This document shows positions 1 through 64,000 of a DNA stretch of 64,000 nucleotides, in pieces. Origin of the DNA: Phycisphaerae bacterium. Lineage in GTDB: Bacteria > Planctomycetota > Phycisphaerae > UBA1845. The stretch covers positions 1 through 64,000 of the forward strand of contig JAJDDQ010000087.1 of NCBI GenBank assembly GCA_029260215.1, in the 5' to 3' direction. The translations under genes were made by a program, and so were the position numbers. The notes beneath the pieces are model-generated. The model was not told where the DNA came from. It saw nothing but the letters and a program-made list of their open reading frames with translations, and did not search any database. Each line of letters starts with the position of its first letter. Within the stretch, counting starts at the first letter, position 1.

Positions 1-82
1 CGAGGCAAACCCCGGCCTACCTTGCGAATCTGATTGACATCCATGCTCGTCCTCCTGCCAGGAATCAAAACCCTTGTCCTGA

Positions 83-709
83 TAGGAGTTATCGATCCAC
101 GCCCCAAAATCGCTTGAGCTTACTTTGCGCTGTACTGCTAATGGCGACATAGGTGCCAATGGCGACGTCACCATCAACTGCAAGCTCGGTAGGGGTCGCA
201 TCATCGTCGACGGCCTATGCGACGGAACGATCTCGATCGGGCAGGACACCGGGTTGGCATCATTGATTCAGTTGACAGAAGGTTGATTCATTCATAAGAA
301 CCCCAAATCACTGGAAAAAACGGTCCTGGCGCTATCACCAGAGGGGGTGATTTCACCGAAAGCGGGGTTTCTACGAATGAATCAAGGTTTGGACGAGAAC
401 GGCACCGTCACAATCAACGCATCACAGGGCGACTTCAACGCCGCCGGCAGCATTCTCATCGGCCCCAATTCCATTCCGCTCGTATTGGACCCGATCGTCA
501 ACGATGGCTGCATTCAAATACTCGACGACAGTGCCGACGGCAGCCACGGCGACCTTATCGGGGACCTAAACATCATCGGTTGTCACGCAACAGCCGACGA
601 TCTCGGCATCAGCGTCGAGGGCACGCAAACCGGCGACGTGACCATCACGCAGACCGGCTGCACCAATCCAGGTCGTCGCGTCCGCCTGCCCGTGATACGC
701 ATCGTGTAG
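83..709 (+). pseudogene. Decayed or split ORF with Gly/Asp-rich 'GDVTI' repeats
   Basis: One frame is open from about 83 to a TGA at 284-286. The same frame reopens as a 120-residue ORF at 347-709. Both halves carry the same short motif (NGDVTIN in the first, GDVTITQTG and GTVTINASQGDF in the second), which resembles the repeated units of secreted beta-structured proteins. The shared frame, the in-frame stop and the lack of a convincing start suggest the remnant of a longer surface or secreted protein. The 347-709 segment could still be a short independent gene. Function is unknown and nothing enzymatic is visible. Confidence 0.35.
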
Positions 710-887
710 CCACCGTTTCGGGATAAGTCCGGTGCCCGCCCCAAAAGCTGGACAACACACGCACGCATGGATAGGGTTTCGCCCGGCGGTCGGGAGACGG
801 TATGCCCCTTGGCCCCTTTCACGCTGCGAGCCTGCGTGCCGACGCTCGACCCGCAGCCGATGTGTCACCCCCTTATATGGGTTGTCT

Positions 888-2117
888 ATGTATCCAGAAC
901 TTTGGGTAATGCCCGGAACCGGTTGGACCCTCAAGAGCTACGGGTTCATGATGATGGCTGGCTTCCTCAGCGCGGTCTATTTCGCCATGCGCCGGGCGAT
1001 GCGGGCCAAAACCGACCCCGACGAAATCCTGAACATCGCGTTCTACGCGCTGGTCTCCGGCGTCATCGGTTCGCGCATCATGTTTGTGTGGCATTATTGG
1101 GACGAGTCCTTTGCCGACGCCCCCGACCGTTTTTGGGCTATCATTAATCTGACGCGCGGCGGGCTGGAATTCCTGGGCGGCGTGCTTTTTACCATTCCGG
1201 TCGTTGTGGTGTACATGTGGCGGAAGAAACTTTCCATCCGCCTCTTCGGAGACTTCTTGGCGATCATGATCCCCTGGGCGCTGGGCTTTGGCAGGCTTGG
1301 TTGTTTTCTGAACGGCTGCTGCTTCGGCGGAGCCTGTGTCGATGCCCACGGTCAGCCTGCTTCTTCGCTCGCGGTCGCGTTTCCTTTCGGCAGCCCCGCC
1401 GCCATCCGCCAGTGGGAGGAGCGGGAGATCACATTCCCCGCTGAGTTGACCTACGACGGCGTGGGCGACGGGAATTCGAGCATTTTCGGGGCTACGCTCC
1501 TCGGGCGGGATCTGGTCAGCATGACGCCCGAGGCTCGCGAAAAACCGCTCCGCCAACTAGAGCGAATCGAGGAAATTTACCGTCGTGCGGAGAAGAACGA
1601 TCCCGAAAGCGAACAGACAAAGCAACTGAAGGCTGAATACGAAGCCACCCGGAGCATCGCCGAAGATCATGCGAATCTAACGGTCCCGCTCATGTTGGCT
1701 ACCCATTATCCATCGCGTGAGGATCCAACGCGCATCACCACGATGCGCGAAATCCGAGACTTGGCCCGTGCCCATGACGCACGCTGGGTCCACCCCACGC
1801 AACTCTACGCCGCCGTCGCAGGCCTTCTGCTGGCCATCATGCTGGCACGTGTGTTTCACCGCCGGAAGCGCCACGGCTTGGTGTGGGGCCTGTTCCTGCT
1901 GACCTATCCACCGACACGCATCTTTCTGGAGATGATCCGCTCGGACAATCCTCTGGACGCGTACGGTTTGACCGTATCACAGGCTATCAGTTTGACCATG
2001 ATGGTCGGCGGTGTAATCTGGCTCGTCGTGATCTACAAGTTCATGCCGGAGCGCTCGCCGATTCTGAAACCGTGGTACCCGCCTCAGGAAGGCGAAGCCC
2101 AGCCCGCCAGCGCGTAA
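888..2117 (+). CDS. lgt: Prolipoprotein diacylglyceryl transferase with a large internal insertion
   Basis: Lgt transfers diacylglycerol from phosphatidylglycerol to the lipobox cysteine of prolipoproteins in the inner membrane, the first step of lipoprotein maturation. The 409-residue product has the family layout: an N-terminal membrane segment after MYPELW, the signature GRLGCFLNGCCFGG near residues 137-150, and a C-terminal HPTQLYAAVAG segment followed by further membrane helices. Between the last two lies roughly 125 extra, mostly charged residues, so the protein is well above the usual 260-300 residues. ATG 888 is preferred because the protein similarity begins there; the frame is open further upstream without recognisable sequence. 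Substrates in this window include the lipoproteins at 15168, 24750 and 37453. Confidence 0.9.
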   Translation: MYPELWVMPGTGWTLKSYGFMMMAGFLSAVYFAMRRAMRAKTDPDEILNIAFYALVSGVIGSRIMFVWHYWDESFADAPDRFWAIINLTRGGLEFLGGVLFTIPVVVVYMWRKKLSIRLFGDFLAIMIPWALGFGRLGCFLNGCCFGGACVDAHGQPASSLAVAFPFGSPAAIRQWEEREITFPAELTYDGVGDGNSSIFGATLLGRDLVSMTPEAREKPLRQLERIEEIYRRAEKNDPESEQTKQLKAEYEATRSIAEDHANLTVPLMLATHYPSREDPTRITTMREIRDLARAHDARWVHPTQLYAAVAGLLLAIMLARVFHRRKRHGLVWGLFLLTYPPTRIFLEMIRSDNPLDAYGLTVSQAISLTMMVGGVIWLVVIYKFMPERSPILKPWYPPQEGEAQPASA

Positions 2118-2366
2118 ACCGTTCAGTTCCAAAACCGGCCCTGACCATCTGGAAAGCAACTCTGCCGCGACGCGTCTCCGCCGGAGCCTGCCAGTCTTGG
2201 GCTACCGCACTGCGCAGCGTGAGAAGTTGGTCAAGATTGGGGCGAACTTCTTCCGACACTTCAGGTACGTGTCATTCCGTATGGCTGACGTGGCGACAAA
2301 GTTGCGTCATCGGAGGCGGCCAATGCGAAACGTCGGTCCGTGCAGATATTTCAACTCCCCAGCCGC

Positions 2367-2380
2367 TGTGACCGGTCACA
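2367..2380. promoter_or_regulatory. Perfect 14-bp palindrome TGTGACCGGTCACA
   Basis: The palindrome lies 34 bp upstream of the chosen start of the glycosyltransferase at 2415. It looks like a dimeric-regulator operator. It resembles CRP-family half-sites (TGTGA and TCACA), but the spacing is 4 bp instead of the usual 6. It is the only copy I noticed, and its role is inferred. Confidence 0.3.
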
Positions 2381-2414
2381 TCGGCCCGTTGCCTCTGCCG
2401 GCGAAAGCCCGGAC

Positions 2415-3809
2415 ATGATCGAGCAGCAGCGAACGGCGAATGCAGTACCGCCGGTGAAAGCGCCCGACCTCGAGACACTTCGTACGGGCGATCGGATATT
2501 GATCCTCAACAATCCCGGTGACTTCACACGCAACTATCTCCAGGACATGGGCGCGGCATGCGAACGCCTCGGGTTGAGGCCTGCCACCCTCGAACTCAGT
2601 GATATATGGTCGCGGAGCAGTGCCGGGACGCCGATTGACTGGAAATCCTTAGCCGAAAATTTGCACAATGGCGGGTTTCGGGCCGCCATCAGCACAGGCC
2701 ACAACGGCGTTTTCGATCTGCCTATGACGCAGGACGTCTCGGGCCGAAAGGTGCCGTTTCTACAGATGCTCGGCATTCCGCATATTCAATGGTGGACCGA
2801 CCATCCCCATTGGGCGCACGAGCGCGTCGCGCTGAGCGAGCAAGTGCAGCCGGCGTTGCGGTCTGAGAATCACCACGTGTTCGTCAAGTGCGAACTCGCC
2901 GCCGGTGAGATTCGTCAGTTCCTGAAATGGCCTCATGTGTACGGACTGCCTGTCGCTGAAAACCCCGACCGTTTGAAACCGGCCCGTGACGTCTCGCCCG
3001 ATTGTGATGTTGTGGCTGTGGTCGGTTCGCCGCCGGAGCTTGATCCGGACTTGAAGCCGTTTCTCAAGGAGGACGACCCGGACGTGTCAGCCATGTCCGA
3101 ATGTGTGGCTGCCAAAGTTCGTCAAAAACTATCCAGTCTGTGGGCGGAGAGGGGGCCGGCCAATATCCAAAACGAACTCAACGCTCTTGGAGACAATTGG
3201 GTGGCGGCCAGGGCGACCGACGCGCTCACGGGTTCGTTTCGTGTCTTTTGTCGCCTGGAGCCGCAGTACCCGCAGGCTTGCTCGTGGATACGCGAGAACT
3301 ATCGCGTTTACTTCGACGCATTGCACATTCTTTGGGATTTCGGACGGTGGCAACGCACGTTCACCCTCGCGTATCTCGCACGCTACTTTCGCGTTCGTGT
3401 TCTTGGAAATCCAGACTGGTCATCGCTGGAACTCGGCGGCTCGCCCCGGATACCTCACGACGCGCAACCGGCTACGTATGCGAGCGGAACACTCGGCATC
3501 AACATTTCGCAATGCAATGACGAGGAAGGGATTACGCACAAACCGTTCCAAATGGCAGCGTGCGGTGTGCCGATGATTCATATCGAACGCAAAGGGCTTT
3601 CCGATTGCTTTGCGCCCGATGAAGAATTCATGGCATTCCTGACGCCGCGCGAAGCGCGCGACGCCGTCACGGCATTGCTCGATGACCGAGAACGCCGTGA
3701 AGCGATGGCCTTCGCCGCACGCAATCGCGTCATTTGCGATCACACCTGGGACAAACGACTCGTCGAAATCTTCCACGCGACAGGGTTGCCACTGGAGGCC
3801 GCCTGTTGA
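2415..3809 (+). CDS. CgeB/YkvP-type glycosyltransferase
   Basis: The product has 464 residues. Its C-terminal third reads like the CgeB/Glyco_trans_1_2 family: GITHKPFQMAACGVPMI, then a loop with an acidic patch, and a closing RNRVICDHTWDKRLVEIF. In this family that region belongs to the donor-binding Rossmann domain of a GT-B enzyme. The N-terminal half (TGDRILILNNPGDFTRNYLQ onward) would be the acceptor domain. No signal peptide or membrane segment is visible, so a cytoplasmic role in glycan or glycoprotein synthesis is expected. ATG 2415 is chosen over the longer open frame because the upstream residues look like translated non-coding DNA. The next gene is another predicted glycosyltransferase on the same strand. 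Confidence 0.7.
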   Translation: MIEQQRTANAVPPVKAPDLETLRTGDRILILNNPGDFTRNYLQDMGAACERLGLRPATLELSDIWSRSSAGTPIDWKSLAENLHNGGFRAAISTGHNGVFDLPMTQDVSGRKVPFLQMLGIPHIQWWTDHPHWAHERVALSEQVQPALRSENHHVFVKCELAAGEIRQFLKWPHVYGLPVAENPDRLKPARDVSPDCDVVAVVGSPPELDPDLKPFLKEDDPDVSAMSECVAAKVRQKLSSLWAERGPANIQNELNALGDNWVAARATDALTGSFRVFCRLEPQYPQACSWIRENYRVYFDALHILWDFGRWQRTFTLAYLARYFRVRVLGNPDWSSLELGGSPRIPHDAQPATYASGTLGINISQCNDEEGITHKPFQMAACGVPMIHIERKGLSDCFAPDEEFMAFLTPREARDAVTALLDDRERREAMAFAARNRVICDHTWDKRLVEIFHATGLPLEAAC

Positions 3810-3957
3810 GGCTGGAGCGTGCCGGAGGCTGACTTTCGTCACGATCTGCATCTTCGTCTCCGGCTGACCTCCACAGCTATTTCTTATCGGTCCCTGCGGA
3901 TTCGACACGAGAAAATCGGTGCAACAGGCCGATAAGCAGGCGACAGGAGCCTCGAAA

Positions 3958-5397
3958 ATGCCCGATGAACACATTCGAATAAATCTGGAACTCCGTCCGC
4001 GCATCGTGATTGCCGTCCCCTGCACGGGGTCGGTGCACCGTGAAGCGGATCGAACCATTCGCGAACTTCTCAAACAAACGCGCACGGCTGACACGGTCAT
4101 GTGGTGGTATCAGGAGGCCCCGCACGATCGCTGCCGCAACGCACTGATTGCCCGATTTATGAACGATGCGGAATGGACGCACCTGCTGTTCATCGACACC
4201 GACGTCACCACCGAACCCGACGCTGTGGACCGGTTGCTCGCCCACGACGTGCCCATCGTCTGCGCCCCCGTGCCGACCATGAACCTGCGCTACGGCCCAC
4301 CCGATCAGCCAAAGTCCGCCACCGTCGGAACGAACATCATGCTGCATGACGACCCCAAACTTCGGGGTACGGTCGTGCCGCCGGACGCAGTCCACACCGG
4401 CTACCGTCGCGTCGACCCTGATGATTTCCCCAACGAACCTTTCACTTGCGATGCCACCGGGCTGGGCCTGTGCCTTATTCGTCGCGACGTTTTTGAGAAA
4501 ATCCAAAAACCCTGGTGTGCGTTTGTAGGTCATTTCGATGGTGAAATGATCGGCGAAGACATTTACTTTTTTCGCAAGGCGCGGGCGGCTGGCTTTGAGA
4601 TTCTGGTCGATCCGTCCATCAACGCCGATCATTACAAATCGGTCGATCTTACTCATCTCGACCTGCTGTACAGCGACAAAATTCCTGTCTCCTCCTGGCC
4701 GAGGTTGGCTACGCCCAATGACGATCGGAACATTCTGGTGACGGTTTTCACGCCGCCCACCGGTTGGCTGCACGTCCGACTCGTGCAGGCGCTTGCCAGT
4801 TGGGAAAACGCTTACGGCGAGCGCATCCGCATCGAGACCGTTACGGCTGACACGTTACGTGGCGGCATGCTGGAACTGGCGGAGCGGGTAGCCTCACTGG
4901 AGGATCGATTCACGCACGTTCTGATGATGCGCGACGACGTCGTGCCGCATGAAAGAACGCTGGGGCTGCTGGCGAGCGTGGACGCGCCCGTGGTCGGCGG
5001 ATTGACGCGCAAACTCATCGACGGCCGCATTCGCTGGGCATATTGGCACGACGATTCCATCACCGGGCAACTCGAAGCGCCGCAGAACATCCAGCTCCCG
5101 TCCATGAACGAGCCGTTTTCCGTAACATCCATCGAGCCAGCCTGCGCGCTGATCGAGCGTGAATCGTTGGCACTCGTTCCCGAAGTCCTGCGCACACTCG
5201 ATCATCGCCCCAATGCCGACGACGAATTCATTCACCGCTGGTGCGCTGCGGTTCGGCACAACACTGGCCGACCCATAATGCAGGCCCCCATGACCGTCGA
5301 ACGCCGCTGCGAATTCGGCTTGAAAGGGCTGCTGAATCTCAAAATGAGATTGAAAGACCGCCTCCGCGATCAACAGGCGGAAGCCAACGCAGTGTGA
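3958..5397 (+). CDS. Glycosyltransferase-like protein with two tandem GT-A-like halves
   Basis: The product has 479 residues. The first half begins RPRIVIAVPCTGSVHREA and contains HLLFIDTDVT, a DxD-type metal and nucleotide-sugar motif in a GT-A fold. The second half begins again at RNILVTVFTPPTGWLHVRLV and contains THVLMMRDDVVP at the equivalent place, then APVVGGLTRK matching the first half's VPIVCAPVPT. This suggests an internal duplication with a diverged second active site. ATG 3958 follows an AGGAG element at about 3946. The gene is 148 bp downstream of the CgeB-like glycosyltransferase, so the pair may act on one glycan. The sugar and acceptor cannot be told from sequence. Confidence 0.65.
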   Translation: MPDEHIRINLELRPRIVIAVPCTGSVHREADRTIRELLKQTRTADTVMWWYQEAPHDRCRNALIARFMNDAEWTHLLFIDTDVTTEPDAVDRLLAHDVPIVCAPVPTMNLRYGPPDQPKSATVGTNIMLHDDPKLRGTVVPPDAVHTGYRRVDPDDFPNEPFTCDATGLGLCLIRRDVFEKIQKPWCAFVGHFDGEMIGEDIYFFRKARAAGFEILVDPSINADHYKSVDLTHLDLLYSDKIPVSSWPRLATPNDDRNILVTVFTPPTGWLHVRLVQALASWENAYGERIRIETVTADTLRGGMLELAERVASLEDRFTHVLMMRDDVVPHERTLGLLASVDAPVVGGLTRKLIDGRIRWAYWHDDSITGQLEAPQNIQLPSMNEPFSVTSIEPACALIERESLALVPEVLRTLDHRPNADDEFIHRWCAAVRHNTGRPIMQAPMTVERRCEFGLKGLLNLKMRLKDRLRDQQAEANAV

Positions 5398-5437
5398 TTT
5401 CCATTCGGTGCGAGCGGATTGAGGCGGGGGCGGGGCG

Positions 5438-6358
5438 TTACTTCCGAAGTTTTCGCGCCTTGATCAGCGCCCGTGCCGCACCCAGCTTGATTTGTCTTGC
5501 GGTTTCAGCGTTCGGGGGTCTCATGCTGTCGAGCAGGCGACCTGTCAGGTGCCACAACGCGGCACTGTCGCGTTTGGCGGCTGCGTCCGCTTCGATGGTT
5601 TCACGCAGCGCGTCCAGTACCTTTTTCACGGCGTCGTCTCGCGTTAATTGCTCCGCCGCTGACACATCGACGTCCGCGCCGCTCGGGTTTGGAAAGAACG
5701 GTACAAGTCGCATCCGGCGGGCAACTTTCGCCCGTGCCGCCATGGCCTCCGGTGTTCCGAACATCGCATAGGCTGGTACGACCATCGCGACCGCCGCCCA
5801 TAGAATCAATACACGCGTTCCCCATCCGCCAAGCCAAGCGGGGTACCATCGCTTTTTTGGTGAGGCTTCTACGATTCTCTCTGCGCGCGGGAGCCGCCCG
5901 CCGCCGTACCAGGGACCGGCTGCCAATACCCAGATTACGACGCTGAACATCAGATAATTCGCGTTGACCAACGTACTCGACATCGGCACCAGCACATCGG
6001 TCTGTTGCAAATAGGGTGACTCGTTGATCGCGATTGCGATGGCCGTCAGCCCGCAGTAGGCCACATATCCACCCATTGCCCGCAGGCCTCGATCCCACCA
6101 GGGCAGCCAATAAGACGCCAGCGTCAGCGCCAGCACCGGCGGAAACATCGTCGCGTGCCAGAAATACCGGCGCGTGTCGCAAAACAGATAGGGCGCGGGA
6201 TGCAGGAACAGTCGATGGATGGCCTTCACCAGCCAGACCGTGAAATCCGCGTTCCAGGCAGACGTGAACTTCCAAGCCACACCAGCCACGATCGCCAGCG
6301 GCACGACGCGTATCAGAAACCGTCGCAGCGAGAATTCCACGCGAGAGGCCTCGCTCAC
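5438..6358 (-). CDS. Multi-pass membrane protein paired with an exosortase
   Basis: The 306-residue protein has about five hydrophobic stretches in its first 200 residues (for example LIRVVPLAIVAGVAWKF and MFPPVLALTLASYWL). A further segment near residue 190 (RVLILWAAVAMVVPAYAMF) is followed by a soluble, charged C-terminus. I do not recognise the family. Its start codon overlaps the stop of the upstream exosortase by 4 nt (ATGA), so the two are probably translationally coupled and cooperate. A role as an exosortase accessory membrane protein is inferred from position only. Convergent with the glycosyltransferase that ends at 5397. Confidence 0.6.
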   Translation of the reverse strand: MSEASRVEFSLRRFLIRVVPLAIVAGVAWKFTSAWNADFTVWLVKAIHRLFLHPAPYLFCDTRRYFWHATMFPPVLALTLASYWLPWWDRGLRAMGGYVAYCGLTAIAIAINESPYLQQTDVLVPMSSTLVNANYLMFSVVIWVLAAGPWYGGGRLPRAERIVEASPKKRWYPAWLGGWGTRVLILWAAVAMVVPAYAMFGTPEAMAARAKVARRMRLVPFFPNPSGADVDVSAAEQLTRDDAVKKVLDALRETIEADAAAKRDSAALWHLTGRLLDSMRPPNAETARQIKLGAARALIKARKLRK

Positions 6359-6957
6359 GATGGCGATCCCCCGTTACTTCCTTCGCATTTTCCCACTCTC
6401 GCAGCCCTCTTCGTCGCCCACGCCGCCCAGATCAGCCAGAGCGGTGCGACGCAGGAGATCAAAAACCACTGCATCAAAACCATATGTGCGAAGTGAAAGA
6501 ATTTTGGCGTCCAGCTTGAAATCAACACCAGTCCGGCGATGCGCAGGACGTTCAACCCCGCCACGCCCACCAGCCCGACCACGCATCCGATCACGGTGTC
6601 GCGCAAGCGGCAGGGATAGGCGATCGCCGCCGCGCAGAAAAGCCCCTTCGCGAAGAGGGCTGTACACTCGACACTCACGATCAGCGGAATTCCCGTCCCG
6701 GTGACGGTGACTTCGTCCAGAACCACCTCAGACTCGAACAGGCCCGCCAGCCACGCTCCCATCGCCGCCGACCACTCACGCAGCCCGTAGACCCAATCCG
6801 GCTCATGCCCGGTTTGACTCAGGTGCATGATATAGGCTTCGCCAAACCCGAGGGCCAGCGTCAAAACCACCAGCTTGATTACGAACGAGGTCGCAACCCG
6901 CGCCGGGCTGACGCCGGGGGGAATCGGAGACTGGGGCTGTACGGGTTGTTCCGTCAT
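6355..6957 (-). CDS. Exosortase/archaeosortase-family transpeptidase (XrtH-like size)
   Basis: Exosortases are integral-membrane cysteine transpeptidases that process proteins carrying C-terminal sorting signals. This 200-residue protein has the expected catalytic set: Cys98 in VSVECTALFAKG, Arg139 in LNVLRIAGL, and His155 or His158 in FFHFAHMV, all placed between membrane helices. Other hydrophobic helices lie at about residues 23-43 and 120-147. The small size and the family-typical NxxRI motif suggest a dedicated small exosortase such as XrtH, but the subfamily is not certain. No gene in the window encodes an obvious target with a C-terminal motif, helix and basic tail. Heads an apparent two-gene operon with 5438-6358. 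Confidence 0.75.
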   Translation of the reverse strand: MTEQPVQPQSPIPPGVSPARVATSFVIKLVVLTLALGFGEAYIMHLSQTGHEPDWVYGLREWSAAMGAWLAGLFESEVVLDEVTVTGTGIPLIVSVECTALFAKGLFCAAAIAYPCRLRDTVIGCVVGLVGVAGLNVLRIAGLVLISSWTPKFFHFAHMVLMQWFLISCVAPLWLIWAAWATKRAARVGKCEGSNGGSPS

Positions 6958-7302
6958 GATTTCTTCCGTCGGATGCTTCGCACGCCGACTTTACCGTGCG
7001 TTGCCGACACCTATTAGGGCACACCGTCAACATCGTCAATCCGGCGCGACTCCGGCAATGATTGCGTTCAGTGTCCCGGTTCTGATTGGGCCGCGGACAC
7101 GCTGCCGGGAAGCGTCAGGCCACCTGGGGTGCTTATTCGGTTGCCAAAGAGCGTTTCGCGTTCTGCGTGCGAAAATACGTCTGCTGTCCACTAATAGAAC
7201 GTCGGTGCTGATTCGCGCGATCGCGAAATAACGAATCAGGGGTGGCCGCGATGGGCGGGGCGGTGGGGCGTGGACGTGTCGGCCCTTCGCGCATTCGGCG
7301 TA

Positions 7303-8100
7303 TTATGCGTGTTTAAGGTCGTTGCGGAGCGTTATATCGCAGTGTTCGGCGGCGGCGAAGAAGGGGAAATCTTCGTTGCGGTAGCCGGTGGGGTGGGGGA
7401 GTTGGAAGGGCGTGCCGTCGATTTTGGTGATGTTGGCACCCGATTCGGTGATGAGCAGCGAACCGGCGGCGACGTCCCAGAGTTTGCATTCGCGACACAA
7501 AACCGCGTCGACCGCACCCGCAGCGAGGTAGGCCATGTGCAGCGCGGTGGAGCCGATGTTACGCAGGTTGTAACGGTCGATCCACGCTTCGATGAAGGGG
7601 AGGATTGGCAGGTTTCGCCCTGAGGGGGCGGCGATGAGCGTTTCGCGGTCACCGCCTGGGTCGGGCTGGGTGACGTGGCGACCGTTGCAGAGAACGCCTT
7701 CCCCGGCGACGGCAGAAGCATGCCAACCGGAGCCGTGCTCGCGGATGACGCCGACGATGGAACGGCGTTCGTGCATGAGTGCGATGGAGGTGGCGAAGCA
7801 GGGGAAACCGTGCGCGAAGTTTCGCGTGCCGTCGAGCGGATCGACGACCCAGGTGAACGAGCGTCGCGAGGCGTCGTCGGCTGATCCAAGCTCTTCGCCG
7901 AGAAAGGCGTGGTCGGGGTAGCGTTGCGTGACGGCTTCGCGGAGCATGGTTTCGATGCGCCGGTCGACTTCGGTGACCGGGCTTTGATCGTGCTTGCGTT
8001 CGAAGGGCACGGGGCCTGCGTATTCGCGGGTGATGTCGGCGGCTTGGCGGGCGAGGTCTTCGGCGAACGCTCTGGCTTCGTGAAGGTCGAAATCATGCAT
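7303..8100 (-). CDS. Inositol monophosphatase-family phosphatase (SuhB/HisN-like)
   Basis: The product has 265 residues, typical of the family. It shows the Mg-binding signatures in order: GEELG at about 68-72, WVVDPLDGTRNF at 84-95 and LWDVAAGSLLITESG near 205-220. These residues bind metal ions that activate water for hydrolysis of a phosphomonoester. Members act on inositol-1-phosphate, histidinol phosphate, fructose-1,6-bisphosphate or PAP, and the substrate cannot be assigned here. ATG 8100 is chosen because the similarity begins near MHDFDLHEA. Divergent from the dehydrogenase at 8192, sharing a 91-bp intergenic region. Confidence 0.85.
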   Translation of the reverse strand: MHDFDLHEARAFAEDLARQAADITREYAGPVPFERKHDQSPVTEVDRRIETMLREAVTQRYPDHAFLGEELGSADDASRRSFTWVVDPLDGTRNFAHGFPCFATSIALMHERRSIVGVIREHGSGWHASAVAGEGVLCNGRHVTQPDPGGDRETLIAAPSGRNLPILPFIEAWIDRYNLRNIGSTALHMAYLAAGAVDAVLCRECKLWDVAAGSLLITESGANITKIDGTPFQLPHPTGYRNEDFPFFAAAEHCDITLRNDLKHA

Positions 8101-8191
8101 GCAGCCAACTATAGCGGTGGATTGCGGTTCCACCAAACGTCGGCCTTGACCGTGGGGCGGGCACGTTTGATCATTCGGGCGTGGTGAATCC

Positions 8192-9148
8192 ATGACGCAG
8201 CCGGAATTTAGAATCGTGGTAAGCGAATCGCTGAGCGAGGATGCGCTGCGCCGACTTCGTGAGGTTGGCGAGGTTCGCGTGCTTGATTCCTGCGACGATG
8301 CGACGGTGCGCGCGGCCATCGTCGATTGCGATGCGCTGGTCGTGCGCAGCTACACGCGCGTCACGGGCGAACTGCTCGAATCTGCCGGCCGACTGAAAGT
8401 GATCGGCAGGGCGGGGATCGGATTGGATCACATCGATTTAGCCGCTGCGAAATCGCGTGGCATCGTCGTCGTTCATACGCCGGCGGCCAGCACGAACTCG
8501 GTGGCGGAGCACACGTTTGCGTTGTTGTTGGCTGTTGAGCGGATGATCGTGCAGGGCGACGCGATGGCCCGTGATGATCGCTTCTTGGATGCGCGCAGGA
8601 CGTTCGTTTCGCGGGAACTGGGCGATTTGACTCTCGGCGTTGTCGGCATGGGGCGGATCGGCAGGCGCGTGGCGGAGATCGGCCGATGCGGGTTCGGCAT
8701 GCGCGTTGTGTACAATGATATTTGTGAGGTTGGGCCTTTCGATTTCGAGGCGGCGTTCGTGTCGAAGGACGATCTCTACGGTTGTGCCGACGTTATCACG
8801 ATGCACGTTCCGCTGACGAACGATACGCGGGGGATGATTGGTGCGGAGGCGTTGGGCAAATTCGCGCGATTGCCCGTGCTGCTCAATACGTCGCGTGGGG
8901 CGGTTGTGGATGGGCGTGCTTTGGCAAAGGCGCTTGCGGACGGGTGGTTGGCGGGGGCGGCGGTCGATGTGTTTGATCCCGAGCCTCCGCTGGCGGATCA
9001 TCCGCTGCTGCGGGCGCCGCGTTGTGTTCTTTCTCCGCATGTGGCGTCGCGGTCTGCCGGTGGTTTGGCGCGGATGAACGATGTTGTGGACGATGTTTTG
9101 GGTGTTTTGCGTGGGGAGCGACCACGGCATGCGGCTGAGATGATTTGA
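8192..9148 (+). CDS. D-isomer-specific 2-hydroxyacid dehydrogenase (SerA-like)
   Basis: NAD-dependent oxidoreductase of 318 residues with the complete family pattern. The motifs are GRAGIGLDHIDL, a Rossmann GMGRIG at about 151-156, and the catalytic Arg, Glu and His in TSRGAVVDG (~233), DPEPP (~263) and SPHVAS (~282). The family covers D-3-phosphoglycerate dehydrogenase and related hydroxyacid dehydrogenases. There is no C-terminal ACT domain, so it is the short form, and the serine-pathway assignment is tentative. The substrate could also be glyoxylate/hydroxypyruvate or another 2-oxoacid. Divergent from the IMPase-family gene. Confidence 0.85.
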   Translation: MTQPEFRIVVSESLSEDALRRLREVGEVRVLDSCDDATVRAAIVDCDALVVRSYTRVTGELLESAGRLKVIGRAGIGLDHIDLAAAKSRGIVVVHTPAASTNSVAEHTFALLLAVERMIVQGDAMARDDRFLDARRTFVSRELGDLTLGVVGMGRIGRRVAEIGRCGFGMRVVYNDICEVGPFDFEAAFVSKDDLYGCADVITMHVPLTNDTRGMIGAEALGKFARLPVLLNTSRGAVVDGRALAKALADGWLAGAAVDVFDPEPPLADHPLLRAPRCVLSPHVASRSAGGLARMNDVVDDVLGVLRGERPRHAAEMI

Positions 9149-9258
9149 GGCGTGTTGAGGTGTTGATACCAAGTCTCGCGTGAAAAAAGGCTTGATCGCC
9201 AGGGAACTGGGCGATACACCTTTCGCGGGGCGGTAGTGCTGCGACACGCGCTATTCGA

Positions 9259-9350
9259 CGGTCGGGTGCCCCACCTCTTCAGAGGCGGGGGAGTCGAGAG
9301 GTTCTTGGGATTCGACTTTCCCACGGCTAAAGCGGTGGGGCACCCGACCG
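9259..9350. repeat. Intergenic palindromic element with 17-bp perfect inverted ends
   Basis: CGGTCGGGTGCCCCACC at 9259-9275 is repeated exactly in inverted orientation at 9334-9350. Inside is a weaker second level of pairing (GAGTCGA near 9290 against TCGACTT near 9313). The 92-bp unit has no ORF and could be a MITE or REP-like dispersed element, or fold as RNA. It occupies the otherwise empty 322-bp interval between the dehydrogenase and the hydrolase. Confidence 0.6.
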
Positions 9351-9470
9351 GTCAATTGAGTCGTGACAATGCACGCGCGGTTGTGAGGCTTCGGGAATCC
9401 GCGCGAACTGAAGTTCGCGGCTCGCTATGTTTGGCGTGAGGATGCTCCGGGTGCGGTAACGGAATGGTGT

Positions 9471-10559
9471 ATGTCCTGGTTTTTTGAATTCGCGAGTCGC
9501 AACTGGGCGTTGATGAGCATCTCCACGACGTTGGCGGTGCTCGTGATTGTGCCGTTGTGGATTGTTCGCAAGTACGCGCTGATCGCGTTGAACATCCTCG
9601 ACGACCTGTCTCCGCCGGTTTGGCCGGAGATGTACGAAACCGGGCCTATGGACGGCGAGCCGGTTTCCTTCACCGCGTTTGACGGGCACGTTCTGCATGG
9701 GCATTACCTGTTGGCCAACGCGGAGGTCGCGCGCAAGGGGACGGTGATATTCGCCCACGAATTCGGGATGGATCGGCGATCGTCGGTACGCTACAACCGC
9801 ATGCTGCGTCGCGCGGGCTACGATGTGTTCGTGTTCGATTTTCGCGGGCACGGTTCGTCGGCGGGTGAGCAGGGCTACAAGCCGCGACAGTTTCCGAGCG
9901 ATCGGGAGCAGTGGGACACGCTCGGTGCGATCGCCATCGTCGGTGAAATGCTGGAGAAACGCGGGTTGTCCCGCGATGTGGGGTTGTTCGGCATCTCCCG
10001 AGGGGGCGGAGCCGTCGTGCTGGCTGCGTCGGCTGTTCCCGAAGTCCGGGCGATTGTGACGGACGGCGCGTTTTGCAGCGACCTCTTGATCGAATTCTAT
10101 CTACGTCGGTGGGCGTGCATCTTCGCGAAAATTCGTTTTGCGTACGAAAATCACCCGCCGATCTTCTGGCGGTTCCTGCGTTACGTCATCATCGATCGCG
10201 CGGAGCGGGCCTGGGGTTGTCGATTCCCTTCGGTGTGCAAAGCGCTCGGGCGCATGGGTGAACCAGCCATGCTGTTCATCCACGGCGAGCGCGACACGTA
10301 CGTTCCTGTCGATCATTCTCAGGTTTTGTATCAGCGGTACAGCGGGCCGAAGTATATGTGGACCGTTCCCGGTGCCCGGCACAACGAGAGCGCCCACCGT
10401 CAGCCGGAAGAATACGCCGCGAAAGTCGTTGGTTTTTTTGATCGGCACTTGGCTTCGCCCGGCACGGTTGAGGCTGATGACGAGTCGCTCACTCTGAGCG
10501 ATCTTGCGCAACCGCTGGCGGAGTCCACATCGTCTGCGGCGAACACAATCGCCCGCTGA
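9471..10559 (+). CDS. Membrane-anchored alpha/beta hydrolase
   Basis: The product has 362 residues with an N-terminal hydrophobic anchor at about 15-35 (SISTTLAVLVIVPLWIV), then an alpha/beta-hydrolase fold. Landmarks are FAHEFGMDR after the third strand, FDFRGHGSS, the nucleophile elbow GISRGGG (Ser about 175), the acid in HGERDTYVP (~272) and the His in GARHNES (~303). This is the S9/BAAT or 'hydrolase of unknown specificity' type. Most of the protein is expected on one side of the inner membrane. The substrate is not predictable. Followed after 30 bp by the HtrA-like protease gene. Confidence 0.75.
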   Translation: MSWFFEFASRNWALMSISTTLAVLVIVPLWIVRKYALIALNILDDLSPPVWPEMYETGPMDGEPVSFTAFDGHVLHGHYLLANAEVARKGTVIFAHEFGMDRRSSVRYNRMLRRAGYDVFVFDFRGHGSSAGEQGYKPRQFPSDREQWDTLGAIAIVGEMLEKRGLSRDVGLFGISRGGGAVVLAASAVPEVRAIVTDGAFCSDLLIEFYLRRWACIFAKIRFAYENHPPIFWRFLRYVIIDRAERAWGCRFPSVCKALGRMGEPAMLFIHGERDTYVPVDHSQVLYQRYSGPKYMWTVPGARHNESAHRQPEEYAAKVVGFFDRHLASPGTVEADDESLTLSDLAQPLAESTSSAANTIAR

Positions 10560-10589
10560 ACGTAATATCGTCGGAACTGGTTTCTAGGG

Positions 10590-11912
10590 ATGCTTGATAT
10601 GCGTACTGCACTGTTGCCTGTTGCGTTGATCGTGTTCTTTTCGGCGACGCTGTTTGCGCAGGAAAGCGAACGGCGAGAGTCCGAGCTGCGCGTTCGCCGA
10701 ACCCACATCGTGGAAGCCGTGGAGAAAGTGCGCGATTCGGTGGTCAACATTTCGTCCAACAGTCCGGTGAAGCGTCGTGCGAGCGTTTTTGGCGTCTTTG
10801 AAATTCCGCCCCAAAAATCCAGCGGCAGCGGGTTCGTCATTCATGAGAACGGGTACATCGTGACGAACGACCATGTCGTGGCGCAATCCACCGATCACCG
10901 CGTGCGCTTCATCGACGGGCGCGAATACAAGGCTGAAATCGTCGCACGGGATCCGCGACACGACTTGGCTGTCCTGCGGATCGAGCCGGATTCTCCGCTG
11001 AAGCCGATCCCGCTCGGTCGCAGCGACGACATTATGCTGGGCGAAGACGCGATCGCCATCGGCAATCCGTTCGGGCTGGAGAATACGATTACGCGCGGCG
11101 TGATCAGTGCGGTCAATCGGCGGCTCGAGTTCGACACCGACGTCGTGTACGACAACCTGATTCAAACGGATGCGAGCACCAACCCCGGAAACTCCGGCGG
11201 GCCATTGCTCAACGCGCTGGGGCAGTTGATCGGCGTGAACACAGCCATTCGGCGCGATGCGGAAAACGTGGGATTCGCGATTCCGGTGGACCAACTCCGA
11301 CGCACGTTGATCGAAATGCTGGACGTGTCCAAGCTCTATCAGGTGCGTTTCGGCATGCGTGTGGACGGAGCGCCGCCGAGAGTTGTGTCGATTGAAAACG
11401 ACGGCCCGGCTGACAAAGCGGGTGCGAAGCTGGGGGATGAGGTCGACTCGGTTGACGGGGTTAAGGTGGGGCGTGCCATTGACTTCTGCATCGCGATGCT
11501 AGGCCGGCGCGTGGGGGACGTGGTTCGACTCGGTCTGTCGCGCGACGGCAAGGCTGCCGGCGCACGGATAAGGCTCGAGGAAATCCCGCGGCTGAACGGA
11601 GCCGAGATCGCCTGGAACAAATTGGGGCTGAGGTTGGAGCCTATTCCCGAGGCGGCGCAGCGGCGTTTCGACATCAGCGCCCGCGCGGGCATGGTCATCA
11701 CCAAAGTCGATCCGCAAGGTCCGGCTGCTCATGTTCATGTTTCCAAGGGCGATCTTCTGGTCGGCATGGGACAATACCGCGCGTGGCCCATCAAGCGGGT
11801 CGGTCTTTTGTTGAAGGAATTACGCCGCGGCGAGCCGGTAGATATTGTGGTGTATCGTTTTTATGCGAACGGGCCGCCGGATCGGATTGAACAGCGGGTG
11901 TATGCGCGGTAG
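10590..11912 (+). CDS. HtrA/DegP-like periplasmic serine protease with two PDZ-like regions
   Basis: S1C-family trypsin-like protease of 440 residues. A signal peptide (MRTALLPVALIVFFSATLFA) is followed by the catalytic triad: His in IVTNDHVVA (~93), Asp in RHDLAVLRIE (~126) and Ser in TNPGNSGGPLL (~202). A PDZ domain covers roughly 255-340 and a second PDZ-like region 345-435. It should act in the periplasm in protein quality control or regulated proteolysis. ATG 10599 has better spacing from the AGGG at 10586 than ATG 10590 and fits the signal peptide, so it is an equally good start. The DUF971 gene follows after 12 bp. Confidence 0.88.
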   Translation: MLDMRTALLPVALIVFFSATLFAQESERRESELRVRRTHIVEAVEKVRDSVVNISSNSPVKRRASVFGVFEIPPQKSSGSGFVIHENGYIVTNDHVVAQSTDHRVRFIDGREYKAEIVARDPRHDLAVLRIEPDSPLKPIPLGRSDDIMLGEDAIAIGNPFGLENTITRGVISAVNRRLEFDTDVVYDNLIQTDASTNPGNSGGPLLNALGQLIGVNTAIRRDAENVGFAIPVDQLRRTLIEMLDVSKLYQVRFGMRVDGAPPRVVSIENDGPADKAGAKLGDEVDSVDGVKVGRAIDFCIAMLGRRVGDVVRLGLSRDGKAAGARIRLEEIPRLNGAEIAWNKLGLRLEPIPEAAQRRFDISARAGMVITKVDPQGPAAHVHVSKGDLLVGMGQYRAWPIKRVGLLLKELRRGEPVDIVVYRFYANGPPDRIEQRVYAR

Positions 11913-11924
11913 CTTCCCTGCACG

Positions 11925-12281
11925 ATGAGTGACGAGATATCAGCCGCACACAATACCGCCTTTCCGGTCGAAGCGATCACGCCTGATGAGCTGAAGCTCA
12001 AACGGGAGGAGCAGACGCTGCACATCCGCTGGCGCGACGGGCGTTTGAGCGTGTACCCGGCGGTGATGCTTCGCCGACAATGTCCGTGCGCTACCTGTCG
12101 AACGGAGCGCGATCAAAAGAAGACCGAGTTGCTGCCGATCCTCAAGAGCGACCCCGGTCAAATCAAGCTGGCCAATGCCAAGCTGGTCGGCACGTACGCA
12201 ATTCAATTGATCTGGTCCGACGGCCACGACGCCGGAATATTTGACTACAAGTACCTTCGTTCGCTCGACAGGAACGCGTGA
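11925..12281 (+). CDS. DUF971 (GBBH-like N-terminal domain) protein
   Basis: The small 118-residue protein matches the DUF971/PF06155 pattern: a LHIRWRDG strand pair, the cysteine pair CPCATCR at about 51-57, and a C-terminal IWSDGHDAGIFDYKYLR. The domain also forms the N-terminus of gamma-butyrobetaine hydroxylase and is often linked to Fe-S cluster carriers such as Mrp/ApbC. A stand-alone copy probably binds metal or assists cluster transfer, but the function is not established. It follows the protease gene by 12 bp on the same strand and is likely cotranscribed. Confidence 0.75.
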   Translation: MSDEISAAHNTAFPVEAITPDELKLKREEQTLHIRWRDGRLSVYPAVMLRRQCPCATCRTERDQKKTELLPILKSDPGQIKLANAKLVGTYAIQLIWSDGHDAGIFDYKYLRSLDRNA

Positions 12282-12477
12282 GCGGTTCGCGAGTGTTCAG
12301 CGGGGTCCGCATCGGGTGTTCGAGACGGCGCGGGGCAGACGGTTTTCTGCGATTGCGAATCGATCGCGGAATGCCCATCGAAGATGGTTTTTCTCCGATT
12401 TAGTTTCTGAGTGAGATGGCCAATCGAGGGCGAGGCCGCGCGGATTCGCGAAGAAAGCGCTGTTTCCACTCCAACCT

Positions 12478-12508
12478 CCCCTCCCCTCCTTTGTAAGGAG
12501 GGGAGGGG
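12478..12508. repeat. C/G-rich hairpin, 14-bp perfect stem with TGT loop
   Basis: CCCCTCCCCTCCTT at 12478-12491 pairs exactly with 12495-12508 across a 3-nt loop. It lies between the convergent DUF971 and BlaR1-like genes and could end transcription. The same TTtgtAA core occurs at 18732-18750, and related elements are at 27788 and 28880, so it is treated as one family of intergenic repeats. Confidence 0.6.
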
Positions 12509-12526
12509 AAGCATGGTCGGAAGGGA

Positions 12527-14401
12527 CTATCTGGTGCCGTGTGTGCGCTCGATCGCGCGAAACTCCGGATTAAAGCGTTCCTTCGAATTCTGAATCTGCG
12601 TCTTGAACGCGCGGAGTTCTTCGTCGCTCAACGCACCGTCGCCATCGAGGTCAGCCTCGGGGTGATGTTCGAGCACGCTTCGTATCTTCAACTGTTCGTA
12701 GAAATCGTTTCGCTCTTCATCGGTGAGTTCGCCATCGCCGTCGCGGTCCATTTCTTCGAATTGGTGTCGCTCCATCCAATTCAATGCGAATTCCTTGAAC
12801 GACTTTACATAGGTACGAATGTCGTCAGCAGTCGGCTCTATCGCGGTGTTGTCCAGAATCCAAATCCGATTGATCGCGATCGCGTTCATGTGCATGGCCT
12901 TGGCGTCCGCACGCGAAGTGTGAACGCGTTGGACCCTTTCACCGGGCTTGCCGACCTTTTCCGCAACGTCCGCCCGCTGATGCGGTTTGACCTTGGACGG
13001 CGGCCGATCATAGCTGACCGCGTGAAATGCCTCACCGATGCTCAGTTGACCGTCCTTGTCGTAGTCGGCAAAGGGAATGCCTCCTATCACCGCGTCCGGG
13101 TTCAGCATCGCCTTGGCCAACAGATAATGTGTGGTTTCATCCATATCCACCCGACCGTCACCGTTGGTGTCAGGCACATCAATCGTCGCAAGGCGATTGT
13201 TAAGCTCGGTCACTGCCTGCCCAGCTCGTTCGAGCGTTTTGAAGTGAAGATGATGGAGTTCGTGCATTTCATCTTCAGACATTTCAAGATGTTCGTAGTC
13301 ATGGGCGTGCGGAGTGTGATCGTGGTCGTGGTGCGCATGGGGGTGTTCCTTTCCCCCGTCGGCCAACGCGAAGCCGCCCCACGCTCCGATGAGCGTGACA
13401 GCCAGCCCACTCCAAACGAGCCCGTTTCCTCCTTGATTAGAATGCAAAACCATATCGATTCTCCTTTCAATGGTTGCCGGGTTGGCCGCCATGTACGCAG
13501 GGTGAAAGGCCGCGATCGCGCGGGCAGGGCGTCGCTTGGCTGCGTCCAGTAAGCAACGCGCGTATTCGCCCGCGGAGAGTCTGCCCCGACGCAGGGCCCA
13601 TTCGTCACAGGCACACTCTCTTGCCAAATCAATCCTTCGATTCACCCAGTACACGACAGGCCAAAAGAACAGCAACGTTCCGACGATCCTTTGGAAGCAA
13701 CCCACGAGCACGTCGCCTCGCCGGAGATGAGCGACCTCGTGAACAATGACGGTTTCAAGATGTTTCGCACAGTGCAAGTGTCGATCAGAAAGTACCAGCA
13801 ACGGCCGCCGCCACCCGATGACAAACGGTGCGGCTGTATCACCAGAGACCCTGACCTGCGGAACGCGCGCGACGCGCAACTTGCGACAGGTGGCGGCGAC
13901 AAGATCGGTGAGTTCGTGCGGCGGCTGGGGTAGTCCTTCGTACTCTGTGCGAAGTCGGTTACAGGCGGCTGCACGACGCAGAAATTTGTATGCGACGATG
14001 AATACATAGATAGGCCACAACCATTGCAGCCAATTGACTTGCCTCGCGGGCGATTCAATCGGATGAGAGGCGGTCAATGTGCGTTCGTGATTCCGCATGC
14101 CCAAGACATCGATGTGTTCAAGAGATTGCCCGGTGGCTGCGCGCGTCGTGGTCGAAACGACATCCTCACAGACGCGGGCCAGTGAAAACGAAAATGACGG
14201 TGACACGGGCAGAACGAATTTGAGCAGCACGATGCACCACAACGCTATTTGCGCCGTCGAAGAAAGTTTCCGGTGGCCGACGGAGACGATCATCCAGGTA
14301 AGAATCGCCAGCAGCGTGCCGTAACACAATGCCTGGAGAATCCAATCGAGCACGACGTCTGAATTCAATATCGCCGAGAGAAATTCGAGGACTGCATTCA
14401 T
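12527..14401 (-). CDS. BlaR1/MecR1-like M56 metallopeptidase with His-rich linker and four EF-hands
   Basis: The 624-residue protein has N-terminal membrane helices (about 18-40, 48-66, 124-140) and an M56 zinc-peptidase motif HEVAHLRRGD (His221, Glu222, His225). The downstream ARECACDEW supplies the third ligand (Glu262). A membrane helix lies at about 328-348. In place of the usual penicillin-binding sensor, a His-rich stretch at 353-387 follows, then four EF-hand loops: DTNGDGRVDMDE (~411), DYDKDGQLSIGE (~447), DRDGDGELTDEE (~555) and DLDGDGALSDEE (~595). By analogy with BlaR1 it should sense an extracytoplasmic signal and cause proteolysis of its BlaI partner. The ligand is inferred to be a metal ion or a calcium-dependent signal. 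Overlaps the BlaI gene by 4 nt. Confidence 0.8.
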   Translation of the reverse strand: MNAVLEFLSAILNSDVVLDWILQALCYGTLLAILTWMIVSVGHRKLSSTAQIALWCIVLLKFVLPVSPSFSFSLARVCEDVVSTTTRAATGQSLEHIDVLGMRNHERTLTASHPIESPARQVNWLQWLWPIYVFIVAYKFLRRAAACNRLRTEYEGLPQPPHELTDLVAATCRKLRVARVPQVRVSGDTAAPFVIGWRRPLLVLSDRHLHCAKHLETVIVHEVAHLRRGDVLVGCFQRIVGTLLFFWPVVYWVNRRIDLARECACDEWALRRGRLSAGEYARCLLDAAKRRPARAIAAFHPAYMAANPATIERRIDMVLHSNQGGNGLVWSGLAVTLIGAWGGFALADGGKEHPHAHHDHDHTPHAHDYEHLEMSEDEMHELHHLHFKTLERAGQAVTELNNRLATIDVPDTNGDGRVDMDETTHYLLAKAMLNPDAVIGGIPFADYDKDGQLSIGEAFHAVSYDRPPSKVKPHQRADVAEKVGKPGERVQRVHTSRADAKAMHMNAIAINRIWILDNTAIEPTADDIRTYVKSFKEFALNWMERHQFEEMDRDGDGELTDEERNDFYEQLKIRSVLEHHPEADLDGDGALSDEELRAFKTQIQNSKERFNPEFRAIERTHGTR

Positions 14402-14832
14402 CGCTCGCCTCCTTCCGTTCCCTCGGTCGATTGATTCGGGTTGCGATCTTTCCGCTCTCGTTCGGCGATTTTTTGTTCGATGCGGCGAAGATCCCCAGCC
14501 GAGAAGTCCGCCTCGCGCGCCAGTTGGAGCATTAGATCCTCCGCACGACCGTCGAAGACGTTTTGAAGAAACTGAGACACGCGATGCCCGAGTACCTGAT
14601 CGCGGCGGACTGCGTGCGTGTAGACGAAAGGCTGACGCGCGTTGTCCACGTGCAGCGCGTGCTTATCCCCCAGTTGTTTCATCATGGTCATGACGGTGGT
14701 GTAGGCTGGCTCTTCACCGCTTTGAGCGGCAAGGGCGTCCTTGACCTGCCGAACCGTTTGAGGCCCGTTTCGCCAAAGAACCTTGAGAATGCGAAGCTCG
14801 GCGGCGGTGATGTGCGGCGTTACGTTTGGCAT
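14398..14832 (-). CDS. BlaI/MecI/CopY-family winged-helix repressor
   Basis: The 144-residue protein follows the family pattern: ITAAELRILKVLWRNGPQTV as the first helices of the winged helix, EPAYTTVMTMMKQLGDK as the recognition helix, and a C-terminal dimerisation region with VFDGRAEDLMLQLAREA. It should repress its own operon until cleaved by the M56 partner encoded next to it. ATG 14832 is preferred over a start at 14889, because the longer frame would run through the operator palindromes, and AAAGG lies just upstream of 14832. The C-terminal tail (NPNQSTEGTEGGER) is likely disordered. Confidence 0.88.
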   Translation of the reverse strand: MPNVTPHITAAELRILKVLWRNGPQTVRQVKDALAAQSGEEPAYTTVMTMMKQLGDKHALHVDNARQPFVYTHAVRRDQVLGHRVSQFLQNVFDGRAEDLMLQLAREADFSAGDLRRIEQKIAERERKDRNPNQSTEGTEGGER

Positions 14833-14844
14833 GTCCAACCTTTC

Positions 14845-14881
14845 TACTAAGTATATCGGCATGTTACTATGTATATAGTAA
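14845..14881 (-). promoter_or_regulatory. BlaI-type operator region
   Basis: TTACTATGTATATAGTAA at 14864-14881 is nearly perfectly palindromic (TTACTAT and ATAGTAA arms). A related half-site TACTAAGTATAT lies at 14845-14856. Both sit immediately upstream of the repressor start at 14832. BlaI/MecI-family operators have the same TAC-TA...TA-GTA architecture, so this is the likely autoregulatory site overlapping the promoter. Confidence 0.7.
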
Positions 14882-15107
14882 TTCGTCAACCCTAAATACT
14901 CTTTTGGGTTCTTTTCCGAACAAGCTACTGAGCGAAGTGGCCTTGGCGCTCTGAAAACGCTGATTTCACGAGGTTTTGGCCGATCTCGCGCCTCGGGGAT
15001 TCCGTCCGTAAGCCCAAGCGCGAATTGTGTGGTAAGTCGTTGTCACGCATGGTGTTTCGATCCACCATCCTTCCAACAACTTTTTGGGATGAGAACCATC
15101 AAAGCAG

Positions 15108-15135
15108 TAGCCCACGAACCTGTGTCCGTGGGCTA
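15108..15135. terminator. Hairpin downstream of the OmpA-like gene
   Basis: TAGCCCACG at 15108-15116 pairs exactly with CGTGGGCTA at 15127-15135 over a 10-nt loop. It lies 33 bp past the stop of the minus-strand OmpA-like gene. The T-run (GGTTTTTCGG, 15138 onward) is on the plus-strand side, so as an intrinsic terminator it is better oriented for the plus strand. For the minus-strand gene it may only be an mRNA-end stabiliser. Confidence 0.4.
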
Positions 15136-15167
15136 TGGTTTTTCGGATCAATCGCGTCGGATCGCGG

Positions 15168-15836
15168 TCAGTCGATCGGATCGACGGCAAAAATTTCGAC
15201 GCGGCGGTTTTTCGCGCGGGCGGCGTTGTTGGTGTTGGGCATACGCGGGCGGTGTTCGCCAGCACCACAGGCCACGAGCTTGGACGGGCTTAGTCCCTTC
15301 TGCTGGAGATGGCGTACGACGCTCAAAGCTCGCTGAGTGCTCAATTCGAGATTGTCGGTCCAGCCGCTCTTCTTGATGGGTGTATCATCCGTGTGGCCGA
15401 AGACGAAAATGTCTTTGTCAGGGTAGCGGCTGCGAATGGCAGCGGCGATATCGTCGAGGCTTCGTTTGCCTGCGTCGCGGAGGGAGGCTTTGCCGGAGGG
15501 GAAAAGGACGCTGCCTTCGATGGCGATCATGGCACCGCCGGGCACTGCCTGCCAGCCGTCGGGTGCGGCGGCGGGTTCTGGCTTGGCGGCGAGCCTCATG
15601 TTGAGATCGCTGATTTCGCCCTGAAAGGACATCACCCGGCCTTCGAGATCGTTGCGATCCTGACGCAATATTTCGTTTTCTCGACGGGCACCCGCCAATT
15701 CGTCGATCAATCGTTGATTGGTATCCTCGATCAGCGATATCTGATCATCCTTGGCTTTGAGCTTGTCGGTGCATCCGATGAGCGTCGGCAGCATGAGCAT
15801 TACGGGGAGCATTGAAAACTTGCGGAGCTTGGTCAT
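15168..15836 (-). CDS. OmpA/MotB-family lipoprotein, peptidoglycan binding
   Basis: The 222-residue product begins with a lipoprotein signal ending in the lipobox LIGC (Cys about 22). A coiled-coil segment rich in Glu, Asp and Leu covers about 25-80. A Pro/Ala linker leads to an OmpA_C domain at about 110-215, with FVFGHTDDTPI, NLELSTQRALSVVRHL and NNAARAKNRRVEI. Such domains bind diaminopimelate of peptidoglycan and tie the outer membrane to the wall. The layout is Pal-like with an inserted coiled coil. Last gene of a minus-strand run starting at 18673. Confidence 0.85.
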   Translation of the reverse strand: MTKLRKFSMLPVMLMLPTLIGCTDKLKAKDDQISLIEDTNQRLIDELAGARRENEILRQDRNDLEGRVMSFQGEISDLNMRLAAKPEPAAAPDGWQAVPGGAMIAIEGSVLFPSGKASLRDAGKRSLDDIAAAIRSRYPDKDIFVFGHTDDTPIKKSGWTDNLELSTQRALSVVRHLQQKGLSPSKLVACGAGEHRPRMPNTNNAARAKNRRVEIFAVDPID

Positions 15837-15859
15837 GTCGCGTGTCCTTTCCAGGGTTG

Positions 15860-16240
15860 TCAGGCGTCCTCTTTGTCGGCTTCGTTGTCGTCGTGGAGGG
15901 CTGTCTTGATTTTCCGGTCGATTCGTTTTTCCGCCTCGGTGATTTCCTTTTTCCGCCGCTCGATCTCGTCCTGCTCACGCTGGCGTTCCTGTTCGCGGAA
16001 CATCACCTTCATGTCCCGCCAAACGGTACGCGTCAGGGCGAGTATCCACCACGTGACGACGGTCGCACCGGCGGTACACAGCATGAGCCACAGGACGTTG
16101 ATCGATTCATAGGTCGCGAAGAACCAGACGGTCACGCGGTGATCGCGATTCTTGTAAACCACAAGCCCGACGACCAACGCCAAGGCTATGAAAAGCGTGA
16201 GCTTAGCATAGAGCCGGATTTGCTTGAAAACAAGGCTCAT
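15860..16240 (-). CDS. Small membrane protein with LapA/DUF1049-like helices and coiled-coil tail
   Basis: The 126-residue product has two hydrophobic helices at about 10-29 (LYAKLTLFIALALVVGLVV) and 44-66 (INVLWLMLCTAGATVVTWWIL). A long charged helix from about 75 to the end (REQERQREQDEIERRKKEI) follows. The arrangement resembles the LapA domain that helps assemble lipopolysaccharide in the inner membrane, but the similarity is in layout more than in residues. Its ATG overlaps the TGA of the prepilin peptidase (ATGA), so the two are cotranslated. The OmpA-like gene follows after 23 bp. Confidence 0.6.
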   Translation of the reverse strand: MSLVFKQIRLYAKLTLFIALALVVGLVVYKNRDHRVTVWFFATYESINVLWLMLCTAGATVVTWWILALTRTVWRDMKVMFREQERQREQDEIERRKKEITEAEKRIDRKIKTALHDDNEADKEDA

Positions 16241-17673
16241 CAGACGCCTCCAAAAAGAGGATGTCGCCAAACGTCGTGCAAAAACACGCCGAAAGCGGAG
16301 TCCAGGTTCCTGAAAATCGTCGATTGTGCGATTTGGTCGTAAAACACGGTCGCGGTCAGCATGCCGATCCAAAGCCACGGGCCGAGCGGAATCGCCCGCG
16401 TACGCTTGAACGGCAGCAGTGCGATCCAAGCGACGACCGCGATGAAGCAGCAAAGGACGAATCCAATCACGACGATTTGCCAGCCGGCCACGCAGCCGGC
16501 AGCGGCCATCATGTGGATGTCGCCCGTGGCGAAGGCTTCCTTGCCGTAAAGAAGGTTGGCGACGATACGCACGCCCCAGCCGACGCTCGCGGCGATGACG
16601 TATCCGGTGATTGCCCGCGAAATACCCCAGACCATCGGGTTGTGCAGGACTGAGGTCATTGCCTCAGCCGCCTGTGAATTGTTGAACGCCAACCACAGGG
16701 CGGCTACCCCCAGGATGATCCCCGGCGCCAGGCAGGCCAGCTCGCCCAGGGTCATCCGCAGGGCATCGGGAGCTTCGAACTCGATGGCTTGGACGATTTC
16801 CGTGTCCGTTTCGCGCACCTGAGCGGCTTCGTAAACAATGAGGGCGAAGAAGAAGGTCAATGCGATGAGGCATCGGACGACGTAGGGTACCGGATCGTAA
16901 CCCCAGTCGGACAACATAGTTGTGACGCAGAGGAACAAAAAGATCGCCAGAGGAATCAGCACGATGCGCGTGCTCGGCTTTGCGGTCGTCGCAGGGGTGG
17001 ATGGTTCTTCCAGCGGTGCGTCTTCCGCTGGTGGGGCGCGAAGTGTGACTTGAATGACGATCCAGACGATGGCGAACCCGACGAAGGCAGCCACGGCTGC
17101 GATGGCTGTTCCGTCGTGCGGCTGCATCCATTCGTAGTCGGTTCCGGGTTTCCAGAAAGCGTGCATGACGAGGCCGAAGAAGGCGGCGAAGTGCGTGAAG
17201 CGAATATCGACCCAGTAATATTGGATGTCGATGGCGGACATGGCCAACAGGCTGGCGAAAAGGACGAAGTGGGCCAAAAAGATGGGCCAATGCTCGGCGA
17301 TGAGCCAGTTGAGGTCGGTGAAGCTGGCGCGTGTGTCGGCTGATCCGATAAAAAAGCGATCCATGAGCACGACGACGGTGATGGCCGTCATGAGTTCGAT
17401 GAAGGCGTAGCGTGGTGAGATGGGTTGCCAGCAGTTGCGACACCGGCCTCTGAGCAGGAGAAACCCGACGACGGGGAGATTGTCGTACCAGGCGATGGGG
17501 TTTCCGCAGCTTGGGCAGAACGACCAGGTTGGGTCGCTGAGCCTGAGCCCGAGCGGCAGCCGGTAGATGACCACGTTAATGAAACTCCCCACGCACAGAC
17601 CGGCTGCGGTGAAGAAGCACATCCACCAGACCGTGGCGGTGGCGGACAGGATGGTCAGATTATCGATCAGCAA
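16240..17673 (-). CDS. Prepilin peptidase/methyltransferase, A24 family, extended form
   Basis: Type IV prepilin peptidases cleave the leader of prepilins and pseudopilins in the inner membrane. This 477-residue protein opens with VGSFINVVIYRLPLG, then a four-cysteine zinc module (CPSCGNPIAWYDNLP and CRNCWQP). The first catalytic Asp is in SAIDIQYYWVD (~160). The second is in ATGDIHMMAAAG (~400), a variant of the usual GxGD loop. About 150 extra residues with additional membrane helices and a Pro/Thr/Glu linker separate the two halves, far above the usual 250-290 length. The N-methyltransferase function is assumed from the N-terminal domain. Neighbouring CDGSH gene ends 12 bp upstream. Confidence 0.85.
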   Translation of the reverse strand: MLIDNLTILSATATVWWMCFFTAAGLCVGSFINVVIYRLPLGLRLSDPTWSFCPSCGNPIAWYDNLPVVGFLLLRGRCRNCWQPISPRYAFIELMTAITVVVLMDRFFIGSADTRASFTDLNWLIAEHWPIFLAHFVLFASLLAMSAIDIQYYWVDIRFTHFAAFFGLVMHAFWKPGTDYEWMQPHDGTAIAAVAAFVGFAIVWIVIQVTLRAPPAEDAPLEEPSTPATTAKPSTRIVLIPLAIFLFLCVTTMLSDWGYDPVPYVVRCLIALTFFFALIVYEAAQVRETDTEIVQAIEFEAPDALRMTLGELACLAPGIILGVAALWLAFNNSQAAEAMTSVLHNPMVWGISRAITGYVIAASVGWGVRIVANLLYGKEAFATGDIHMMAAAGCVAGWQIVVIGFVLCCFIAVVAWIALLPFKRTRAIPLGPWLWIGMLTATVFYDQIAQSTIFRNLDSAFGVFLHDVWRHPLFGGV

Positions 17674-17685
17674 TGCCGCAAGCTC

Positions 17686-17922
17686 TTAGCGGCTGTGCGC
17701 GCCGTCACACCAGGGCAGGTTGCCGCTTCGGTGACATTGGCAGACGGCCTTTTTTCCCGGTTCGGTTATTTCCGTGACGATTGGTGCCAAGTCGGTCCCT
17801 TCGCGGGAGTGGGCGCCGTCACAGTAGGGCAGCTTGGCGCTGAGGCCGCACTGGCAGTAAGCCTTCTTGCCGGTTGTTTCCTCGATGACCATCGGGGCGG
17901 TCCCGTGTTTTGGATCAGCCAT
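17686..17922 (-). CDS. Double CDGSH-type iron-sulfur protein
   Basis: The 78-residue protein consists almost wholly of two CDGSH modules: CQCGLSAKLPYCDGAH at about 23-38 and CQCHRSGNLPWCDGAH at about 61-76. Each has the three Cys and one His that bind a [2Fe-2S] cluster. The family is involved in redox or cluster transfer. ATG 17922 is chosen because AAGGAGA lies 7 nt upstream; the longer frame to 18057 has no support. Spacing of 12 bp to the prepilin peptidase and 40 bp from the TIM-barrel gene suggests one transcript, though the functions are unrelated. Confidence 0.88.
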   Translation of the reverse strand: MADPKHGTAPMVIEETTGKKAYCQCGLSAKLPYCDGAHSREGTDLAPIVTEITEPGKKAVCQCHRSGNLPWCDGAHSR

Positions 17923-17962
17923 GGTTATTCTCCTTTTGGCGACTGGCTTTATCACAATCGGG

Positions 17963-18673
17963 TCAGGGAAACAAGGTGCGGACCTTCTTGACGTTCTCGG
18001 CGAGACGCTCCAAAACATCGTTTTCGCGTCTGAGCGGTAGGGCGATGGGGCCTTCATATCGCACGGCGAGCATCGCGGTGGCGACTTGGCGCATGTCGAT
18101 TTCGCCGTCGGACAACGCGGCGGGCGTGTGTTGTTTTGTATTTGTCAGGCGGACCATGCCGATTCGCGACTCGAAGCCCCAGATGAACTCATTCGGATTG
18201 ACCGACGCGAGGTGGGCGTCGGCGATGTTGATGTCCAGGAGGAGTTGGTCGGGGGGGAAGTCAGCCAGGATCGTTGCGATGTCGGCCGGCTGCTCGATGC
18301 ATGACCCCAGAGTGTTGCGGATGGCGATGCGCGTGTTCGTTTGTTCTGCCCATTCGAGGGCGGATCGAACGGATTCGTGGAATGCTTCGCGCGGGATGGC
18401 GGTTCTGGGGCCGGCTGCGATGCTCAGGAGCGGAACGTCGATCGCGATGGATGACAGGCGATTTGACATTGGCCGATACGGGGCGACCGAAGCGGAATCC
18501 GATTCGTTGTCACTGATCGTCAAATCGATGCACGCAATCGAAAGCTCGCTTGCGGTGTTTAGGCATTCGTTAGCGTTTGGAATCAGTTTGTCGATGCCAA
18601 GCCGGCGAGCGGCGACGGACAACTCGTCCAGCGGTTGGGGGCCGGTTAAACATAGTCGCGTTTGCAGGGACAT
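17963..18673 (-). CDS. TIM-barrel sugar-phosphate isomerase/endonuclease IV-like protein
   Basis: The 236-residue product resembles the AP_endonuc_2/xylose isomerase-like TIM-barrel superfamily. Barrel-strand motifs include RIAIRNTLGS (~131), QLLLDINIADAHLA (~158) and MVRLTNTKQH (~189). Several metal-ligand Glu and His of the classical family (for instance HxKD) are not recognisable, so it could be a degenerate or non-metal member. First gene of the minus-strand cluster that ends with the OmpA-like gene. Confidence 0.5.
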   Translation of the reverse strand: MSLQTRLCLTGPQPLDELSVAARRLGIDKLIPNANECLNTASELSIACIDLTISDNESDSASVAPYRPMSNRLSSIAIDVPLLSIAAGPRTAIPREAFHESVRSALEWAEQTNTRIAIRNTLGSCIEQPADIATILADFPPDQLLLDINIADAHLASVNPNEFIWGFESRIGMVRLTNTKQHTPAALSDGEIDMRQVATAMLAVRYEGPIALPLRRENDVLERLAENVKKVRTLFP

Positions 18674-18731
18674 CGAATTACCACTTTTTCTTGCGTGGCG
18701 ACGCGTTGCTCTGGCTCAGACCCCCCTGTAT

Positions 18732-18750
18732 CCCCCCTTTGTAAGGGGGG
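18732..18750. repeat. C/G-rich hairpin, 8-bp stem, TGT loop
   Basis: CCCCCCTT pairs exactly with AAGGGGGG around TGT, then GAAAAG. It shares the TTTGTAAGG core with the element at 12478, and its right arm (GTAAGGGGGGAAAAG) recurs as a half element at 27788-27802. It fills the space between ubiA and the TIM-barrel gene. Confidence 0.55.
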
Positions 18751-18818
18751 AAAAGAGTGTTTCCTACCACAAAAGAGGTGGTCAATGACCTTACGTCGTG
18801 CATGGTTGAAGAGTTACC

Positions 18819-19727
18819 TTACGTGTTGGTCGTTGATGTGAGCAGATCGACTACGGTTAGCACGCCGAGCAACACGCTGACCAGACCGTTGATGGTGAAG
18901 AATGCGATGTTGACTTTCGAAAGGTCGTTGGGCTTGACGAGGCTGTTCTCGACGGCGAGCAGCAGGGCGACGGCTGCGACGCCGATCTGGTATACGGTGC
19001 CCAGAGTCGTCGTCATGCCCAGTGCGATGAGCAGGACGACCGTGCAGCCGTGGCACACCTTGGCCAAGTGCAGCGCGAAGGGGATGCCGAATCGCGCGGG
19101 CACGCTGAACAACCCGGCGGTGCGGTCGTGCTCGGCGTCCTGGCAGGCGTAGATGAGGTCGAAACCGGCGATCCACGTTGTGACCGCGGCAGTCAGAATG
19201 AGGGTGGGCCAGCCTAAGCTCGACGGGTGGATGGCGATCCAGGCTGCTGCGGGTGAAAGGCCGATGGCTGCGCCGAGGTAAAAGTGGGACCAGCGTGTGA
19301 ACCGCTTTGTCAGAGAATAGGCGCACAGGAACGCCAACACGGGAATTGCCAGGATGATGGGCCAGCGGTTTGTGTAGTATCGGTCGAATCCCCAGCAGCC
19401 GGCGACGAATACTGCGGCGGCTGATCCAAGGAAAATCCATGCGGCGGATGGGGACAGTTTGTTTGCAGGCAGCGGGCGGTTCGCGGTGCGCGGGTTGCGC
19501 GCGTCCAGCTTGGCATCGACGATGCGGTTGAATGTCATGGCGACGCTGCGTGCCCCGACCATGCACACGACGATGAGCAGCAGTTGTCCCCATTGAGGTC
19601 TGTGTGTGTTTTCGATGTGCAGTCCTGCGAGGAACGCACCGATCACCGCGAAGGGCAGTGCGAAGACCGAGTGCGATAGCTTGATCATCTCGGACCAGTT
19701 GCGGATCGATTCCAGGGCGGCGGGCAT
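18819..19727 (-). CDS. ubiA: UbiA-family polyprenyltransferase (quinone synthesis)
   Basis: The 302-residue membrane protein has about eight hydrophobic helices and both Asp-rich prenyl-diphosphate motifs. These are FNRIVDAKLDARNPRT near residue 68 and LIYACQDAEHDRTAGL near residue 190. It attaches a polyprenyl chain to an aromatic quinone precursor in the membrane. Together with the adjacent ubiX and the menG-type methyltransferase it belongs to a quinone pathway. No full men set is visible, so the futalosine route (MqnP) is possible, and 4-hydroxybenzoate versus another acceptor cannot be told. Confidence 0.85.
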   Translation of the reverse strand: MPAALESIRNWSEMIKLSHSVFALPFAVIGAFLAGLHIENTHRPQWGQLLLIVVCMVGARSVAMTFNRIVDAKLDARNPRTANRPLPANKLSPSAAWIFLGSAAAVFVAGCWGFDRYYTNRWPIILAIPVLAFLCAYSLTKRFTRWSHFYLGAAIGLSPAAAWIAIHPSSLGWPTLILTAAVTTWIAGFDLIYACQDAEHDRTAGLFSVPARFGIPFALHLAKVCHGCTVVLLIALGMTTTLGTVYQIGVAAVALLLAVENSLVKPNDLSKVNIAFFTINGLVSVLLGVLTVVDLLTSTTNT

Positions 19728-19736
19728 AATTCAGCG

Positions 19737-20339
19737 CTACCCTTCGGCCGGTGGTTGTCCGGTCCAGCGTGTGGCGAGATCGTGACTTACGCCGACGAGG
19801 TCCAGAAGCTTGCCGACGACGAAGTCGACGAGGTCGTCAATGCTTTTCGGGCGTAAGTAGAATCCGGGGTTGGCGGGGCAGATGATGACGCCCGCGCGAC
19901 TCAATCTCAGCATGTTTTCGAGATCGATCGGGCCGGTGGGCATCTCGCGCGGTACGACGATGAGCCGGCGAGATTCCTTGATCGTGACGGCGGCTGCCCG
20001 GGCGATGAGGTTTTCGCCGTTCCCGCAGGCCATCTCGCCAAGCGTGCGGCTGCTGCACGGGCAGACGATCATTCCGTCGGTCAGGAAGGATCCGCTGGCC
20101 AGCGTGTCGCCGACGTCCTGATGGCTGTGCAGGAAGAGATGGGGTTCGTCGCGTCCGAGGATCGCGTACGCGTCGATTTTTTCGATATCCAGCTCGTCTG
20201 CGAGCAGTCGCCTGCCCCATTTGGAAACGACGACGTGTGTTTCGACGGACGCCAGCGTCAATTGATCGATGAGGCGGACGGCGTAGACTGCGCCGCTGGC
20301 CCCGGTGATGGCCACGACGATGCGTTTGGGGCTGCTCAA
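19737..20339 (-). CDS. ubiX: UbiX-family flavin prenyltransferase
   Basis: UbiX makes prenylated FMN, the cofactor of UbiD-type decarboxylases. The 200-residue product has the family signatures: IVVAITGASGAVYAVRL at the N-terminus, the flavin-binding VCPCSSRTLGEMACG (~93-107), RLIVVPREMPTGPIDLEN (~126-143) and the closing IDDLVDFVVGKLLDLVG. No UbiD partner is in the window. It lies 9 bp from ubiA and 6 bp from the TPR/membrane gene, in one operon. Confidence 0.9.
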   Translation of the reverse strand: MSSPKRIVVAITGASGAVYAVRLIDQLTLASVETHVVVSKWGRRLLADELDIEKIDAYAILGRDEPHLFLHSHQDVGDTLASGSFLTDGMIVCPCSSRTLGEMACGNGENLIARAAAVTIKESRRLIVVPREMPTGPIDLENMLRLSRAGVIICPANPGFYLRPKSIDDLVDFVVGKLLDLVGVSHDLATRWTGQPPAEG

Positions 20340-20345
20340 CGGTTT

Positions 20346-22181
20346 TCAGACTCCTTCCGTCGCGGTTCGATCGAGCTGGCGCATGCGCGACTCCGCCTGT
20401 TCCCGCCAGACGCTTTCGGAGCAATTCTGAACGACGTGTTCGTAGGCGGTTCTCGAATCCGCCGCCTGCCGCAGGGATTGCCGCGCGACGCCGAGTTGGA
20501 AAAGGGCTTCACAGAAAGCGTCCGATTCTCCGTGTTCGGAGACGATGGCGGCCAACATTTCGGCGCGTTCTTCGATGTCTTTGACGGCCAGCGAGGCGTA
20601 GAGTTCGAGGTTGTCGGCCAACTGGCAGGCGGGGAATCGTTCGGCGATCGCGTTGAGGTTTTTCGCGTAAAGCGGGTCGCGCGGGTCGAGGCTTAGGAAC
20701 ACGACGATCGGAGCGTCGCCCCAAAGTGGGTCGCGGTTGCTGTCGAGTAATCCGAGGAGTTTTCGCCCTTCGGTGACCTGCTGTGCGATCGAGATGTCCA
20801 GGCCTTTTTCGGGTGGATCGCGCTGCATGATGGCGTTGATCGCCTTGCTTGTGGTGACTTCGTCCGTGCGAAACGCATTGGTCCCGAACCGTTGGCTGAG
20901 GATGTTCAAGCGGTCGATGGCTTGATCCACTTCGCCTGCACGGGCGTCGAGGCGCGCCAGACGCAGCAACGCGACGGCTGCAGGCGGCGAGTCCGGTGCC
21001 AGGTGCTCGATCAACTCCCACGCCCGTCGTGATCGAGCGCTGGGGAAGTCATCGTAAAATACCAACTCACGTTTTTCCCGGAAGCGCTCGACGTCCACGT
21101 TCATGTCCAGCGCCCGTCCTTCGATGTACTTTGCGCTTGGTGCGTAGATGCTGCCCGGGAACAGGAGCACGAACCGGTCGGCGGCTCTTGCGGCTGAATC
21201 CTTGTAGCGCGTGAAGAGCAGCTCCGCTTCATCGTCCAGCGCGAGCAGCCATTTCAATTCGACCTTGTCTCGCACGTCTTCGTAGGACATCCCGCCGGCG
21301 AACTGCCTTGCGAGCGTTTTCTCCACGGCGCGATCGAATTCCTCTGCAATTGAACGGCTGACGAAATACTCCGATCCAGGCCCGTAGCGTTGTTCGAGGA
21401 GACTGTAGTGCAATTCATCCCTGCCTACCTGGAACTCGAACATTGCGGCTGGTGCGAGGAACATGGCTGCCAGAAGCGGTGCGACCGCGCCAGGCCGATA
21501 CTTGACGATGTGAGCGATGATCAGCACGACGCCCATGAAAATCGCGGATGCGATCACGGCCAGGATCAATGGTGCCAAAAGCTTTATGCGGTCGGCGGGG
21601 TTGGTCAGATCAGCCACAGCTGAGCTCGCTTGCCGTGAGGCCATGAAAAAATAAATGACTACCGGGACCAGTGCGAACAGGGCACCCGCGAAGCGCGAAC
21701 GGATACGCATCGGGCTTAGGGATATGAGCAGGCAGGAAACGGTCAGCGCAATCGCCAGCCAGGGCATGACCGCGATGAACCCCACGACAGCGATGAAGGG
21801 CAGTGCGCAAGGTAAGCGGTAAAGGATCGTAATCAGGATGGGGATCGAGACCAGAGCGGCGAGAATCAAGCCCAGGACGGGCACCATCATTGGCACGCTT
21901 TCGACGCTGATAGGCCCCAATGACAGGCCGATTGGCGTGTATTCGTTGTCCAGTGTTGGGTTGAAGGTGTCGGCCAGCGCTTGGCTGTAACCCTGCATAC
22001 GCGGTGCGAAGACGATGCCGGTGCGAAGCCAGTACGCGACGCAGCCCAGCCCGCTGAACAGGCAGACGTTTATCAACAGCAGGATAACCGCCCGCCGCCG
22101 GTACTTCGGCTCGGTGCGCGACCAGACGTCTGCGATGACGCGGCCTTCGTCATGTGTTGGTCGGCTTGGCTCTTTGCTCAT
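20346..22181 (-). CDS. Large multi-pass membrane protein with C-terminal TPR-like region
   Basis: The 611-residue protein has one hydrophobic segment near residue 30, then a cluster of about six helices at 90-245 (for example MMVPVLGLILAALVSIPIL and LLAPLILAVIASAIFMGVVL). A soluble helical half from about 260 has repeated Ala/Leu/Arg-rich units resembling tetratricopeptide repeats (for example AVALLRLARLDARAGEVDQA). I do not recognise the family. It sits inside the quinone operon (4 bp after the methyltransferase, 6 bp before ubiX), so it may relate to membrane or respiratory functions. That link is inference. Confidence 0.55.
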   Translation of the reverse strand: MSKEPSRPTHDEGRVIADVWSRTEPKYRRRAVILLLINVCLFSGLGCVAYWLRTGIVFAPRMQGYSQALADTFNPTLDNEYTPIGLSLGPISVESVPMMVPVLGLILAALVSIPILITILYRLPCALPFIAVVGFIAVMPWLAIALTVSCLLISLSPMRIRSRFAGALFALVPVVIYFFMASRQASSAVADLTNPADRIKLLAPLILAVIASAIFMGVVLIIAHIVKYRPGAVAPLLAAMFLAPAAMFEFQVGRDELHYSLLEQRYGPGSEYFVSRSIAEEFDRAVEKTLARQFAGGMSYEDVRDKVELKWLLALDDEAELLFTRYKDSAARAADRFVLLFPGSIYAPSAKYIEGRALDMNVDVERFREKRELVFYDDFPSARSRRAWELIEHLAPDSPPAAVALLRLARLDARAGEVDQAIDRLNILSQRFGTNAFRTDEVTTSKAINAIMQRDPPEKGLDISIAQQVTEGRKLLGLLDSNRDPLWGDAPIVVFLSLDPRDPLYAKNLNAIAERFPACQLADNLELYASLAVKDIEERAEMLAAIVSEHGESDAFCEALFQLGVARQSLRQAADSRTAYEHVVQNCSESVWREQAESRMRQLDRTATEGV

Positions 22182-22185
22182 GCCT

Positions 22186-22959
22186 TCACCGGGTCGCGAG
22201 GTAGATGGTCACGACGCCGAACGTCATCGGCGTGGCGGAAACGCCCGAAAAACCGGCTTCGCGCAGGTGTTCGCACATCGTTTCCGCGTCTACGAACGAT
22301 ACCACCGAGCTGGGCAGATAGCGATAGGCTCCTGTGCGATCGCGGCTGACCAGGGCCGCGCCCCAGGGCATTACACGGGAGGAGTAGAATTCGTACAGTT
22401 TTCGCATTCCATGATGGGTGGGGCGGGTGAATTCCAGAATGACCGCTCGGCCGCCGTCGCCCAGCACGCGGTGCATTTCGCGTAAGCCGGCTTTGAGATC
22501 GGTGAAATTGCGTACGCCGAACGCGCAACCGGTGATGGTGAACGATCCCGAGGCGAACGGTAACGCCAGCGCGTCGGCCTGCCCCCAGGATGTTTCCGCC
22601 GGCGTGCGTTGAGCGGCCAGCGACAGCATGCCCATCGCGAAATCCGTGCCGACGATCGTTTTCGGTCTGTGTTTCAAGCGTGCGAATGTCCGCGTGAGGT
22701 CTCCCGTACCGCAGGCGATGTCCAGCACGCGATCATGCTCGGCGGCGTGGGTCAGTGCGACGGCTTTACGCCGCCAGGCGCGATCCCGCCCGACACTGAA
22801 TAATCTGTTGACTCGTTCGTACGTTGGGGCGATGGCATCGAACATGCGTCGCACGCGGGCGCGTTTGTCCGGCTGGGCGTGCGGGTGTTGTAGTTGCTCG
22901 GAATCCCAGAGCAGGTCCGCATCGGTCGAAGCATTGTTGTTGACGGATGGGCTTTTCAT
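22186..22959 (-). CDS. menG: UbiE/MenG-type quinone C-methyltransferase
   Basis: S-adenosylmethionine-dependent methyltransferase of 257 residues. It has the UbiE signatures FDAIAPTYERVNRLFSVG near residue 40, the SAM site VLDIACGTGDLTR near residue 80, and FGVRNFTDLKAGLREMHRVL near 150, then ILEFTRP. It performs the C-methylation that yields menaquinone or ubiquinone. The roughly 30-residue N-terminal extension before the conserved part is poorly conserved. First gene of the operon menG, TPR/membrane gene, ubiX, ubiA. Confidence 0.85.
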   Translation of the reverse strand: MKSPSVNNNASTDADLLWDSEQLQHPHAQPDKRARVRRMFDAIAPTYERVNRLFSVGRDRAWRRKAVALTHAAEHDRVLDIACGTGDLTRTFARLKHRPKTIVGTDFAMGMLSLAAQRTPAETSWGQADALALPFASGSFTITGCAFGVRNFTDLKAGLREMHRVLGDGGRAVILEFTRPTHHGMRKLYEFYSSRVMPWGAALVSRDRTGAYRYLPSSVVSFVDAETMCEHLREAGFSGVSATPMTFGVVTIYLATR

Positions 22960-23032
22960 GAGCGAGCGCGTGAAAACGGCACGCCGGGCTGTCCCCGACG
23001 TGCCGCGCGTTTCGTGCTGTTGTCTTCGCGCA

Positions 23033-23647
23033 TTACCCCTTGGCGGCTTGATAGCGCGACGCGACGTTTTTCCAATTCACGACGTTCCAGAAGGCGGCTA
23101 CGTAATCGGGGCGGCGATTCTGGTACTTGAGGTAATAAGCGTGCTCCCACACATCCAGCCCCAGCAAGGGTTTCAGACCGGCGGCCAGCGGACTGTCCTG
23201 GTTCGCGAAATCCTTGACCACGAGTTGGCCGCCCGCGTCAAGACATAGCCAAGCCCAGCCGCTGCCGAACCTGCCCGCTGCGGCTGCTGCGAACTTCGCC
23301 TTGAAGTCATCGAACGAAACGAAGGCGGACTGGATGGCATCTCCCAGAGCACCGTCCGGTGTGCCACCACCGTCGGGGCCCATCGTCTCCCAGAAAATCG
23401 AGTGGTTGCTGTGCCCGCCGCCGTGGTTGTTGACCGCTCCGCGAATGTCCTCGGGCACGGATTTGAGGTTCGTCAACAAATCGTCGAGGCTTTTGGATGC
23501 CCAATCGGGGTGTTTGCCGAGGGCGTCGTTGAGCTTGGCCACATAGGCTGCGTGATGCTTGTCGTGGTGGATTTCCATCGTTTTGGCATCAATATGCGGT
23601 TCCAGAGCGTTGAAATCGTACGGCAGGGGTGGAAGTTCATGGGCCAC
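23033..23647 (-). CDS. sodA: Fe/Mn superoxide dismutase
   Basis: Dismutates superoxide to peroxide and oxygen. The 204-residue protein begins [19 protein letters not shown] and has [13 protein letters not shown] (metal His about 28), [11 protein letters not shown] (~75-85), and the C-terminal [15 protein letters not shown] with the metal ligands Asp and His. The start is GTG 23647: an AGGAG element lies about 8 nt upstream, whereas an upstream ATG at 23956 would add about 100 unrelated residues. Iron versus manganese use cannot be decided from the visible residues with confidence. Divergent from the formyltransferase gene. Confidence 0.93.
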
Positions 23648-23823
23648 TGTGGTGTCTCCTCGTGCTGGATGTTGATCTTTGAAGGGTTCCCAAACGTCGT
23701 CCGGCGGGAGCCTAATGACCTCTCCCAAAATCGTCAAGGCCGACCTGCCCTTTTGGACGACAAGAACCCTATGGAGTGCGTGGCCGTCGTTGGCGGTCGA
23801 GCGTTGGCAGGGAGAATCTGTTC

Positions 23824-24633
23824 GTGCGTGTGGCGATTCTGACAAGCAACGACATTCGACACCGATATTTCGTGAACGCGCTGGCTGACCGGTTTGAGGT
23901 CGTGGCCATCGTGTATCAGGAAACGGGGTACGTGCCCGCGAACACGGATTCGACACAGATCGACGCGGCGACGGCTGAGATCGTTCGAATGCATTTCGAT
24001 GAGCGCCGGCGTCAGGAGGGATTGTTCTTCGGCGACGGTGCGACTTTGTGCAAAGACACGGCTGGTTGTCGCGTACGGCATGTTGACACGCGCGAACTGA
24101 ATTCGGACGCCACGGTGGATTTGCTTCGCGGTGAAAAAGTCGACGTCGGCGTGGTGTATGGAACGGGTCTCATCAAGTCGCCGCTGATCGATGCGTTCGC
24201 CGGAAGACTCATCAACATGCATCTGGGATTGTCGCCGTATTATCGCGGGACAGCCACCAATTTTTACCCGTTGCTCAATGACGAGCCGGAATTCGTCGGA
24301 GCGACCGTTCATTGGATTGATTCCGGGATCGACGCGGGGCCGATCATCCACCACGCCAGGCCGACGATTACTGCCGACGACATGCCTCATACGGTGGGTT
24401 GCAAAGCTATTGAAGCCGGAATCCAAGAAGTTCTGCAAACGCTGGATGAGTTTCGGGCGGGGCGCGTTGAGTCCGTCGCCCAATGGTCTGCGCCCGATCC
24501 GAAGCTGTACTTCCGCAAGGACTACCACCCGTCTCAGGTCGCACGCCTCTATGAGCTTATCGATGCGGGGTTGTTTCCCAGGTACGCCGCTCGGGAACAT
24601 CGCGTGCGAAATCTCATGCGGCTGGTCGCCTGA
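23824..24633 (+). CDS. Formyltransferase-fold protein (methionyl-tRNA formyltransferase/GART superfamily)
   Basis: The 269-residue product starts [19 protein letters not shown], the Rossmann strand of the formyltransferase family. It carries the core catalytic segment [20 protein letters not shown] (~137-156), followed by [17 protein letters not shown]. Formyl donors are usually 10-formyltetrahydrofolate; here the acceptor is unknown. In the polysaccharide context it could formylate an amino sugar, but that is a guess. GTG 23824 is chosen because AGGGAG lies about 9 nt upstream. Confidence 0.8.
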
Positions 24634-24749
24634 AGCGAAATCACGTTTTCCCAAGACTGCGAATCATGAATGAGAGGGGGGGTTCACCGTCGCTCTGGGA
24701 GGGTTTACAATGGCGAAGCGTGATATCGTGGAAACAACAGGAGATCGAC

Positions 24750-25547
24750 ATGACTTACAACTTGGTTGCTAATCGAAAGCTGCTAGCGGTGGCGCTCACG
24801 ATTCTCATCGTGTTGCCGGCCTGCACGAACATCCCGGCGGGCGATAACGGTGACGACGCAAATACGAATGCCGACATCGGCGGCAATGAGAATTCAAACG
24901 CGAACGAAAACGAAAACGCGAACGACAGCGACGACAACCAAAACAATAATGGGGCGGTCAATGCGGCGGCGCTCACCGTTGGGGCGGGCGAACACATCCT
25001 TGGTTCGGCTTCCGCGACCGTCACGGTGATTGAGTACATCGATTTCCAATGCTCGGTTTGCCGCGCTTTTGCGCTGAACGCTTTCCCGGGTGTGGAAGAA
25101 GCCTACATTGATCGTGGCGATGTTCGTTGGGTCTTTCGCAACTTTCCGCTGACCGCGATTCATGAATTCGCGGTCAATGCGGCGGTGGCGGCGGAGTGTG
25201 CGGCGGATCAAGGTCTGTTTCTCGAATACCACGACGTTTTGTTTGAGAATCAGCCGGATTTCGAAAACGCGCAGCTTACAGATTACGCGGAAGAGGTCGG
25301 CCTCGATTTGGATGTATTCACCGCTTGCGTTGAAAGTGGCGATAAGTTGGCTGGCGTGGAAGCGGATATCGCCTCCGGCCTGTCGCTGGGCGTCGGCGGG
25401 ACACCCACTTTTTTCGTCAACGGCCAAGGGTTCTTCGGCGGGCTGACTCTGGATCGGATCAGCGATATTCTCGATGCGGCCCTCGTCGAGGCGGAGGACG
25501 ATGCAACATTCGGCGGCGGGGCGTTTCGGTCGATCCCATCGCGGTGA
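24750..25547 (+). CDS. DsbA-like thioredoxin-fold lipoprotein
   Basis: The 265-residue product has a lipoprotein signal ending in LPAC (Cys about 26). An Asn/Asp/Glu low-complexity linker at about 32-70 is followed by a DsbA/Thioredoxin_4 domain. The active site is CSVC in IDFQCSVCRAF (~102), with a cis-Pro in GVGGTPTFFVNG (~213) and the family RWVFRNFPL strand. It should be an envelope-anchored thiol oxidoreductase, forming or repairing disulfides in exported proteins. ATG 24750 follows AGGAG by 7 nt. Convergent with cstA, whose stop is adjacent. Confidence 0.85.
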   Translation: MTYNLVANRKLLAVALTILIVLPACTNIPAGDNGDDANTNADIGGNENSNANENENANDSDDNQNNNGAVNAAALTVGAGEHILGSASATVTVIEYIDFQCSVCRAFALNAFPGVEEAYIDRGDVRWVFRNFPLTAIHEFAVNAAVAAECAADQGLFLEYHDVLFENQPDFENAQLTDYAEEVGLDLDVFTACVESGDKLAGVEADIASGLSLGVGGTPTFFVNGQGFFGGLTLDRISDILDAALVEAEDDATFGGGAFRSIPSR

Positions 25548-27317
25548 TCAATCGTTCGCAGGCCCGGATGAATTACTGAAGACGACGGCGTCGGTTTGGT
25601 GACGATCGCGCCTGCCGAACACGATGACGCCTTCCGCGACGATGCCGACGGCCATCAGCAGCAGGCAAGCCCCGACGACGAGCAGCAGCGTCTGTTTCTT
25701 TTCGTAGAAACCGTGGAGTTGTTGTGCCGTCGCGACGAACGTGCTCAAGAGCATGAAAACGGCTGGTATGCCCGTGAATATCCACTTGCGCCCGCGTTGC
25801 ACGAAGTACAGAGTGACCACCATTAACGTCAAACCCGCCAGCAGTTGGTTCGTGATTCCGAACAGCGTCCACAAGGCCAGCCCCGCCGGTTTGTAAACGT
25901 CTCCGTCGCGAATCTTGTAGAACGCGAAAAAGCAAATGCTCGCGATGGCGATTCCGGCGGCCAGGAATCGATTCTCAAGGAACTTCATGCGCATCGACAC
26001 ACCGATCTCGGACACGTTGAAGCGTAGCAGCCTCGTGGCGGAATCCAGCGTGGTCAGCGCGAACGAAACGACGATGACCGCGATGAAAGCCGCCGCAAGA
26101 TTTCGATCCGCTCCCAACGCGCAAATGAAACTGGACGATCCGTGAATAAACGCGCCAAGTTTCGCGGACAGGCCCGCTTCAATAGTGTTCCAGTCTCGAT
26201 ACGCGACGTGCCAGGCTTCACTGCTGTCGAACCCGGCTGTACAGGCGATCACCGCGAGCAGCCCGAGCAGCGACTCGCCGATCATGCCCCCGTAAGCGAC
26301 GAACCGCGCGTCGGACTCGCGATCGATCTGCTTGGCTGTCGTGCCGGAGGAGACCAGCCCGTGAAACCCGCTGGCTGCCCCGCAGGCCACAATAATGAAC
26401 ACGAACGGAAACAGCGGCGGCGCTCCCTCGGGGTGCAGGTTGACCGCTGGGGCATTGAATTCGGGGCCGAGCAGGAAAAAGCCCGCGTAAGCAGCGATCA
26501 GGCCGAGGTACAGCAGGAGTGAATTCAGAAAATCCCGCGCTTGCAGCAGGCTCCACACCGGGAGTACCGACGCGAGAAACGCATAGCCCAGCAGTACCCA
26601 AGTCCATGTAACCTGGCTGGGCCAGTCATCAACCGGCAACCCGCATGTCGGCAGTTTCGCACCCAGCCAGACGAATCCCAGCATCAGCACAAATCCCACG
26701 ACCGTGGTCCGACCGAGAGGGAATCCTCGCTTGTAAAGAAGCCATCCCATAATCATTGCCATGACCATCAGCGCCGCGGACGGCAGGAAAGCCGACGGGA
26801 ACGACGTGCCCGCAGCAGCTAGGTTGTTCGGATCGAAGTCGCTGTTGATGGAAAACAGTTTCGCGATGATGAACACGAATACGCCCATGGCCAGGCTTAC
26901 GCCGAAGAAAATGATGACCAGGAACAGCATTTTCGCACGAGGCCCGATCACGCCGTCTGCCACTTTACCGATGGACATGCCCCGGGCACGCATGGATACG
27001 ACGAGTGCGCCGAGATCATGCACGCAGCCGACGAACACCGCCCCAAGCACCACCCACAGCATGGCCGGCACCCATCCCCAGATAACCGCGACGGCTGGCC
27101 CGAGCATCGGTGCGAGTCCGGTGATGGACGCATAGTGGTGCCCGAACAGGACGAAGCGGTTGGTTGGAACGTAATCGATGCCGTCTTTCAGAGTGTGCGC
27201 GGGCGTGATGTTCGCATCGTTCAGCCGAAAAACGCGCTTCGCAAGAAATTTTGCGTAAACGACGAAACCGAATACGTACAACAACAGGCAGCCGATAATG
27301 GCCAATACGGGGTTCAT
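25548..27317 (-). CDS. cstA: Carbon starvation protein A, peptide/pyruvate transporter
   Basis: The 589-residue, roughly 16-helix membrane protein matches the CstA family: YVPTNRFVLFGHHYASITG at about 50-68, GWVPAMLWVVLGAVFVGCVHD, and GFHGLVSSGTTAKQ (~315). CstA/BtsT members import peptides or pyruvate. The C-terminal helix LLLVVGACLLLMAVGIVAEG is followed by a short cytoplasmic tail. The gene stands alone; a 588-bp repeat-bearing interval separates it from the divergent purC. Confidence 0.92.
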   Translation of the reverse strand: MNPVLAIIGCLLLYVFGFVVYAKFLAKRVFRLNDANITPAHTLKDGIDYVPTNRFVLFGHHYASITGLAPMLGPAVAVIWGWVPAMLWVVLGAVFVGCVHDLGALVVSMRARGMSIGKVADGVIGPRAKMLFLVIIFFGVSLAMGVFVFIIAKLFSINSDFDPNNLAAAGTSFPSAFLPSAALMVMAMIMGWLLYKRGFPLGRTTVVGFVLMLGFVWLGAKLPTCGLPVDDWPSQVTWTWVLLGYAFLASVLPVWSLLQARDFLNSLLLYLGLIAAYAGFFLLGPEFNAPAVNLHPEGAPPLFPFVFIIVACGAASGFHGLVSSGTTAKQIDRESDARFVAYGGMIGESLLGLLAVIACTAGFDSSEAWHVAYRDWNTIEAGLSAKLGAFIHGSSSFICALGADRNLAAAFIAVIVVSFALTTLDSATRLLRFNVSEIGVSMRMKFLENRFLAAGIAIASICFFAFYKIRDGDVYKPAGLALWTLFGITNQLLAGLTLMVVTLYFVQRGRKWIFTGIPAVFMLLSTFVATAQQLHGFYEKKQTLLLVVGACLLLMAVGIVAEGVIVFGRRDRHQTDAVVFSNSSGPAND

Positions 27318-27387
27318 GGGGGGTATCCTAAGGCGTTTCCACGTCGCAATCTATCTTTACTTGCATGGAAGGATGGACCGTGTGTGG

Positions 27388-27563
27388 CATGCCCGCCTCG
27401 ATGGCGGGCATGTTGCATCGGCGGGCCGCTGAAGAAGTGTAGCACGGGTTTGCAACCCGTGTGTTCACCGGCCAGGAATCGGAGTCTCGTAGCGCACCAT
27501 CGTTCGCATCGGTTGGAAACCAGTGCCACACCACTCAACGTATGAGTGTCTTTCCGTGGCACT
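27388..27563. repeat. Three successive palindromes upstream of cstA
   Basis: CATGCCCGCC at 27388-27397 pairs exactly with 27403-27412. CACGGGTT at 27443-27450 pairs exactly with 27454-27461. AGTGCCAC at 27522-27529 pairs with GTGGCACT at 27556-27563, enclosing an inner ACTCA/TGAGT hairpin (27533-27547). The rest of 27318-27905 shows no credible gene. They look like dispersed intergenic palindromic units, but one could be a leader structure for cstA. Confidence 0.5.
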
Positions 27564-27787
27564 ACTCCGTTCTGCACTCTCTCTCACATCGAAGACTTAA
27601 CTTTTCGCAGCCTCGCTAATGCTTGTGCGAAAAGCGAACGAATGTGGAACGTCTCTGCCCGGCGACGCGCCGGTTTTTGATGTGAACAGCTTTCCTGTAC
27701 GCTCTCGCCCGACAAATTGCATGGCTGCTGTATTTAGCGACACACTTAGCCGCGTCCGCGTCTCGACGTCTTTGACGCCAGCCCTGC

Positions 27788-27802
27788 GTAAGGGGGGAAA
27801 AG
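27788..27802. repeat. Half copy of the C/G-rich hairpin family
   Basis: GTAAGGGGGGAAAAG is identical to the right arm of the element at 18741-18755. The left arm is missing. It is a likely decayed member of the repeat family. Confidence 0.4.
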
Positions 27803-27905
27803 CGGTGCAGGAATTGGAAGGGTGAACCTGTTCGCGGTAAAAGCGTCCGGGTAAGAGGCGTTCGGCTTTGAGATTCGATTTCAGCGACTGAATGGAGAGT
27901 TGGCG

Positions 27906-28796
27906 ATGGCTTCTGGAACGGTGACGCGGACGGAATTCGAGGGGATTGCGGTTCGGCGAGGGAAAGTTCGGGATATTTACGATCTGGGGGCTGAGATTCT
28001 GCTCGTGGCGACCGATCGGGTCAGCGCGTACGACGTCGTGCTGCCCACGCCGGTCCCGGGCAAAGGCGAGATGCTTACGCGCATTTCGAAATTCTGGTTC
28101 GACCGCTTCGGCTGCGATGTGCCGCACCATCTGATCGGGGTGATCGATGACGAAGCGCCGCCGGGTTTTGAAGATCATCTGGAGGTGCTGCGCGGGCGGA
28201 CGATGCGCTGTCGCAAGACCGAAGTCGTGCCGATCGAATGCGTGGTGCGCGGGTACCTGGCTGGCTCGGGGTGGGCGGAGTATCAGCGAAGCAGTTCGGT
28301 ATGCAATATCGCCCTGCCGAGCGGGTTGAAACAATGCTCCAAGCTTCCGTCGCCGATCTTCACGCCGTCCACCAAGGCTGCCGTGGGGCACGATGAGAAC
28401 ATTTCCTTCGAGCAGGCATGTGAGGCTGTCAGTGTCGAGATGATGACACTGCTTCGGCAGCGCAGCCTGGACCTTTACGAGCGTGCGGCGGCGTATGCAC
28501 TGACGCGCGGGATCATTATTGCGGATACTAAATTTGAATGGGGCCTAATTGGGGACGATCTCATTCTGATTGATGAAGTGCTCACGCCGGATTCCTCCCG
28601 CTTTTGGCCGGCGGAGAAGTACGAAGAGGGCCGGGATCAGGAGAGTTTCGACAAACAATACGTACGCAACTACCTGACGACACTGGTGAAAGCCGGCCAG
28701 TGGGACAAGACTCCGCCCGGCCCCGATCTGCCGGATGAGATCGTGCAGAACACGGCTGCGAAATATGCGGAGGCGGTTGGGTTGTTGATGGGGTGA
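27906..28796 (+). CDS. purC: Phosphoribosylaminoimidazole-succinocarboxamide synthase
   Basis: SAICAR synthetase joins aspartate to CAIR using ATP in purine synthesis. The 296-residue product has the full pattern: RRGKVRDIYDLG (~14-25), LLVATDRVSAYDVVLPTPVPG, VVRGYLAGSGWAEYQ, and TDPEST-like EVLTPDSSRFWPAEKY near the C-terminus. Length and motifs agree with the long bacterial/fungal-type enzyme. ATG 27906 is preferred over TTG 27900, with GGAGAG 7 nt upstream. Stands alone between repeat-rich intergenic DNA. Confidence 0.93.
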   Translation: MASGTVTRTEFEGIAVRRGKVRDIYDLGAEILLVATDRVSAYDVVLPTPVPGKGEMLTRISKFWFDRFGCDVPHHLIGVIDDEAPPGFEDHLEVLRGRTMRCRKTEVVPIECVVRGYLAGSGWAEYQRSSSVCNIALPSGLKQCSKLPSPIFTPSTKAAVGHDENISFEQACEAVSVEMMTLLRQRSLDLYERAAAYALTRGIIIADTKFEWGLIGDDLILIDEVLTPDSSRFWPAEKYEEGRDQESFDKQYVRNYLTTLVKAGQWDKTPPGPDLPDEIVQNTAAKYAEAVGLLMG

Positions 28797-28879
28797 GGGG
28801 TGGCGCATGTCCGATCCGTACGAGTGGAGTTTGAGCTTGTCGCGTACGTCAGCACGTGTTTCGGTCCGACCTCCCCCGG

Positions 28880-28900
28880 CCCCTCCTTCTGACGGAGGGG
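28880..28900. repeat. C/G-rich hairpin, 7-bp stem
   Basis: CCCCTCC at 28880-28886 pairs with GGAGGGG at 28894-28900. It is the fourth related C/G-rich palindrome in the window. The interval 28797-29152 has no other recognisable feature. Confidence 0.45.
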
Positions 28901-29152
28901 AGGAAGATGGGCGTTGTTGGCGGCGGGAGAGGGTGAGGCGGAGTGGTTGGGTTCTTGATGCGTTGGCGATCGAGCGATGCGTAATCAAGATCGTGGGGGA
29001 GGGAACGGGATGGGGGTAATTTGTGACTGTTGTTGTCTACCGCTTCCTTACGGGCGCGGCTCTGTTTGTCTGTTCATATCGAACGATGGTTGACGGGGTA
29101 CTGCGGTGAATGGGTGTGCGAAAATCCGCGCGAACTTCAGTTCTTTGTTTGC

Positions 29153-30013
29153 TCACGCGTTTTTTCGATTGCGCATGTAGTCGTGTAGCGCGTCGGGCCA
29201 GGGGCGGGGTTGGCGGCCTGTGGTGGCGGTGAACTTGTCGCAGTTCAGAACGCTGTACATCGGGCGTGCGGCGACGGCGCCGAATTCGGCTGTGGTGGTG
29301 GGCGAAACGGGCACATCATACCCAGCTATCTCGATAGCCTTTATCGCAAGTCCGTGCCACGTTGTGGCATTCGCGTTGGTGAAATGGAACAGGCCTGCTG
29401 CGTCGACGCGCATCAGTTGCTCGATGGCGACGGCTAAGTCTCCGGCGTAGGTGGGGCTGCCGTTTTGATCGGCCACCACGCGCAGCGGCTGTCCTTTGGC
29501 TGCCCGGGCGAGAATGGCTTCGATGAAGTTCCTGCCGCCGATTCCGTACAGCCATGCGGTGCGCACGATGATGTGTGTCTCTGCGTGTTGGGCGTTTTGT
29601 TCGCCCAGAAGTTTGGATCGTCCGTAGGCGTTTTGCGGATTGGGCGCGTCGTGTTCGGCGTAGGGCTTTTCGGACGATCCGTCGAAAACGTAATCGGTGC
29701 TGATGTGTACGAGGGTCGCGCCGCATTCGTTGCATGCGTCGGCTAACTTCGACACAGCCAAGCCGTTGACGCGGTTCGCCAATTCGTGATTTTCCTCCGC
29801 GCCGTCAACATTGGTGTAGGCGGCGGCATTGATCAGCCACTGGGGACGGTGCTGTTGCAGGACTTCGCGAATGCGGTCGCTGTCGGTGATGTCCAGCTCG
29901 GCTTCGGAGAAGGACTTCGCGTTCCAATCGCCGCCGGCTGCGAGGACTTTTTCGAGGTGCCCGGCGAGTTGGCCTCCGGCACCGGTGATGATGACGCGCG
30001 GTGTGTCGCTCAC
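29153..30013 (-). CDS. rfbD: dTDP-4-dehydrorhamnose reductase
   Basis: Final step to dTDP-L-rhamnose, NAD(P)H-dependent. The 286-residue SDR-type protein has ITGAGGQLAGHLEKVL at the N-terminus, STDYVFDG (~103-110), and the catalytic YGRSKLLGE (Tyr/Lys about 127-131). WLYGIGGRNF follows. All match RmlD. Overlaps the upstream rfbB stop by 4 nt (ATGA); last gene of the rhamnose operon. Confidence 0.92.
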   Translation of the reverse strand: MSDTPRVIITGAGGQLAGHLEKVLAAGGDWNAKSFSEAELDITDSDRIREVLQQHRPQWLINAAAYTNVDGAEENHELANRVNGLAVSKLADACNECGATLVHISTDYVFDGSSEKPYAEHDAPNPQNAYGRSKLLGEQNAQHAETHIIVRTAWLYGIGGRNFIEAILARAAKGQPLRVVADQNGSPTYAGDLAVAIEQLMRVDAAGLFHFTNANATTWHGLAIKAIEIAGYDVPVSPTTTAEFGAVAARPMYSVLNCDKFTATTGRQPRPWPDALHDYMRNRKNA

Positions 30014-31056
30014 TGTTCGACGCGTTTTCCGTACTGCTCTTCGTAGTACTTTCGGTATTGGCCGGATTTAATCGGCTCCCACCAGGACTTGTGATCGACG
30101 AACCACTGCACGGTCTGCTTGATCCCTTCGTCGAAATCGACGACGGGCGACCAGCCGAGTTCGGTGCGGATTTTGCGGTCGTCAATCGCGTAGCGACGAT
30201 CGTGGCCTGGCCTGTCGGTGACGTATTTGATGAGACTTTCGTCTTTTCCGGTGATGGCGAGGAGTTTTGCGGTCATCTCCTTGTTGGTCATACCCTTGCC
30301 CGATGTGATGTTGTAGACCTCGCCACTGCGGCCTGACTCCGCGACGCGCGCGATGGCGGCGGAGTGGTCGTCAACGTGAATCCACTGTCGTGCGTGCAGG
30401 CCGTCGCCGTAGAGCGGAACTTGTTTGTTCTCGAATAAATTGGTGATGAACAGCGGGATCATCTTTTCGGGATACTGGTATGGGCCGTAGTTGTTGCAGC
30501 AGCGGGTGATGACGACGTCGAGATCGAAGCTGTGGTGGAAGGCCAATGCGACGAGATCGCCGCCGGTTTTGGTGGCGGAGTACGGGTTCCGAGGGGTCAG
30601 CCGGTAGTTTTCGTCGGCGTCTTCGCCCGGTGCCTGGGAGCCGTAGACTTCGTCGGTTGAAATCTGCACGAAGCGAATGTGCGGCCTTTGTTTGATTGCG
30701 TCGAGGAAGACCTGCACACCGCCGACGTTTGTGCCCGCGAAATCGTCCGCACCGAGTAGGCTGCGGTCGACGTGGGTGTGGGCGGCGGCGTTGATGACAG
30801 TGTCGATGTCCTGGTCGAGCAGGGTGGAGACCGTCTCGCGGTCGCAGATGTTTCCATGCACGAAACGGTGGCGAGGGACGTCGTCCAGGTCTTTGAGATT
30901 GGCGAGATTCCCGGCGTAGGTGAGTGCGTCGAGGCTGACGATGGACGCATCGGGCCATCGCTTGAGAAGATAGTGAACCAGATTCGAGCCGATGAAGCCG
31001 GCGGCACCGGTGACGAGTACGTTTTTCGGTTGGCGTTTGCTTGTGTCAATCGACAT
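30010..31056 (-). CDS. rfbB: dTDP-glucose 4,6-dehydratase
   Basis: The 348-residue NAD-dependent SDR has VLVTGAAGFIGSNLVHYLL (~13-31), TDEVYGS (~127-133) and the catalytic Tyr-Lys pair YSATKTGGD (~153-161). GPYQYPEKMIPLFITN near 190 also fits RmlB. It converts dTDP-glucose to 4-keto-6-deoxyglucose. ATG 31056 follows AGGAGG at proper spacing, so a longer frame to 31092 is not used. Overlaps rfbA by 11 nt. Confidence 0.93.
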   Translation of the reverse strand: MSIDTSKRQPKNVLVTGAAGFIGSNLVHYLLKRWPDASIVSLDALTYAGNLANLKDLDDVPRHRFVHGNICDRETVSTLLDQDIDTVINAAAHTHVDRSLLGADDFAGTNVGGVQVFLDAIKQRPHIRFVQISTDEVYGSQAPGEDADENYRLTPRNPYSATKTGGDLVALAFHHSFDLDVVITRCCNNYGPYQYPEKMIPLFITNLFENKQVPLYGDGLHARQWIHVDDHSAAIARVAESGRSGEVYNITSGKGMTNKEMTAKLLAITGKDESLIKYVTDRPGHDRRYAIDDRKIRTELGWSPVVDFDEGIKQTVQWFVDHKSWWEPIKSGQYRKYYEEQYGKRVEQ

Positions 31057-31786
31057 GGTTCGCTCCTCCTTCGTGGACGAGTCCGCTCGCACGGAAAAGC
31101 GACTCGAACGTGCCCGCGTCGGTCCACCAGCCGTCGAGCACGTCGTAAGTCAGCGTGCAGTCGCGGAGGTAGGCATTGTTGACGTCGGTGATTTCAAGCT
31201 CGCCGCGATCGGAAGGCTTCAATGGCCGGATGATATCGAACACGCGTGCGTCGTAGAAGTAGATACCGATGACAGCCAGGTTGCTCGGCGGGTCTTTGGG
31301 CTTTTCGATGATGTTGACCACGCGGTCCCCCTCGGTGACGGCTACGCCGAATCGTTCGGGGTCGGGTACTTCCTTGAGCAGTATTTTCGCGCCCTTCGGT
31401 TGTTCGAGGAACGCTTTTGCAGCGCCGCAGATGTTCTTCTCGATGATGTTGTCGCCCAGGATGACGCAGATTTTCCCGCCTTCGGCGAAATCCTCGGCCA
31501 GGCTGAGCGCTTCCGCGATGCCGCCCTCACCCTGCTGGTAGGTGTATTGTAAGTGCTTGATCCCGAACTCGCGGCCATTGCCCAGGAGCTGAAGAAAATC
31601 GCCGGCGTGCTGTCCGCCGGTGACAATGAGGATTTCATCGATGCCCGCGTTGAGCATGGCCCGCAGCGGGTAGAAGATCATGGGTTGGTCCAGGACGGGC
31701 AGAAGATGCTTGTTGGTCACCTTGGTGACGGGCAGCAGTCGCCCTCCCAACCCACCGGCCAATACGACGCCGCGTATCTTATCCAT
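31046..31786 (-). CDS. rfbA: Glucose-1-phosphate thymidylyltransferase
   Basis: The 246-residue nucleotidyltransferase opens the dTDP-rhamnose pathway. It has VVLAGGLGGRLLPVTKVTNK (~7-26), LPVLDQPMIFYPL, and VILGDNIIEKN near 108, with GWWTDAGTFESL near the end. The sugar-nucleotide signature normally reads GGxGTRL; here Thr is replaced by Gly (GGLGGRL). Length is shorter than the roughly 290-residue RmlA proteins. Overlaps rfbC by 8 nt. Confidence 0.85.
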   Translation of the reverse strand: MDKIRGVVLAGGLGGRLLPVTKVTNKHLLPVLDQPMIFYPLRAMLNAGIDEILIVTGGQHAGDFLQLLGNGREFGIKHLQYTYQQGEGGIAEALSLAEDFAEGGKICVILGDNIIEKNICGAAKAFLEQPKGAKILLKEVPDPERFGVAVTEGDRVVNIIEKPKDPPSNLAVIGIYFYDARVFDIIRPLKPSDRGELEITDVNNAYLRDCTLTYDVLDGWWTDAGTFESLFRASGLVHEGGANHVD

Positions 31787-32234
31787 CTTTTCTCGTCCAA
31801 TCGTAAGGAATGCTCGGGTCGTCGGGTGCGACGCGGTGCTCGTCCGGATTTTTGTAGTCGAAAAGTTCGGTCGGAAGATTCATTACGATGCACTCGTGCT
31901 CGCTGATGCACTTATAGCCGTGGTAGACGAGCGGCGGAATTTTTACGAGTACGGAACGGAAATCACCGGCGAAGAATTCGTTGACCTCTCCCCTGGTCGG
32001 TGAATCCTCGCGTGCGTCGTAGAGCACGATCTTGGCCATGCCGCGCACGACGGCGAAATGGTCCGTTTGTTTCTTGTGGTAATGCCAAGCCTTGACCACG
32101 CCCGGGTAGGCCGAGGTGATGTAGACTTGGCCGAAGCAGTCGAAGACGTCGTCGTCGTTTCGTAGAATCTCCATGAGCCGACCACGTTCGTCACAAATCA
32201 TTTTTAGCGGTTTTTCGATCACCCCGTCGATCAT
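31779..32234 (-). CDS. rfbC: dTDP-4-dehydrorhamnose 3,5-epimerase-like cupin
   Basis: The 151-residue cupin has the RmlC-type body (CFGQVYITSAYPGVVKAWHY, then HFAVVRGMAKIVLYDARED and VKIPPLVYHGYKCIS). The usual motif (VLRGLHxQ) is replaced by VKAWHYHKKQTDHF, so it is a divergent member. Its position at the head of rfbA-rfbB-rfbD supports the epimerase role. Met at 32234 is preferred over 32336 because a GGGAG site lies about 10 nt upstream and the longer N-terminus looks non-coding. Confidence 0.8.
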   Translation of the reverse strand: MIDGVIEKPLKMICDERGRLMEILRNDDDVFDCFGQVYITSAYPGVVKAWHYHKKQTDHFAVVRGMAKIVLYDAREDSPTRGEVNEFFAGDFRSVLVKIPPLVYHGYKCISEHECIVMNLPTELFDYKNPDEHRVAPDDPSIPYDWTRKDG

Positions 32235-32355
32235 TTCGCGGAAAACTCCCGGTTTGGCGCCCAATCTCAATAAGTTTGTACGATGTTCCCCTTCGTCAGA
32301 CGGGGCATTTATAGCCAATCTCCGGGCCGGTGTCACGAACCGAGTCCGGTTGCGA

Positions 32356-33147
32356 TTATCGGCTTGGATCGGGGTGCTGATTGATGAGAGATTCGTTTTT
32401 TCGGACCCGGGCGAGCAGCGAATCGAGCAGGGCTGGTGCGAGGAAGTCCAGCCAGCAAAGCATGCGTCCCGCCGGGGTGAGCACGACCTCGCGTCGCGGG
32501 CGGCGAATGCATCGAACGACGGCCGCCGCCGCCCCGCGCGTGCCCATTGCGAAACGTGTTTTTTTGGCTTCGGATTGGTCTTCGAGGCGTCCGGGGCAGA
32601 TTAGCGTTACGGCGACACCGGTATGCGCAAGCTCGACGCGCAGGGCATCGGTCCACGCATTCAGTGCGGCTTTTGAGGCGGAATAGGCTGCACGCTGGGG
32701 CGTGGCTCGTTTCCCGAGAACCGACGACACGTTCAGGATTTGGCCTGATCCGCGTTGGATCATTTCTGGAAGGACAGCCTGTGTGAAACGCACGGCGCTT
32801 AGATAGTTGACTTCGAGGCTGGTTTGGACGTCCTCGATCGGCGCGTCGATCGCAGGCCCTTCGCATTTGAAACCGGCGGCGTTGACGAGCACGTCGATTC
32901 GGCCCGTCGAGGATCGCCCGAGGTTGACGGCTCGCTCGATTTCCATCGGCTTGCACACGTCTGCGGGACAAACGACGGCCTGCACGCCGAGATCGGTGAC
33001 TCGCTTCGCAACTGCATTCAAGCGGTCTGCGTTTCGGGCCGATAACGCGAGGTTGGCACCGGCTTGTGCGAGCGCGACGGCTGTTTCAACACCGAAAGGA
33101 CTCGTCGCGCCGGTCATGAACACGTTTTTGCCGCGCAGGTTCGCCAT
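32356..33147 (-). CDS. Short-chain dehydrogenase/reductase
   Basis: The 263-residue product has the classical SDR pattern: NVFMTGATSPFGVETAVALA as the nucleotide-binding loop, DVLVNAAGF near 85, catalytic Ser in ILNVSSVLGKR (~140) and YSASK (~156-160). PGRLEDQ follows. The substrate is unknown. It lies upstream of the rhamnose genes on the same strand, but 122 bp away, so operon membership is uncertain. ATG 33162 is an alternative start; 33147 has a GAGG 6 nt upstream. Confidence 0.8.
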   Translation of the reverse strand: MANLRGKNVFMTGATSPFGVETAVALAQAGANLALSARNADRLNAVAKRVTDLGVQAVVCPADVCKPMEIERAVNLGRSSTGRIDVLVNAAGFKCEGPAIDAPIEDVQTSLEVNYLSAVRFTQAVLPEMIQRGSGQILNVSSVLGKRATPQRAAYSASKAALNAWTDALRVELAHTGVAVTLICPGRLEDQSEAKKTRFAMGTRGAAAAVVRCIRRPRREVVLTPAGRMLCWLDFLAPALLDSLLARVRKNESLINQHPDPSR

Positions 33148-33377
33148 GCATCGCCTCGCCATGTCACCGCTTGATGAATTCGAACACGTCAGCGGGACCG
33201 TGATCTCGATGGGCTTTATTATCGTGGAAACGCCTCGACGTGAACACTCGTGCCTTCAACTTGACCGGAGTTCCCGCATGACCTAGAAGGGACGATTCGG
33301 TTGGCGTGGCGGCGCCTGCGTGGTTGGCCAGCCTTGTCAGCGAGTGGGGTTTGCCTTCGGGACAGCGAAATTAAATT

Positions 33378-34337
33378 ATGAAAAGAGCGTTGATCGCGGG
33401 CATTACGGGGCAGGACGGCAGCTATTTGGCGGAGCTGCTGCTGTCAAAAGGGTATGAGGTGCACGGGATCATCCGGCGATCGACGAATCGGCAGACCAAT
33501 GTCGACCACATCCGAGAGAAACTGAATCTGCATTATGGCGACATGTGCGACGAAGTGAGTCTGTCGCGCATCATTCACGAATGCGATCCTGAAGAGTTTT
33601 ACAATCTTGCGGCTCAAAGCCACGTCCGGCTGAGCTTTGACAATCCTCTCTATACGACAGACGTTGCGGCTTTGGGCGCTGTGCGGGCACTGGAGATTCT
33701 GCACAAATTCAAGCCGAATTGCCGGTTCTATCAGGCCTCCACGAGCGAAATCTTCGGGAACTGTCCCCCGCCGCAGCGCGAGGACTCGCCCTGCCATCCC
33801 GTAAGCCCCTACGGAATCGCAAAACTGTCTGCCCATCATTCCGTTCGTGTTTATCGCGATGGATACGGCATGTATGCGTGCTCGGGGATCCTCTTTAATC
33901 ACGAATCGCCGCGTCGTGGGGAGGAATTCGTCACGCGCAAGATCACGCGCGCAACCGCCGACATCGTAGCCGGCAAGAAAGATGAGCTTTGGCTGGGGAA
34001 TTTGAATGCGCAGCGCGACTGGGGTTACGCGAAGGAATACGTGGAGGCCATGTGGCTGATGCTGCAGCAGGACGAGCCGGACGATTTCCTGATCGCGACA
34101 GGGGAAACGCATTCGGTACGGGATTTTCTCGAAGTGACGTTTGAGCATGCCGGGCTGGAGATCGCCAAGCACGTCAAGCACCACGACAACCTCGAACGCC
34201 CCAACGAAGTGCATGCCCTATGCGGCGATGCTAGCAAGGCCCGCGAAAAACTTGGTTGGCAACCGAAGACGACGTTCGCCGACTTGGCTCAAATCATGCT
34301 GGAACACGATCTGTGTTTGGCCGGCGTGCAGGTCTGA
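33378..34337 (+). CDS. gmd: GDP-mannose 4,6-dehydratase
   Basis: The 319-residue SDR has RALIAGITGQDGSYLAELLL, NLAAQSHV, the STSEIFG substrate loop, YGIAK with the catalytic Tyr/Lys, and GILFNHESPRRGEEFVTRKI, the signature of GMD. It makes GDP-4-keto-6-deoxymannose, precursor of GDP-fucose, rhamnose or perosamine. Slightly shorter than many GMDs. No GDP-fucose synthase follows in the window. It is the last chromosomal protein gene before ssrA and belongs by function with the surface-sugar genes. Confidence 0.92.
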   Translation: MKRALIAGITGQDGSYLAELLLSKGYEVHGIIRRSTNRQTNVDHIREKLNLHYGDMCDEVSLSRIIHECDPEEFYNLAAQSHVRLSFDNPLYTTDVAALGAVRALEILHKFKPNCRFYQASTSEIFGNCPPPQREDSPCHPVSPYGIAKLSAHHSVRVYRDGYGMYACSGILFNHESPRRGEEFVTRKITRATADIVAGKKDELWLGNLNAQRDWGYAKEYVEAMWLMLQQDEPDDFLIATGETHSVRDFLEVTFEHAGLEIAKHVKHHDNLERPNEVHALCGDASKAREKLGWQPKTTFADLAQIMLEHDLCLAGVQV

Positions 34338-34466
34338 CTCAGGCGAACGCGAACAGACATTAATCCTTCTCAAACATACCTCATCGCGGCGGTGTGCCGA
34401 TACCAAAGACATAGTGTGATTTGCAACTGGTGTTCTGCGTTGTGGTCGCATAGAATACATGTTGAA

Positions 34467-34818
34467 GGGGGCGATTGGTTTCGACCGGGCGAGTGCAAGG
34501 TTAAGCCGCGTGCCGAGGTTGCTCGTAGGCCTCGTAAAACCACGAGCAAAAAACTAAGTGGCAACTCTCAGTTGCGCATGGCTGCCTGATTAGGTAGCCC
34601 GTTCCGCGATCGACGCCCGCTAGATCGTCGGAGCGAAAATAGTGGGCTGGCATGGTCGTTCTACTCGACGGCGTCCGTGTGAGAAATCAGCCGAGTTTGC
34701 CAATGACAGAGCCTGTCGGTCGGCGCTGTCTGCGGCGAGAAATAAATGATCCCGACTACGCACGTAGAAACTTTTCCGGATCCGCCACGGGACGGGGGTT
34801 CGATTCCCCCCGCCTCCA
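34467..34818 (+). ncRNA. ssrA: Transfer-messenger RNA
   Basis: The 5' end GGGGGCGATTGGTTTCGAC and the 3' end GACGGGGGTTCGATTCCCCC then CGCCTCCA form the tRNA-like domain. GGGGGCG (34467-34473) pairs with CGCCTCC (34811-34817) as the acceptor stem, and the T arm is TTCGATTCC. CCA is not encoded. The tag frame is read as GGC at 34560-34562 through TGA at 34587-34589, giving GNSQLRMAA after the charged alanine. The resume point is supported by the upstream TAAGT, and the stop lies in a hairpin GGCTGCCT/AGGTAGCC. It rescues stalled ribosomes and also serves as the insertion target of the element that follows. Confidence 0.95.
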
Positions 34819-34825
34819 TTAGCTA

Positions 34826-34847
34826 AACCCTTGCAAACACAAGGGTT
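34826..34847 (+). terminator. Hairpin following ssrA
   Basis: AACCCTTG at 34826-34833 pairs with CAAGGGTT at 34840-34847, 8 nt beyond the mature tmRNA end. The stem is followed by AC and A-rich sequence instead of a T-run. It could end ssrA transcription or be a recombinase-binding arm of the att region. Confidence 0.4.
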
Positions 34848-34890
34848 ACATCGACGAAAAAACGTGTCCCCAGTCAGTCCCTAGTGAGTG

Positions 34891-36204
34891 TCACTTCAAA
34901 GGGCCTTTCTGGGTCAACAACGCATCGTCGATGCCACTTTCGAACTTCGTGTATTCTTCGTGAAACGCGAACCGGTCCAGACCACGGTAGTGGTCGTGGA
35001 TCGGGTCGGCAGCGTGGCCCATTGCCACCTTCGACACCTCGCGACGAATCTTGCTCACGTGCGCCCGCGTCCTGTGGTAATGCCGCAGCCAATGCCATCG
35101 AAGCAATGACCAGAGCCTGCCGGTCCTCGGGTGCTTGTGTACGAGTACGCCAGCCTCCAGAGCGTAGCGTTTCAGCCGTATGAGCGTTTTGTTGCCAGCA
35201 ACCTGGTTGCCAGCCTGGTTCATGAACACCCAATCCGACGTTTGGCCGAGGCCCATTGAACCGATAACGCTTGCCAGCCGGTTCGTAATATGCACCGGTC
35301 GACGAGCCGCCCGGCTCTTCGGTATCCACAGGCCATCCGCCGTCAGGCAACGCCGGCGCAATTCTGGGCGAACGCGATCGTCGTCAGGCCGCTTGATGTC
35401 CAGGATGATTTCACGTTCATCAAGGTCGATATCCCCGACCTGAAGAAACTGAAGTTCCTGAAAGCGGAATCCGCCTTCGCAGATGAAGACGATCAGATTC
35501 ACGGTCTGCGTATCGAAGTGTTTTGAAGCAACCTCGATGACGGCGTTGATCTGATCCGGGTAAATCGTCGGCGGTGGCAACGTGTGCGTTGGCAAACGAT
35601 CAAGCTCGGCTTGGCGGCCGGTTGCCGCCGGGTTCGGTCCGGACATGAGCTTGCGTTTGAAAATGACGTACCCGTAGAAATTGCGCACGGCGTCCATATA
35701 GTGGTTCGCTGTGGCCGCACCCACGCCAGCTTGGTCGCGCAGATACGATTGGAATTTCACCAGCAATCCCGGATTAACGTCCTGCACGAAAATCAACCGA
35801 CGCTTCTCCATCCACGCCCGCAGGCAACTCAGTCTGCCCTTGAGCTTCGCAACGTACTCGTAGCTCCGGCCCAATGTTTCGATGTAGCCAATGAAGCCAT
35901 CGACCACCGGGCCCATCCGTGTTCGCTCGGGTTCGGTCTCCTTCTCAGGATAATGTCGCTGTCGAAAGAGTTCCTCACTCTTTCGCGATGCGATGAGCCG
36001 AGCGAACGAAAGATCCGTCTCGCGAGTGCTCTTGCTAATCCCCTTCTTGTACGCGCGACCCTGGCTGCGTTGACCGGATGCTGCCATCTTGGCCAGTTCC
36101 CAGTACATCTGCCAGTATGGGCTGCGTGGGGTAAGAAAGAGCGTGACCTCGCCGACGCGTTCCGACTTGGTCCACCTGTTCTTACGCGTCTCCTTTCTCG
36201 CCAT
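34891..36204 (-). CDS. Tyrosine recombinase (integrase) of the ssrA-inserted element
   Basis: The 437-residue protein has a SAM-like N-terminal domain (about 115-200: SYLRDQAGVGAATANHYMD) and the catalytic domain. The first Arg is in CEGGFRFQELQFL (~261). The HxxR box is in WHWLRHYHRTRA (~382-393), the GH in VAMGHAAD (~405), and the nucleophile Tyr in IHDHYRGL. The set Arg, HxxR, His, Tyr is complete, so it is likely active. It is transcribed toward ssrA, as usual for tmRNA-inserted elements. It is expected to cut the ssrA 3' end. Two HTH proteins lie just upstream on the same strand. Confidence 0.9.
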   Translation of the reverse strand: MARKETRKNRWTKSERVGEVTLFLTPRSPYWQMYWELAKMAASGQRSQGRAYKKGISKSTRETDLSFARLIASRKSEELFRQRHYPEKETEPERTRMGPVVDGFIGYIETLGRSYEYVAKLKGRLSCLRAWMEKRRLIFVQDVNPGLLVKFQSYLRDQAGVGAATANHYMDAVRNFYGYVIFKRKLMSGPNPAATGRQAELDRLPTHTLPPPTIYPDQINAVIEVASKHFDTQTVNLIVFICEGGFRFQELQFLQVGDIDLDEREIILDIKRPDDDRVRPELRRRCLTADGLWIPKSRAARRPVHITNRLASVIGSMGLGQTSDWVFMNQAGNQVAGNKTLIRLKRYALEAGVLVHKHPRTGRLWSLLRWHWLRHYHRTRAHVSKIRREVSKVAMGHAADPIHDHYRGLDRFAFHEEYTKFESGIDDALLTQKGPLK

Positions 36205-36207
36205 ACG

Positions 36208-36543
36208 TCACCTCCTTTTTCGGGAGATGCGCGGCTTACGGCGAAACTCAATTTGACCACTCTTGATCCCGTTGAGCCATCGAATCAGCTCGGCCTTGCG
36301 GTGGTACCACCGGTTGCCGAGTCTGAAGCACGGCAGGTGAGTGTACGCGCGCTCCTGACACCAGTCCACGATGGTCTTGGGCGACTTGCCCAGCACCGTG
36401 GCGAATTGTGCCGATGTGCAGGGATCGGATAGCACATTCAGCTGGGGCTGGGGGCTAACGGCGTTTTTCGCGGCATTGGCTCCGTTTGCACTATTCAATA
36501 CACGGTGACCTTGAGATTTCGATGTCTCGTCGGCTTCAAACAT
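36208..36543 (-). CDS. Small HTH protein, excisionase-like
   Basis: The 111-residue product has a weak helix-turn-helix in the C-terminal half (FATVLGKSPKTIVDWCQER, then FRLGNRWYHRKAELIRWL), the layout of HTH_17/excisionase proteins. The N-terminal 40 residues are low-complexity (Asn/Ala/Gln-rich). It lies 3 bp upstream of the integrase and so should be cotranscribed. A recombination directionality factor or regulator is the likely role; this is inferred. Confidence 0.55.
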   Translation of the reverse strand: MFEADETSKSQGHRVLNSANGANAAKNAVSPQPQLNVLSDPCTSAQFATVLGKSPKTIVDWCQERAYTHLPCFRLGNRWYHRKAELIRWLNGIKSGQIEFRRKPRISRKRR

Positions 36544-36555
36544 GGGCTATTCGAC

Positions 36556-36810
36556 TCAGGCTGCTCCAAGCGATCGGAGCCACTTCTCGATGTCGTTGGT
36601 GCGCCAGCGTAGGATCCGTGGCCCGATTGTGATGGGCTTCGGCAGGCTGCCATCGGCGACGCGCCGTTCGACAGTCCGTTTGGACATCTTCAGCATGGCG
36701 GCCAAGTCCTGGATGGTTAGCAACGCCGGTAAACTTGGCGTGTCACCTGTGTTCTCAGGCGATGCCGTGCTGGGTTGATGATCAACGTTTGTGCCTTCGT
36801 TGATTGTCAT
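36556..36810 (-). CDS. AlpA/HTH_17-like DNA-binding protein
   Basis: The 84-residue protein has the AlpA/MerR-like pattern LLTIQDLAAMLKMSKRTVER as recognition helices, then GSLPKPITIGPRILRWRTND, which forms the wing. Such proteins act as excisionases or regulators in integrative elements. Its start overlaps the end of the Gln/Pro-rich gene by 4 nt (ATGA) and it ends 12 bp before the next HTH gene. The operon therefore ends in two regulators followed by the integrase. Confidence 0.75.
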   Translation of the reverse strand: MTINEGTNVDHQPSTASPENTGDTPSLPALLTIQDLAAMLKMSKRTVERRVADGSLPKPITIGPRILRWRTNDIEKWLRSLGAA

Positions 36811-37430
36811 TGTCCCATCTCCCGGCCCTGCTCTTGCTGAGGCTCCTTGATCTGAGGTTCCTTGATCTGAGGTTCTTCGATTTGTGTTTGAGGGCCTGCG
36901 TACTCTCGCGTGAGATCAAGATTGGTCTGCTGAGTTTTTTCCGCTTCGCTCTGTTTCGGTTCAGTCAGGGACGTTGCCTGTTGATGCTGAATCGACTGGG
37001 ATTGATCGTACGCACTCCCGCCATATTCCGCCGTGAGACGTTGGCTGTCTGGCACCTCCTTGTCCGGCCATTGTGCCTGAGCTGCTTGATCCAACTGGTT
37101 TTGACCTGCCGAGGGTTCCGATTGCGAAAGGTCGTTTGATGGAACCTGCGGCAGCTCCATCTCCGGCCGGTGGATCGACGTTTGGCCATCGCTGTGGAAT
37201 TGAATTCGCGTGCTCTCCGGTTCATTCAGAACACGTCCCCGACCGTAATCGACCACCGGATTGTCCGGTTTCTGCTGCTCGGGCGTATACGCCGGCGTTA
37301 AGTGACCCGCTTCCGCCGTCTGGCTTTGGTCGGCGACACGTACGCCTTGGTCGACGGCAGGCTGCGCCGCCGCGATGGCTTCCTGCTTTACGGCGGGAGG
37401 CAAGCTATTGACTGACTGTTGCGATGCCAT
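36807..37430 (-). CDS. Gln/Pro/Ser-rich hypothetical protein of the mobile element
   Basis: The 207-residue, hydrophilic, low-complexity product contains runs such as QPAVDQGVRVADQSQTAE and the tandem EEPQIKEPQIKEPQ near the C-terminus. No domain is recognisable and most of it is probably disordered. ATG 37430 is preceded by GGAGA. The ATGA overlap with the AlpA-like gene shows translational coupling. Possible roles are DNA-binding accessory or coupling-complex subunit, but I cannot assign it. Confidence 0.55.
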   Translation of the reverse strand: MASQQSVNSLPPAVKQEAIAAAQPAVDQGVRVADQSQTAEAGHLTPAYTPEQQKPDNPVVDYGRGRVLNEPESTRIQFHSDGQTSIHRPEMELPQVPSNDLSQSEPSAGQNQLDQAAQAQWPDKEVPDSQRLTAEYGGSAYDQSQSIQHQQATSLTEPKQSEAEKTQQTNLDLTREYAGPQTQIEEPQIKEPQIKEPQQEQGREMGQ

Positions 37431-37452
37431 GCGATTTCTCCAATTCTTGAAC

Positions 37453-37947
37453 CTATGTGAATGTGATCTGATTGCCGCAATTGCGGCACTTGATTTGAAT
37501 TTGCGCTTGGTATCCCCAAATCCGGTAACGAACGCCGCACGTCGGACAGGCACGAACGTTGATATCGAGGTGACGGATTCGTCTGGGACGCCTTGCGCGC
37601 GCCAGTATTCCCAGAGCGATGATTGCGATAATCGCCATGAGCCTGAGCGCAAGCGGCGCTGTTGATTCAAGAGCGACGCGCGATCCACCTGAAGGATTGC
37701 AATCACCCCGGTGTTCGTGCTCATGCAGTCGCATCGAAAACTTCGCATGATCGTCGCACAGGTCGGCAACCAGCCGCGATTGGCCACGCACACGATCATC
37801 GACTTCCCTGATGTTGCGCCTAAGGTTTGCGATTTTCGGATTGACCTTGCGGTCAATCGCAGCCTCGATTTGGACAGTGCAAGAGACTTGAAGCAGCAAA
37901 GGCAATATGCCGATCAACAACAATGATGTTTGTCGCGGTGCTTTCAT
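37453..37947 (-). CDS. Small lipoprotein with C-terminal zinc ribbon
   Basis: The 164-residue product has a signal peptide with lipobox LLQVSC (Cys about 23). A helical segment at about 30-70 precedes a hydrophobic segment at 105-120 (LALRLMAIIAIIALGILA), and a zinc ribbon CPTCGVRY plus CRNCGNQ lies at about 136-161. Lipoprotein signal plus internal membrane helix plus Zn ribbon is an unusual combination. If the helix spans the membrane, the ribbon would be on the cytoplasmic side. ATG 37947 follows AAGGAAG. The start overlaps the end of the next upstream gene by 4 nt, so the two are cotranslated. Confidence 0.6.
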   Translation of the reverse strand: MKAPRQTSLLLIGILPLLLQVSCTVQIEAAIDRKVNPKIANLRRNIREVDDRVRGQSRLVADLCDDHAKFSMRLHEHEHRGDCNPSGGSRVALESTAPLALRLMAIIAIIALGILARARRPRRIRHLDINVRACPTCGVRYRIWGYQAQIQIKCRNCGNQITFT

Positions 37948-38909
37948 GCCGCTTCCTTTCGCTTCTTCGTGATGATGAAATGGCACTTGCAAACCGGACA
38001 ACGACGGGGCTTTTCAACGTACTCGCGGCGAACACGCAAACGGCGATGGCATTGCGGATTTGGACAGAAGATCAGGGCCTTCTTCCACGGTCTTGGTTGC
38101 TTGGGGGCAGACGCGACGTCTTCCGTTTCGGGACAAATCAGTTTCAGCCCGCCGCTTGTGTGAATCAGGCTCTTCAACGTCGGGTCGAGTCGCTCGATCA
38201 TCTGCATGGTGCCGACAACGGCTTTCTCGCTCGCGTTAATCAATGGTCGCTTCAGTGTGGCGCGGACGGGCTGTCCGATGTCGGTTGAGCCGCCGAGTTC
38301 CACGGACGCCTTGCGTGAGCGCAGTTTCGCATTACGACGATCAACGAACCGACTGCGCAGCTTCCAATACTCTATTTGGCCGCCGAGAAGCGCGAGCATG
38401 CCAGTCCACATCGCGTACACACCAAAGATCCGATCGACGTGCTTGAAGCTCGCGTAGCCAACGCACAACAACAACGCAGGTTCAACGTATCGATTCACCA
38501 GTGACTCACTCCACTTGATGCCTAGAACGCCCAACAGCCCGTGAAGCCTGGAAAAACCGGCGTAGTGTGCATCCACATCGATGTCGTCATGCGTGACCCG
38601 AACGCGCGTGAACACCATAGCTCGATGAATGAAGCCCATTGCGATCGACGCGACGGCGAATGCGCGAAATAGCGAGTTCCGTTCGTCCGGAAAAACAAAA
38701 GCCGAGATAACCCATATCACGCCGAGGACGAGTGACGATTGAAGGGTGTATTTCAGACGCGGGTAACGCTCACCCATTTCAGTGTGCAAGATGCAGTTGA
38801 AGGAATAGACCGGGATTCGAATGGCGACCGGTTGCTCTTCAGGATCGGTCGCCCCGAACGGTCCAACTGCCGCCGGCGACGGATCAAGTCGTTGTTCGTG
38901 CTGATTCAT
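37944..38909 (-). CDS. Membrane protein with C-terminal zinc ribbon
   Basis: The 321-residue product has an N-terminal polar region and about four hydrophobic helices between residues 55 and 190 (for example LVLGVIWVISAFVF and YVEPALLLCVGYASF). A cytoplasmic region follows, and a C-terminal ribbon (FCPNPQCHRRLRV and RRCPVCKCHF) lies at about 275-305, ending in basic KKRKEAA. I do not recognise the family. It sits 39 bp behind the coupling-ATPase gene and overlaps the Zn-ribbon lipoprotein by 4 nt, so an accessory role in DNA transfer is plausible. Confidence 0.55.
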   Translation of the reverse strand: MNQHEQRLDPSPAAVGPFGATDPEEQPVAIRIPVYSFNCILHTEMGERYPRLKYTLQSSLVLGVIWVISAFVFPDERNSLFRAFAVASIAMGFIHRAMVFTRVRVTHDDIDVDAHYAGFSRLHGLLGVLGIKWSESLVNRYVEPALLLCVGYASFKHVDRIFGVYAMWTGMLALLGGQIEYWKLRSRFVDRRNAKLRSRKASVELGGSTDIGQPVRATLKRPLINASEKAVVGTMQMIERLDPTLKSLIHTSGGLKLICPETEDVASAPKQPRPWKKALIFCPNPQCHRRLRVRREYVEKPRRCPVCKCHFIITKKRKEAA

Positions 38910-38948
38910 TTGACATGCCCTCGTTCGCGGATCCGTTGATCGAACAAA

Positions 38949-40499
38949 CTACGCCCGTTGCGAAAACAACACGCGAAGCGCATTCCTGCCGTTCGCATCG
39001 AATGTTCGCCCACCTTGAAAAACGATGGCTTCCGCCTCAAAATTGTTCGTTGGGCCGCCCTTCTTCAAGGTGGAAAAGACGCGCGGAATGACCTCCCAGT
39101 CCAGCGATTCCCTACCCCCGGCTGCCTGGGTTAACTGTTCCTCGCCGGAATCGTTGAGGGCGGTACTCATGTTCGACGTGCCGCGATAAACCAAGATCTT
39201 CCCAATCTGGTCTGCGGCAAACTCGTTGGTTATCGAGCACGCGTTCTGGTGAAATATCTTCGTCTGGAGATTGCCCAAAAATGCGTCGACTTCCGCCCGT
39301 CCCTGGTCGCCGGGCAGGACCGAATAGAACCCAGGAAGGTTCTGCGAAATACATACGGTGATGAGTCTTGCGCTGCGCGCCGTCGCTTGAACCTCTTTGT
39401 CCTGCGATGTCAGGAACTGCTGCCCCTCGTCCATCCAGAGTACGGCGGGTCTTGGATTTCCGCCGGGGTTGCGGCGTTCAGCGGAACGTTGAAACGTGTG
39501 TTTGAAAAGGACCTGGGCGAGTCTCCCGGCTTCGCCGTATTCTTTCACCGGCATGTCCAGGACGACCACGGCGCCGCTTTCGAGAATCATCTCCGGAACG
39601 AGGTTGGTAGATGTGCAGAAGAGTTCCCGGAGCATTCCACGCAGAAACGCATCCGCGAGGCTCGAAAACGTGACTTCGATGCAACCGCGTGTCTTCTCTG
39701 GGATGCGTGGATAATCGCCCCAGAAATACTCAGCCGCCTGCTGGAAATCATTCTGCTGCACGGTGGTGAGTTCACCCGCGCGTTTCTTGTGGTCGCCCTC
39801 ACGAATGCATTCGCAGCACAATGATCCATTTTGCCACTCGGTCGATTCCCGCTCGCGCTCGCTGCGCGGGGCAGATCGAATGACCCGGGCGATATCGGGA
39901 AGGGATACAGAACCCTTTGCGATGAGCAACAGGTCGATTGCGTTGCGCAGTAGCTGCTCCAGCGTGCGCTGCCAAAACTCATCGTTGTTCGCTTGACCGC
40001 TATTTCGATCGGCCACCTCGAAGAGCGTCGAGAAAAGCGCGACAAGGTTGTGCGTCAAACCTCCGCCCGGCCCGGGCCGACACGCTTCGTAGGCCAACGG
40101 GTTGAATCGATATGGATGATCCGGTCCGAACAGGATGAGCGAATCTTCCCGTCCAGTTTCCTTGCAAAGCTGTTTCCAGTGCTCGGTTTCGTCGGTTTTT
40201 GCCGTCAGGACGAGAAAACCATATCCCTGCTGCAACATGGCCTTGGCGAACGTGCGACCTGACGCTGAGGATTTTCCGCTTCCAATCCCCCCGAAGATCA
40301 TTACGCCTTCGCAGGCGTCACGAAGCGTCCAAGGGTCTCTGGGTGAAAACCGAAGGATCTCGGAATCTAGGGAATACGTCCCGACCCGTGGTACGGGTCG
40401 AGGACAGGACGCGAACGCGGTCAACGTGCCGGCGAAGCTCGTAAGTAGTCGAAATGCGTTGCGCGAAGTGTGATGTGGTGCGCTGTTCGGTTTCTCCAT
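38949..40499 (-). CDS. Type IV coupling protein-like ATPase (VirD4/TraG/TraD type)
   Basis: The 516-residue protein has a Walker A MIFGGIGSGKSSA near residue 77 and a Walker B AVLWMDEGQQFLT near 355. The pattern between them (GFLVLTAKTDETEHW) and the closing SCISQNLPGFYS-like helix (TVCISQNLPGFYSVL) fit T4CP/FtsK-type hexameric ATPases that link relaxosome and secretion channel. No strong N-terminal membrane pair is seen, so it may be a soluble or peripheral form. ATG 40499 has GGAG 8 nt upstream. Expected partner: the MobF relaxase at 44861. Confidence 0.8.
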   Translation of the reverse strand: MEKPNSAPHHTSRNAFRLLTSFAGTLTAFASCPRPVPRVGTYSLDSEILRFSPRDPWTLRDACEGVMIFGGIGSGKSSASGRTFAKAMLQQGYGFLVLTAKTDETEHWKQLCKETGREDSLILFGPDHPYRFNPLAYEACRPGPGGGLTHNLVALFSTLFEVADRNSGQANNDEFWQRTLEQLLRNAIDLLLIAKGSVSLPDIARVIRSAPRSERERESTEWQNGSLCCECIREGDHKKRAGELTTVQQNDFQQAAEYFWGDYPRIPEKTRGCIEVTFSSLADAFLRGMLRELFCTSTNLVPEMILESGAVVVLDMPVKEYGEAGRLAQVLFKHTFQRSAERRNPGGNPRPAVLWMDEGQQFLTSQDKEVQATARSARLITVCISQNLPGFYSVLPGDQGRAEVDAFLGNLQTKIFHQNACSITNEFAADQIGKILVYRGTSNMSTALNDSGEEQLTQAAGGRESLDWEVIPRVFSTLKKGGPTNNFEAEAIVFQGGRTFDANGRNALRVLFSQRA

Positions 40500-40793
40500 C
40501 TGCGTTGCTCCAAGTCGTTTGCAAATCCTGTATTGGCGAACCAACGGTACACAAGTATTTTCGTATGCTCCGACCCAAAAATCCCCAGGTAAGCGCCCGT
40601 GTAACAGGCACAAATCTCCGAGTTCAGGCATTTGATCGCACTACTTCTCAGTCACGACTTGTACGCGCCATACCCGATCGTGATTTGTTATGCCGTTTTT
40701 TTCACCCCATCGCGGGTGTTTCTACTTGACTTGTTGCGGGTGGTGTGCTTTTCTCGAATGATAGAGTGACAAACGGGAGATCATCGCCGACAG

Positions 40794-41120
40794 ATGGCCG
40801 AACACATCGACAGGGAAGAGGGGCTGAAGCGCCTTCATGAAATTCGAAGCGTGATCTTGTTTGCTGGAAAAGGCTTGGATTGCTTCCAGACCTTCGGGGC
40901 GTTCAAACAGATTTACGCCTCAAACGGCAGCGACCCAACGACAAAACTCATCGACGACATCATGATTGACTATATGACAGGATCGGTGCCGACCGAAGAG
41001 ATAGAAGAAAAGCTCGAAACGCTTGAATCTCTGGTTCGACAGTTATCCGCTGAGTCGCACGGCTGGCGCACCAAAGTGGAGGAGACTCAACCGAATACTC
41101 GCGATGTTGAACTAAGTTAA
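40794..41120 (+). CDS. Small hypothetical protein
   Basis: The 108-residue, acidic, helical product (MAEHIDREEGLKRLHEIRSV) has no recognised domain. Promoter-like and AT-rich sequence (TTGACT near 40721) precedes it within the interval 40500-40793, and GGGAG lies about 16 nt upstream. It is convergent with the STAND ATPase gene, overlapping its stop by 4 nt. Coding is likely from codon usage and clean start and stop, but function is unknown. Confidence 0.5.
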   Translation: MAEHIDREEGLKRLHEIRSVILFAGKGLDCFQTFGAFKQIYASNGSDPTTKLIDDIMIDYMTGSVPTEEIEEKLETLESLVRQLSAESHGWRTKVEETQPNTRDVELS

Positions 41121-43930
41121 TCACTCAGCGAATCGAGTCGTTTGAACCGCATATCGTTATCCGCATCTTTTGGTGCCCAGTCGTACCCAACGGGGTCTTT
41201 GGCGTACTTCGAGATATCGTTCCGAAGCTTGGCGGCAGTCTCAAAGTCCTTCTCCAAATGGGCGATTTCAGCCAATCCCAGCGTGGCTTCAGCGACAATA
41301 AGATGATAGCCGTGGACACGGTTCAGGGTAGAACGTTCAATTGTTTTTTCCAAGAGACGACGTGCCATTCGCCGCCGAGCGCGGGCCTTAACGCCACCAT
41401 CGCGCGTGCTGAGTATGACATGCGCGCGTGCGCATTCCTGCATCGCGAATGTAAAACAGTAGTGCGATCGCGGACTTACGCGAGGTCGCTCTCCGACCAA
41501 CTCCGCGATTCGTTCAATACTACGAACCCGGCCTCTTAGTGGACTGCTCAAACAGTGGGTCCGCGCGACGTAGACCTCAGCGGCCCAAATGTAGTCCACC
41601 AATTCTTGGCGACACTCCAGCGGTCGGTCCTGAAACTTATGTTTGATTCTGTTGAGTTCAGCGTCGGCCTCACTGAATCTCTTCTTCCGGGCTAGGGCCA
41701 TCGCATGACGTGGCGCGCGGACTGAAAGCAACAGCCCGCCGTCAACATCCGGCGAGCTAGTCGGATGCCACACAGCGGCCTCCTTACTCCGGCCCATCAA
41801 TTCGTAGATCGATGCAATTGTACCCCGAGCCGCAAGGTGGTGTCGCGATTGAGCGGGATCGACCCCGTTGGCAAGATACGCCTCGATGTGTTTCCATGCC
41901 TCCAAGGCATCACCAAGTGCCTTTATCAGCCATCCAAGTTGAATCCAACATGCGGAGCGATTAATGAGTGCGACCGCAAGGCGATCGTGCTTTCCTTCCT
42001 CGCGCCACAAAGAAGGGCAACGCTGATACATATCTATTGCCTTTAACGGTTGCCCGAGCACGTGATAGGTCGTAGCGACTTCATTAACGACCCATGCGCG
42101 ATCATCCCATCGTTCGATCGAGTCCTTTGGTGCGCGGGCAAAATCACCGTTCGGGAAAAAGTAGCCTAACAGATCAAGATACGTGAAAGTAATATGCTGA
42201 AGATCAATCAGTTTGTTAGGCATGTACCCGATGTTTCGCCGGATCCTGTTACGTATCAAGGTGATTGCGTCGTGATGATATCCCGCTCGCGCCCGATGCG
42301 CGGCCAACTCAACGTTCGCGCGGAATAGCCTTTTTTGAGATGTTGCGTCCTCCAATGCGCCGTATTTGATCGTTCTGTTGGAAAGCGCGCGTTCAAAGTG
42401 TGTACCAAGACATGCCCTCTCGTTCTTTTCGAGTGACCAGCTACTAATTGTTGCGCGGAGAATCAGCGTTGCCAATAACGACTCAAGGTCAAGACCGCTT
42501 TCCTCGGAACCACGACGCAGCAGCGTCGTTTGACCCAATCTACAAATAATCGGATGAAAGTGCTCGGTCGTCAGTTTGGATTCTGCGTCGCAGAATTCCC
42601 GGTAGAATGGCAGGAACACGTTTTCTACGTCGTCTTCGACAGCAGCGTTGATGCAGTAGCTAAGAAACTTTATGAAGTACCGTTCCTCTTCATCGAACTG
42701 GCGTCCCATCGGAGTGAGAATCTGCTCGTGTAGGATGCGGGCGGCCAGTGATTTCGACGAATCGGGGCGCCGTTCCGACGAAGGGCCGAGGAGCGTGGCG
42801 AACAACTCGGTGGCGCGTACGACACGTCCCGGACCCGACGCACGCAATTCGCGGCATACTGCTGCGGCCGCACCTGGATGCCCTCCCACAGCTTGCCAGA
42901 ATTGCGATACGTCTTCGCCGGGTTGATAACCGTGATGCTTGAAAATGTCGAGAAACGAATTCAGCGGCAGCCCACCAATCGAGACGCGGCAAAGTCTGCA
43001 AGTATCTGGAATTGACTCATCGGGACACGGGATCGAAGAGGACAGGAGGATCATGCCTTGCTTGTCGTTCGCTTTGCCGTCCGACTTGCATGCTGTAGTG
43101 AATTCTCGAATCAGATGCTCGAAAGCCGAGGGCAGGGATTTCTTGGGATCCAGTGAAAGCCTGAGTAGCACGGCAAAGCGCTCAAGCACGATCAGCACCG
43201 GACGGGTCTTGCGATAGCCGTGAAGGAGGAGTTCAAGTACGTGTGAATTCAATTGTTCGTTCGAAAATCGGTTAACTTCGTCATGCGTTGCAATGCAAAA
43301 ATGGGTGCAAACCTGTTGAAGAAAGTCCCGAATCGAATCCGTTGAGTCGCCTGGTTCAAAGACATGTCGGTAGCATAGAGTTGCGCCTTGAATCGAACGT
43401 TTGTTGTTTTCGCAAGGTTTTCTGTCGTTCTTGCACAAAGCGTGTGCGAATTGGTGCGCAAGTGCCGTTTTGCCTTGGCCACCGATGCCTGCAACTTCGA
43501 CAAGGGGCTCAAGCATGTCCCAATTCAGGAGTAGTTGATTGAGTTCGGCTTCCCGCCCAACGAACGGGTTTGCAACGGATGGGATGTTGGAGGTGGGGGT
43601 GTGTTTTAGAACAAGAAAGTCTCCGATTGCCTCCTTCACGATGTCGCTGCTCTTGTCCGGATTTTCAGGGAGCGCCACGCCAAGCACCTGGCACGTGCTT
43701 TCGAGCTTTCCGCGTTTCGATAGCTCGCCGATCACGCCATCTACCAATTTGTCGAATGGGTTGCCGGGACGACGGACGTTACTTCCAGATCGAATCGACG
43801 TGGCATTGCCGCCCCCAGTATTTCCCAAGAGTATGCGAAGGCTCTCCTGGCCCTGAGGATCGGTGTTTTCGCCGTATGCTGGTTTCAAAATGACCTCAAG
43901 ATTCTTAAGATCGACGGTGATTGTTGGCAT
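41117..43930 (-). CDS. STAND-type signalling ATPase with TPR-like C-terminus
   Basis: The 937-residue protein has an N-terminal region of about 110 residues with a helical patch (NPFDKLVDGVIGELSKRG). Its pattern resembles effector-associated domain 1, the recruitment domain of STAND systems. The entry to the NTPase is ANPFVGREAELNQLLLNW, Walker A GIGGQGKTALA (~148) and Walker B RPVLIVLERFAVLL (~235). The rest is an alpha-helical repeat array (TPR/ARM-like) to the end, the usual sensor part. STAND proteins act in anti-phage defence or regulated cell death. A built-in effector domain is not seen, so a partner effector would be recruited. The upstream 271 bp (43931-44202) holds no gene. Confidence 0.7.
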   Translation of the reverse strand: MPTITVDLKNLEVILKPAYGENTDPQGQESLRILLGNTGGGNATSIRSGSNVRRPGNPFDKLVDGVIGELSKRGKLESTCQVLGVALPENPDKSSDIVKEAIGDFLVLKHTPTSNIPSVANPFVGREAELNQLLLNWDMLEPLVEVAGIGGQGKTALAHQFAHALCKNDRKPCENNKRSIQGATLCYRHVFEPGDSTDSIRDFLQQVCTHFCIATHDEVNRFSNEQLNSHVLELLLHGYRKTRPVLIVLERFAVLLRLSLDPKKSLPSAFEHLIREFTTACKSDGKANDKQGMILLSSSIPCPDESIPDTCRLCRVSIGGLPLNSFLDIFKHHGYQPGEDVSQFWQAVGGHPGAAAAVCRELRASGPGRVVRATELFATLLGPSSERRPDSSKSLAARILHEQILTPMGRQFDEEERYFIKFLSYCINAAVEDDVENVFLPFYREFCDAESKLTTEHFHPIICRLGQTTLLRRGSEESGLDLESLLATLILRATISSWSLEKNERACLGTHFERALSNRTIKYGALEDATSQKRLFRANVELAAHRARAGYHHDAITLIRNRIRRNIGYMPNKLIDLQHITFTYLDLLGYFFPNGDFARAPKDSIERWDDRAWVVNEVATTYHVLGQPLKAIDMYQRCPSLWREEGKHDRLAVALINRSACWIQLGWLIKALGDALEAWKHIEAYLANGVDPAQSRHHLAARGTIASIYELMGRSKEAAVWHPTSSPDVDGGLLLSVRAPRHAMALARKKRFSEADAELNRIKHKFQDRPLECRQELVDYIWAAEVYVARTHCLSSPLRGRVRSIERIAELVGERPRVSPRSHYCFTFAMQECARAHVILSTRDGGVKARARRRMARRLLEKTIERSTLNRVHGYHLIVAEATLGLAEIAHLEKDFETAAKLRNDISKYAKDPVGYDWAPKDADNDMRFKRLDSLSD

Positions 43931-44202
43931 GGCGCTCTCTCCTACCGCGTTGTGTGGCACGTGCCCGAACGCCAAGAGAATAACACGCCGAACGACTTGG
44001 GGCGATTGGAATGCCTCCGAGACCAGGGGCGTTTTCCCCGAGATGAAGCCCCTTTGTGTTCAAACGGCGATTCTGATACTCCGTGGTAGATCGTTGTGCG
44101 CGACCGGGAACGCGCCGGTCAATTGAAGTGTGGGATTCGCGGGGAGCAGGCCAGAGGCGATGCCGCATGATCCAAGAATAGTTGCTTTCGGTCGAATCGG
44201 CG

Positions 44203-44637
44203 TCATAGCAACGACGAGTCCTTTCCAGCACATTTGGGCCCCTTCGTCACGATGTGGGTCCACCTACCGGCTTGAAGCTGGAATCGGATGTCATTCATGG
44301 CGGCCTTGAATCGTAGGTGTAGGCCGGATCGTGACCGCCCTTCTCGCCCAAGTCGCTGTTCGACTGCTTGCTTCAATTCCGCTTCTGTAGCCGATCCCCG
44401 GCGCGATAGCTCCTCCTCAATCATCCGGACGACCTCGGCGGTCGTCACGGCCTTGGCTGAGCAGCGCGACCGCTTGCGCTTGGCACCGCCGTTCAGCGCA
44501 GCAAGCGCGGATTGAATGCGTGCTCGTTCCTTCTCCAAGCCAGCGAGTTGTTTCTGGAGGCCGACCATCTCGCCGTTGAGCTTTCCTTCCTCATCTCGTA
44601 ACTGTTCGGTGACACGCCTAAGTACGTTTTCATTCAT
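44203..44637 (-). CDS. Small coiled-coil/helical protein
   Basis: The 144-residue product starts with a clear coiled coil (EEGKLNGEMVGLQKQLAGLE, residues ~16-46). A basic stretch (AKRKRSRCSAK) at about 52-62 is followed by a C-terminal helical region. The basic centre suggests nucleic-acid contact. It stands divergent from the relaxase gene (44861) across the presumed oriT region, where small relaxosome accessory proteins are often encoded. The family is not recognised. Confidence 0.55.
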   Translation of the reverse strand: MNENVLRRVTEQLRDEEGKLNGEMVGLQKQLAGLEKERARIQSALAALNGGAKRKRSRCSAKAVTTAEVVRMIEEELSRRGSATEAELKQAVEQRLGREGRSRSGLHLRFKAAMNDIRFQLQAGRWTHIVTKGPKCAGKDSSLL

Positions 44638-44860
44638 CTTTGGAATACTCCCTTCGTTTACCCGAATGACTCAACACGATGAGGGATTCGATTCAAAGAA
44701 AGTACTATTTTCAAATACGAAATACTCGCAAGAATTGTGTGTCATATTGTGGCACTCCCTGTCGTCCAATGGCATTGCAGTCTATTCAAAGCTCTGCTTC
44801 GAGAAGATGTCTGAACCAATTATGTATTGATCCCAATGCAACCTCTGGTTACAATAGAAC
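44638..44860. other. Candidate oriT region upstream of the relaxase
   Basis: The 223-bp intergenic segment between the divergent coiled-coil gene and the MobF relaxase is visibly more A+T-rich than the flanks. It holds a bulged inverted repeat (AGTACTATTT at 44699-44708 against AAATACT at 44720-44726). MobF relaxases usually nick in the noncoding DNA next to their gene. No canonical nic sequence was recognised, so placement is by position only. Confidence 0.35.
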
Positions 44861-47647
44861 ATGCTCCGAATGATTCAAAACACCTCCGCAGCGTCGGCCA
44901 AATCGTACTATACCAAGGGCCTAACCCGCGAAGATTACTACAGCCAGGGCCAGGAGATTTTAGGTCGCTGGGGCGGCCGCGCGGCGCAGCTTCTAGGGCT
45001 TGATGGCTACGTAGATCGAGAGTCGTTCGAGGCGTTGTGTGAGAATAGGCATCCGCAAACTGGCAAGCGCCTGACGGTCCGCACCAAGGACAATCGCACC
45101 GTGGGCTACGACCTCAATTTCCACGTGCCCAAGAGCGTATCTGTGCTACAGGCCTACACACAGGATCAATCCCTGGTTGAGGCGTTTAGGGACGCCACGC
45201 AGGAGACCATGCTGGAGATCGAGGCCGACATGAAAACTCGCGTGCGACGGGGCGGTCGTGTAGCGGAGCGCGAAACAGCCAACGCTGTGTGGGCCGAGTT
45301 TATCCACTTTACAAGCCGTCCCGTGGACGGCGTGCCCGATCCGCATCTACACGCACATTGCTTCGTGTTTAACGCTTCGCACGACGATAAAGAGAACCGT
45401 TTCAAAGCGGGACAATTCAGGGACATCAAGCGGGACGCGCCTTACTACGAAGCGGCCTTCCACGCGCGCCTGGCCAAGACGCTCGCGGAACAAGGCTACG
45501 CCATCGAGCGCACCCACAAGGGGTGGGAGATCGGCGGCGTGCCGCAGAACGTGTTGGACAAGTTCTCGCGCAGAACGGCACAGATCGAAGAGGTAGCCGA
45601 GCGACGCGGCATTACCGATCCCAAGGCTAAATCGGAATTGGGTGCCAAGACCCGCGCCGCCAAGGACACCGAGCACACGCGCGACGAATTACGACAAGGA
45701 TGGCTCGGTAGAATGTCGCCCCACGAACACGCCGCTTTGGAACGCGTGGCCGCACGAACCGACCCAGCACCGAAGCCCAAGATCGACGGTAAACGTGCGA
45801 TGGACTACGCCGTCGCGCATGGCTTCGAGCGGTCTTCAGTCATCAGTGAACGCCAGCTAAAGACCGAGGCCCTGCGTCATGGTGTTGGCAACGTTACCGT
45901 GGATGAGGTCCACCGCGAATCAGAGCGCAAGGAGGTGCTTTCCGGTGACCTGAACGGCCAGCGCATGGTCACCACGCGCGAAGTGCTGGCCGAGGAAAAA
46001 CGCATGCTGGATTTTGCACGACTGGGGCGCGGTGTGTATGAACCGCTGGGCGCGCGTGGCTATGCGTTTCGGCGGGATTTTCTGAGCGACGAGCAAAAAG
46101 CCGCCGTGGAACACATTCTACAATCTCGCGATCAGGTCATCCTGCTTCGCGGTGGCGCCGGGGTCGGCAAAACAACACTCATGAAAGAGACCGTGAACGG
46201 CATCCGCGAAGCGGGAAAAAACGTCTTCGCGTTCGCGCCATCGGCAGACGCCAGCCGGGGCGTGCTTCGCGACGATGGCTTCAGCAAGGCGGAGACGGTG
46301 GCCAAACTCCTCGATAGCGAAGAACTGCAAGCCGAAACCAGGAACCAGGTCATCTGGATTGACGAGTCCGGTCTTTTGAGCGTCCGGGACATGGGCCGAG
46401 TGTTCAGCATCGCCGAGCGCCAGAACGCGCGTGTACTCCTATCAGGCGACACCAAACAGCACCTGCCGGTTCTACGTGGCGACGCCATGCGTTTGCTGGA
46501 AACCGAGGCCGGCCTCCAGCCGGCGGAGGTTTCCAATATCAGGCGCCAGCGAGGTGACTACAAGGCCGCCATTGGCGACATCAGCAAGGGGCGATTGGAG
46601 GACGGCTACAAGAAGCTGGACCAACTCGGCGCCCTCAGGGAGGTTCACGACCGGGACGAACGCCACCAGCAGTTAGCGCGTGACTACTACGAAGCTCTGA
46701 CCCAGGGGCGCACGGTGTTGGCAGTGTCGCCCACGCACCGCGAGGGCGCAGCCGTGACCGAGGCCATCCGCGCGGAACTACGTCAACAGGGCCGGATCGG
46801 CACCGAAGAGCGCCCCTTCACGCGACATCGAGTCCTTCAGCTGACCGAAGCTCAGCGCAGCGATTCGGCGAACTATCGCGAGGGCCTGGTGGTGCAGTTT
46901 CATCAGAACGTGCCGGGTTTTCAGCGTGGTCAACGGGTCAAGGTCGGCGCCGTCGATGTGGACGGCACGGTGCGCGTGCTGGCGGCGGTGCGCGGCGGTG
47001 AGGTTTCACCGTTGCCGCTGGAGCGTTCGCGTCATTTTCAGGTGTACGAGAGGGAGTCGTTGAATCTGTCAACGGGCGACCGTTTGCGCATCACGCAAAA
47101 CGGTTTTACCAAGAACCGCCGCCACCGCCTCAACAACGGCGCGGTGTATTCGGTAAAGGGCTTTACCGAGGAAGGCGACCTTCAACTGGCCAACGGCTGG
47201 GTGGTGGACAAGGACTACGCCAATTTCACACACGGATTCTGTACCACGTCGCATGCTGCGCAGGGTAAGACCACGGACAGGGTCTTGATCGCTCAGGGTG
47301 CGGAATCCTTCGGGGCGTCCAGCGCGGAACAATTCTACGTTTCGGCAAGCCGGGCACGCGAACGCGTGACCGTGTACACCGAGAACAAGGAAGACCTCTT
47401 GGACAGAGTGCAGCGATCTGAACGGCGCATCTCGGCCACGGAGTTGATGCAGCAGGACGCTCAAGCGCACAAAACGGCACGCAGCGAGCGGCTGCGCGAA
47501 CACACCGAGACACTCAACCGCATGGCGACCCAGACCCGCGCCTACGCCAGCCGACAGCGTGACCGCATCGCGGAAAAATACGCGGCATTCCGAGAACGTC
47601 GCGCCGCGCCGCCGGAACCGGCGCAGGGGGTGCCCCATGAACGATGA
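44861..47647 (+). CDS. MobF-family relaxase-helicase (TrwC/TraI type)
   Basis: The 928-residue protein starts with the relaxase domain. Catalytic tyrosines lie in the N-terminus (AKSYYTKGLTREDYYSQG), and the metal-binding three-His motif is PDPHLHAHCFVFN (~160). The central and C-terminal part is a superfamily 1 DNA helicase: Walker A LRGGAGVGKTTLM (~427), DEAx-type WIDESGLLS, LLSGDTKQHLPV, and ASRARERVTVYT near 830. It nicks oriT, binds the 5' end and unwinds the transferred strand. It is smaller than F TraI (1756 residues) and close to TrwC (966). The small gene at 47637 overlaps its end. Confidence 0.93.
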   Translation: MLRMIQNTSAASAKSYYTKGLTREDYYSQGQEILGRWGGRAAQLLGLDGYVDRESFEALCENRHPQTGKRLTVRTKDNRTVGYDLNFHVPKSVSVLQAYTQDQSLVEAFRDATQETMLEIEADMKTRVRRGGRVAERETANAVWAEFIHFTSRPVDGVPDPHLHAHCFVFNASHDDKENRFKAGQFRDIKRDAPYYEAAFHARLAKTLAEQGYAIERTHKGWEIGGVPQNVLDKFSRRTAQIEEVAERRGITDPKAKSELGAKTRAAKDTEHTRDELRQGWLGRMSPHEHAALERVAARTDPAPKPKIDGKRAMDYAVAHGFERSSVISERQLKTEALRHGVGNVTVDEVHRESERKEVLSGDLNGQRMVTTREVLAEEKRMLDFARLGRGVYEPLGARGYAFRRDFLSDEQKAAVEHILQSRDQVILLRGGAGVGKTTLMKETVNGIREAGKNVFAFAPSADASRGVLRDDGFSKAETVAKLLDSEELQAETRNQVIWIDESGLLSVRDMGRVFSIAERQNARVLLSGDTKQHLPVLRGDAMRLLETEAGLQPAEVSNIRRQRGDYKAAIGDISKGRLEDGYKKLDQLGALREVHDRDERHQQLARDYYEALTQGRTVLAVSPTHREGAAVTEAIRAELRQQGRIGTEERPFTRHRVLQLTEAQRSDSANYREGLVVQFHQNVPGFQRGQRVKVGAVDVDGTVRVLAAVRGGEVSPLPLERSRHFQVYERESLNLSTGDRLRITQNGFTKNRRHRLNNGAVYSVKGFTEEGDLQLANGWVVDKDYANFTHGFCTTSHAAQGKTTDRVLIAQGAESFGASSAEQFYVSASRARERVTVYTENKEDLLDRVQRSERRISATELMQQDAQAHKTARSERLREHTETLNRMATQTRAYASRQRDRIAEKYAAFRERRAAPPEPAQGVPHER

Positions 47648-48017
47648 ACGCGGTCATAGCCTCGCCGAGCGCTACGGCGTTACCCCGACCCACAGCGTGC
47701 CGGAACCCGAGTCGCGGGCCTTTTCGAAGGTCAGCGCCAATCGCGGCTTTGTCATCATGTTGGATCTGCGTTTCAAGACCGGCGATTGCGTGGCCCTGCC
47801 CTATTCGTTTCTGAATGTCATTCAGTTCAGCCGATCACGGGGAATTCGTCTTTCGTTCGGCGGCCACAAGGTCACAGTCACGGGGCGCAATCTTGAGCCG
47901 CTTTATCGTGGCCTGCGCGATCACAGGATTACCTGGATTCAGGAGTCCGAGGAGGCTCTGGACGTTGGCGGCGCGGACGAAACCGTCGTCGCCCGATTGC
48001 AACTGGAAGAGTCTTGA
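47637..48017 (+). CDS. Small hypothetical protein coupled to the relaxase
   Basis: The 126-residue product starts 11 nt before the relaxase stop. It has a beta-rich middle (IMLDLRFKTGDCVALPYSFL, then GIRLSFGGHKVTVTGRNLEP) reminiscent of a small nucleic-acid or protein binding fold, but no family is recognised. The overlap indicates translational coupling and a relaxosome-linked job. ATG 47637 is used because the upstream frame is inside the relaxase. Confidence 0.55.
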   Translation: MNDERGHSLAERYGVTPTHSVPEPESRAFSKVSANRGFVIMLDLRFKTGDCVALPYSFLNVIQFSRSRGIRLSFGGHKVTVTGRNLEPLYRGLRDHRITWIQESEEALDVGGADETVVARLQLEES

Positions 48018-48117
48018 CCTCCCGGAGATGCGGCCGGTTTCGATCGCAACCCGACAGAAGTAAACCGCCGGACCCCAAATGAGGAGTCCGGCGGCGGAAG
48101 CGATGCGCTTCAACGGG

Positions 48118-48408
48118 TTAGCCTTCGTAAGGCTGCTCGGTCTCGGTGTCTTCCGAGTTCGTGACACCGTTGTTGCGGCGGGGTTGGGACTGGATGAAGG
48201 CGTGTGCCTTTTCCAGGGCCACTGCGGCGGCGATCAGGTCGCGCTGATGCAGCGTGCCTGTGTCTTTGAAGCTGCCGTCATCGCTCTTGTAGCTGCGTGA
48301 CAGGGTCACCGTCAGGAACGTTCCGTTTGTTCCTTCGTTAGCCCAGATTGCGGCCTTTACGTTGCCGATTTCCACGCGGTGGATGGGAAGATTGCTCTTG
48401 TTTGTCAT
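48118..48408 (-). CDS. Small conserved mobile-element protein
   Basis: The 96-residue product starts MTNKSNLPIHRVEIGNVKAA and has repeated beta-strand-like segments (GTFLTVTLSRSY) and a helix (AAAVALEKAHAFIQSQ). Similar short proteins are, by recollection, frequent in planctomycete mobile elements; none has a known function. An excellent AGGAGG lies 6 nt before ATG 48408, directly next to a large hairpin (48422-48488), so translation may be controlled by RNA structure. Confidence 0.55.
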   Translation of the reverse strand: MTNKSNLPIHRVEIGNVKAAIWANEGTNGTFLTVTLSRSYKSDDGSFKDTGTLHQRDLIAAAVALEKAHAFIQSQPRRNNGVTNSEDTETEQPYEG

Positions 48409-48421
48409 GGTAAACCTCCTT

Positions 48422-48488
48422 GGGTTTGGGTTATGGGTTTTTGGTTCACCCACCGAAGGAAAGACCAAAAACCCTTACACCCAAACCC
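48422..48488. repeat. Large imperfect inverted repeat at the 5' side of the 48408 gene
   Basis: Left arm 48422-48445 (GGGTTTGGGT then TATGGGTTTTTGGT) pairs with right arm 48464-48488 (ACCAAAAACCC then TTACACCCAAACCC) with only 1-2 mismatches and one extra base. The loop is about 18 nt. It lies 2-3 nt beyond the AGGAGG of the minus-strand gene starting at 48408. It may be a structured 5' leader or a protein-binding site. Confidence 0.6.
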
Positions 48489-49112
48489 GGAGTTGCCGCC
48501 AGGCGGCTCCGCCGACCACAACGGCCCGCGGCGCGTCCACGCCCGCGGTCCGGACCGAGCCGGGCAAACTTCGCAGGCAAGAGAGAATCCTCTTTCAGAG
48601 GACCTGGCCGACCAGGCCACCCCAAAATCGCGGAGGGTTCCCCCTGGGAGACCGTCTATTTTTGGGTGGCGGAGGCTTCGACCTTGACGGCGAAGGCAAA
48701 CCGAAGTCTCGGACGGACCGGGTATGGCGTGGCCGACGCGGGACGTTGAAGGCGGATCCGTCGCGGTCCAGACAAACAAAATCGAGCAATTTCACACCAC
48801 AGTGTGCATCGGGCGCGTGCCGCCGATCTGATGCTCGTAACGGAATTTGAACGGAATGTTCTAGCGTGACTCCTCGCAAGCAACGGATGGACGGCCTCAA
48901 TGCCTGCACAGGACGCAATAAGAGCGTCCATGCGCCCAATGGCCCGAAAAACTCTCACAAGCCCATCGATCCCCGACGCTGCACGTGCGATTCGCGGAGA
49001 ACCGATCCGAGCGGACACAGGGTCGACCTGTTGCGCGCCGCGTTCCGCCGTCGTCACTGAAACCGGCGGTACTGGTCTGATGTCAGCAAAGACGATGTGT
49101 GGGTACATGGCT
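48489..49112. other. Gene-free interval upstream of parA
   Basis: About 620 bp. Apart from short G/C-rich repeats I see nothing that supports a gene. Open frames on both strands look like translated noncoding DNA (Arg/Gly/Pro-rich). Confidence 0.3.
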
Positions 49113-49254
49113 TTGTGGCCACAAGGCTACGTGGGCACGAATCGTGCACGATGCGTGCCGGATCATTCAATTCAGGCTTGCGCGAAAAGTTTGATTGCGC
49201 TACTGTCATCCCGTGGCATTGTGGTTACCAGGCCAGATGGCCTTGTAGCCACAA
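49113..49254. promoter_or_regulatory. Repeated operator-like boxes upstream of parA
   Basis: Three related 15-bp boxes are present: TTGTGGCCACAAGGC (49113-49127), TTGTGGTTACCAGGC (49219-49233), and TTGTGGCTACAAGGC on the minus strand (49240-49254). The last two face each other across 6 bp (CAGATG), giving a near-palindrome of 36 bp just 36 bp before the parA start. They are candidates for ParA/RHH autoregulation or a partition centromere. Confidence 0.55.
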
Positions 49255-49290
49255 CGGCGCTAACGATTGAGAACGAGTACTGGATACGAT

Positions 49291-50217
49291 GTGGCACACA
49301 AGGAAGAACAGGAATATCACAAGATAACGCGTAACACGCGCATCATCGCCGTGGGCAACCAGAAAGGCGGCGTGGGCAAGACGACTATCGCCGTCCATCT
49401 CGCCGCGGCGCTCGGTGAACGCGGTCGCAAGTGCCTCGTTTGGGACCTGGACGTGAATTGCGGTTCGACGCGGCATTTGGGCATCCCGGACGGACTCAAC
49501 GTGCTGGGCACGTTTGAGGTGCTGACCGGCGCGGAATCGGCCCAGGAAGTGATCGTGAGGCCCGGCGATCTCGATGGCGTCACGCTTCCCAAGAACGTTG
49601 AATTGCTGCCGGCCCACGTCAAGCTCGAAGGGTTGGATCGTGTCCTCGCGGCTCGGAATTCCTTCGTGGCCAGCCCGGACCTGTTGATTGCGCCATTGGA
49701 ATCGCTGCGGGGCCAATACGACTACATCCTTTTGGACACGGCACCCAATCTGACCACACCCACCATCGCGGCCTACAAGGCGGCGGCGTACTTCTTGCTG
49801 GTGACCACGCCGGAGTCGTTCGCCATCGACGGTCTGAACAACGCCATGAAGTACGTGGCCAACGCCCGCGAGGCGGGCAACCGCGCGCTGAGACTCATGG
49901 GTGTGGTGGTCGGCAAGGTACCGGGGCGCGGCACGCGGTTGTCCAGTGAATTACTCGATTACGTCGATCGCACCTTTGCCGGTGGCGACGCGTTTATGCA
50001 GCCCTACAAGACCACGATCAACGCATCCACCGTCATTCCGAGTGTACAGAAAGACGGGCGCACGCTGTTTGACACCGACCCTGAGCACAAGATCGCCTGG
50101 CAGTTCAGGGCGCTGGCGAGTGAGGTGGAAAAGAGATTCGAACAATTGGAGGCAGCGACGGGAAAGGAGGACAAATCGAATAGAGTTGGTCCTGCGGAGG
50201 ACGTCAGGAATGGCTAA
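49291..50217 (+). CDS. parA: ParA-type partition ATPase
   Basis: The 308-residue product has the deviant Walker A of ParA/Soj (GNQKGGVGKTTIAVHLAAAL near 23). It continues with LVWDLDVNCGSTRHLG (A'), YDYILLDTAPNLTTPT (Walker B) and LLVTTPESFAIDGL. These proteins segregate plasmids or stabilise integrative elements after excision. GTG 49291 has TGGA about 9 nt upstream; an upstream TTG (49267) is possible. The start of the RHH gene overlaps its stop by 8 nt. Confidence 0.9.
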   Translation: MAHKEEQEYHKITRNTRIIAVGNQKGGVGKTTIAVHLAAALGERGRKCLVWDLDVNCGSTRHLGIPDGLNVLGTFEVLTGAESAQEVIVRPGDLDGVTLPKNVELLPAHVKLEGLDRVLAARNSFVASPDLLIAPLESLRGQYDYILLDTAPNLTTPTIAAYKAAAYFLLVTTPESFAIDGLNNAMKYVANAREAGNRALRLMGVVVGKVPGRGTRLSSELLDYVDRTFAGGDAFMQPYKTTINASTVIPSVQKDGRTLFDTDPEHKIAWQFRALASEVEKRFEQLEAATGKEDKSNRVGPAEDVRNG

Positions 50218-50725
50218 GATCGGCGCACCGCCAGAGCGAGCATTCAATCCCATCGACGCGAATGTGCTGGCCGCGTTGAGCGGTTCGGAGATCGGCGCCG
50301 GCACGACACACGCAGAACACGCGGTGCAGGGTCAACCAATAACGAATGCCACACCGAACGTCGAACCGGGGAATCGATCATCAACAAATATGACGCTGAG
50401 CACCGGAAGCGGGCGGGAAACTCCGCTCAATCGCATAAGGAGATTTAAGGTCAGTACCGATGAAGACGTTGCCATCGACCGCGCAATGGGCCGGCTTTCG
50501 GAGTCACTATCCGCCAAGGTAGGATTCAGTCACGTCGCACGCTGCTTGTTGCGATTGTATCTCGATCACGAGACTCGGATTCTCGAATTGGCCAGGCACT
50601 CGGATGCACGAGCATCGCGGCCAGCGAACGGCGACGTCGCGGCCACGTTGGAATTCGAGCGTAAAATGGCAGGGGTCATACGTGAATCGCTTACTTCGGA
50701 CCAGCATGGACGCCACGAGGCGTAA
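50210..50725 (+). CDS. ParA partner with predicted ribbon-helix-helix domain
   Basis: The 171-residue product has a low-complexity N-terminus (about 1-80, Thr/Asn/Glu-rich) and a C-terminal region FKVSTDEDVAIDRAMGRLSE near 82. HVARCLLRLYLDHETRILE follows, which fits a ribbon-helix-helix DNA-binding fold. Being coupled to parA, it is the probable centromere-binding partner (a ParB analogue without ParB nuclease or CTPase motifs). GGAGG lies about 8 nt before ATG 50210. The boxes at 49113-49254 are its likely target. Confidence 0.7.
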   Translation: MAKIGAPPERAFNPIDANVLAALSGSEIGAGTTHAEHAVQGQPITNATPNVEPGNRSSTNMTLSTGSGRETPLNRIRRFKVSTDEDVAIDRAMGRLSESLSAKVGFSHVARCLLRLYLDHETRILELARHSDARASRPANGDVAATLEFERKMAGVIRESLTSDQHGRHEA

Positions 50726-50934
50726 CGTAGTGTTTTTGCAAGAGCCGTCGCACGGTCACACGATTCGGAACGAGAATAGTGTTGGGGCCGCGATGGGTGA
50801 ACCGCGAGAGTTGCCAACTTTCACATCGGAGTGGGGCGACCTCCCCCAAACAACCCATTGAAAACTCCTTGCGCCGAAATCCAAACCGATGTACGGTCAC
50901 TTCCGAACACAGGGCGTTGAAACCCTTCACAAGG

Positions 50935-50979
50935 CCGGCCCAGGTCCGTTAGTCCTGGTCTCCCATGTCGGGGGGCCGG
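50935..50979. repeat. Nested stem-loop in the interval before the XRE gene
   Basis: CCGGCCC at 50935-50941 pairs with GGGCCGG at 50973-50979, and CCAGG/CCTGG pairs inside (50940-50958). It is a candidate structured RNA or terminator downstream of the parA/RHH operon. The interval 50726-51060 shows no gene. Confidence 0.35.
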
Positions 50980-51060
50980 TGAATATAACACCCGCAAGGG
51001 AAACAGCCGGGCGTCTCGCTTTGTGGACGTTTCAATTCCCCCGATTCCAATGGAGGGAGA

Positions 51061-51435
51061 ATGGCGAAGCGAGACGAATTCGATTGCAGGGCGGGAAAAC
51101 TCCTGCGATCCGAGAGGCTCAGAGCACAAATATCGCAGGAGAAACTGGGCAAGCATCTGGGTGTGAGTTTTCAGCAAATTCAAAAGTATGAAACGGGTAC
51201 AAACCGCATCAGCCTGCACACGGCCGTTCGGTGTGCTACTGCATTCGACGTTCCCGTCACTCAGTTGATTCCCGACGCCCCCAAGCCAACACTCATCGAA
51301 AATCACGTCACCGCGCGAATCGTCGGTGCCTTCGAGCGACTGGAACCAAACGTTCAGCGTGCCGTGCTTCGCCTCTTGCAAGCAATGGCTCGTGAGCATC
51401 CAAATGTCTCAAGAACAAAACGCTCTGCCCGGTAG
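51061..51435 (+). CDS. XRE-family transcriptional regulator
   Basis: The 124-residue protein has a classical HTH near residue 12: AGKLLRSERLRAQISQEKLG, then FQQIQKYETGTNRISLHTAV. It matches the phage Cro/C1-like family. The C-terminus (about 80-124) is helical (GAFERLEPNVQRAVLRLLQA). It may regulate the cargo to the right or the RHS gene, but no operator is assigned. AGGGAG is 5 nt upstream of ATG 51061. Confidence 0.8.
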   Translation: MAKRDEFDCRAGKLLRSERLRAQISQEKLGKHLGVSFQQIQKYETGTNRISLHTAVRCATAFDVPVTQLIPDAPKPTLIENHVTARIVGAFERLEPNVQRAVLRLLQAMAREHPNVSRTKRSAR

Positions 51436-51620
51436 GGATACTTTCATCGCGGGAACATCCGAGGGCGCGAGTACAACCCCACGTTGATGTCGCGGCGTTG
51501 GTGCGCGCGTTTCCAGGCGCTATTTCAATACTCTTCAGTTTTCGTTCCAAAATGCCGAAAACAAGTTCAAATCGATGAGGGTGATTCCTTACCCAGAATA
51601 AAATGGTTGGAGAACAGAAG

Positions 51621-54600
51621 ATGGCAGACAGCCAGAAAAAGTCGATGGGAATAGTTGGGCTTGCGGTTGCCAGCGTGGCGTTTGGCGGCATTTGGCTCGG
51701 TGTCAAGCTCGGCAACGAACCCCAACCAGTTGCGGCGGCGCCCACTGATCCGACGCTCTATCACTTCTTTCACGACGACGGCTGGAGTGGCACGCTCATC
51801 GACGAAAACGCCGTAGTCGGCTGGAAAACTGCATCTTCCGAGTCGAAATTCTCGGCTGTGCTCTTTCAGAGAGTGCAGGATCCGGGTGCCACGTCCAAGT
51901 TCGCGATGATGGTATCCGGCTACACCGGTGAATTCGACTACGCGGTTGGCTCCCTTGAAGGCGAGTGGGGGTATGACGTCGCGAAGATCGACGGAAACAA
52001 GCTGAAGCCAACCTCGAACGGTTCCGGACCTGGAAAATGGGAACCTGTTCCCGACCCCAACGAAGATGGGTTGTTCTCGATTGACGAGCTAATCGGAGCC
52101 TCGGCGGGCGGGGACTACACATCTGAATTCGGAGACAGCCTGATTGAATCGCAGTTTTGTGTGATGGCGCAAGTTGGATGCGGCGGCGTGGTGAAATGCG
52201 GCACTTGCTCAACCGACGGAACCCAAAAAGGCCGAACCAGCAAAGGAGGCGGGAAGATTGATTCCTGCTGCGTAGAAGGGGAACAGGCACCCGAGCCACC
52301 CGGACCACCACAACCAGGTACTACTGATGTTGGACCACCGCTTGAGTGCGTAAATCCTGACTGTTCAGGTGGACCGGAGTTCCCCGCTGCTGAAGAAATC
52401 GGCGAGATCGTCAAGGTGGAAAAGCGTGGCGGATACGACGGCACCGACGGTGCCGAAGATGGAGGAGAGGGTTGCGCGTCATCAGCGCTTTCCAATGGCG
52501 TTGGCGAGGAAGAGGAGGATCAGGGCCTCGGATACTGGAACCACGGCGGAAATTTTATAACTTTTGCTGAAGCCAGCGGCCTTGGACTGCACGTCCATAT
52601 TCCGACGGGAAACGTTTACGCAAAGCACGACTTGGGTCCTGGCGTGACGGTTCAATACAATCACATGGATCGCGGCACCGAATCGACGTTGGGTAAGGGT
52701 TGGACGGATGGCAACAACCTCTACCTGGATACCGAAGCGATAGTCGGTGCCATCTTGGTCGTCGACGGTTCCGGTTACGAGAGCGCCTACACGTCGAATG
52801 GAGTCGGGTTTGACCGCCCTGTCATGCGCGACGCGGACCTGGTCTTTGTCGGAAACCAGTATGAGTTACGCTATCGTGACGGCGGGCGGGTACGATTCAA
52901 CATCGCCCCGACAACGCCCGGCGGAAGCATCCACCACGTAGCTGAGTTCGAAAACCAGCATGGATCGATCACACGATTCGATTATCTGCTTTCGCGGCTT
53001 TCGAAGATCACAACGGCCCACGGGCTTGAGATCGATTACAACTACAACGCCGAGGGGCGGATTACGAGCATCGATCACACCAACGGTGAAAGTACTTCAT
53101 TTGTCTATTCAGAAGACAAGTTGGTAGGGATTTGCGACGATGCCGGGTGCCTTGAATTCGGATACACGGGCGATTTACTGACAAGCGAAATGCTTAGGAA
53201 CGGCGTAACGTTTACATGTTCGTACACGCCTAGGTCACGCGAGATCAAGGATTCCCTGGGCGGGGCCATTGTGAGAGTTGACGCACCACGATTTCCGGAT
53301 TTTCGCAACGATCATATCAACACGTGGAACAGCGTGGGATATCTGCCAACAAATACGGTTCAAGTCACCGACGGACGGGGCGAGGTGTTGCATCGTGTCC
53401 GCAATCAATTCGGAAGGAGCGTTGCGATCAAGCGCCCCATTTCGCAATGGTCCGCTGTGACTCTCTTCCAGATGACATATGCTGCGGATGGTGAGGGGCG
53501 AATCACGTGGATGAAGAACGGTGTCGGCGCGACCCAAACGCTTGAATATGATTCTCTTGACCGACTGTCGCTGCGCACGGATGAGATGGGCGTGGAGACC
53601 GCGTACGCCTACTGGAACGATCCCAGTGTCCGACGCTATATGAACATTTCCAGTGTCACGCGCTCGATCGGCGGCGACGAGTCGATCTGGAGCGCCGACT
53701 ATTTTGGCGCTAACGGAAGGCTCAAGGGAATAACGGACCCCGTTGGCAACTCGATATCCTACACCTATACGTTTCACGCACAGGGCCCGAACAACCTTCC
53801 CGGAAGAGTCAAGGAAGTCGAACGGACCGACCGACTTGGCAACCGTACGAAACGGGAATATAGCGAACTTGGCCAGCTCATTATTCACACGATCGACCCT
53901 GGCGGACTCAATCTGGTTCGCGAATATTCGTATGGAAAGTTTCACCATCTCCTTACCAGTATCGAGACGCGCGTAACCCCCACAAAAACGCTGACAACGA
54001 TACTCGACTACGATGACGCGCTTCGTTGGAATGGCCTTACGATCGATCCCGTCGTATCGTCCGAGAGTCTTAATCTCACGTATTCGTGGACGATGGATGG
54101 CCAAGGAAAAACCGAATCATTTACTGACGCGAAAGGAACCACCACCGCTTATGAGCGTGACCACAGAGGGCGAATAGAGACGATCACGCATGACCCGGCA
54201 GGGTTGAATTTGCGCGCGGCGTACGCCTACGATGATGCCGACCTGCTCATCTCGTACACCGATCCCAACGGCGGTGTCTCACACTACGATTACAACGAAT
54301 ATGGGCACCTGGTTTTTGTACGTGATGCGGAGAATCTGAACACACGGTTTGTTACAAACACGCTCGGCTTGGTCACGACGCGCAATCGGTGGCATCAGCC
54401 CGGAAGTGTTGCCGGTCCGGGGCATCGAACGACGTACGCCTACGACAACGCGAATCGTATCCGAAGTATCTCTGTGCTTGGAAGCGGGACGACGTATGTC
54501 GAATACACGGACAGCGGTGCTTGCACACCTTGTGGTGCCGCTTATCGACCACTTGTGCGCAAAATCACAGACGGCGAAGGAAAGATATCGTTTTTCGAGT

Positions 54601-57563
54601 ATGACGATCTCGATCGTCTGACCAAGGCCATCCGAAAGATCAACGATGTGGCTGACAACGGCGGCGACGCCGACGACGCGGTTTGGGTATTCAGTTACGA
54701 TGCTGAAGGCAATCTGCTTAGTCGTATGTCACCCGAAGGTGAAACCGTCGCTTACCTCTACGATGCCGCCAATCGGCCTTACCAGCGCGCGGTCGATTCG
54801 CTTGGGAATAATCTGGTCACAACCGTCAGCTACGACGGGGCGAGCAATCCCGAGTTCATCACGCTGCCCACAGGCAACGTCATCACGCTGACGTACGACA
54901 TGGCCAACCGCCCGGAGGCGGTCGTGGACAGCATCGGCGATCTGGTGTCGCTCACCTACGACGCCAATGACAACGTCGAATCGTATGTCGACGCGAACGG
55001 CAACGCGTGGTCGTTCAACTACGACGCTGCGGACCGGCTCGTGAAGGCCTACGACCCGCTGGTTGAATCTCCCGCTGATGCGTTCACGACGTACCTGTAC
55101 GACCTGAACAGCAACCTCACCGGTTTCGTCGATCGCAACGGCGTACAGGCGCGTTTCGAGTACGACGGAATCGATCGTATGACCCGCATGGTCGAGGATT
55201 TCGTCGGTACGCCCGGCAGCGGCACCGAGAACACAGCCACATCCTTCAGCTACAATGGCTTGGGCGACATCACGTTCCTGACGGACCACGACAACAATGT
55301 CACGGAATACGTGTACGATTCGGCAGGTCGTGTAGAGCGGATCAAGTATCCGGACAACAACCCGCCGGGTTCGGGCGAGCTGGCGTTCGAGTACAACCTG
55401 GTCGATCGTGTGACGAAACGCACCGATCAGTCGGGCGTTGAAACGACCTATACGTACGACGACCTGCATCAGCTCACCGGTCGGTCCTATTCGACGCTGC
55501 GTGACGAGACGTTTGCCTTTGACCGTTCGGGCCGGTTGAAGCTGGCGCAAAACGATCTCGCCCGGCTGGAGTTCGCGCACGATCCGATGGGGCGGTTGGA
55601 TTCGCTTCAACAAATATTCCTGACCGACGTCGCTCAATACACGACGGACTTTGGCTACTCCGTGGGGCCGGTCGGCGCAACACGCACGATCGACTACCCC
55701 GCCGGGCGTGCGGTGGTTGACACATTCGACGAACGGCTTCGGATGATCGACGTGTCCGGCGGTGCGGGTGTTGGGGCGAGTTGGCAGTACGACGACGCCA
55801 ACCGTCGCATCGGTGCCGCACTGGCCAACGGCGTGAGCAGCACGTTCGGCTTTGACGTGAACGACCGCGTGACGGCCATCACGCACACTGGCACAGCGCC
55901 GATTTTCGACGTGCAATACGGATTCGGCCCGGCTGGCAACCGGCTGTTCACAAAGAACCTTCTTCAGTCGGACCGCAGCGAACTCTACGGGCACGATAGT
56001 CTGTACCGGCTTCGTTCGCTGTCGCGCGGTGTCTTGAACGCCAACAATGACGCGATCACGACACCGCTGGTGCATCCGGCACTGGCGACGGCGAAGCAGT
56101 GGACCAACCTCGATCATCGCGGGAATTGGCTGGACGTTTCGGCCACGATCAATTCCGTCACCACCCAGCAAACGCGCACGCCCAACGGTGTGAATGAGTA
56201 TGAATCGATCGATCCCGACGGACCTGATCCGCAACCGGCTGTCGCGCTGGTTCACGATGCCAATGGCAACTTGACACTTGACCCGCTGGCACTGAACGTC
56301 GGCGATGCGGGCGCGCCCAGTGGCCAGAAATACGAATATGACGAGGAAAACCGCGTCACCGTCGTACGCCGCGCGAGCGATGACGCTGTCCTGCTCGAAA
56401 AGCGCTACGACGCCGTGGGCCGACGTGTTGAATCAATAGATCATCAGGACGCGCACGAGCTTTGCGGTGTGGGCCAATCTACGCGCACGCGTCACCTCTA
56501 CGTCGGCCCGGAGACGATTGAGGAGTACACGCTCTGCGACGACGGAACCGGCGGAATCGATACAACACTGGCCCGTGAATTCATCTGGGGCACGTCCTTC
56601 CCCGAACCGGTGGCCTTGATCGACCACACCGACGCCGGAGTGTCACCCGTTGGCACGCCGGAAGTCCTGCACTATGTCCACGACATCCTCGGAAGCGTCA
56701 TCGCGCTAACGGACGCTGCGGGCGCTGCCGTAGAGAACTACACGTACGAGGCCTACGGCCAAACACACATTACCGACGCCACAGGCACGGGGTTGACAGA
56801 ATCCGCCTACGCCAACCCCTTCGCCTGGACCGGCCAACGCTACGACGCAGCCGTCAACCTCTACCACTTCTGGTTTCGCACCTACTCGCCGACGCTGGGC
56901 CGGTGGTTGGGGCGCGACCCAATTGGTTATGTAGATGGCCCGAGTTTGTACGCATACGTCAGTGGAGGGCCGCTCGGTGCCACCGATTCGTTCGGTCTGG
57001 TTTTGGATTTTGTTCTGGACGCGATTGGGGCTGTCAGCGACGGATTCGACTACGTGAGTGGTGGTTACACGCAGATCGGTTTTATCATCGGCGTTGAAGG
57101 GATTTCCTACGGCGAGGCCGTTGCCGCGGGGGATCAGATGCAAGGTGCAGTAATAAACGGCGGGCTCGATATCGCAGCCGCTGCCATCCCGGGTATGATC
57201 GGCCCAGGCGGCATCAAAGTCGCCGGCAAGGCTGCCGATGCTATTGCGGACGCTGCCAAGGCAGCAGATAATGCCGCTGACGCGGCAAAGGCCGCGAAGA
57301 AAGCTGCCGAGGCCGCCAAGAAAGCTGCGGAGGCTGCCAAGAAAGCTGCGGAGGCTGCCGAGGCTGCGAAACGCGTCAAGAAAGCCCGAAAAAAGCAAAA
57401 AGCTCCAGGACAACAATTTGAGGAAATTGAAGGTGCTCAACGGAAATCGCGAAAAGGGCGTCGCCCTGGGACGATAATCGAACAAAAGGGCAAGTCAAAG
57501 CAGCAAGATCGGATTGACATAAACCGACAGGGAAAAGAATGCGAGAGCGGCGGTGGCGGGTGA
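51621..57563 (+). CDS. RHS/YD-repeat giant protein
   Basis: The 1980-residue product has an N-terminal hydrophobic segment at about 8-27 (MGIVGLAVASVAFGGIWLGV). A Cys-rich region at about 165-230 follows, then dozens of YD units (for example YEYDEENRVTVVRRASDDAV). Around 1760 the RHS core reads LGRWLGRDPIGYVDGPSLYA. Such proteins form a closed cocoon round a variable C-terminal toxin. After the core come about 190 residues: a GxG-rich segment, an Ala/Lys repeat (KAAEAAKKAAEAAKK) at about 1860-1900, and a basic tail ending GGGG. The tail matches no toxin I can name and may be truncated. ATG 51621 has GGAGAA 7 nt upstream. Confidence 0.88.
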   Translation: MADSQKKSMGIVGLAVASVAFGGIWLGVKLGNEPQPVAAAPTDPTLYHFFHDDGWSGTLIDENAVVGWKTASSESKFSAVLFQRVQDPGATSKFAMMVSGYTGEFDYAVGSLEGEWGYDVAKIDGNKLKPTSNGSGPGKWEPVPDPNEDGLFSIDELIGASAGGDYTSEFGDSLIESQFCVMAQVGCGGVVKCGTCSTDGTQKGRTSKGGGKIDSCCVEGEQAPEPPGPPQPGTTDVGPPLECVNPDCSGGPEFPAAEEIGEIVKVEKRGGYDGTDGAEDGGEGCASSALSNGVGEEEEDQGLGYWNHGGNFITFAEASGLGLHVHIPTGNVYAKHDLGPGVTVQYNHMDRGTESTLGKGWTDGNNLYLDTEAIVGAILVVDGSGYESAYTSNGVGFDRPVMRDADLVFVGNQYELRYRDGGRVRFNIAPTTPGGSIHHVAEFENQHGSITRFDYLLSRLSKITTAHGLEIDYNYNAEGRITSIDHTNGESTSFVYSEDKLVGICDDAGCLEFGYTGDLLTSEMLRNGVTFTCSYTPRSREIKDSLGGAIVRVDAPRFPDFRNDHINTWNSVGYLPTNTVQVTDGRGEVLHRVRNQFGRSVAIKRPISQWSAVTLFQMTYAADGEGRITWMKNGVGATQTLEYDSLDRLSLRTDEMGVETAYAYWNDPSVRRYMNISSVTRSIGGDESIWSADYFGANGRLKGITDPVGNSISYTYTFHAQGPNNLPGRVKEVERTDRLGNRTKREYSELGQLIIHTIDPGGLNLVREYSYGKFHHLLTSIETRVTPTKTLTTILDYDDALRWNGLTIDPVVSSESLNLTYSWTMDGQGKTESFTDAKGTTTAYERDHRGRIETITHDPAGLNLRAAYAYDDADLLISYTDPNGGVSHYDYNEYGHLVFVRDAENLNTRFVTNTLGLVTTRNRWHQPGSVAGPGHRTTYAYDNANRIRSISVLGSGTTYVEYTDSGACTPCGAAYRPLVRKITDGEGKISFFEYDDLDRLTKAIRKINDVADNGGDADDAVWVFSYDAEGNLLSRMSPEGETVAYLYDAANRPYQRAVDSLGNNLVTTVSYDGASNPEFITLPTGNVITLTYDMANRPEAVVDSIGDLVSLTYDANDNVESYVDANGNAWSFNYDAADRLVKAYDPLVESPADAFTTYLYDLNSNLTGFVDRNGVQARFEYDGIDRMTRMVEDFVGTPGSGTENTATSFSYNGLGDITFLTDHDNNVTEYVYDSAGRVERIKYPDNNPPGSGELAFEYNLVDRVTKRTDQSGVETTYTYDDLHQLTGRSYSTLRDETFAFDRSGRLKLAQNDLARLEFAHDPMGRLDSLQQIFLTDVAQYTTDFGYSVGPVGATRTIDYPAGRAVVDTFDERLRMIDVSGGAGVGASWQYDDANRRIGAALANGVSSTFGFDVNDRVTAITHTGTAPIFDVQYGFGPAGNRLFTKNLLQSDRSELYGHDSLYRLRSLSRGVLNANNDAITTPLVHPALATAKQWTNLDHRGNWLDVSATINSVTTQQTRTPNGVNEYESIDPDGPDPQPAVALVHDANGNLTLDPLALNVGDAGAPSGQKYEYDEENRVTVVRRASDDAVLLEKRYDAVGRRVESIDHQDAHELCGVGQSTRTRHLYVGPETIEEYTLCDDGTGGIDTTLAREFIWGTSFPEPVALIDHTDAGVSPVGTPEVLHYVHDILGSVIALTDAAGAAVENYTYEAYGQTHITDATGTGLTESAYANPFAWTGQRYDAAVNLYHFWFRTYSPTLGRWLGRDPIGYVDGPSLYAYVSGGPLGATDSFGLVLDFVLDAIGAVSDGFDYVSGGYTQIGFIIGVEGISYGEAVAAGDQMQGAVINGGLDIAAAAIPGMIGPGGIKVAGKAADAIADAAKAADNAADAAKAAKKAAEAAKKAAEAAKKAAEAAEAAKRVKKARKKQKAPGQQFEEIEGAQRKSRKGRRPGTIIEQKGKSKQQDRIDINRQGKECESGGGG

Positions 57564-57569
57564 TTCTTG

Positions 57570-58520
57570 ATGAGTGATTACTTTGAGCGAGCGAAGTTTG
57601 AATTCGAGAAGGGCAAACTTGTTGAAGCTCGGCGTTTCGCGATCCTATCCACAGAGAGTTCACCACTTAATGTTGAACGGTGGGTATGGCTTGGTGAGAT
57701 TGAACAGGATCTGGAGTTGTTCGATTCAGCCATCGCATCCTTTCGGCGTGCTGTCGAAATTGACCCCGACAACGCGGTGGCTCATTCTGGACTAGGGCGC
57801 TCACTAGCCGACGCTGGCCGTCACGAAGAGGCGGTTGAAGCATTCCGAGTAGGCGTTCAACTCGCTCCTACATCGTCGCGCTACACATTACTGGGGATCG
57901 CTTGCGAGCGTGCAGGCGACAGCAATAGTTCTGTGGAGAACTTGTTGTGTGCTATCAATCTCAACCCCAAGAACGACGAAGCACTCTTTCACTTGGGCGT
58001 CGTTTACCAAGAGATCGGACGATTTCCCGATGCCTTGTCAGCACTTCGTAATTCCTTGAAATTGGATCCCGAAAATGCATGTACTCTTCGAGAAATGGGC
58101 AAAATATTTGCAAGAACAGGCAATGTTGATGAGGCCGTGACGATGTTTCGAGAGGCGATACAAAAGAATCGTCTAGAATGCTGGGCTCGCGTTTATCTAG
58201 GCAACGCGTATTGGGTGTTGGGGCGGGAGCAAGATGCGGAGCGCGTATTCCGTGATACATGTGACGTATGTAGCCACTGGGCGCCAGCCTATTGGTGCTT
58301 CGGCCATTTTCTAAATGTGCAAGATCGCTTGCAAGAGGCAGAAGCGCATTGCAGAATTGCGGTTGAATTGGATGCTGAGGATGCTTCAGCCACCTTCCAT
58401 CTGGCAGAAGTTCTCTATCAACTCGGCAACACTGACGAGGCCAAACAATTATTCGTCCAAACTCTCGAATCCGATCCGCAGCATATGCGTGCAGGTGAGG
58501 CTTTAGAGAGTTTGTTCTAG
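57570..58520 (+). CDS. TPR-repeat protein directly downstream of RHS
   Basis: The 316-residue protein is composed almost wholly of tetratricopeptide repeats (units such as AVAHSGLGRSLADAGRHEEA, EALFHLGVVYQEIGRFPDAL and ATFHLAEVLYQLGNTDEAKQ). No signal peptide or membrane segment is seen, so it is cytoplasmic. It begins 6 bp after the RHS stop. Position fits an immunity protein, chaperone or adaptor for the RHS tail. This is inference; TPR proteins are versatile. Codon use looks more A+T-rich than the chromosomal genes. Confidence 0.7.
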   Translation: MSDYFERAKFEFEKGKLVEARRFAILSTESSPLNVERWVWLGEIEQDLELFDSAIASFRRAVEIDPDNAVAHSGLGRSLADAGRHEEAVEAFRVGVQLAPTSSRYTLLGIACERAGDSNSSVENLLCAINLNPKNDEALFHLGVVYQEIGRFPDALSALRNSLKLDPENACTLREMGKIFARTGNVDEAVTMFREAIQKNRLECWARVYLGNAYWVLGREQDAERVFRDTCDVCSHWAPAYWCFGHFLNVQDRLQEAEAHCRIAVELDAEDASATFHLAEVLYQLGNTDEAKQLFVQTLESDPQHMRAGEALESLF

Positions 58521-58572
58521 ATCAATATCTATCCGACAAACGCTTTGACGCCAAGGGGCCGACAAGCCGATC

Positions 58573-58601
58573 GACCATTAGGACGCGCACGAACTGTGCT
58601 G
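58573..58601 (+). pseudogene. Remnant of RHS sequence
   Basis: The 29-bp segment matches the RHS gene at 56439-56467 (DHQDAHEL coding) in 24 of 29 positions. A CAG to TAG change puts a stop in the frame. It points to an old RHS tip copy between the TPR gene and the recombinase. Confidence 0.5.
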
Positions 58602-58743
58602 CTCAGCTCAAAGAATGATCCCGTCGAAGCGGCGCACAGGGCGTCCGAAACCGAAGAAGCTTGCTTCGGTTCTTCTTGTACTTACCCAAGTGGAGATCAG
58701 TGCGAAGGAGCATGAACATCCTACCCCAGCGATCGAATTATAG

Positions 58744-58956
58744 GTCATTCACCGTTACAGTTTCAAAATAGCGAACGGTCCGAACAGAATCAAGCACGGG
58801 GAGTGGCTGCTCGATGCGTATCGCGAATTACCCGACAAGCTAAGCGGGCACAGGGACGACGAAGAGACCCGCGTCGCCTTGGCCCAGCATGTCAGATTGT
58901 CTCTAGCGGAAAAGTTGGGACGCGTCGTGGAAATTTCAAACAGACGCGATCCATGA
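58744..58956 (+). pseudogene. Truncated ORF (C-terminal fragment, 70 residues)
   Basis: The frame is open for 70 codons, with natural-looking sequence such as HGEWLLDAYRELPDKLSGHR and LAQHVRLSLAEKLGRVVEIS. It has no start codon near its beginning and a TAG just before. It is probably the end of a degraded gene. No family is recognised. Confidence 0.4.
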
Positions 58957-58969
58957 GAAGTTGCTGATC

Positions 58970-59941
58970 TTAGTAACTCACTTTGAACGTCGGTGAATCC
59001 TCGGGCCGCGATTTCCTGCGATCGTAGAGTCTTGTCGTCGAAATATTTGCGTGTCCCAACCAGGTTTGCACGTAGGCGATGTCAGACTGGTGTTCGAGGG
59101 CGTTTGTGGCGGCAGTGGCGCGCAGCGCATGCAAACACAATCCATCAACCGTGATGCCCGCCCGGCGGCCGTATTCCTTCACAGCGGCGTAAATACCCCC
59201 ACCCGTTATGGCGTTCTCGAGTGTTAGGGTGATGTTGTTTTTCACGGGCCTGAATAACGCCCCGGATTTGTCCTGACGGTGCCCGGCGACATCGAGATAG
59301 TCGTTGAGCGCCGAAAGCGCGGCGGGGTGGACGGGCACGTAGCGCGTCTTCGACCCTTTGCCGAAAACCGTGAAGTGCATCACGCCGCGCCGTTCTCCGA
59401 GGCTGGACACCTTGAGTGCCGCGAGTTCACTGCGTCGCATAGCATGGAACAGGTAGACAGCGATGATGGCCCGGTCGCGTTTGGCTTTGATCGAATCTCC
59501 CTCGGGGGCCTGCAACAACATTCGAGCCTGATCGTCGGAGAGTGCCGGGGTTTTACCTTCGTTGGCGTCGGCGGCCGGGCGCTTGACGCCGGAAACAGGA
59601 TTGTGGGTGACGGCGTTTTCGTTGCAGAGATGGTCGAACAGCGAAGAGATGGCCGAGAGCTTGCGGCGGACCGTTGCGGGTGCGAGTTCCCGATGTTCGA
59701 GTACGGTTCGCCAGGCGATCACATGAGCACGGGTTACATCGCGAAATTCTCCCGCATGCTCGATCCCGCAGAAAGCGACGAAATCTTCGACATCATTCTG
59801 ATAGGCCCGCCGGGTGTTGGGGTTGTCGATGTTGGTGAACCAGATTGTTGCCGCAGGTACGTTGGCGAGACCTTGGAATTGTTCCGCTGTGAGGGCCCGT
59901 GCCCGAGGACTCCCCATGACAATCGCGTTTCCCGCATCCAC
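58970..59941 (-). CDS. Tyrosine recombinase, XerC/XerD-like
   Basis: The 323-residue protein has a SAM-like N-terminal core-binding domain ([20 protein letters not shown]), catalytic Arg in [11 protein letters not shown] (~179), and [14 protein letters not shown] with HxxR (~275). [17 protein letters not shown] supplies the last His and Tyr. Length and motifs resemble Xer-type and small-element recombinases; no integron-specific extra domain is obvious. The start is GTG at 59941, and GGAGGAG lies somewhat far upstream. The gene faces away from the dif-like palindrome at 60017. Confidence 0.88.
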
Positions 59942-60016
59942 ATTTTCAGTTATGATCTCCTCCGTCGAATTGTTGGCGAGACGATCGGATTTTTGGTTCC
60001 GAAAACCTCAATCGGA

Positions 60017-60052
60017 TTTTACTGTTGATAATATATTTTATCAACAGTAAAA
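60017..60052. other. Dif-like perfect palindrome (15-bp arms, 6-bp centre)
   Basis: TTTTACTGTTGATAA at 60017-60031 and its exact inverse TTATCAACAGTAAAA at 60038-60052 flank TATATT. The inner ATAA and TTAT ends around a 6-bp centre match the geometry of XerCD dif/core sites. The site lies 75 bp before the recombinase start and 154 bp before the start of the nuclease-NTPase gene. Confidence 0.65.
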
Positions 60053-60205
60053 ACTGATGTCGATTTTGTGCATGGGGGAGAGCCGCCCATTGGCTGGCTT
60101 GCGAAGAAATCACGGCTTGACAAATTGATCGGGAATGCTCGTGCTAAACGCACGAGCATATTCCATGCGTTGCCGATCTCGCCATTCTTGCATAAGGGGA
60201 TGTCC

Positions 60206-62617
60206 ATGAAACCGGGCTGGTTAGCGGAACACGCGTTCGCAGAGTTTCGAAGACGGCGAAGTCAACTGGAAAGTGTGGTTGGCCAAAACGAGGCGGCGAC
60301 GCGTCTGAAGGTAATCGACACGGTGCTGTTTGAGATCCTGCGCTGGGATAAAGCAGTGGTAGAAACCGAGCTGCATTCGCGCAAAATAGGGTACGCCGAC
60401 TATGTATTCGGTGTCGAATCTAGTTTCTCTCTTGTGCTTGAGGCTAAGCGGCAGGGGACCACGTTCGTAATCTCGGAGCGTGTACATTCCAGCCGCCCGC
60501 TGCCATTTGCCCTGCTAGCTCGGGAGTCGCCGGGTGCGGCCGACGCTCTGCGCCAAGCCTGCTCATATGCTGTCCAATTTGGCGCACAATACATCGCCGT
60601 TTCGAACGGACATCAATGGATTTTGGCGTTGACATTTGTTCAAGGAACGCCGATTGAGTCTCGCTCGGTAATTGTTTTTGCTAGCATTGATCAAATCGCG
60701 GACAATTTCCGAGACTTCTGGGGGGCGTTTTCACCCTTGGCCATCAAAACGAACCGTCCAACCCAAGATCTTCTCGATAGTTGTTTCGACCTTGCACCCC
60801 CGAAGCTCTCAGCGCGAATCAACAACTATCCTCAGCCAGCTTCAAGAAACATCTTTCGCAATGAGCTGAGCACCATCATAGAGCCGATGTGGGCTAAGGC
60901 TACGCAAGACGATTCGGATATCGGATTCTTGAAGGCGTGCTATGTGAAACCTTTGAGTGAAACCGACGATCTGGACGTCGCCAAAATGCTTCTGCGCCGA
61001 GCGCAACCGCGCGAAGACGCCGAGGAGGTCACGGTCGCAGCGGCGGCTCGCAATGTATCATCGCTGATTTACGACACGGCTCGCGCCGCACACAAGCCTG
61101 TCGCGTTGCTGGGGCGGGTAGGATTCGGAAAATCCATTTTCTTGCATTATTTGCGCAATATCTACGCTGCGGAAGAACTAAGCAAGTACATTCAGATAGT
61201 TATTAATTTCGTTGATCGTCCAGACACGCCTGATGACGTGCCTGGATTCATTTACTCTGAGATTGATCGCCAGTTATTGGAATTACATTCAATAGATGTT
61301 CGAAGCGACGCGTTGGCAAGGTCAGTTCTAAACTTCGAGTTGGAGCGGTTCCGCTCCTCAACACGTGCGAAACTGTATGCGGATGACGCCGAGAAACTCG
61401 CCAATGCTGAGGTGGTGTTTCTTGAAGGACTTCAACAGGATCGCCACTCATATTACGGCAACGTTTTTCGGCACCTGATCAAGGGACAAAAGAGATGCGT
61501 TGCCGTTTTCTTCGACAACCTGGATCGGCAATCAGATTCGATTCAAGAAAGCGCATTCCTGCGGGCTTCCGCAATAGCGCGCGATTGGCTCGCGGTTGTC
61601 TTTATTTGTCTTCGTCCAGGAACGTTTCAGCGATCTCGATCAGCTGGAGTGCTTGACACTGTGGCGCCTCAAGTGTTGACGATTGCGCCTCCGCCCACCA
61701 GTGTCATGTTGAAGCGCAGGTTCGAGTATGCACAAAAAGTGGCGGAAACGGCGGAGGACTTTTCCGCGCATAGCGGTGCAGAAGAACAGAGCCCACTGGA
61801 TTATAAAGCAGCTCGGGATTTCTTCCAGGTTTGCGCTCAATCTTTTGGGCGAAATCAATCGCTCGGTGAAATATTTACTTGCGTATCAAATGGGAATGTG
61901 CGCGCCATATTGCACTATGTTCGTGATGTAATGAGAAGTGGACATCTAGACACTGAAAAAATCCTCGAAAAAGTAGAGGCGACGAGAAAATATGACATCG
62001 CTGCACACGAGGCGCTCAGAGCGCTATTATACGGAGATTACAAACATTTTTGCCCGTCGTCGTCACCGTTTATCAACTTATTCGATATTCAACATTCTGA
62101 GCCACGCGAGCACTTTACTCGCCTATTGGCTCTTGAATTCTTTGGACAACACGTTACTGCGGGCGGCTCGTCGGGTTACTGCCAAGTGGAGGACGCGCAG
62201 GCGTACCTATATTCACTGGGATATTCAGGGTCTCATGTCCAGTGGACACTTCGAATACTCTACGAAGGCAAGTGCTTGGAGGGAACGACCTACGATGCGC
62301 TGTTCGACGAGTCGGGTGAGGAATTGAGAATCACCGCCCTTGGAAGGTACCATTGTAATGACCTCGTGGGTACGTTTGTATACGTGGATGCCATTTCCGT
62401 CGATACGCCGATTATTGACGAGCGACGTAGAAGGGAAATCAAGGATGTTAGTGAAATCGGAGATAGAATTCTTCGCGCACGAAGCATGCTGGGCTACCTA
62501 GAAAAGTGTGCCAACAGCCTTGGACAGGCGAACGCTCGTCGGGCGTGGGAGCGAGTATACCTAAGTGTTGATGAGGAACTAGTGACAATACAAGACATCG
62601 TCGAGTCGACAAAGTAG
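60206..62617 (+). CDS. PD-(D/E)xK-like nuclease domain fused to P-loop NTPase
   Basis: The 803-residue protein begins with a type I restriction HsdR N-terminal-like segment: RLKVIDTVLFEILRWD, then IGYADYVFGV and FSLVLEAKRQ. The last two hold the Asp and the Glu-x-Lys of a PD-(D/E)xK nuclease (~60-75). A P-loop GRVGFGKSIF lies near 302 and Walker B CVAVFFDNLDRQ near 425. The C-terminal part (about 550-803) is helical with a winged-helix-like end. The architecture resembles nuclease-NTPase anti-phage proteins (for example Avs-type), but no exact family is named. ATG 60206 has AGGGG 6 nt upstream; ATG 60200 is too close to it. The small gene at 62620 follows. Confidence 0.65.
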   Translation: MKPGWLAEHAFAEFRRRRSQLESVVGQNEAATRLKVIDTVLFEILRWDKAVVETELHSRKIGYADYVFGVESSFSLVLEAKRQGTTFVISERVHSSRPLPFALLARESPGAADALRQACSYAVQFGAQYIAVSNGHQWILALTFVQGTPIESRSVIVFASIDQIADNFRDFWGAFSPLAIKTNRPTQDLLDSCFDLAPPKLSARINNYPQPASRNIFRNELSTIIEPMWAKATQDDSDIGFLKACYVKPLSETDDLDVAKMLLRRAQPREDAEEVTVAAAARNVSSLIYDTARAAHKPVALLGRVGFGKSIFLHYLRNIYAAEELSKYIQIVINFVDRPDTPDDVPGFIYSEIDRQLLELHSIDVRSDALARSVLNFELERFRSSTRAKLYADDAEKLANAEVVFLEGLQQDRHSYYGNVFRHLIKGQKRCVAVFFDNLDRQSDSIQESAFLRASAIARDWLAVVFICLRPGTFQRSRSAGVLDTVAPQVLTIAPPPTSVMLKRRFEYAQKVAETAEDFSAHSGAEEQSPLDYKAARDFFQVCAQSFGRNQSLGEIFTCVSNGNVRAILHYVRDVMRSGHLDTEKILEKVEATRKYDIAAHEALRALLYGDYKHFCPSSSPFINLFDIQHSEPREHFTRLLALEFFGQHVTAGGSSGYCQVEDAQAYLYSLGYSGSHVQWTLRILYEGKCLEGTTYDALFDESGEELRITALGRYHCNDLVGTFVYVDAISVDTPIIDERRRREIKDVSEIGDRILRARSMLGYLEKCANSLGQANARRAWERVYLSVDEELVTIQDIVESTK

Positions 62618-62619
62618 AG

Positions 62620-62859
62620 ATGGGGCAGGACACGGCAAAATCCAGCACTGCAATAGCCGGATTTTCGCGCGTAGATTCGCAAACAGATGGGTTCTTCTCT
62701 GTGTATCTTCTCGCTATTGGTTCTCTCGATATTGTGCCGATCAGGTCGCATCAAAAGGATAGTATTGCGCTGACGCTAAGTAACGAAGTGGTGACGGCGT
62801 TGATGGACCAAACTGCTTCGGCGGAACAAGACCTGAAATCCAGCAAACCAATCAGATGA
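62620..62859 (+). CDS. Small protein coupled to the nuclease-NTPase gene
   Basis: The 79-residue product (MGQDTAKSSTAIAGFSRVDS) has a central hydrophobic strand (FFSVYLLAIGSLDIVPI) and a C-terminal helix (VVTALMDQTASAEQDL). It starts 2 nt after the nuclease-NTPase stop, which argues for cotranslation. It could be an accessory or antidote subunit. No family is recognised, and it may instead be spurious. Confidence 0.5.
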   Translation: MGQDTAKSSTAIAGFSRVDSQTDGFFSVYLLAIGSLDIVPIRSHQKDSIALTLSNEVVTALMDQTASAEQDLKSSKPIR

Positions 62860-62886
62860 AGAAAGGGCCAAGCGCCGAACGGTTCT

Positions 62887-63339
62887 TTACGTGAAAAGCT
62901 CGCCCTGCGTCGGCTGTGGATCGCCCGCGACCAGCGTGACCGGCGGACCGTCCAGCACGTAGGCGGTTCCCCGATGGGTCACGGTCATCCCGTGATAGAA
63001 ACCCATCGGATCGTTGCGGGCACGCTCGCCGCAGTCGTCGCGGGTTTTCTCACTGTACGTCGTGGCCGGGCCGTCGAACGCCGCCAGTTCACGCAGTCGG
63101 TAGGCTTGGACCCGACCGACAACAACGCTCGTCGCAACCCAGACGCATCCTCGGAGCCGAAACGGTTTGCGAACCCGCCCGCCGTCGCCGATCACGTCGG
63201 CGCTGTAGGATGCGACGATGTCGCCTTCGCGATCGCGACGGTTGTGTTCACTGTTCCAAACGCCGTGCGCAAGGCGTTTGGGATCGACCTCGATCACTCG
63301 GCGTGGGTTGCGTGCCTTGTCGCTGTTCATTGTCGGCAT
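62887..63339 (-). CDS. Hypothetical mobile-element protein
   Basis: The 150-residue, basic, mainly beta product has no recognised domain (VWVATSVVVGRVQAYRLREL, then GPATTYSEKTRDDC). A GGAG element lies about 13 nt upstream of ATG 63339. It looks like the anonymous proteins frequent in mobile elements of this lineage. Convergent with the preceding small gene (27-bp gap). Confidence 0.5.
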   Translation of the reverse strand: MPTMNSDKARNPRRVIEVDPKRLAHGVWNSEHNRRDREGDIVASYSADVIGDGGRVRKPFRLRGCVWVATSVVVGRVQAYRLRELAAFDGPATTYSEKTRDDCGERARNDPMGFYHGMTVTHRGTAYVLDGPPVTLVAGDPQPTQGELFT

Positions 63340-63729
63340 GGTATTTTGCTCCTTTTCATGTCGTTTTGACCGATGCCGGAATCACGGACGAACGCGGTGA
63401 GCCGGGTAGTCAGGCGAAGCGGTGCGGGCCGGAGCGCAGCGACAACACGGTCGCTTGACGACGCGGCGGCGTTCGTCAGGCTGGTATCATCAAGACAAGA
63501 CGGCTGAAAAAATCGCCATGCCCCGTGTGCATTTGCCAGCAACAAGGCACGCATCCCGCGCCGAGCAAATTTCCAATCGTCCGAACGAGCGTGCAGCCGA
63601 CTGGGCGGCGCGGTGGTGGCCGCCCGATCACCGTCGATGACACGGCATGAACGAAGTCGATCGAACGCCTGCCTTGGAGCGACTCGAAATGCAAGCAACA
63701 TGATGCTCATCACCCCGCTCAAAGCATCA
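63340..63729. other. Interval without a supported gene
   Basis: About 390 bp. ORFs of 70-130 residues exist on both strands, but they are Arg/Ser/Ala-rich, overlap one another, and show no recognisable motif. None is reported as a gene. Confidence 0.3.
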
Positions 63730-64000
63730 CTACGCGGCGTGATCCGCGTTCACGATCCGTACCGCGTTTCGACGGCTCGTTAATTGGGCCAGAACACGTT
63801 GTGCATCGTCCATCCTCGCGAACCACCGTCGCTTGAATCGAATGGTCTCATCAAAAAACCCATAACCGCGAATCTCCTCCTTGTTTCCATACGTTCCGTT
63901 TGGGACAAGCTCGACGACCTGTTCACCCGAAACGGGCGATTGGGTGAGCCGCCAGCCGTTGTCCAGTTCGATGACGGCACCGCTGCGAACAAGTTCCGCG
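63730..64000 (-). CDS. C-terminal part of a larger protein running off the right edge
   Basis: The minus-strand frame stays open from the right edge to a TAG at 63730-63732 and reads as coherent protein (IELDNGWRLTQSPVSGEQVV, GYGFFDETIRFKRRWFARMD). No start is in the window. The basic, aromatic C-terminus resembles the ends of large DNA helicase/methylase-type mobile-element proteins, but this is a vague recollection and I do not assign it. Confidence 0.6.
   Translation of the reverse strand, partial: AELVRSGAVIELDNGWRLTQSPVSGEQVVELVPNGTYGNKEEIRGYGFFDETIRFKRRWFARMDDAQRVLAQLTSRRNAVRIVNADHAA

Follow-up and report, generated by a model that had tools for sequence, protein, structure and literature searches.

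The window, that is the whole stretch of DNA analysed, comprises 64,000 nucleotides (positions 1 to 64,000 of contig JAJDDQ010000087.1) from a Phycisphaerae bacterium. Its minus strand carries two overlapping genes, one for a BlaI-type repressor and one for a BlaR1-type M56 metalloprotease with EF-hand loops in its C-terminal part (M56-EF), preceded by a promoter region that contains two putative operators (Table 1). The beta-lactam receptors BlaR1 and MecR1 are the most familiar M56 antirepressors.

Table 1. Features of the blaI-m56 locus, in window positions; residue numbers refer to M56-EF
Feature	Position	Strand	Remarks
m56-EF gene	12527..14401	-	BlaR1-type M56 membrane metalloprotease of 624 aa with EF-hand outer domain; ATG start
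EF-hand loop 4, residues 584-595	12617..12652	-	DLDGDGALSDEE; position-1 Asp in 17/36
EF-hand loop 3, residues 552-563	12713..12748	-	DRDGDGELTDEE; position-1 Asp in 26/36
EF-hand loop 2, residues 446-457	13031..13066	-	DYDKDGQLSIGE
EF-hand loop 1, residues 411-422	13136..13171	-	DTNGDGRVDMDE
His-rich tract, residues 353-387	13241..13345	-	13 His; not conserved in relatives
Last membrane helix (model helix 328-346) and small-x-small signal-peptidase-like site (residues 347-349)	13355..13420	-	From structure model and family alignment
HEVAH zinc motif, residues 221-225; third ligand E262	13727..13741	-	Aligned to BlaR1 H201/E202/H205 and E242; invariant in 36/36
blaI repressor gene	14398..14832	-	m56 start overlapped by ATGA; listed ORF extends to 14889
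Putative blaI-m56 promoter-operator	14845..14889	-	-35 TTGACG (14889-14884), -10 TAACAT (14866-14861), 17-bp spacer; from 26-locus alignment
Putative operator O2, imperfect repeat CGATATACTTAGTA	14845..14858	.	Just downstream of -10; conserved in 26-row alignment
Putative operator O1, inverted repeat TACTATATACATAGTA	14865..14880	.	Within -35/-10 spacer; sole mismatch-free TACTATNNNNATAGTA in the 4.97-Mb assembly

The initial annotation of this DNA had recognised an M56 motif and a pairing with BlaI, and both were borne out at the same place, on the minus strand. Residues 27-318 of M56-EF match Peptidase_M56 (PF05569) with 122.4 bits against a cut-off of 31, and the same family is matched by all 36 members of the subfamily described below at E 0.01. 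The catalytic residues given for Staphylococcus aureus BlaR1 in the relevant passages of PMC9834060 are H201/E202/H205/D210/E242/D246/Y261/R293-R294. Alignment to this protein places their equivalents at H221/E222/H225/D230/E262/D266/Y280/R313-R314, the Arg pair R313-R314 lying beyond the alignment and being matched by eye. The complete set (zinc ligands, catalytic Glu, both Asp, Tyr and the Arg pair) is invariant in 36 of 36 rows of the family alignment A3, which comprises the window protein and 35 homologues. The upstream gene that overlaps m56 matches PF03965 with 91.5 bits (cut-off 22.6) as well as BlaI/MecI structures, and its start at 14832 is likely from comparison with homologues.

The likeness to BlaR1 ends with the protease. 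The NCBIfam model blaR1_generic reaches 62.5 bits against a cut-off of 400, and its match is confined to residues 32-317. Neither a transpeptidase nor a beta-lactamase family occurs among the 13 families matched by the 36 members at E 0.01. Beta-lactam sensing was rejected, as none of the 36 matches a penicillin-binding family; the proposal that EF-hands stand in place of a beta-lactam sensor thus holds for the window protein and extends to the whole subfamily. For a predicted model of full-length M56-EF (mean pLDDT 80, pTM 0.54), the six top Foldseek matches among solved structures are all BlaR1 chains (best 8exq, E 3.3e-5). Compared with entire BlaR1 chains the model scores poorly (query-normalised TM-score 0.29-0.32, rmsd 7-16), since its outer domain is a different one and is placed differently. 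By homology, the protease would face the inside of the cell and the C-terminal EF-hand domain the outside.

Four EF-hand loops had been proposed for this outer part, and the loops are canonical and far above what shuffling produces. In each of the four, positions 1, 3 and 5 are Asp or Asn, position 6 is Gly and position 12 is Glu. When residues 352-624 were shuffled, 22 of 20000 shuffles gave one such loop and none gave two or more. As the four loops keep the canonical ligand positions, the sequence does not suggest EF-hands that are unable to bind. The Pfam models EF-hand_5, EF-hand_1 and EF-hand_6 score over their cut-offs in M56-EF and EF-hand_7 slightly below (29.5 against 30). In the family alignment D411 of EF1 is kept in 35/36 rows and E422 in 34/36 (Glu or Asp at position 12 in 35/36), while D446 and E457 of EF2 are kept in 33/36 and 34/36, and the distance between the two loops is exactly 35 residues in 32/36. 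The second pair is often lost, position-1 Asp being absent from EF3 in 10 and from EF4 in 19 of the 36 members. EF1-EF2 is followed by a conserved helix of non-EF type (W514 in 31/36, P523 in 34/36), beyond which part of the family has EF3-EF4 and the rest a tail without them. EF-hand_5 is matched at E 0.01 by 24 members, and in the other 12 the EF-hand assignment comes from the alignment columns. The family profile also matches EF-hand pairs of solved proteins. Helices border the EF loops in both predicted models, although structural matches are weak: for the isolated outer domain there is no confident fold match (best Foldseek E 0.27; VIA Z 2.7 or less), and the EF-hand proteins that VIA returns, solely at Z 2.7 or less, neither establish nor rule out an EF-hand fold. 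As judged from conservation, the EF1-EF2 pair is the core of the outer domain, and for this reason calcium is the ligand that we favour.

M56-EF is a member of a conserved planctomycete subfamily. The full architecture was found in relatives from 18 of 60 related genomes (L004-L021). A scan of contigs from named genomes gave 51 relatives, of which 36 (L035-L070) were taken as the subfamily and 15 are remoter M56 proteins. The 36 are labelled Phycisphaerae or Phycisphaerales in 23 cases, other planctomycetes in 10, and otherwise Thermoanaerobaculales (L056), 'Alphaproteobacteria' (L037) and an unplaced bacterium (L043). L056 and L037 nest within the group in the tree; their labels could reflect misbinning or transfer, which are indistinguishable here. 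The Thermoanaerobaculales contig has a similar operator together with the same M56 subfamily. In a class sample of 198 genomes the full-length family (E < 1e-190) occurs in 16, all in the window's order, and in a 17th genome the protease part alone matches (1.5e-41). Second, diverged family members lie at G028:C33:4291-5544 and G485:C63:896-2149, in genomes with no second match to the operator profile. The window's genome has one other M56/BlaI pair over the cut-offs (contig C38 of the assembly, L002), with a 922-aa M56 gene at 274-3042 and its partner at 3055-3456, both on the minus strand; this M56 protein has a different outer part, with no EF-hand loops in its translation.

A script placed blaI upstream of m56 in 29 of 36 named loci, and in three of the seven misses the locus starts no more than 360 bases from a contig end. 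The BlaI proteins align in 28 rows with a mean column identity of 65%. In 37 loci, where genes were called by a crude longest-ORF method and some contigs are short, only m56 and blaI recur widely. The loci of the four nearest relatives (L035-L038) share one gene on either side, identified in the member scanned as DUF3592 (upstream) and GHL10 (downstream), but these loci are too clumped for the shared flanks to be weighed. The GHL10 glycosidase gene (L036:8339-9952, with counterparts in L035, L037 and L038) starts about 200-280 bp after m56 and may be either an added target in this lineage or plain synteny.

The layout upstream of blaI was found by script in 32 of 37 sequences (window included), and 26 of these could be aligned cleanly over 45 bp. 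In the consensus, a TTGAC-like -35 and a TANNNT -10 enclose the inverted repeat TACTATGNNCATAGTA, and a second, imperfect repeat follows the -10; the -35 and -10 of the blaI promoter were assigned by us on consensus and are to be regarded as putative. The operator profile R1 matches the window promoter with 45.3 bits and E 3.1e-11, the window being one of its rows. When it was run on 19 family genomes, with at most 150 first-look candidates scored per genome, the best match fell at blaI-m56 in 19 of 19 (E 1.8e-12 to 1.3e-4); in G010 it lies on another contig, before a blaI start. Some of these genomes supplied rows of the profile, so that matches at the own loci are not independent, and the informative part is the absence of others. 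Elsewhere, R1 matches reach E 1 at four places in the 19 genomes (same-site matches on the opposite strand set aside), one in G038 (C1:3015474, E 0.19), two in G018 and one in G004 (E 0.27-0.85). The G038 place (L102) has a second perfect O1 and an O2-like repeat, with no clear gene start beside it. With strict filters, 34 of 114 genomes of the order have a site (G479 has two; a second row in G018 is the opposite strand), and all 16 genomes with the full-length family in the class sample fall among these 34. Across the phylum one of 392 genomes was positive, the window's own, a count that says little on absence given the strict filters and the even draw. Operator and gene do not always go together: G041 has an operator with only a gene fragment, and G007 has two family genes and one R1 match, the other promoter (L050) being degenerate.

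An exact 11-base pattern occurs in 17 of the 19 genomes, once in each save for an extra copy in G038 and a non-symmetric extra in G054. The control pattern has 0-2 matches per genome and strand, near the pattern's own count; it is therefore the position of the matches and not their number that is the evidence. With up to two mismatches, O1 occurs at 12 places in the window's genome and the reversed control pattern at 62, which is no excess, and the deficit means little as the dinucleotide make-up of the control differs. The sole site with one mismatch (G000:C33:81383-81398, L087:1501) is followed after about 65 bp by a 352-aa gene for which no Pfam family passes the cut-off and whose product has a signal-peptide-like start and, by eye, LTxxQ-like motifs. 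As a BlaI target this site was judged a chance match, because the best relatives of the gene in 10 genomes lack a counterpart (best 3-5 mismatches). A wider BlaI regulon was likewise rejected as unlikely, given no excess of O1 over the control and no second strong operator among the candidates scored in the 19 genomes. On these searches the only clear operator in the window's genome is that of the blaI-m56 operon itself, although weaker or degenerate BlaI sites may exist elsewhere. Since the best R1 match is the own promoter and no neighbour besides blaI is conserved, blaI-m56 looks like a self-contained, self-regulating circuit of two genes rather than a beta-lactamase regulon.

Several known systems invite comparison with the locus. 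With BlaR1/MecR1 and BlaI/MecI, described in S. aureus and also in Bacillus licheniformis, it shares the M56 zinc catalytic residues, a neighbouring BlaI-type repressor and inverted repeats over the promoter. It differs in having an EF-hand domain where the penicillin-binding outer domain sits, with its constant spacing of the first two loops. It also appears to differ in that no beta-lactamase or PBP gene was seen either in the operon or with a strong R1 match in the 19 genomes, within the 150 candidates scored per genome. The relevant passages of PMC8457756 report a GACTAT/GTCTAT half-site for BlaI_1845 and BlaI_0696 of C. thermocellum, ordered sites for four protomers, and a regulon of BlaI_1845 that consists of its own single operon; the ACTAT half-site and the apparently self-only regulon of the present locus resemble this. 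Two further genes of the C. thermocellum operon are hypothetical, and the authors of that work tie one of them to peptidoglycan synthesis, whereas here the operon apparently consists of blaI and m56 only, and EF-hands are not mentioned in those passages on BlaI (PMC8457756). The circuit logic would thus be a variant of what is already known (PMC8457756). EfhP of Pseudomonas aeruginosa and CaBP of Caulobacter, the latter reported to be periplasmic, are EF-hand proteins tied to Ca2+ responses and share this motif with M56-EF; in the accounts seen they are separate Ca2+-binding proteins, with no mention of an antirepressor-protease fusion. No published fusion of M56 and EF-hands is among the matches listed in a literature search that mostly covered journals other than subscription ones. 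What is new here is then the EF-hand domain on a BlaR1 chassis, within the matches so listed, and the conserved double operator of the blaI promoter.

The best explanation as a whole, which we hold tentatively and with slightly less than even confidence, is a BlaR1-type antirepressor with an EF-hand Ca2+ sensor that autoregulates blaI-m56. It builds on what can be read from the DNA, namely the domains, with invariant catalytic residues and EF-hand ligands, the pairing with BlaI and an operator at the promoter of the operon itself. BlaI would repress from two operators covering its own promoter. M56-EF would sit across the membrane, the protease facing inwards and the EF-hand domain outwards, EF1-EF2 acting as the core sensor and EF3-EF4 as an optional second pair. 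Most likely, the outer domain binds Ca2+ and gates the cleavage of BlaI: occupancy by Ca2+, whether binding or loss, would alter the receptor in conformation or in stability and hence its protease activity, so the effect of calcium could run in either direction. Active M56 would then cleave BlaI and the operon would induce itself. The S. aureus repressor is cleaved at Asn101-Phe102, as stated in passages of PMC9834060; the aligned pair in the window protein is Q103-L104, a candidate cut site of which position 104 is nearly invariant in the 28 BlaI sequences. As no other gene with a clear operator was found, the output would have to come from the M56 protein itself, acting on other substrates or through its outer domain, or from weak BlaI sites.

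EF-hands can be purely structural. It could be that Ca2+ is bound constitutively and folds a domain whose signal is an envelope protein, a glycan or a misfolded protein, one form of this being dockerin-like Ca2+-dependent binding. We regard this as unlikely but far from negligible. The linkers of the outer part leave room for it, as they are variable, with 36-150 aa from the last membrane helix to EF1 and 14-231 aa from EF2 to W514, a variability that makes tight or stiff mechanical coupling appear less likely. Among the A3 members, Pfam Secretin (PF00263) is matched by one with E 2e-4 and DUF11 by one with E 5e-4, perhaps as additional segments inside long linkers. EF3-EF4 is optional and the W514/P523 helix could serve as an interaction surface, which also fit a structural role. 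Pfam Dockerin_1 is matched by 6 of 36 members at E 0.01 or better, and L061 scores over the cut-off (25.3 against 22.9 bits). However, position 12 is Glu in most of the loops, which is the EF-hand form, and EF1 and EF2 are both kept. The partner of dockerin is cohesin, and cohesin (PF00963) was found in 4 of 16 family genomes but in neither the other 12 nor the window's genome. A type I dockerin identity is weakened by these absences, and PF00404 is not among the matches of the window protein.

A second alternative is that M56 is effector as well as sensor and BlaI only sets its dose. M56-EF would then be a membrane protease tuned to demand, in the manner of Ste24/HtpX-like quality control, or its EF-hand domain would be shed by signal peptidase as a periplasmic Ca2+-binding protein. 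The operon shows no other product, given no second strong operator in 19 genomes and no conserved neighbour, and this is what such a reading would expect, although degenerate BlaI sites elsewhere could supply other targets. Shedding is conceivable because the last membrane helix is followed throughout most of the family by a small-x-small pattern (position 347 is T, A, S or G in 36/36; position 349 is A, G or S in 30/36) that resembles the signal-peptidase site of BlaR1, where S. aureus SpsB cuts after Gly331 and the sensor is shed, according to passages of PMC9834060. However, a small-x-small pattern is weak evidence, the window copy being A-D-G, and shedding in S. aureus is read there as turnover and not as output. 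We consider this alternative improbable.

The 35-residue His-rich stretch, which the initial annotation had read together with the EF-hand loops as fitting metal or calcium sensing, is present, with 13 His, a count that none of 5000 whole-protein shuffles reached, and it follows shortly after the last membrane helix. This tract, and a count of 9 per 35 in L039, the next highest in the corresponding linker, speak for a sensor of transition metals (Zn, Ni, Cu). Such a sensor is nevertheless very improbable, as that linker has no His in L035-L038, the four nearest relatives, while their operator and catalytic core are unchanged. The window protein and L035-L038 form a 99/97 clade in a tree whose bootstrap is not fully settled. 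By this comparison the tract looks lineage-specific and not part of the conserved design. Of the earlier view, the BlaR1-like protein with EF-hands replacing the beta-lactam sensor stands, and the His tract as the basis of a general metal sensor does not.

Returning to the favoured reading, the EF-hand antirepressor, its boldest form would be a self-contained module for sensing extracellular calcium, observed to date almost wholly in one planctomycete order (16/16 full-length holders in the 198-genome class sample). In it, a BlaR1 scaffold would bear an EF-hand sensor, the receptor would be its own only regulated product, and sensor and output would be one, perhaps by release of the EF-hand domain at the conserved signal-peptidase-like site. 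We give this combination as a whole only a small chance of being right. The apparently self-only operator raises the question of what role is played by a receptor circuit whose sole gene target is itself. If the reading is true, an EF-hand domain in the place of the sensor would reveal BlaR1 as a modular chassis that might respond to ionic signals, and the locus would be a candidate system in which extracellular Ca2+ is sensed directly across the membrane by way of a protease and a repressor.

Follow-up and report, generated by a model that had tools for sequence, protein, structure and literature searches.

The recombinase, dif-like palindrome, putative nuclease-ATPase and small open reading frame (ORF) found close together in the window, the whole 64,000-nt stretch of DNA that was analysed, are neighbours, not one machine: a candidate defence gene is island cargo lying beside a stability module. 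The preliminary description had taken the four parts for one mobile defence cassette, a claim that the analysis does not support, as the site follows the recombinase and is missing from nearly all loci of the nuclease. We favour, at a probability of roughly 0.6, two independent modules side by side, a defence enzyme and a single-recombinase resolution system, in a mobilisable island integrated in a tmRNA gene.

The island and its features

The surroundings had been described simply as a mobile element, which was borne out and can be refined: the element is a ~63-kb genomic island, integrated in the tmRNA gene and bounded by a 20/20-bp direct repeat, and it is the source of mobility. The features are listed below by window position and strand.

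34799..34818, + strand: left attachment repeat, formed by the final 20 nt of the tmRNA sequence; an identical copy lies at contig positions 97923-97942, outside the window
34891..36204, - strand: island integrase, a tyrosine recombinase of 437 aa adjoining the tmRNA gene (Pfam Phage_integrase)
38949..40631, - strand: type IV coupling protein (T4SS-DNA_transf, Pfam PF02534)
44861..47647, + strand: TrwC/MobF-type relaxase-helicase (Pfam TrwC, E=1.3e-70)
49267..50217, + strand: ParA partition ATPase of the island (Pfam AAA_31/CbiA)
58970..59941, - strand: Xer-like tyrosine recombinase, 323 aa (Pfam/NCBIfam)
60017..60052, no strand: dif-like site, TTTTACTGTTGATAA-TATATT-TTATCAACAGTAAAA, with perfect 15-bp arms and an asymmetric 6-bp spacer
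60021-60048: 11-6-11 core of the dif-like site, ACTGTTGATAA TATATT TTATCAACAGT
60206..62617, + strand: ORF of 803 aa, predicted PD-(D/E)xK nuclease, STAND/ORC-like P-loop ATPase and winged-helix protein
Residues ~20-190 of the 803-aa protein: predicted N-terminal nuclease (invariant residues and domain model)
Residues ~280-600: predicted ATPase, with Walker A at 303-310 and DNxD at 437-440
Residues ~610-735: predicted winged helix (structure model)
62620..62859, + strand: ORF of 79 aa
62887..63339, - strand: island-backbone protein of 150 aa, conserved near related recombinases at two other loci (L048 and L052)

The 79-aa ORF had been counted as a member of the unit. Its position 2 nt downstream of the nuclease-ATPase gene stands, but its membership is not supported: it is not conserved, and as none of the fetched loci contained a homologue (best E 0.93), it is possibly no true gene. 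Family models gave no match worth keeping, and the ORF probably lies outside the system.

The recombinase and its palindromic site

The 323-aa protein matches Phage_integrase (Pfam, E=8.7e-27), and its catalytic residues (R170/K195/H271-R274/H297/Y306) are all present and invariant among close relatives. XerD and XerC are the closest family models, at 155 and 152 bits against curated cut-offs of 330 and 335, and XerD is the best solved structural relative. Because these scores fall far under the cut-offs, we describe the recombinase as Xer-like, not as XerC or XerD, and the role of XerC/XerD chromosome resolution enzyme was rejected on the same grounds. The earlier identification of a Xer-like tyrosine recombinase at 58970..59941 is thus confirmed by the Phage_integrase and XerD/XerC matches, and that of a perfect palindrome of Xer geometry by the 15-bp arms, 6-bp spacer and 11-6-11 core. 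Relatives of the recombinase were found in other planctomycetes (70-84% identity) and on Pseudomonas and other plasmids (55-60%).

The window contains a single copy of the palindrome, where shuffled sequence would give 0, and the whole 5-Mb genome likewise contains one at up to 3 mismatches. Of the 59 recombinase relatives, 42 have an 11-6-11 site upstream, never two per locus; at about one recombinase locus in four no upstream site could be recognised, and a few near-perfect sites stand without an adjoining recombinase. Two complete plasmids (41 and 45 kb) carry one copy each, and on pA506, where the recombinase lies near parA, one site was found in the 50 of 57 kb scanned. Dyad-compensatory changes in the site arms filled 54 cells, against 23 +/- 4 in shuffled data. 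Hardly any nuclease locus has the site, which tracks the recombinase instead; recombinase and palindrome belong together, separate from the nuclease.

Several other roles for the palindrome were rejected. As a chromosomal dif it would be expected once in practically every genome of the clade, yet its 16-nt core was present in just 8/198 genomes of the class, and the site, at up to 2 mismatches, in just 3/294 genomes of the phylum. The spacer was set aside as a mark of a hybrid attachment pair, there being no second site in the genome. No flanking site pair was observed in the genome or at any recombinase locus scanned, which speaks against a pdif module, an IMEX or an integrated cassette. RHS genes were also dismissed as companions of the recombinase, RHS-like genes being near it only at L037, L048 and L052.

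What was observed is a recombinase linked to one near-palindromic site per replicon, as in single-recombinase Xer/dif-type modules. One site per replicon favours resolution over cassette integration, and, judged by copy number and context, the pair fits a single-recombinase multimer-resolution module and not a cassette attachment site. The recombinase would bind both equal half-sites of the palindrome, and recombination between two copies of the site would presumably occur solely when the element is dimeric. In this way the pair, alongside ParA, could keep a circular form, excised or plasmid, monomeric. It would offer a clean, portable set of a single recombinase and a 28-bp site. Natural variants of the arms number in the dozens, and the set would help in studying half-site reading by Xer-type enzymes and plasmid biology outside Proteobacteria.

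The nuclease-ATPase family

The 803-residue ORF had been singled out for its P-loop and its N-terminal E/D/ExK motifs; these are where they were said to be, and they are invariant across the family. Residues E29, D65, E79-x-K81 and Q117 are conserved in 21/21 diverse family members, as are the P-loop ATPase motifs GxxGxGK[ST] and DNxD, which in this protein read GRVGFGKS (Walker A) and FFDNLD (Walker-B-like). By these motifs the protein is a predicted P-loop NTPase, STAND/ORC-like in type. Because the whole-protein model was weak (pLDDT 53), the N-terminus was folded separately, and the choice between STAND and ORC-like remains uncertain for the ATPase. Folded alone with AF2, the N-terminal domain reached a pTM of 0.76 with an alpha-beta-beta-beta-alpha-beta core order, and aligned best to BpuSI (Z 9.2), HsdR (Z 8.6) and DrdV (Z 8.1), in keeping with the earlier expectation of a nuclease-like structure. 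It models as a PD-(D/E)xK nuclease domain of the HsdR/type IIG kind.

Pfam matches in relatives point the same way, with HSDR_N_2 in 4/8 and AAA_22/AAA_16 in 6/8. The C-terminal winged helix was modelled with a Z of 9.7, although the underlying model is weak. Searching solved structures with the whole model gave matches mainly over the winged helix, which is uninformative on other families, and searching them by sequence gave generic P-loop matches and nothing else. The window protein had no clear match in Pfam or NCBIfam and none at E<=1 in PADLOC 2.0 (PADLOC-DB); its relatives gave weak, scattered matches to PADLOC-DB 2.0, the best at 6.8e-6 to DrmMI.

The protein belongs to a conserved stand-alone family spanning Planctomycetota, plasmids of Proteobacteria and prophages of enterobacteria. 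The family is thinly and unevenly distributed, with members in 5/294 genomes of the phylum, 6/198 genomes of the class, 29 plasmids of diverse Proteobacteria and, at full length, 8/5426 E. coli genomes. The preliminary description had asked what surrounds the homologues, and the neighbourhoods proved to be largely of prophage, plasmid and restriction/Dnd type. Relatives lie in Rac-like prophages, natural E. coli copies such as WP_040091717 among them, and in a P2-like prophage remnant; at various loci they adjoin type II RM, type I RM or Dnd genes, and some have divergent integrases beside them. Some relatives have ordinary chromosomal or metabolic plasmid surroundings, which counts against a defence reading. 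No relative was present in the INPHARED phages searched. Viral contigs searched with the window protein and a Shewanella protein gave no match, and a K. aerogenes relative was the sole successful query, matching copies in the viral collection.

The enzymes appear to form a genuine family that has received little study, and the best reading of the protein is a candidate single-gene anti-phage or anti-plasmid defence enzyme. It would act as a stand-alone enzyme spread horizontally. The winged helix and STAND/ORC-like ATPase may recognise incoming or replicating phage or plasmid DNA, or a phage protein, and nucleotide binding may lead to assembly. The HsdR-like domain would then cut DNA, destroying the invader or aborting the infection. 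If protective against phages, the family would be a compact one-gene restriction-like system ranging from planctomycetes to E. coli prophages, and one missed by the 2023 PADLOC models. Our literature search found no paper on this family or on the recombinase-site family; subscription papers and supplementary tables lay outside its scope, so the enzyme may have been validated earlier under another name.

Alternative readings and known systems

The idea that all four parts form one cassette, moving by recombination at the palindrome, draws on the nuclease gene starting ~150 nt from the site and divergently from the recombinase, on locus L046, where a recombinase 84% identical to ours also adjoins a family member, and on a BsuBI/PstI RM system abutting a recombinase relative in Stutzerimonas. 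At L046, however, the nuclease-ATPase gene flanks the recombinase on its opposite side and shares only ~21% identity, recombinase and site occur at just 2 of ~27 nuclease loci (the window and L046), recombinase relatives elsewhere have unrelated neighbour genes, and the 79-aa ORF has no homologue. With a single site in the genome, there is also no second attachment site to bound a cassette, and we judge this reading very unlikely. Slightly less improbable, though still decidedly speculative, is that an undescribed self-contained single-recombinase Xer/dif-type module is common to plasmids and islands across phyla, and that defence genes settle preferentially at its site; stability of the element and defence of the host would then be inherited as a pair. 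The cases cited for such landings are the nuclease-ATPases in the window and at L046 and the RM system in Stutzerimonas.

Alternatively, the recombinase could serve an integron-like or Xer-exploiting element as integrase, with the palindrome as its attachment site. Xer-like recombinases are tied to integron-like elements of Pseudomonas, which insert into rulB and carry three recombinase genes and cargo (PMC4542609); like members of our recombinase's family, these lie on Pseudomonas mobile DNA. Many relatives of our recombinase are in Pseudomonas, and its layout beside the site resembles intI/attI. Against this, rulB insertion and three recombinase genes with cargo were not seen here, the rulB elements' XerD has 385 aa and two partner integrases where we observed a single gene, and on pA506 rulB is annotated apart from the recombinase, with another integrase closer to it. 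Sites were single at every locus and plasmid scanned, never with flanking duplicates, and the island possesses an integrase and a tmRNA repeat of its own, so that we regard an integron-like origin as unlikely. A somewhat larger, still minor, chance attaches to the 803-aa protein being a factor for DNA repair, partition or mobile-element maintenance (replication or exclusion of competing plasmids) and not for phage defence. Its ATPase-winged-helix region weakly resembles ORC/Cdc6 folds in the model, and many members are on plasmids and islands, which makes plasmid-plasmid competition plausible. The prophage accessory positions, restriction/Dnd neighbours and HsdR-like nuclease domain argue the other way, as does an occurrence far sparser than that of a maintenance core gene. 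Two independent modules remain our preferred reading.

Among known nucleases, the HsdR/type IIG domains of BpuSI, DrdV and EcoR124I HsdR share the N-terminal fold and E...D...ExK...Q order (Z 7-9), but the 803-aa protein lacks their helicase motor, methyltransferase and specificity subunit, its nuclease being joined instead to a predicted STAND/ORC-like ATPase and winged helix. It was rejected as a type I HsdR for want of a helicase domain (Pfam) and of adjoining hsdMS in the window. AVAST (Avs) and other STAND-ATPase defence proteins combine a nuclease effector and a P-loop STAND-type ATPase in one chain; AVAST proteins have an N-terminal effector, a STAND ATPase and long C-terminal sensor repeats, and recognise phage proteins. 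Relatives of our protein show weak AAA_16/NACHT/nSTAND matches, and the protein likewise has a predicted nuclease effector and ATPase, but it is much shorter, with no large repeat sensor domain seen and, in a weak model, a short winged helix in place of the repeats. PADLOC Avs models gave nothing above noise for it or its relatives. For several relatives, the best weak family-model matches of the ATPase domain were to Sll1717-family P-loop ATPases and DS-41, a DefensePredictor system validated in E. coli (PMC13092281), at E 0.0003-0.003. These matches cover the ATPase region only, with scores of 17-18 bits, where shown, against cut-offs of 370 and 75, and so the relatives are not members of either family.

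The recombinase-site pair has parallels among single-recombinase systems. Plasmid multimer resolution of the Cre/loxP type uses a single recombinase, symmetric arms, an asymmetric spacer and one site per plasmid. All these traits are common to our pair, though its protein is Xer-like and its geometry 11-6-11, not 13-8-13. XerS/difSL, XerH/difH and XerL/dif likewise consist of one Xer-type recombinase and one near-palindromic site of ~28-31 bp; in XerS/difSL the recombinase gene adjoins the site, as here (PMC5357621), and XerL of C. burnetii is plasmid-borne (PMC9765430). Our recombinase scores far below the XerS model, and the site of its family is a nearly perfect 11-6-11. Whereas the XerS, XerH and XerL systems serve chromosome dimers, the family in the window sits on plasmids and islands.

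The island and its parts

Re-inspection of the window found the ORFs, palindrome, and spacing as the preliminary description gave them. Its mobile-element setting was likewise borne out by a tmRNA-adjacent integrase, a 20-nt end repeat, a relaxase, and a coupling protein. The features considered here are:

34467-34818, tmRNA gene, with an integrase next to it
41117-43975 (-), AAA_16 (STAND-like) ATPase of 952 aa carrying TPR repeats, within the island and possibly a second defence or regulatory protein
51603-57563 (+), 1986-aa RHS/YD-repeat protein, likely a polymorphic-toxin-type gene
58970-59941 (-), Xer-like tyrosine recombinase, 323 aa
60017-60052, palindrome with perfect 15-bp arms and an asymmetric TATATT spacer between them
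60206-62617 (+), nuclease-ATPase, 803 aa
62620-62859 (+), 79-aa ORF

The last 20 nt of the tmRNA are repeated at contig position 97923-97942. Past this repeat begins another integrase related to the one beside the tmRNA (contig G000:C86 98027-99328, in L156, a stretch of the contig beyond the window), which suggests that islands are arrayed in tandem within one tmRNA gene. Besides the large RHS protein, the cargo comprises a coupling protein, a TrwC-type relaxase, ParA, and a strawberry-notch-type helicase; the island is called putatively mobilisable. A Schlafen AlbA_2/RecG-C-like protein lies near its right end (contig G000:C86 92712-93875; L156:8712-9875).

The nuclease-ATPase family

Searched alone against curated family models and solved-structure sequences, the 803-aa protein had no family match above noise. 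In the first alignment, 4/8 members matched HSDR_N_2 and 6/8 matched AAA_22/AAA_16; E29, D65, E79-x-K81, Q117, Walker A, and DNxD are kept in 21/21 aligned members. The modelled N-terminal 205 residues (pTM 0.76) run helix-strand-strand-strand-helix-strand, and their best structural match was BpuSI (Z 9.2, 164 residues, 5.2 A), followed by HsdR 3h1t (Z 8.6, 121 residues, 4.2 A), DrdV (Z 8.1), and EcoR124I HsdR (Z 7.6), with SduA and Hjc scoring below the last. Since Foldseek used alone returned nothing at E < 0.001, the proposed nuclease-like N-terminus is upheld by motif, profile, and structure jointly. The structure model places a winged helix in the C-terminal third (Z 9.7); the ATPase core modelled poorly.

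Relatives were found by tblastn and profile searches in 5/294 genomes sampled from the phylum, including the one the window comes from; the best of the others is full length at 43% identity and stop-interrupted. Further relatives occur in 6/198 genomes of the class, 29 PLSDB plasmids, 5 IMG/VR loci, and, at full length, 8/5426 E. coli genomes, counts that vary with which genomes were sampled; INPHARED held none. One member, on a Rhodobacteraceae plasmid (L140:6941-9814), carries two fused C-terminal cold-shock domains, possibly a nucleic-acid sensing extension.

Both of the two full-length E. coli copies inspected (of 8) lie in Rac-like prophages, where they are themselves an accessory gene in opposite orientation. 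In K. aerogenes a copy interrupts the remnant of a P2-like prophage, and that of Klebsiella p2020S05-051-109k sits among phage-like genes. In Shewanella the gene is followed by a methyltransferase, endonuclease, and regulator; Rhodobacteraceae SC52 and Vibrio casei each have type I RM genes close to their copy, and in genome G122 the gene is flanked by DndC/DndD-like genes and a DndA-like gene. That dnd phosphorothioation cluster (L044:3901-12191) appears broken and contains an IS3-type transposase. Integrases of other families adjoin copies in Rhizobium, Kosakonia, and Pantoea, and some copies have ordinary neighbours. These surroundings are the ones expected of a mobile, single-gene defence and make the nuclease-ATPase a candidate for defence, short of proof.

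Among ~27 nuclease-ATPase loci scanned, recombinase and site were present only in the window and at L046, where gene order differs and the nuclease-ATPase is only distantly related; the remaining loci had at most one weak site match apiece. No homologue of the 79-aa ORF was found in any fetched locus. The proposal that recombinase, site, nuclease-ATPase, and small ORF form one unit was thus not sustained, and the parts are most simply explained as two cargo modules side by side, the nuclease-ATPase and the recombinase-site pair.

The recombinase and its site

The recombinase is Xer-like and scores far under the XerC/XerD/XerS cut-offs. Relatives share 70-84% identity in other planctomycetes, from which the window's phylum is taken to be Planctomycetota, and about 52-62% in Pseudomonas, Nitrosospira, and Massilia, among others; 131 plasmids carry them, 87 conjugative. 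RHS genes also occur near relatives at L037, L048, and L052.

The window contains the palindrome once, where 0 copies were expected, and the 4.97-Mb genome has no other copy. A site, NNNNNTGATAA-AATAYR-TTATCANNNNN, lies upstream of the recombinase in 42/59 loci (median 168 nt from site to match start), and a second copy was never seen in any of the 59; 17 lack it, some accounted for by a contig end. The complete plasmids pPla133_1 (45 kb) and that of Pseudomonas KBS0707 (41 kb) each have exactly one site, as does the scanned part of pA506 (50 of 57 kb), where parA is near the recombinase. The inner GATAA/TTATC is nearly invariant. Arm changes are symmetric (54 two-sided vs 23 +/- 4 shuffled; covariation 0.226 vs 0.086), statistics that are descriptive because the sequences share kinship.

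What separates site from recombinase varies: a GNAT-type acetyltransferase (L150, L151) or an unnamed ORF (L154, L155) in Pseudomonas-type plasmids, and a Phd/FitB toxin-antitoxin pair with further genes in pPla133_1 (L153). Near-perfect dif-like sites without a nearby recombinase occur at L040:10006-10033 (G231) and L041:1283-1310 (G170), either remnants or served by another enzyme.

The site core is scarce in the class (8/198 genomes), and the palindrome was therefore ruled out as a chromosomal dif. The same arrangement, one recombinase with one site per replicon, characterises single-recombinase resolution systems, and resolution is the predicted role here. Like XerS/difSL and XerH/difH (PMC5357621) and XerL (PMC9765430), this family pairs a cognate recombinase with one site per replicon; the window-type pair sits on mobile elements.
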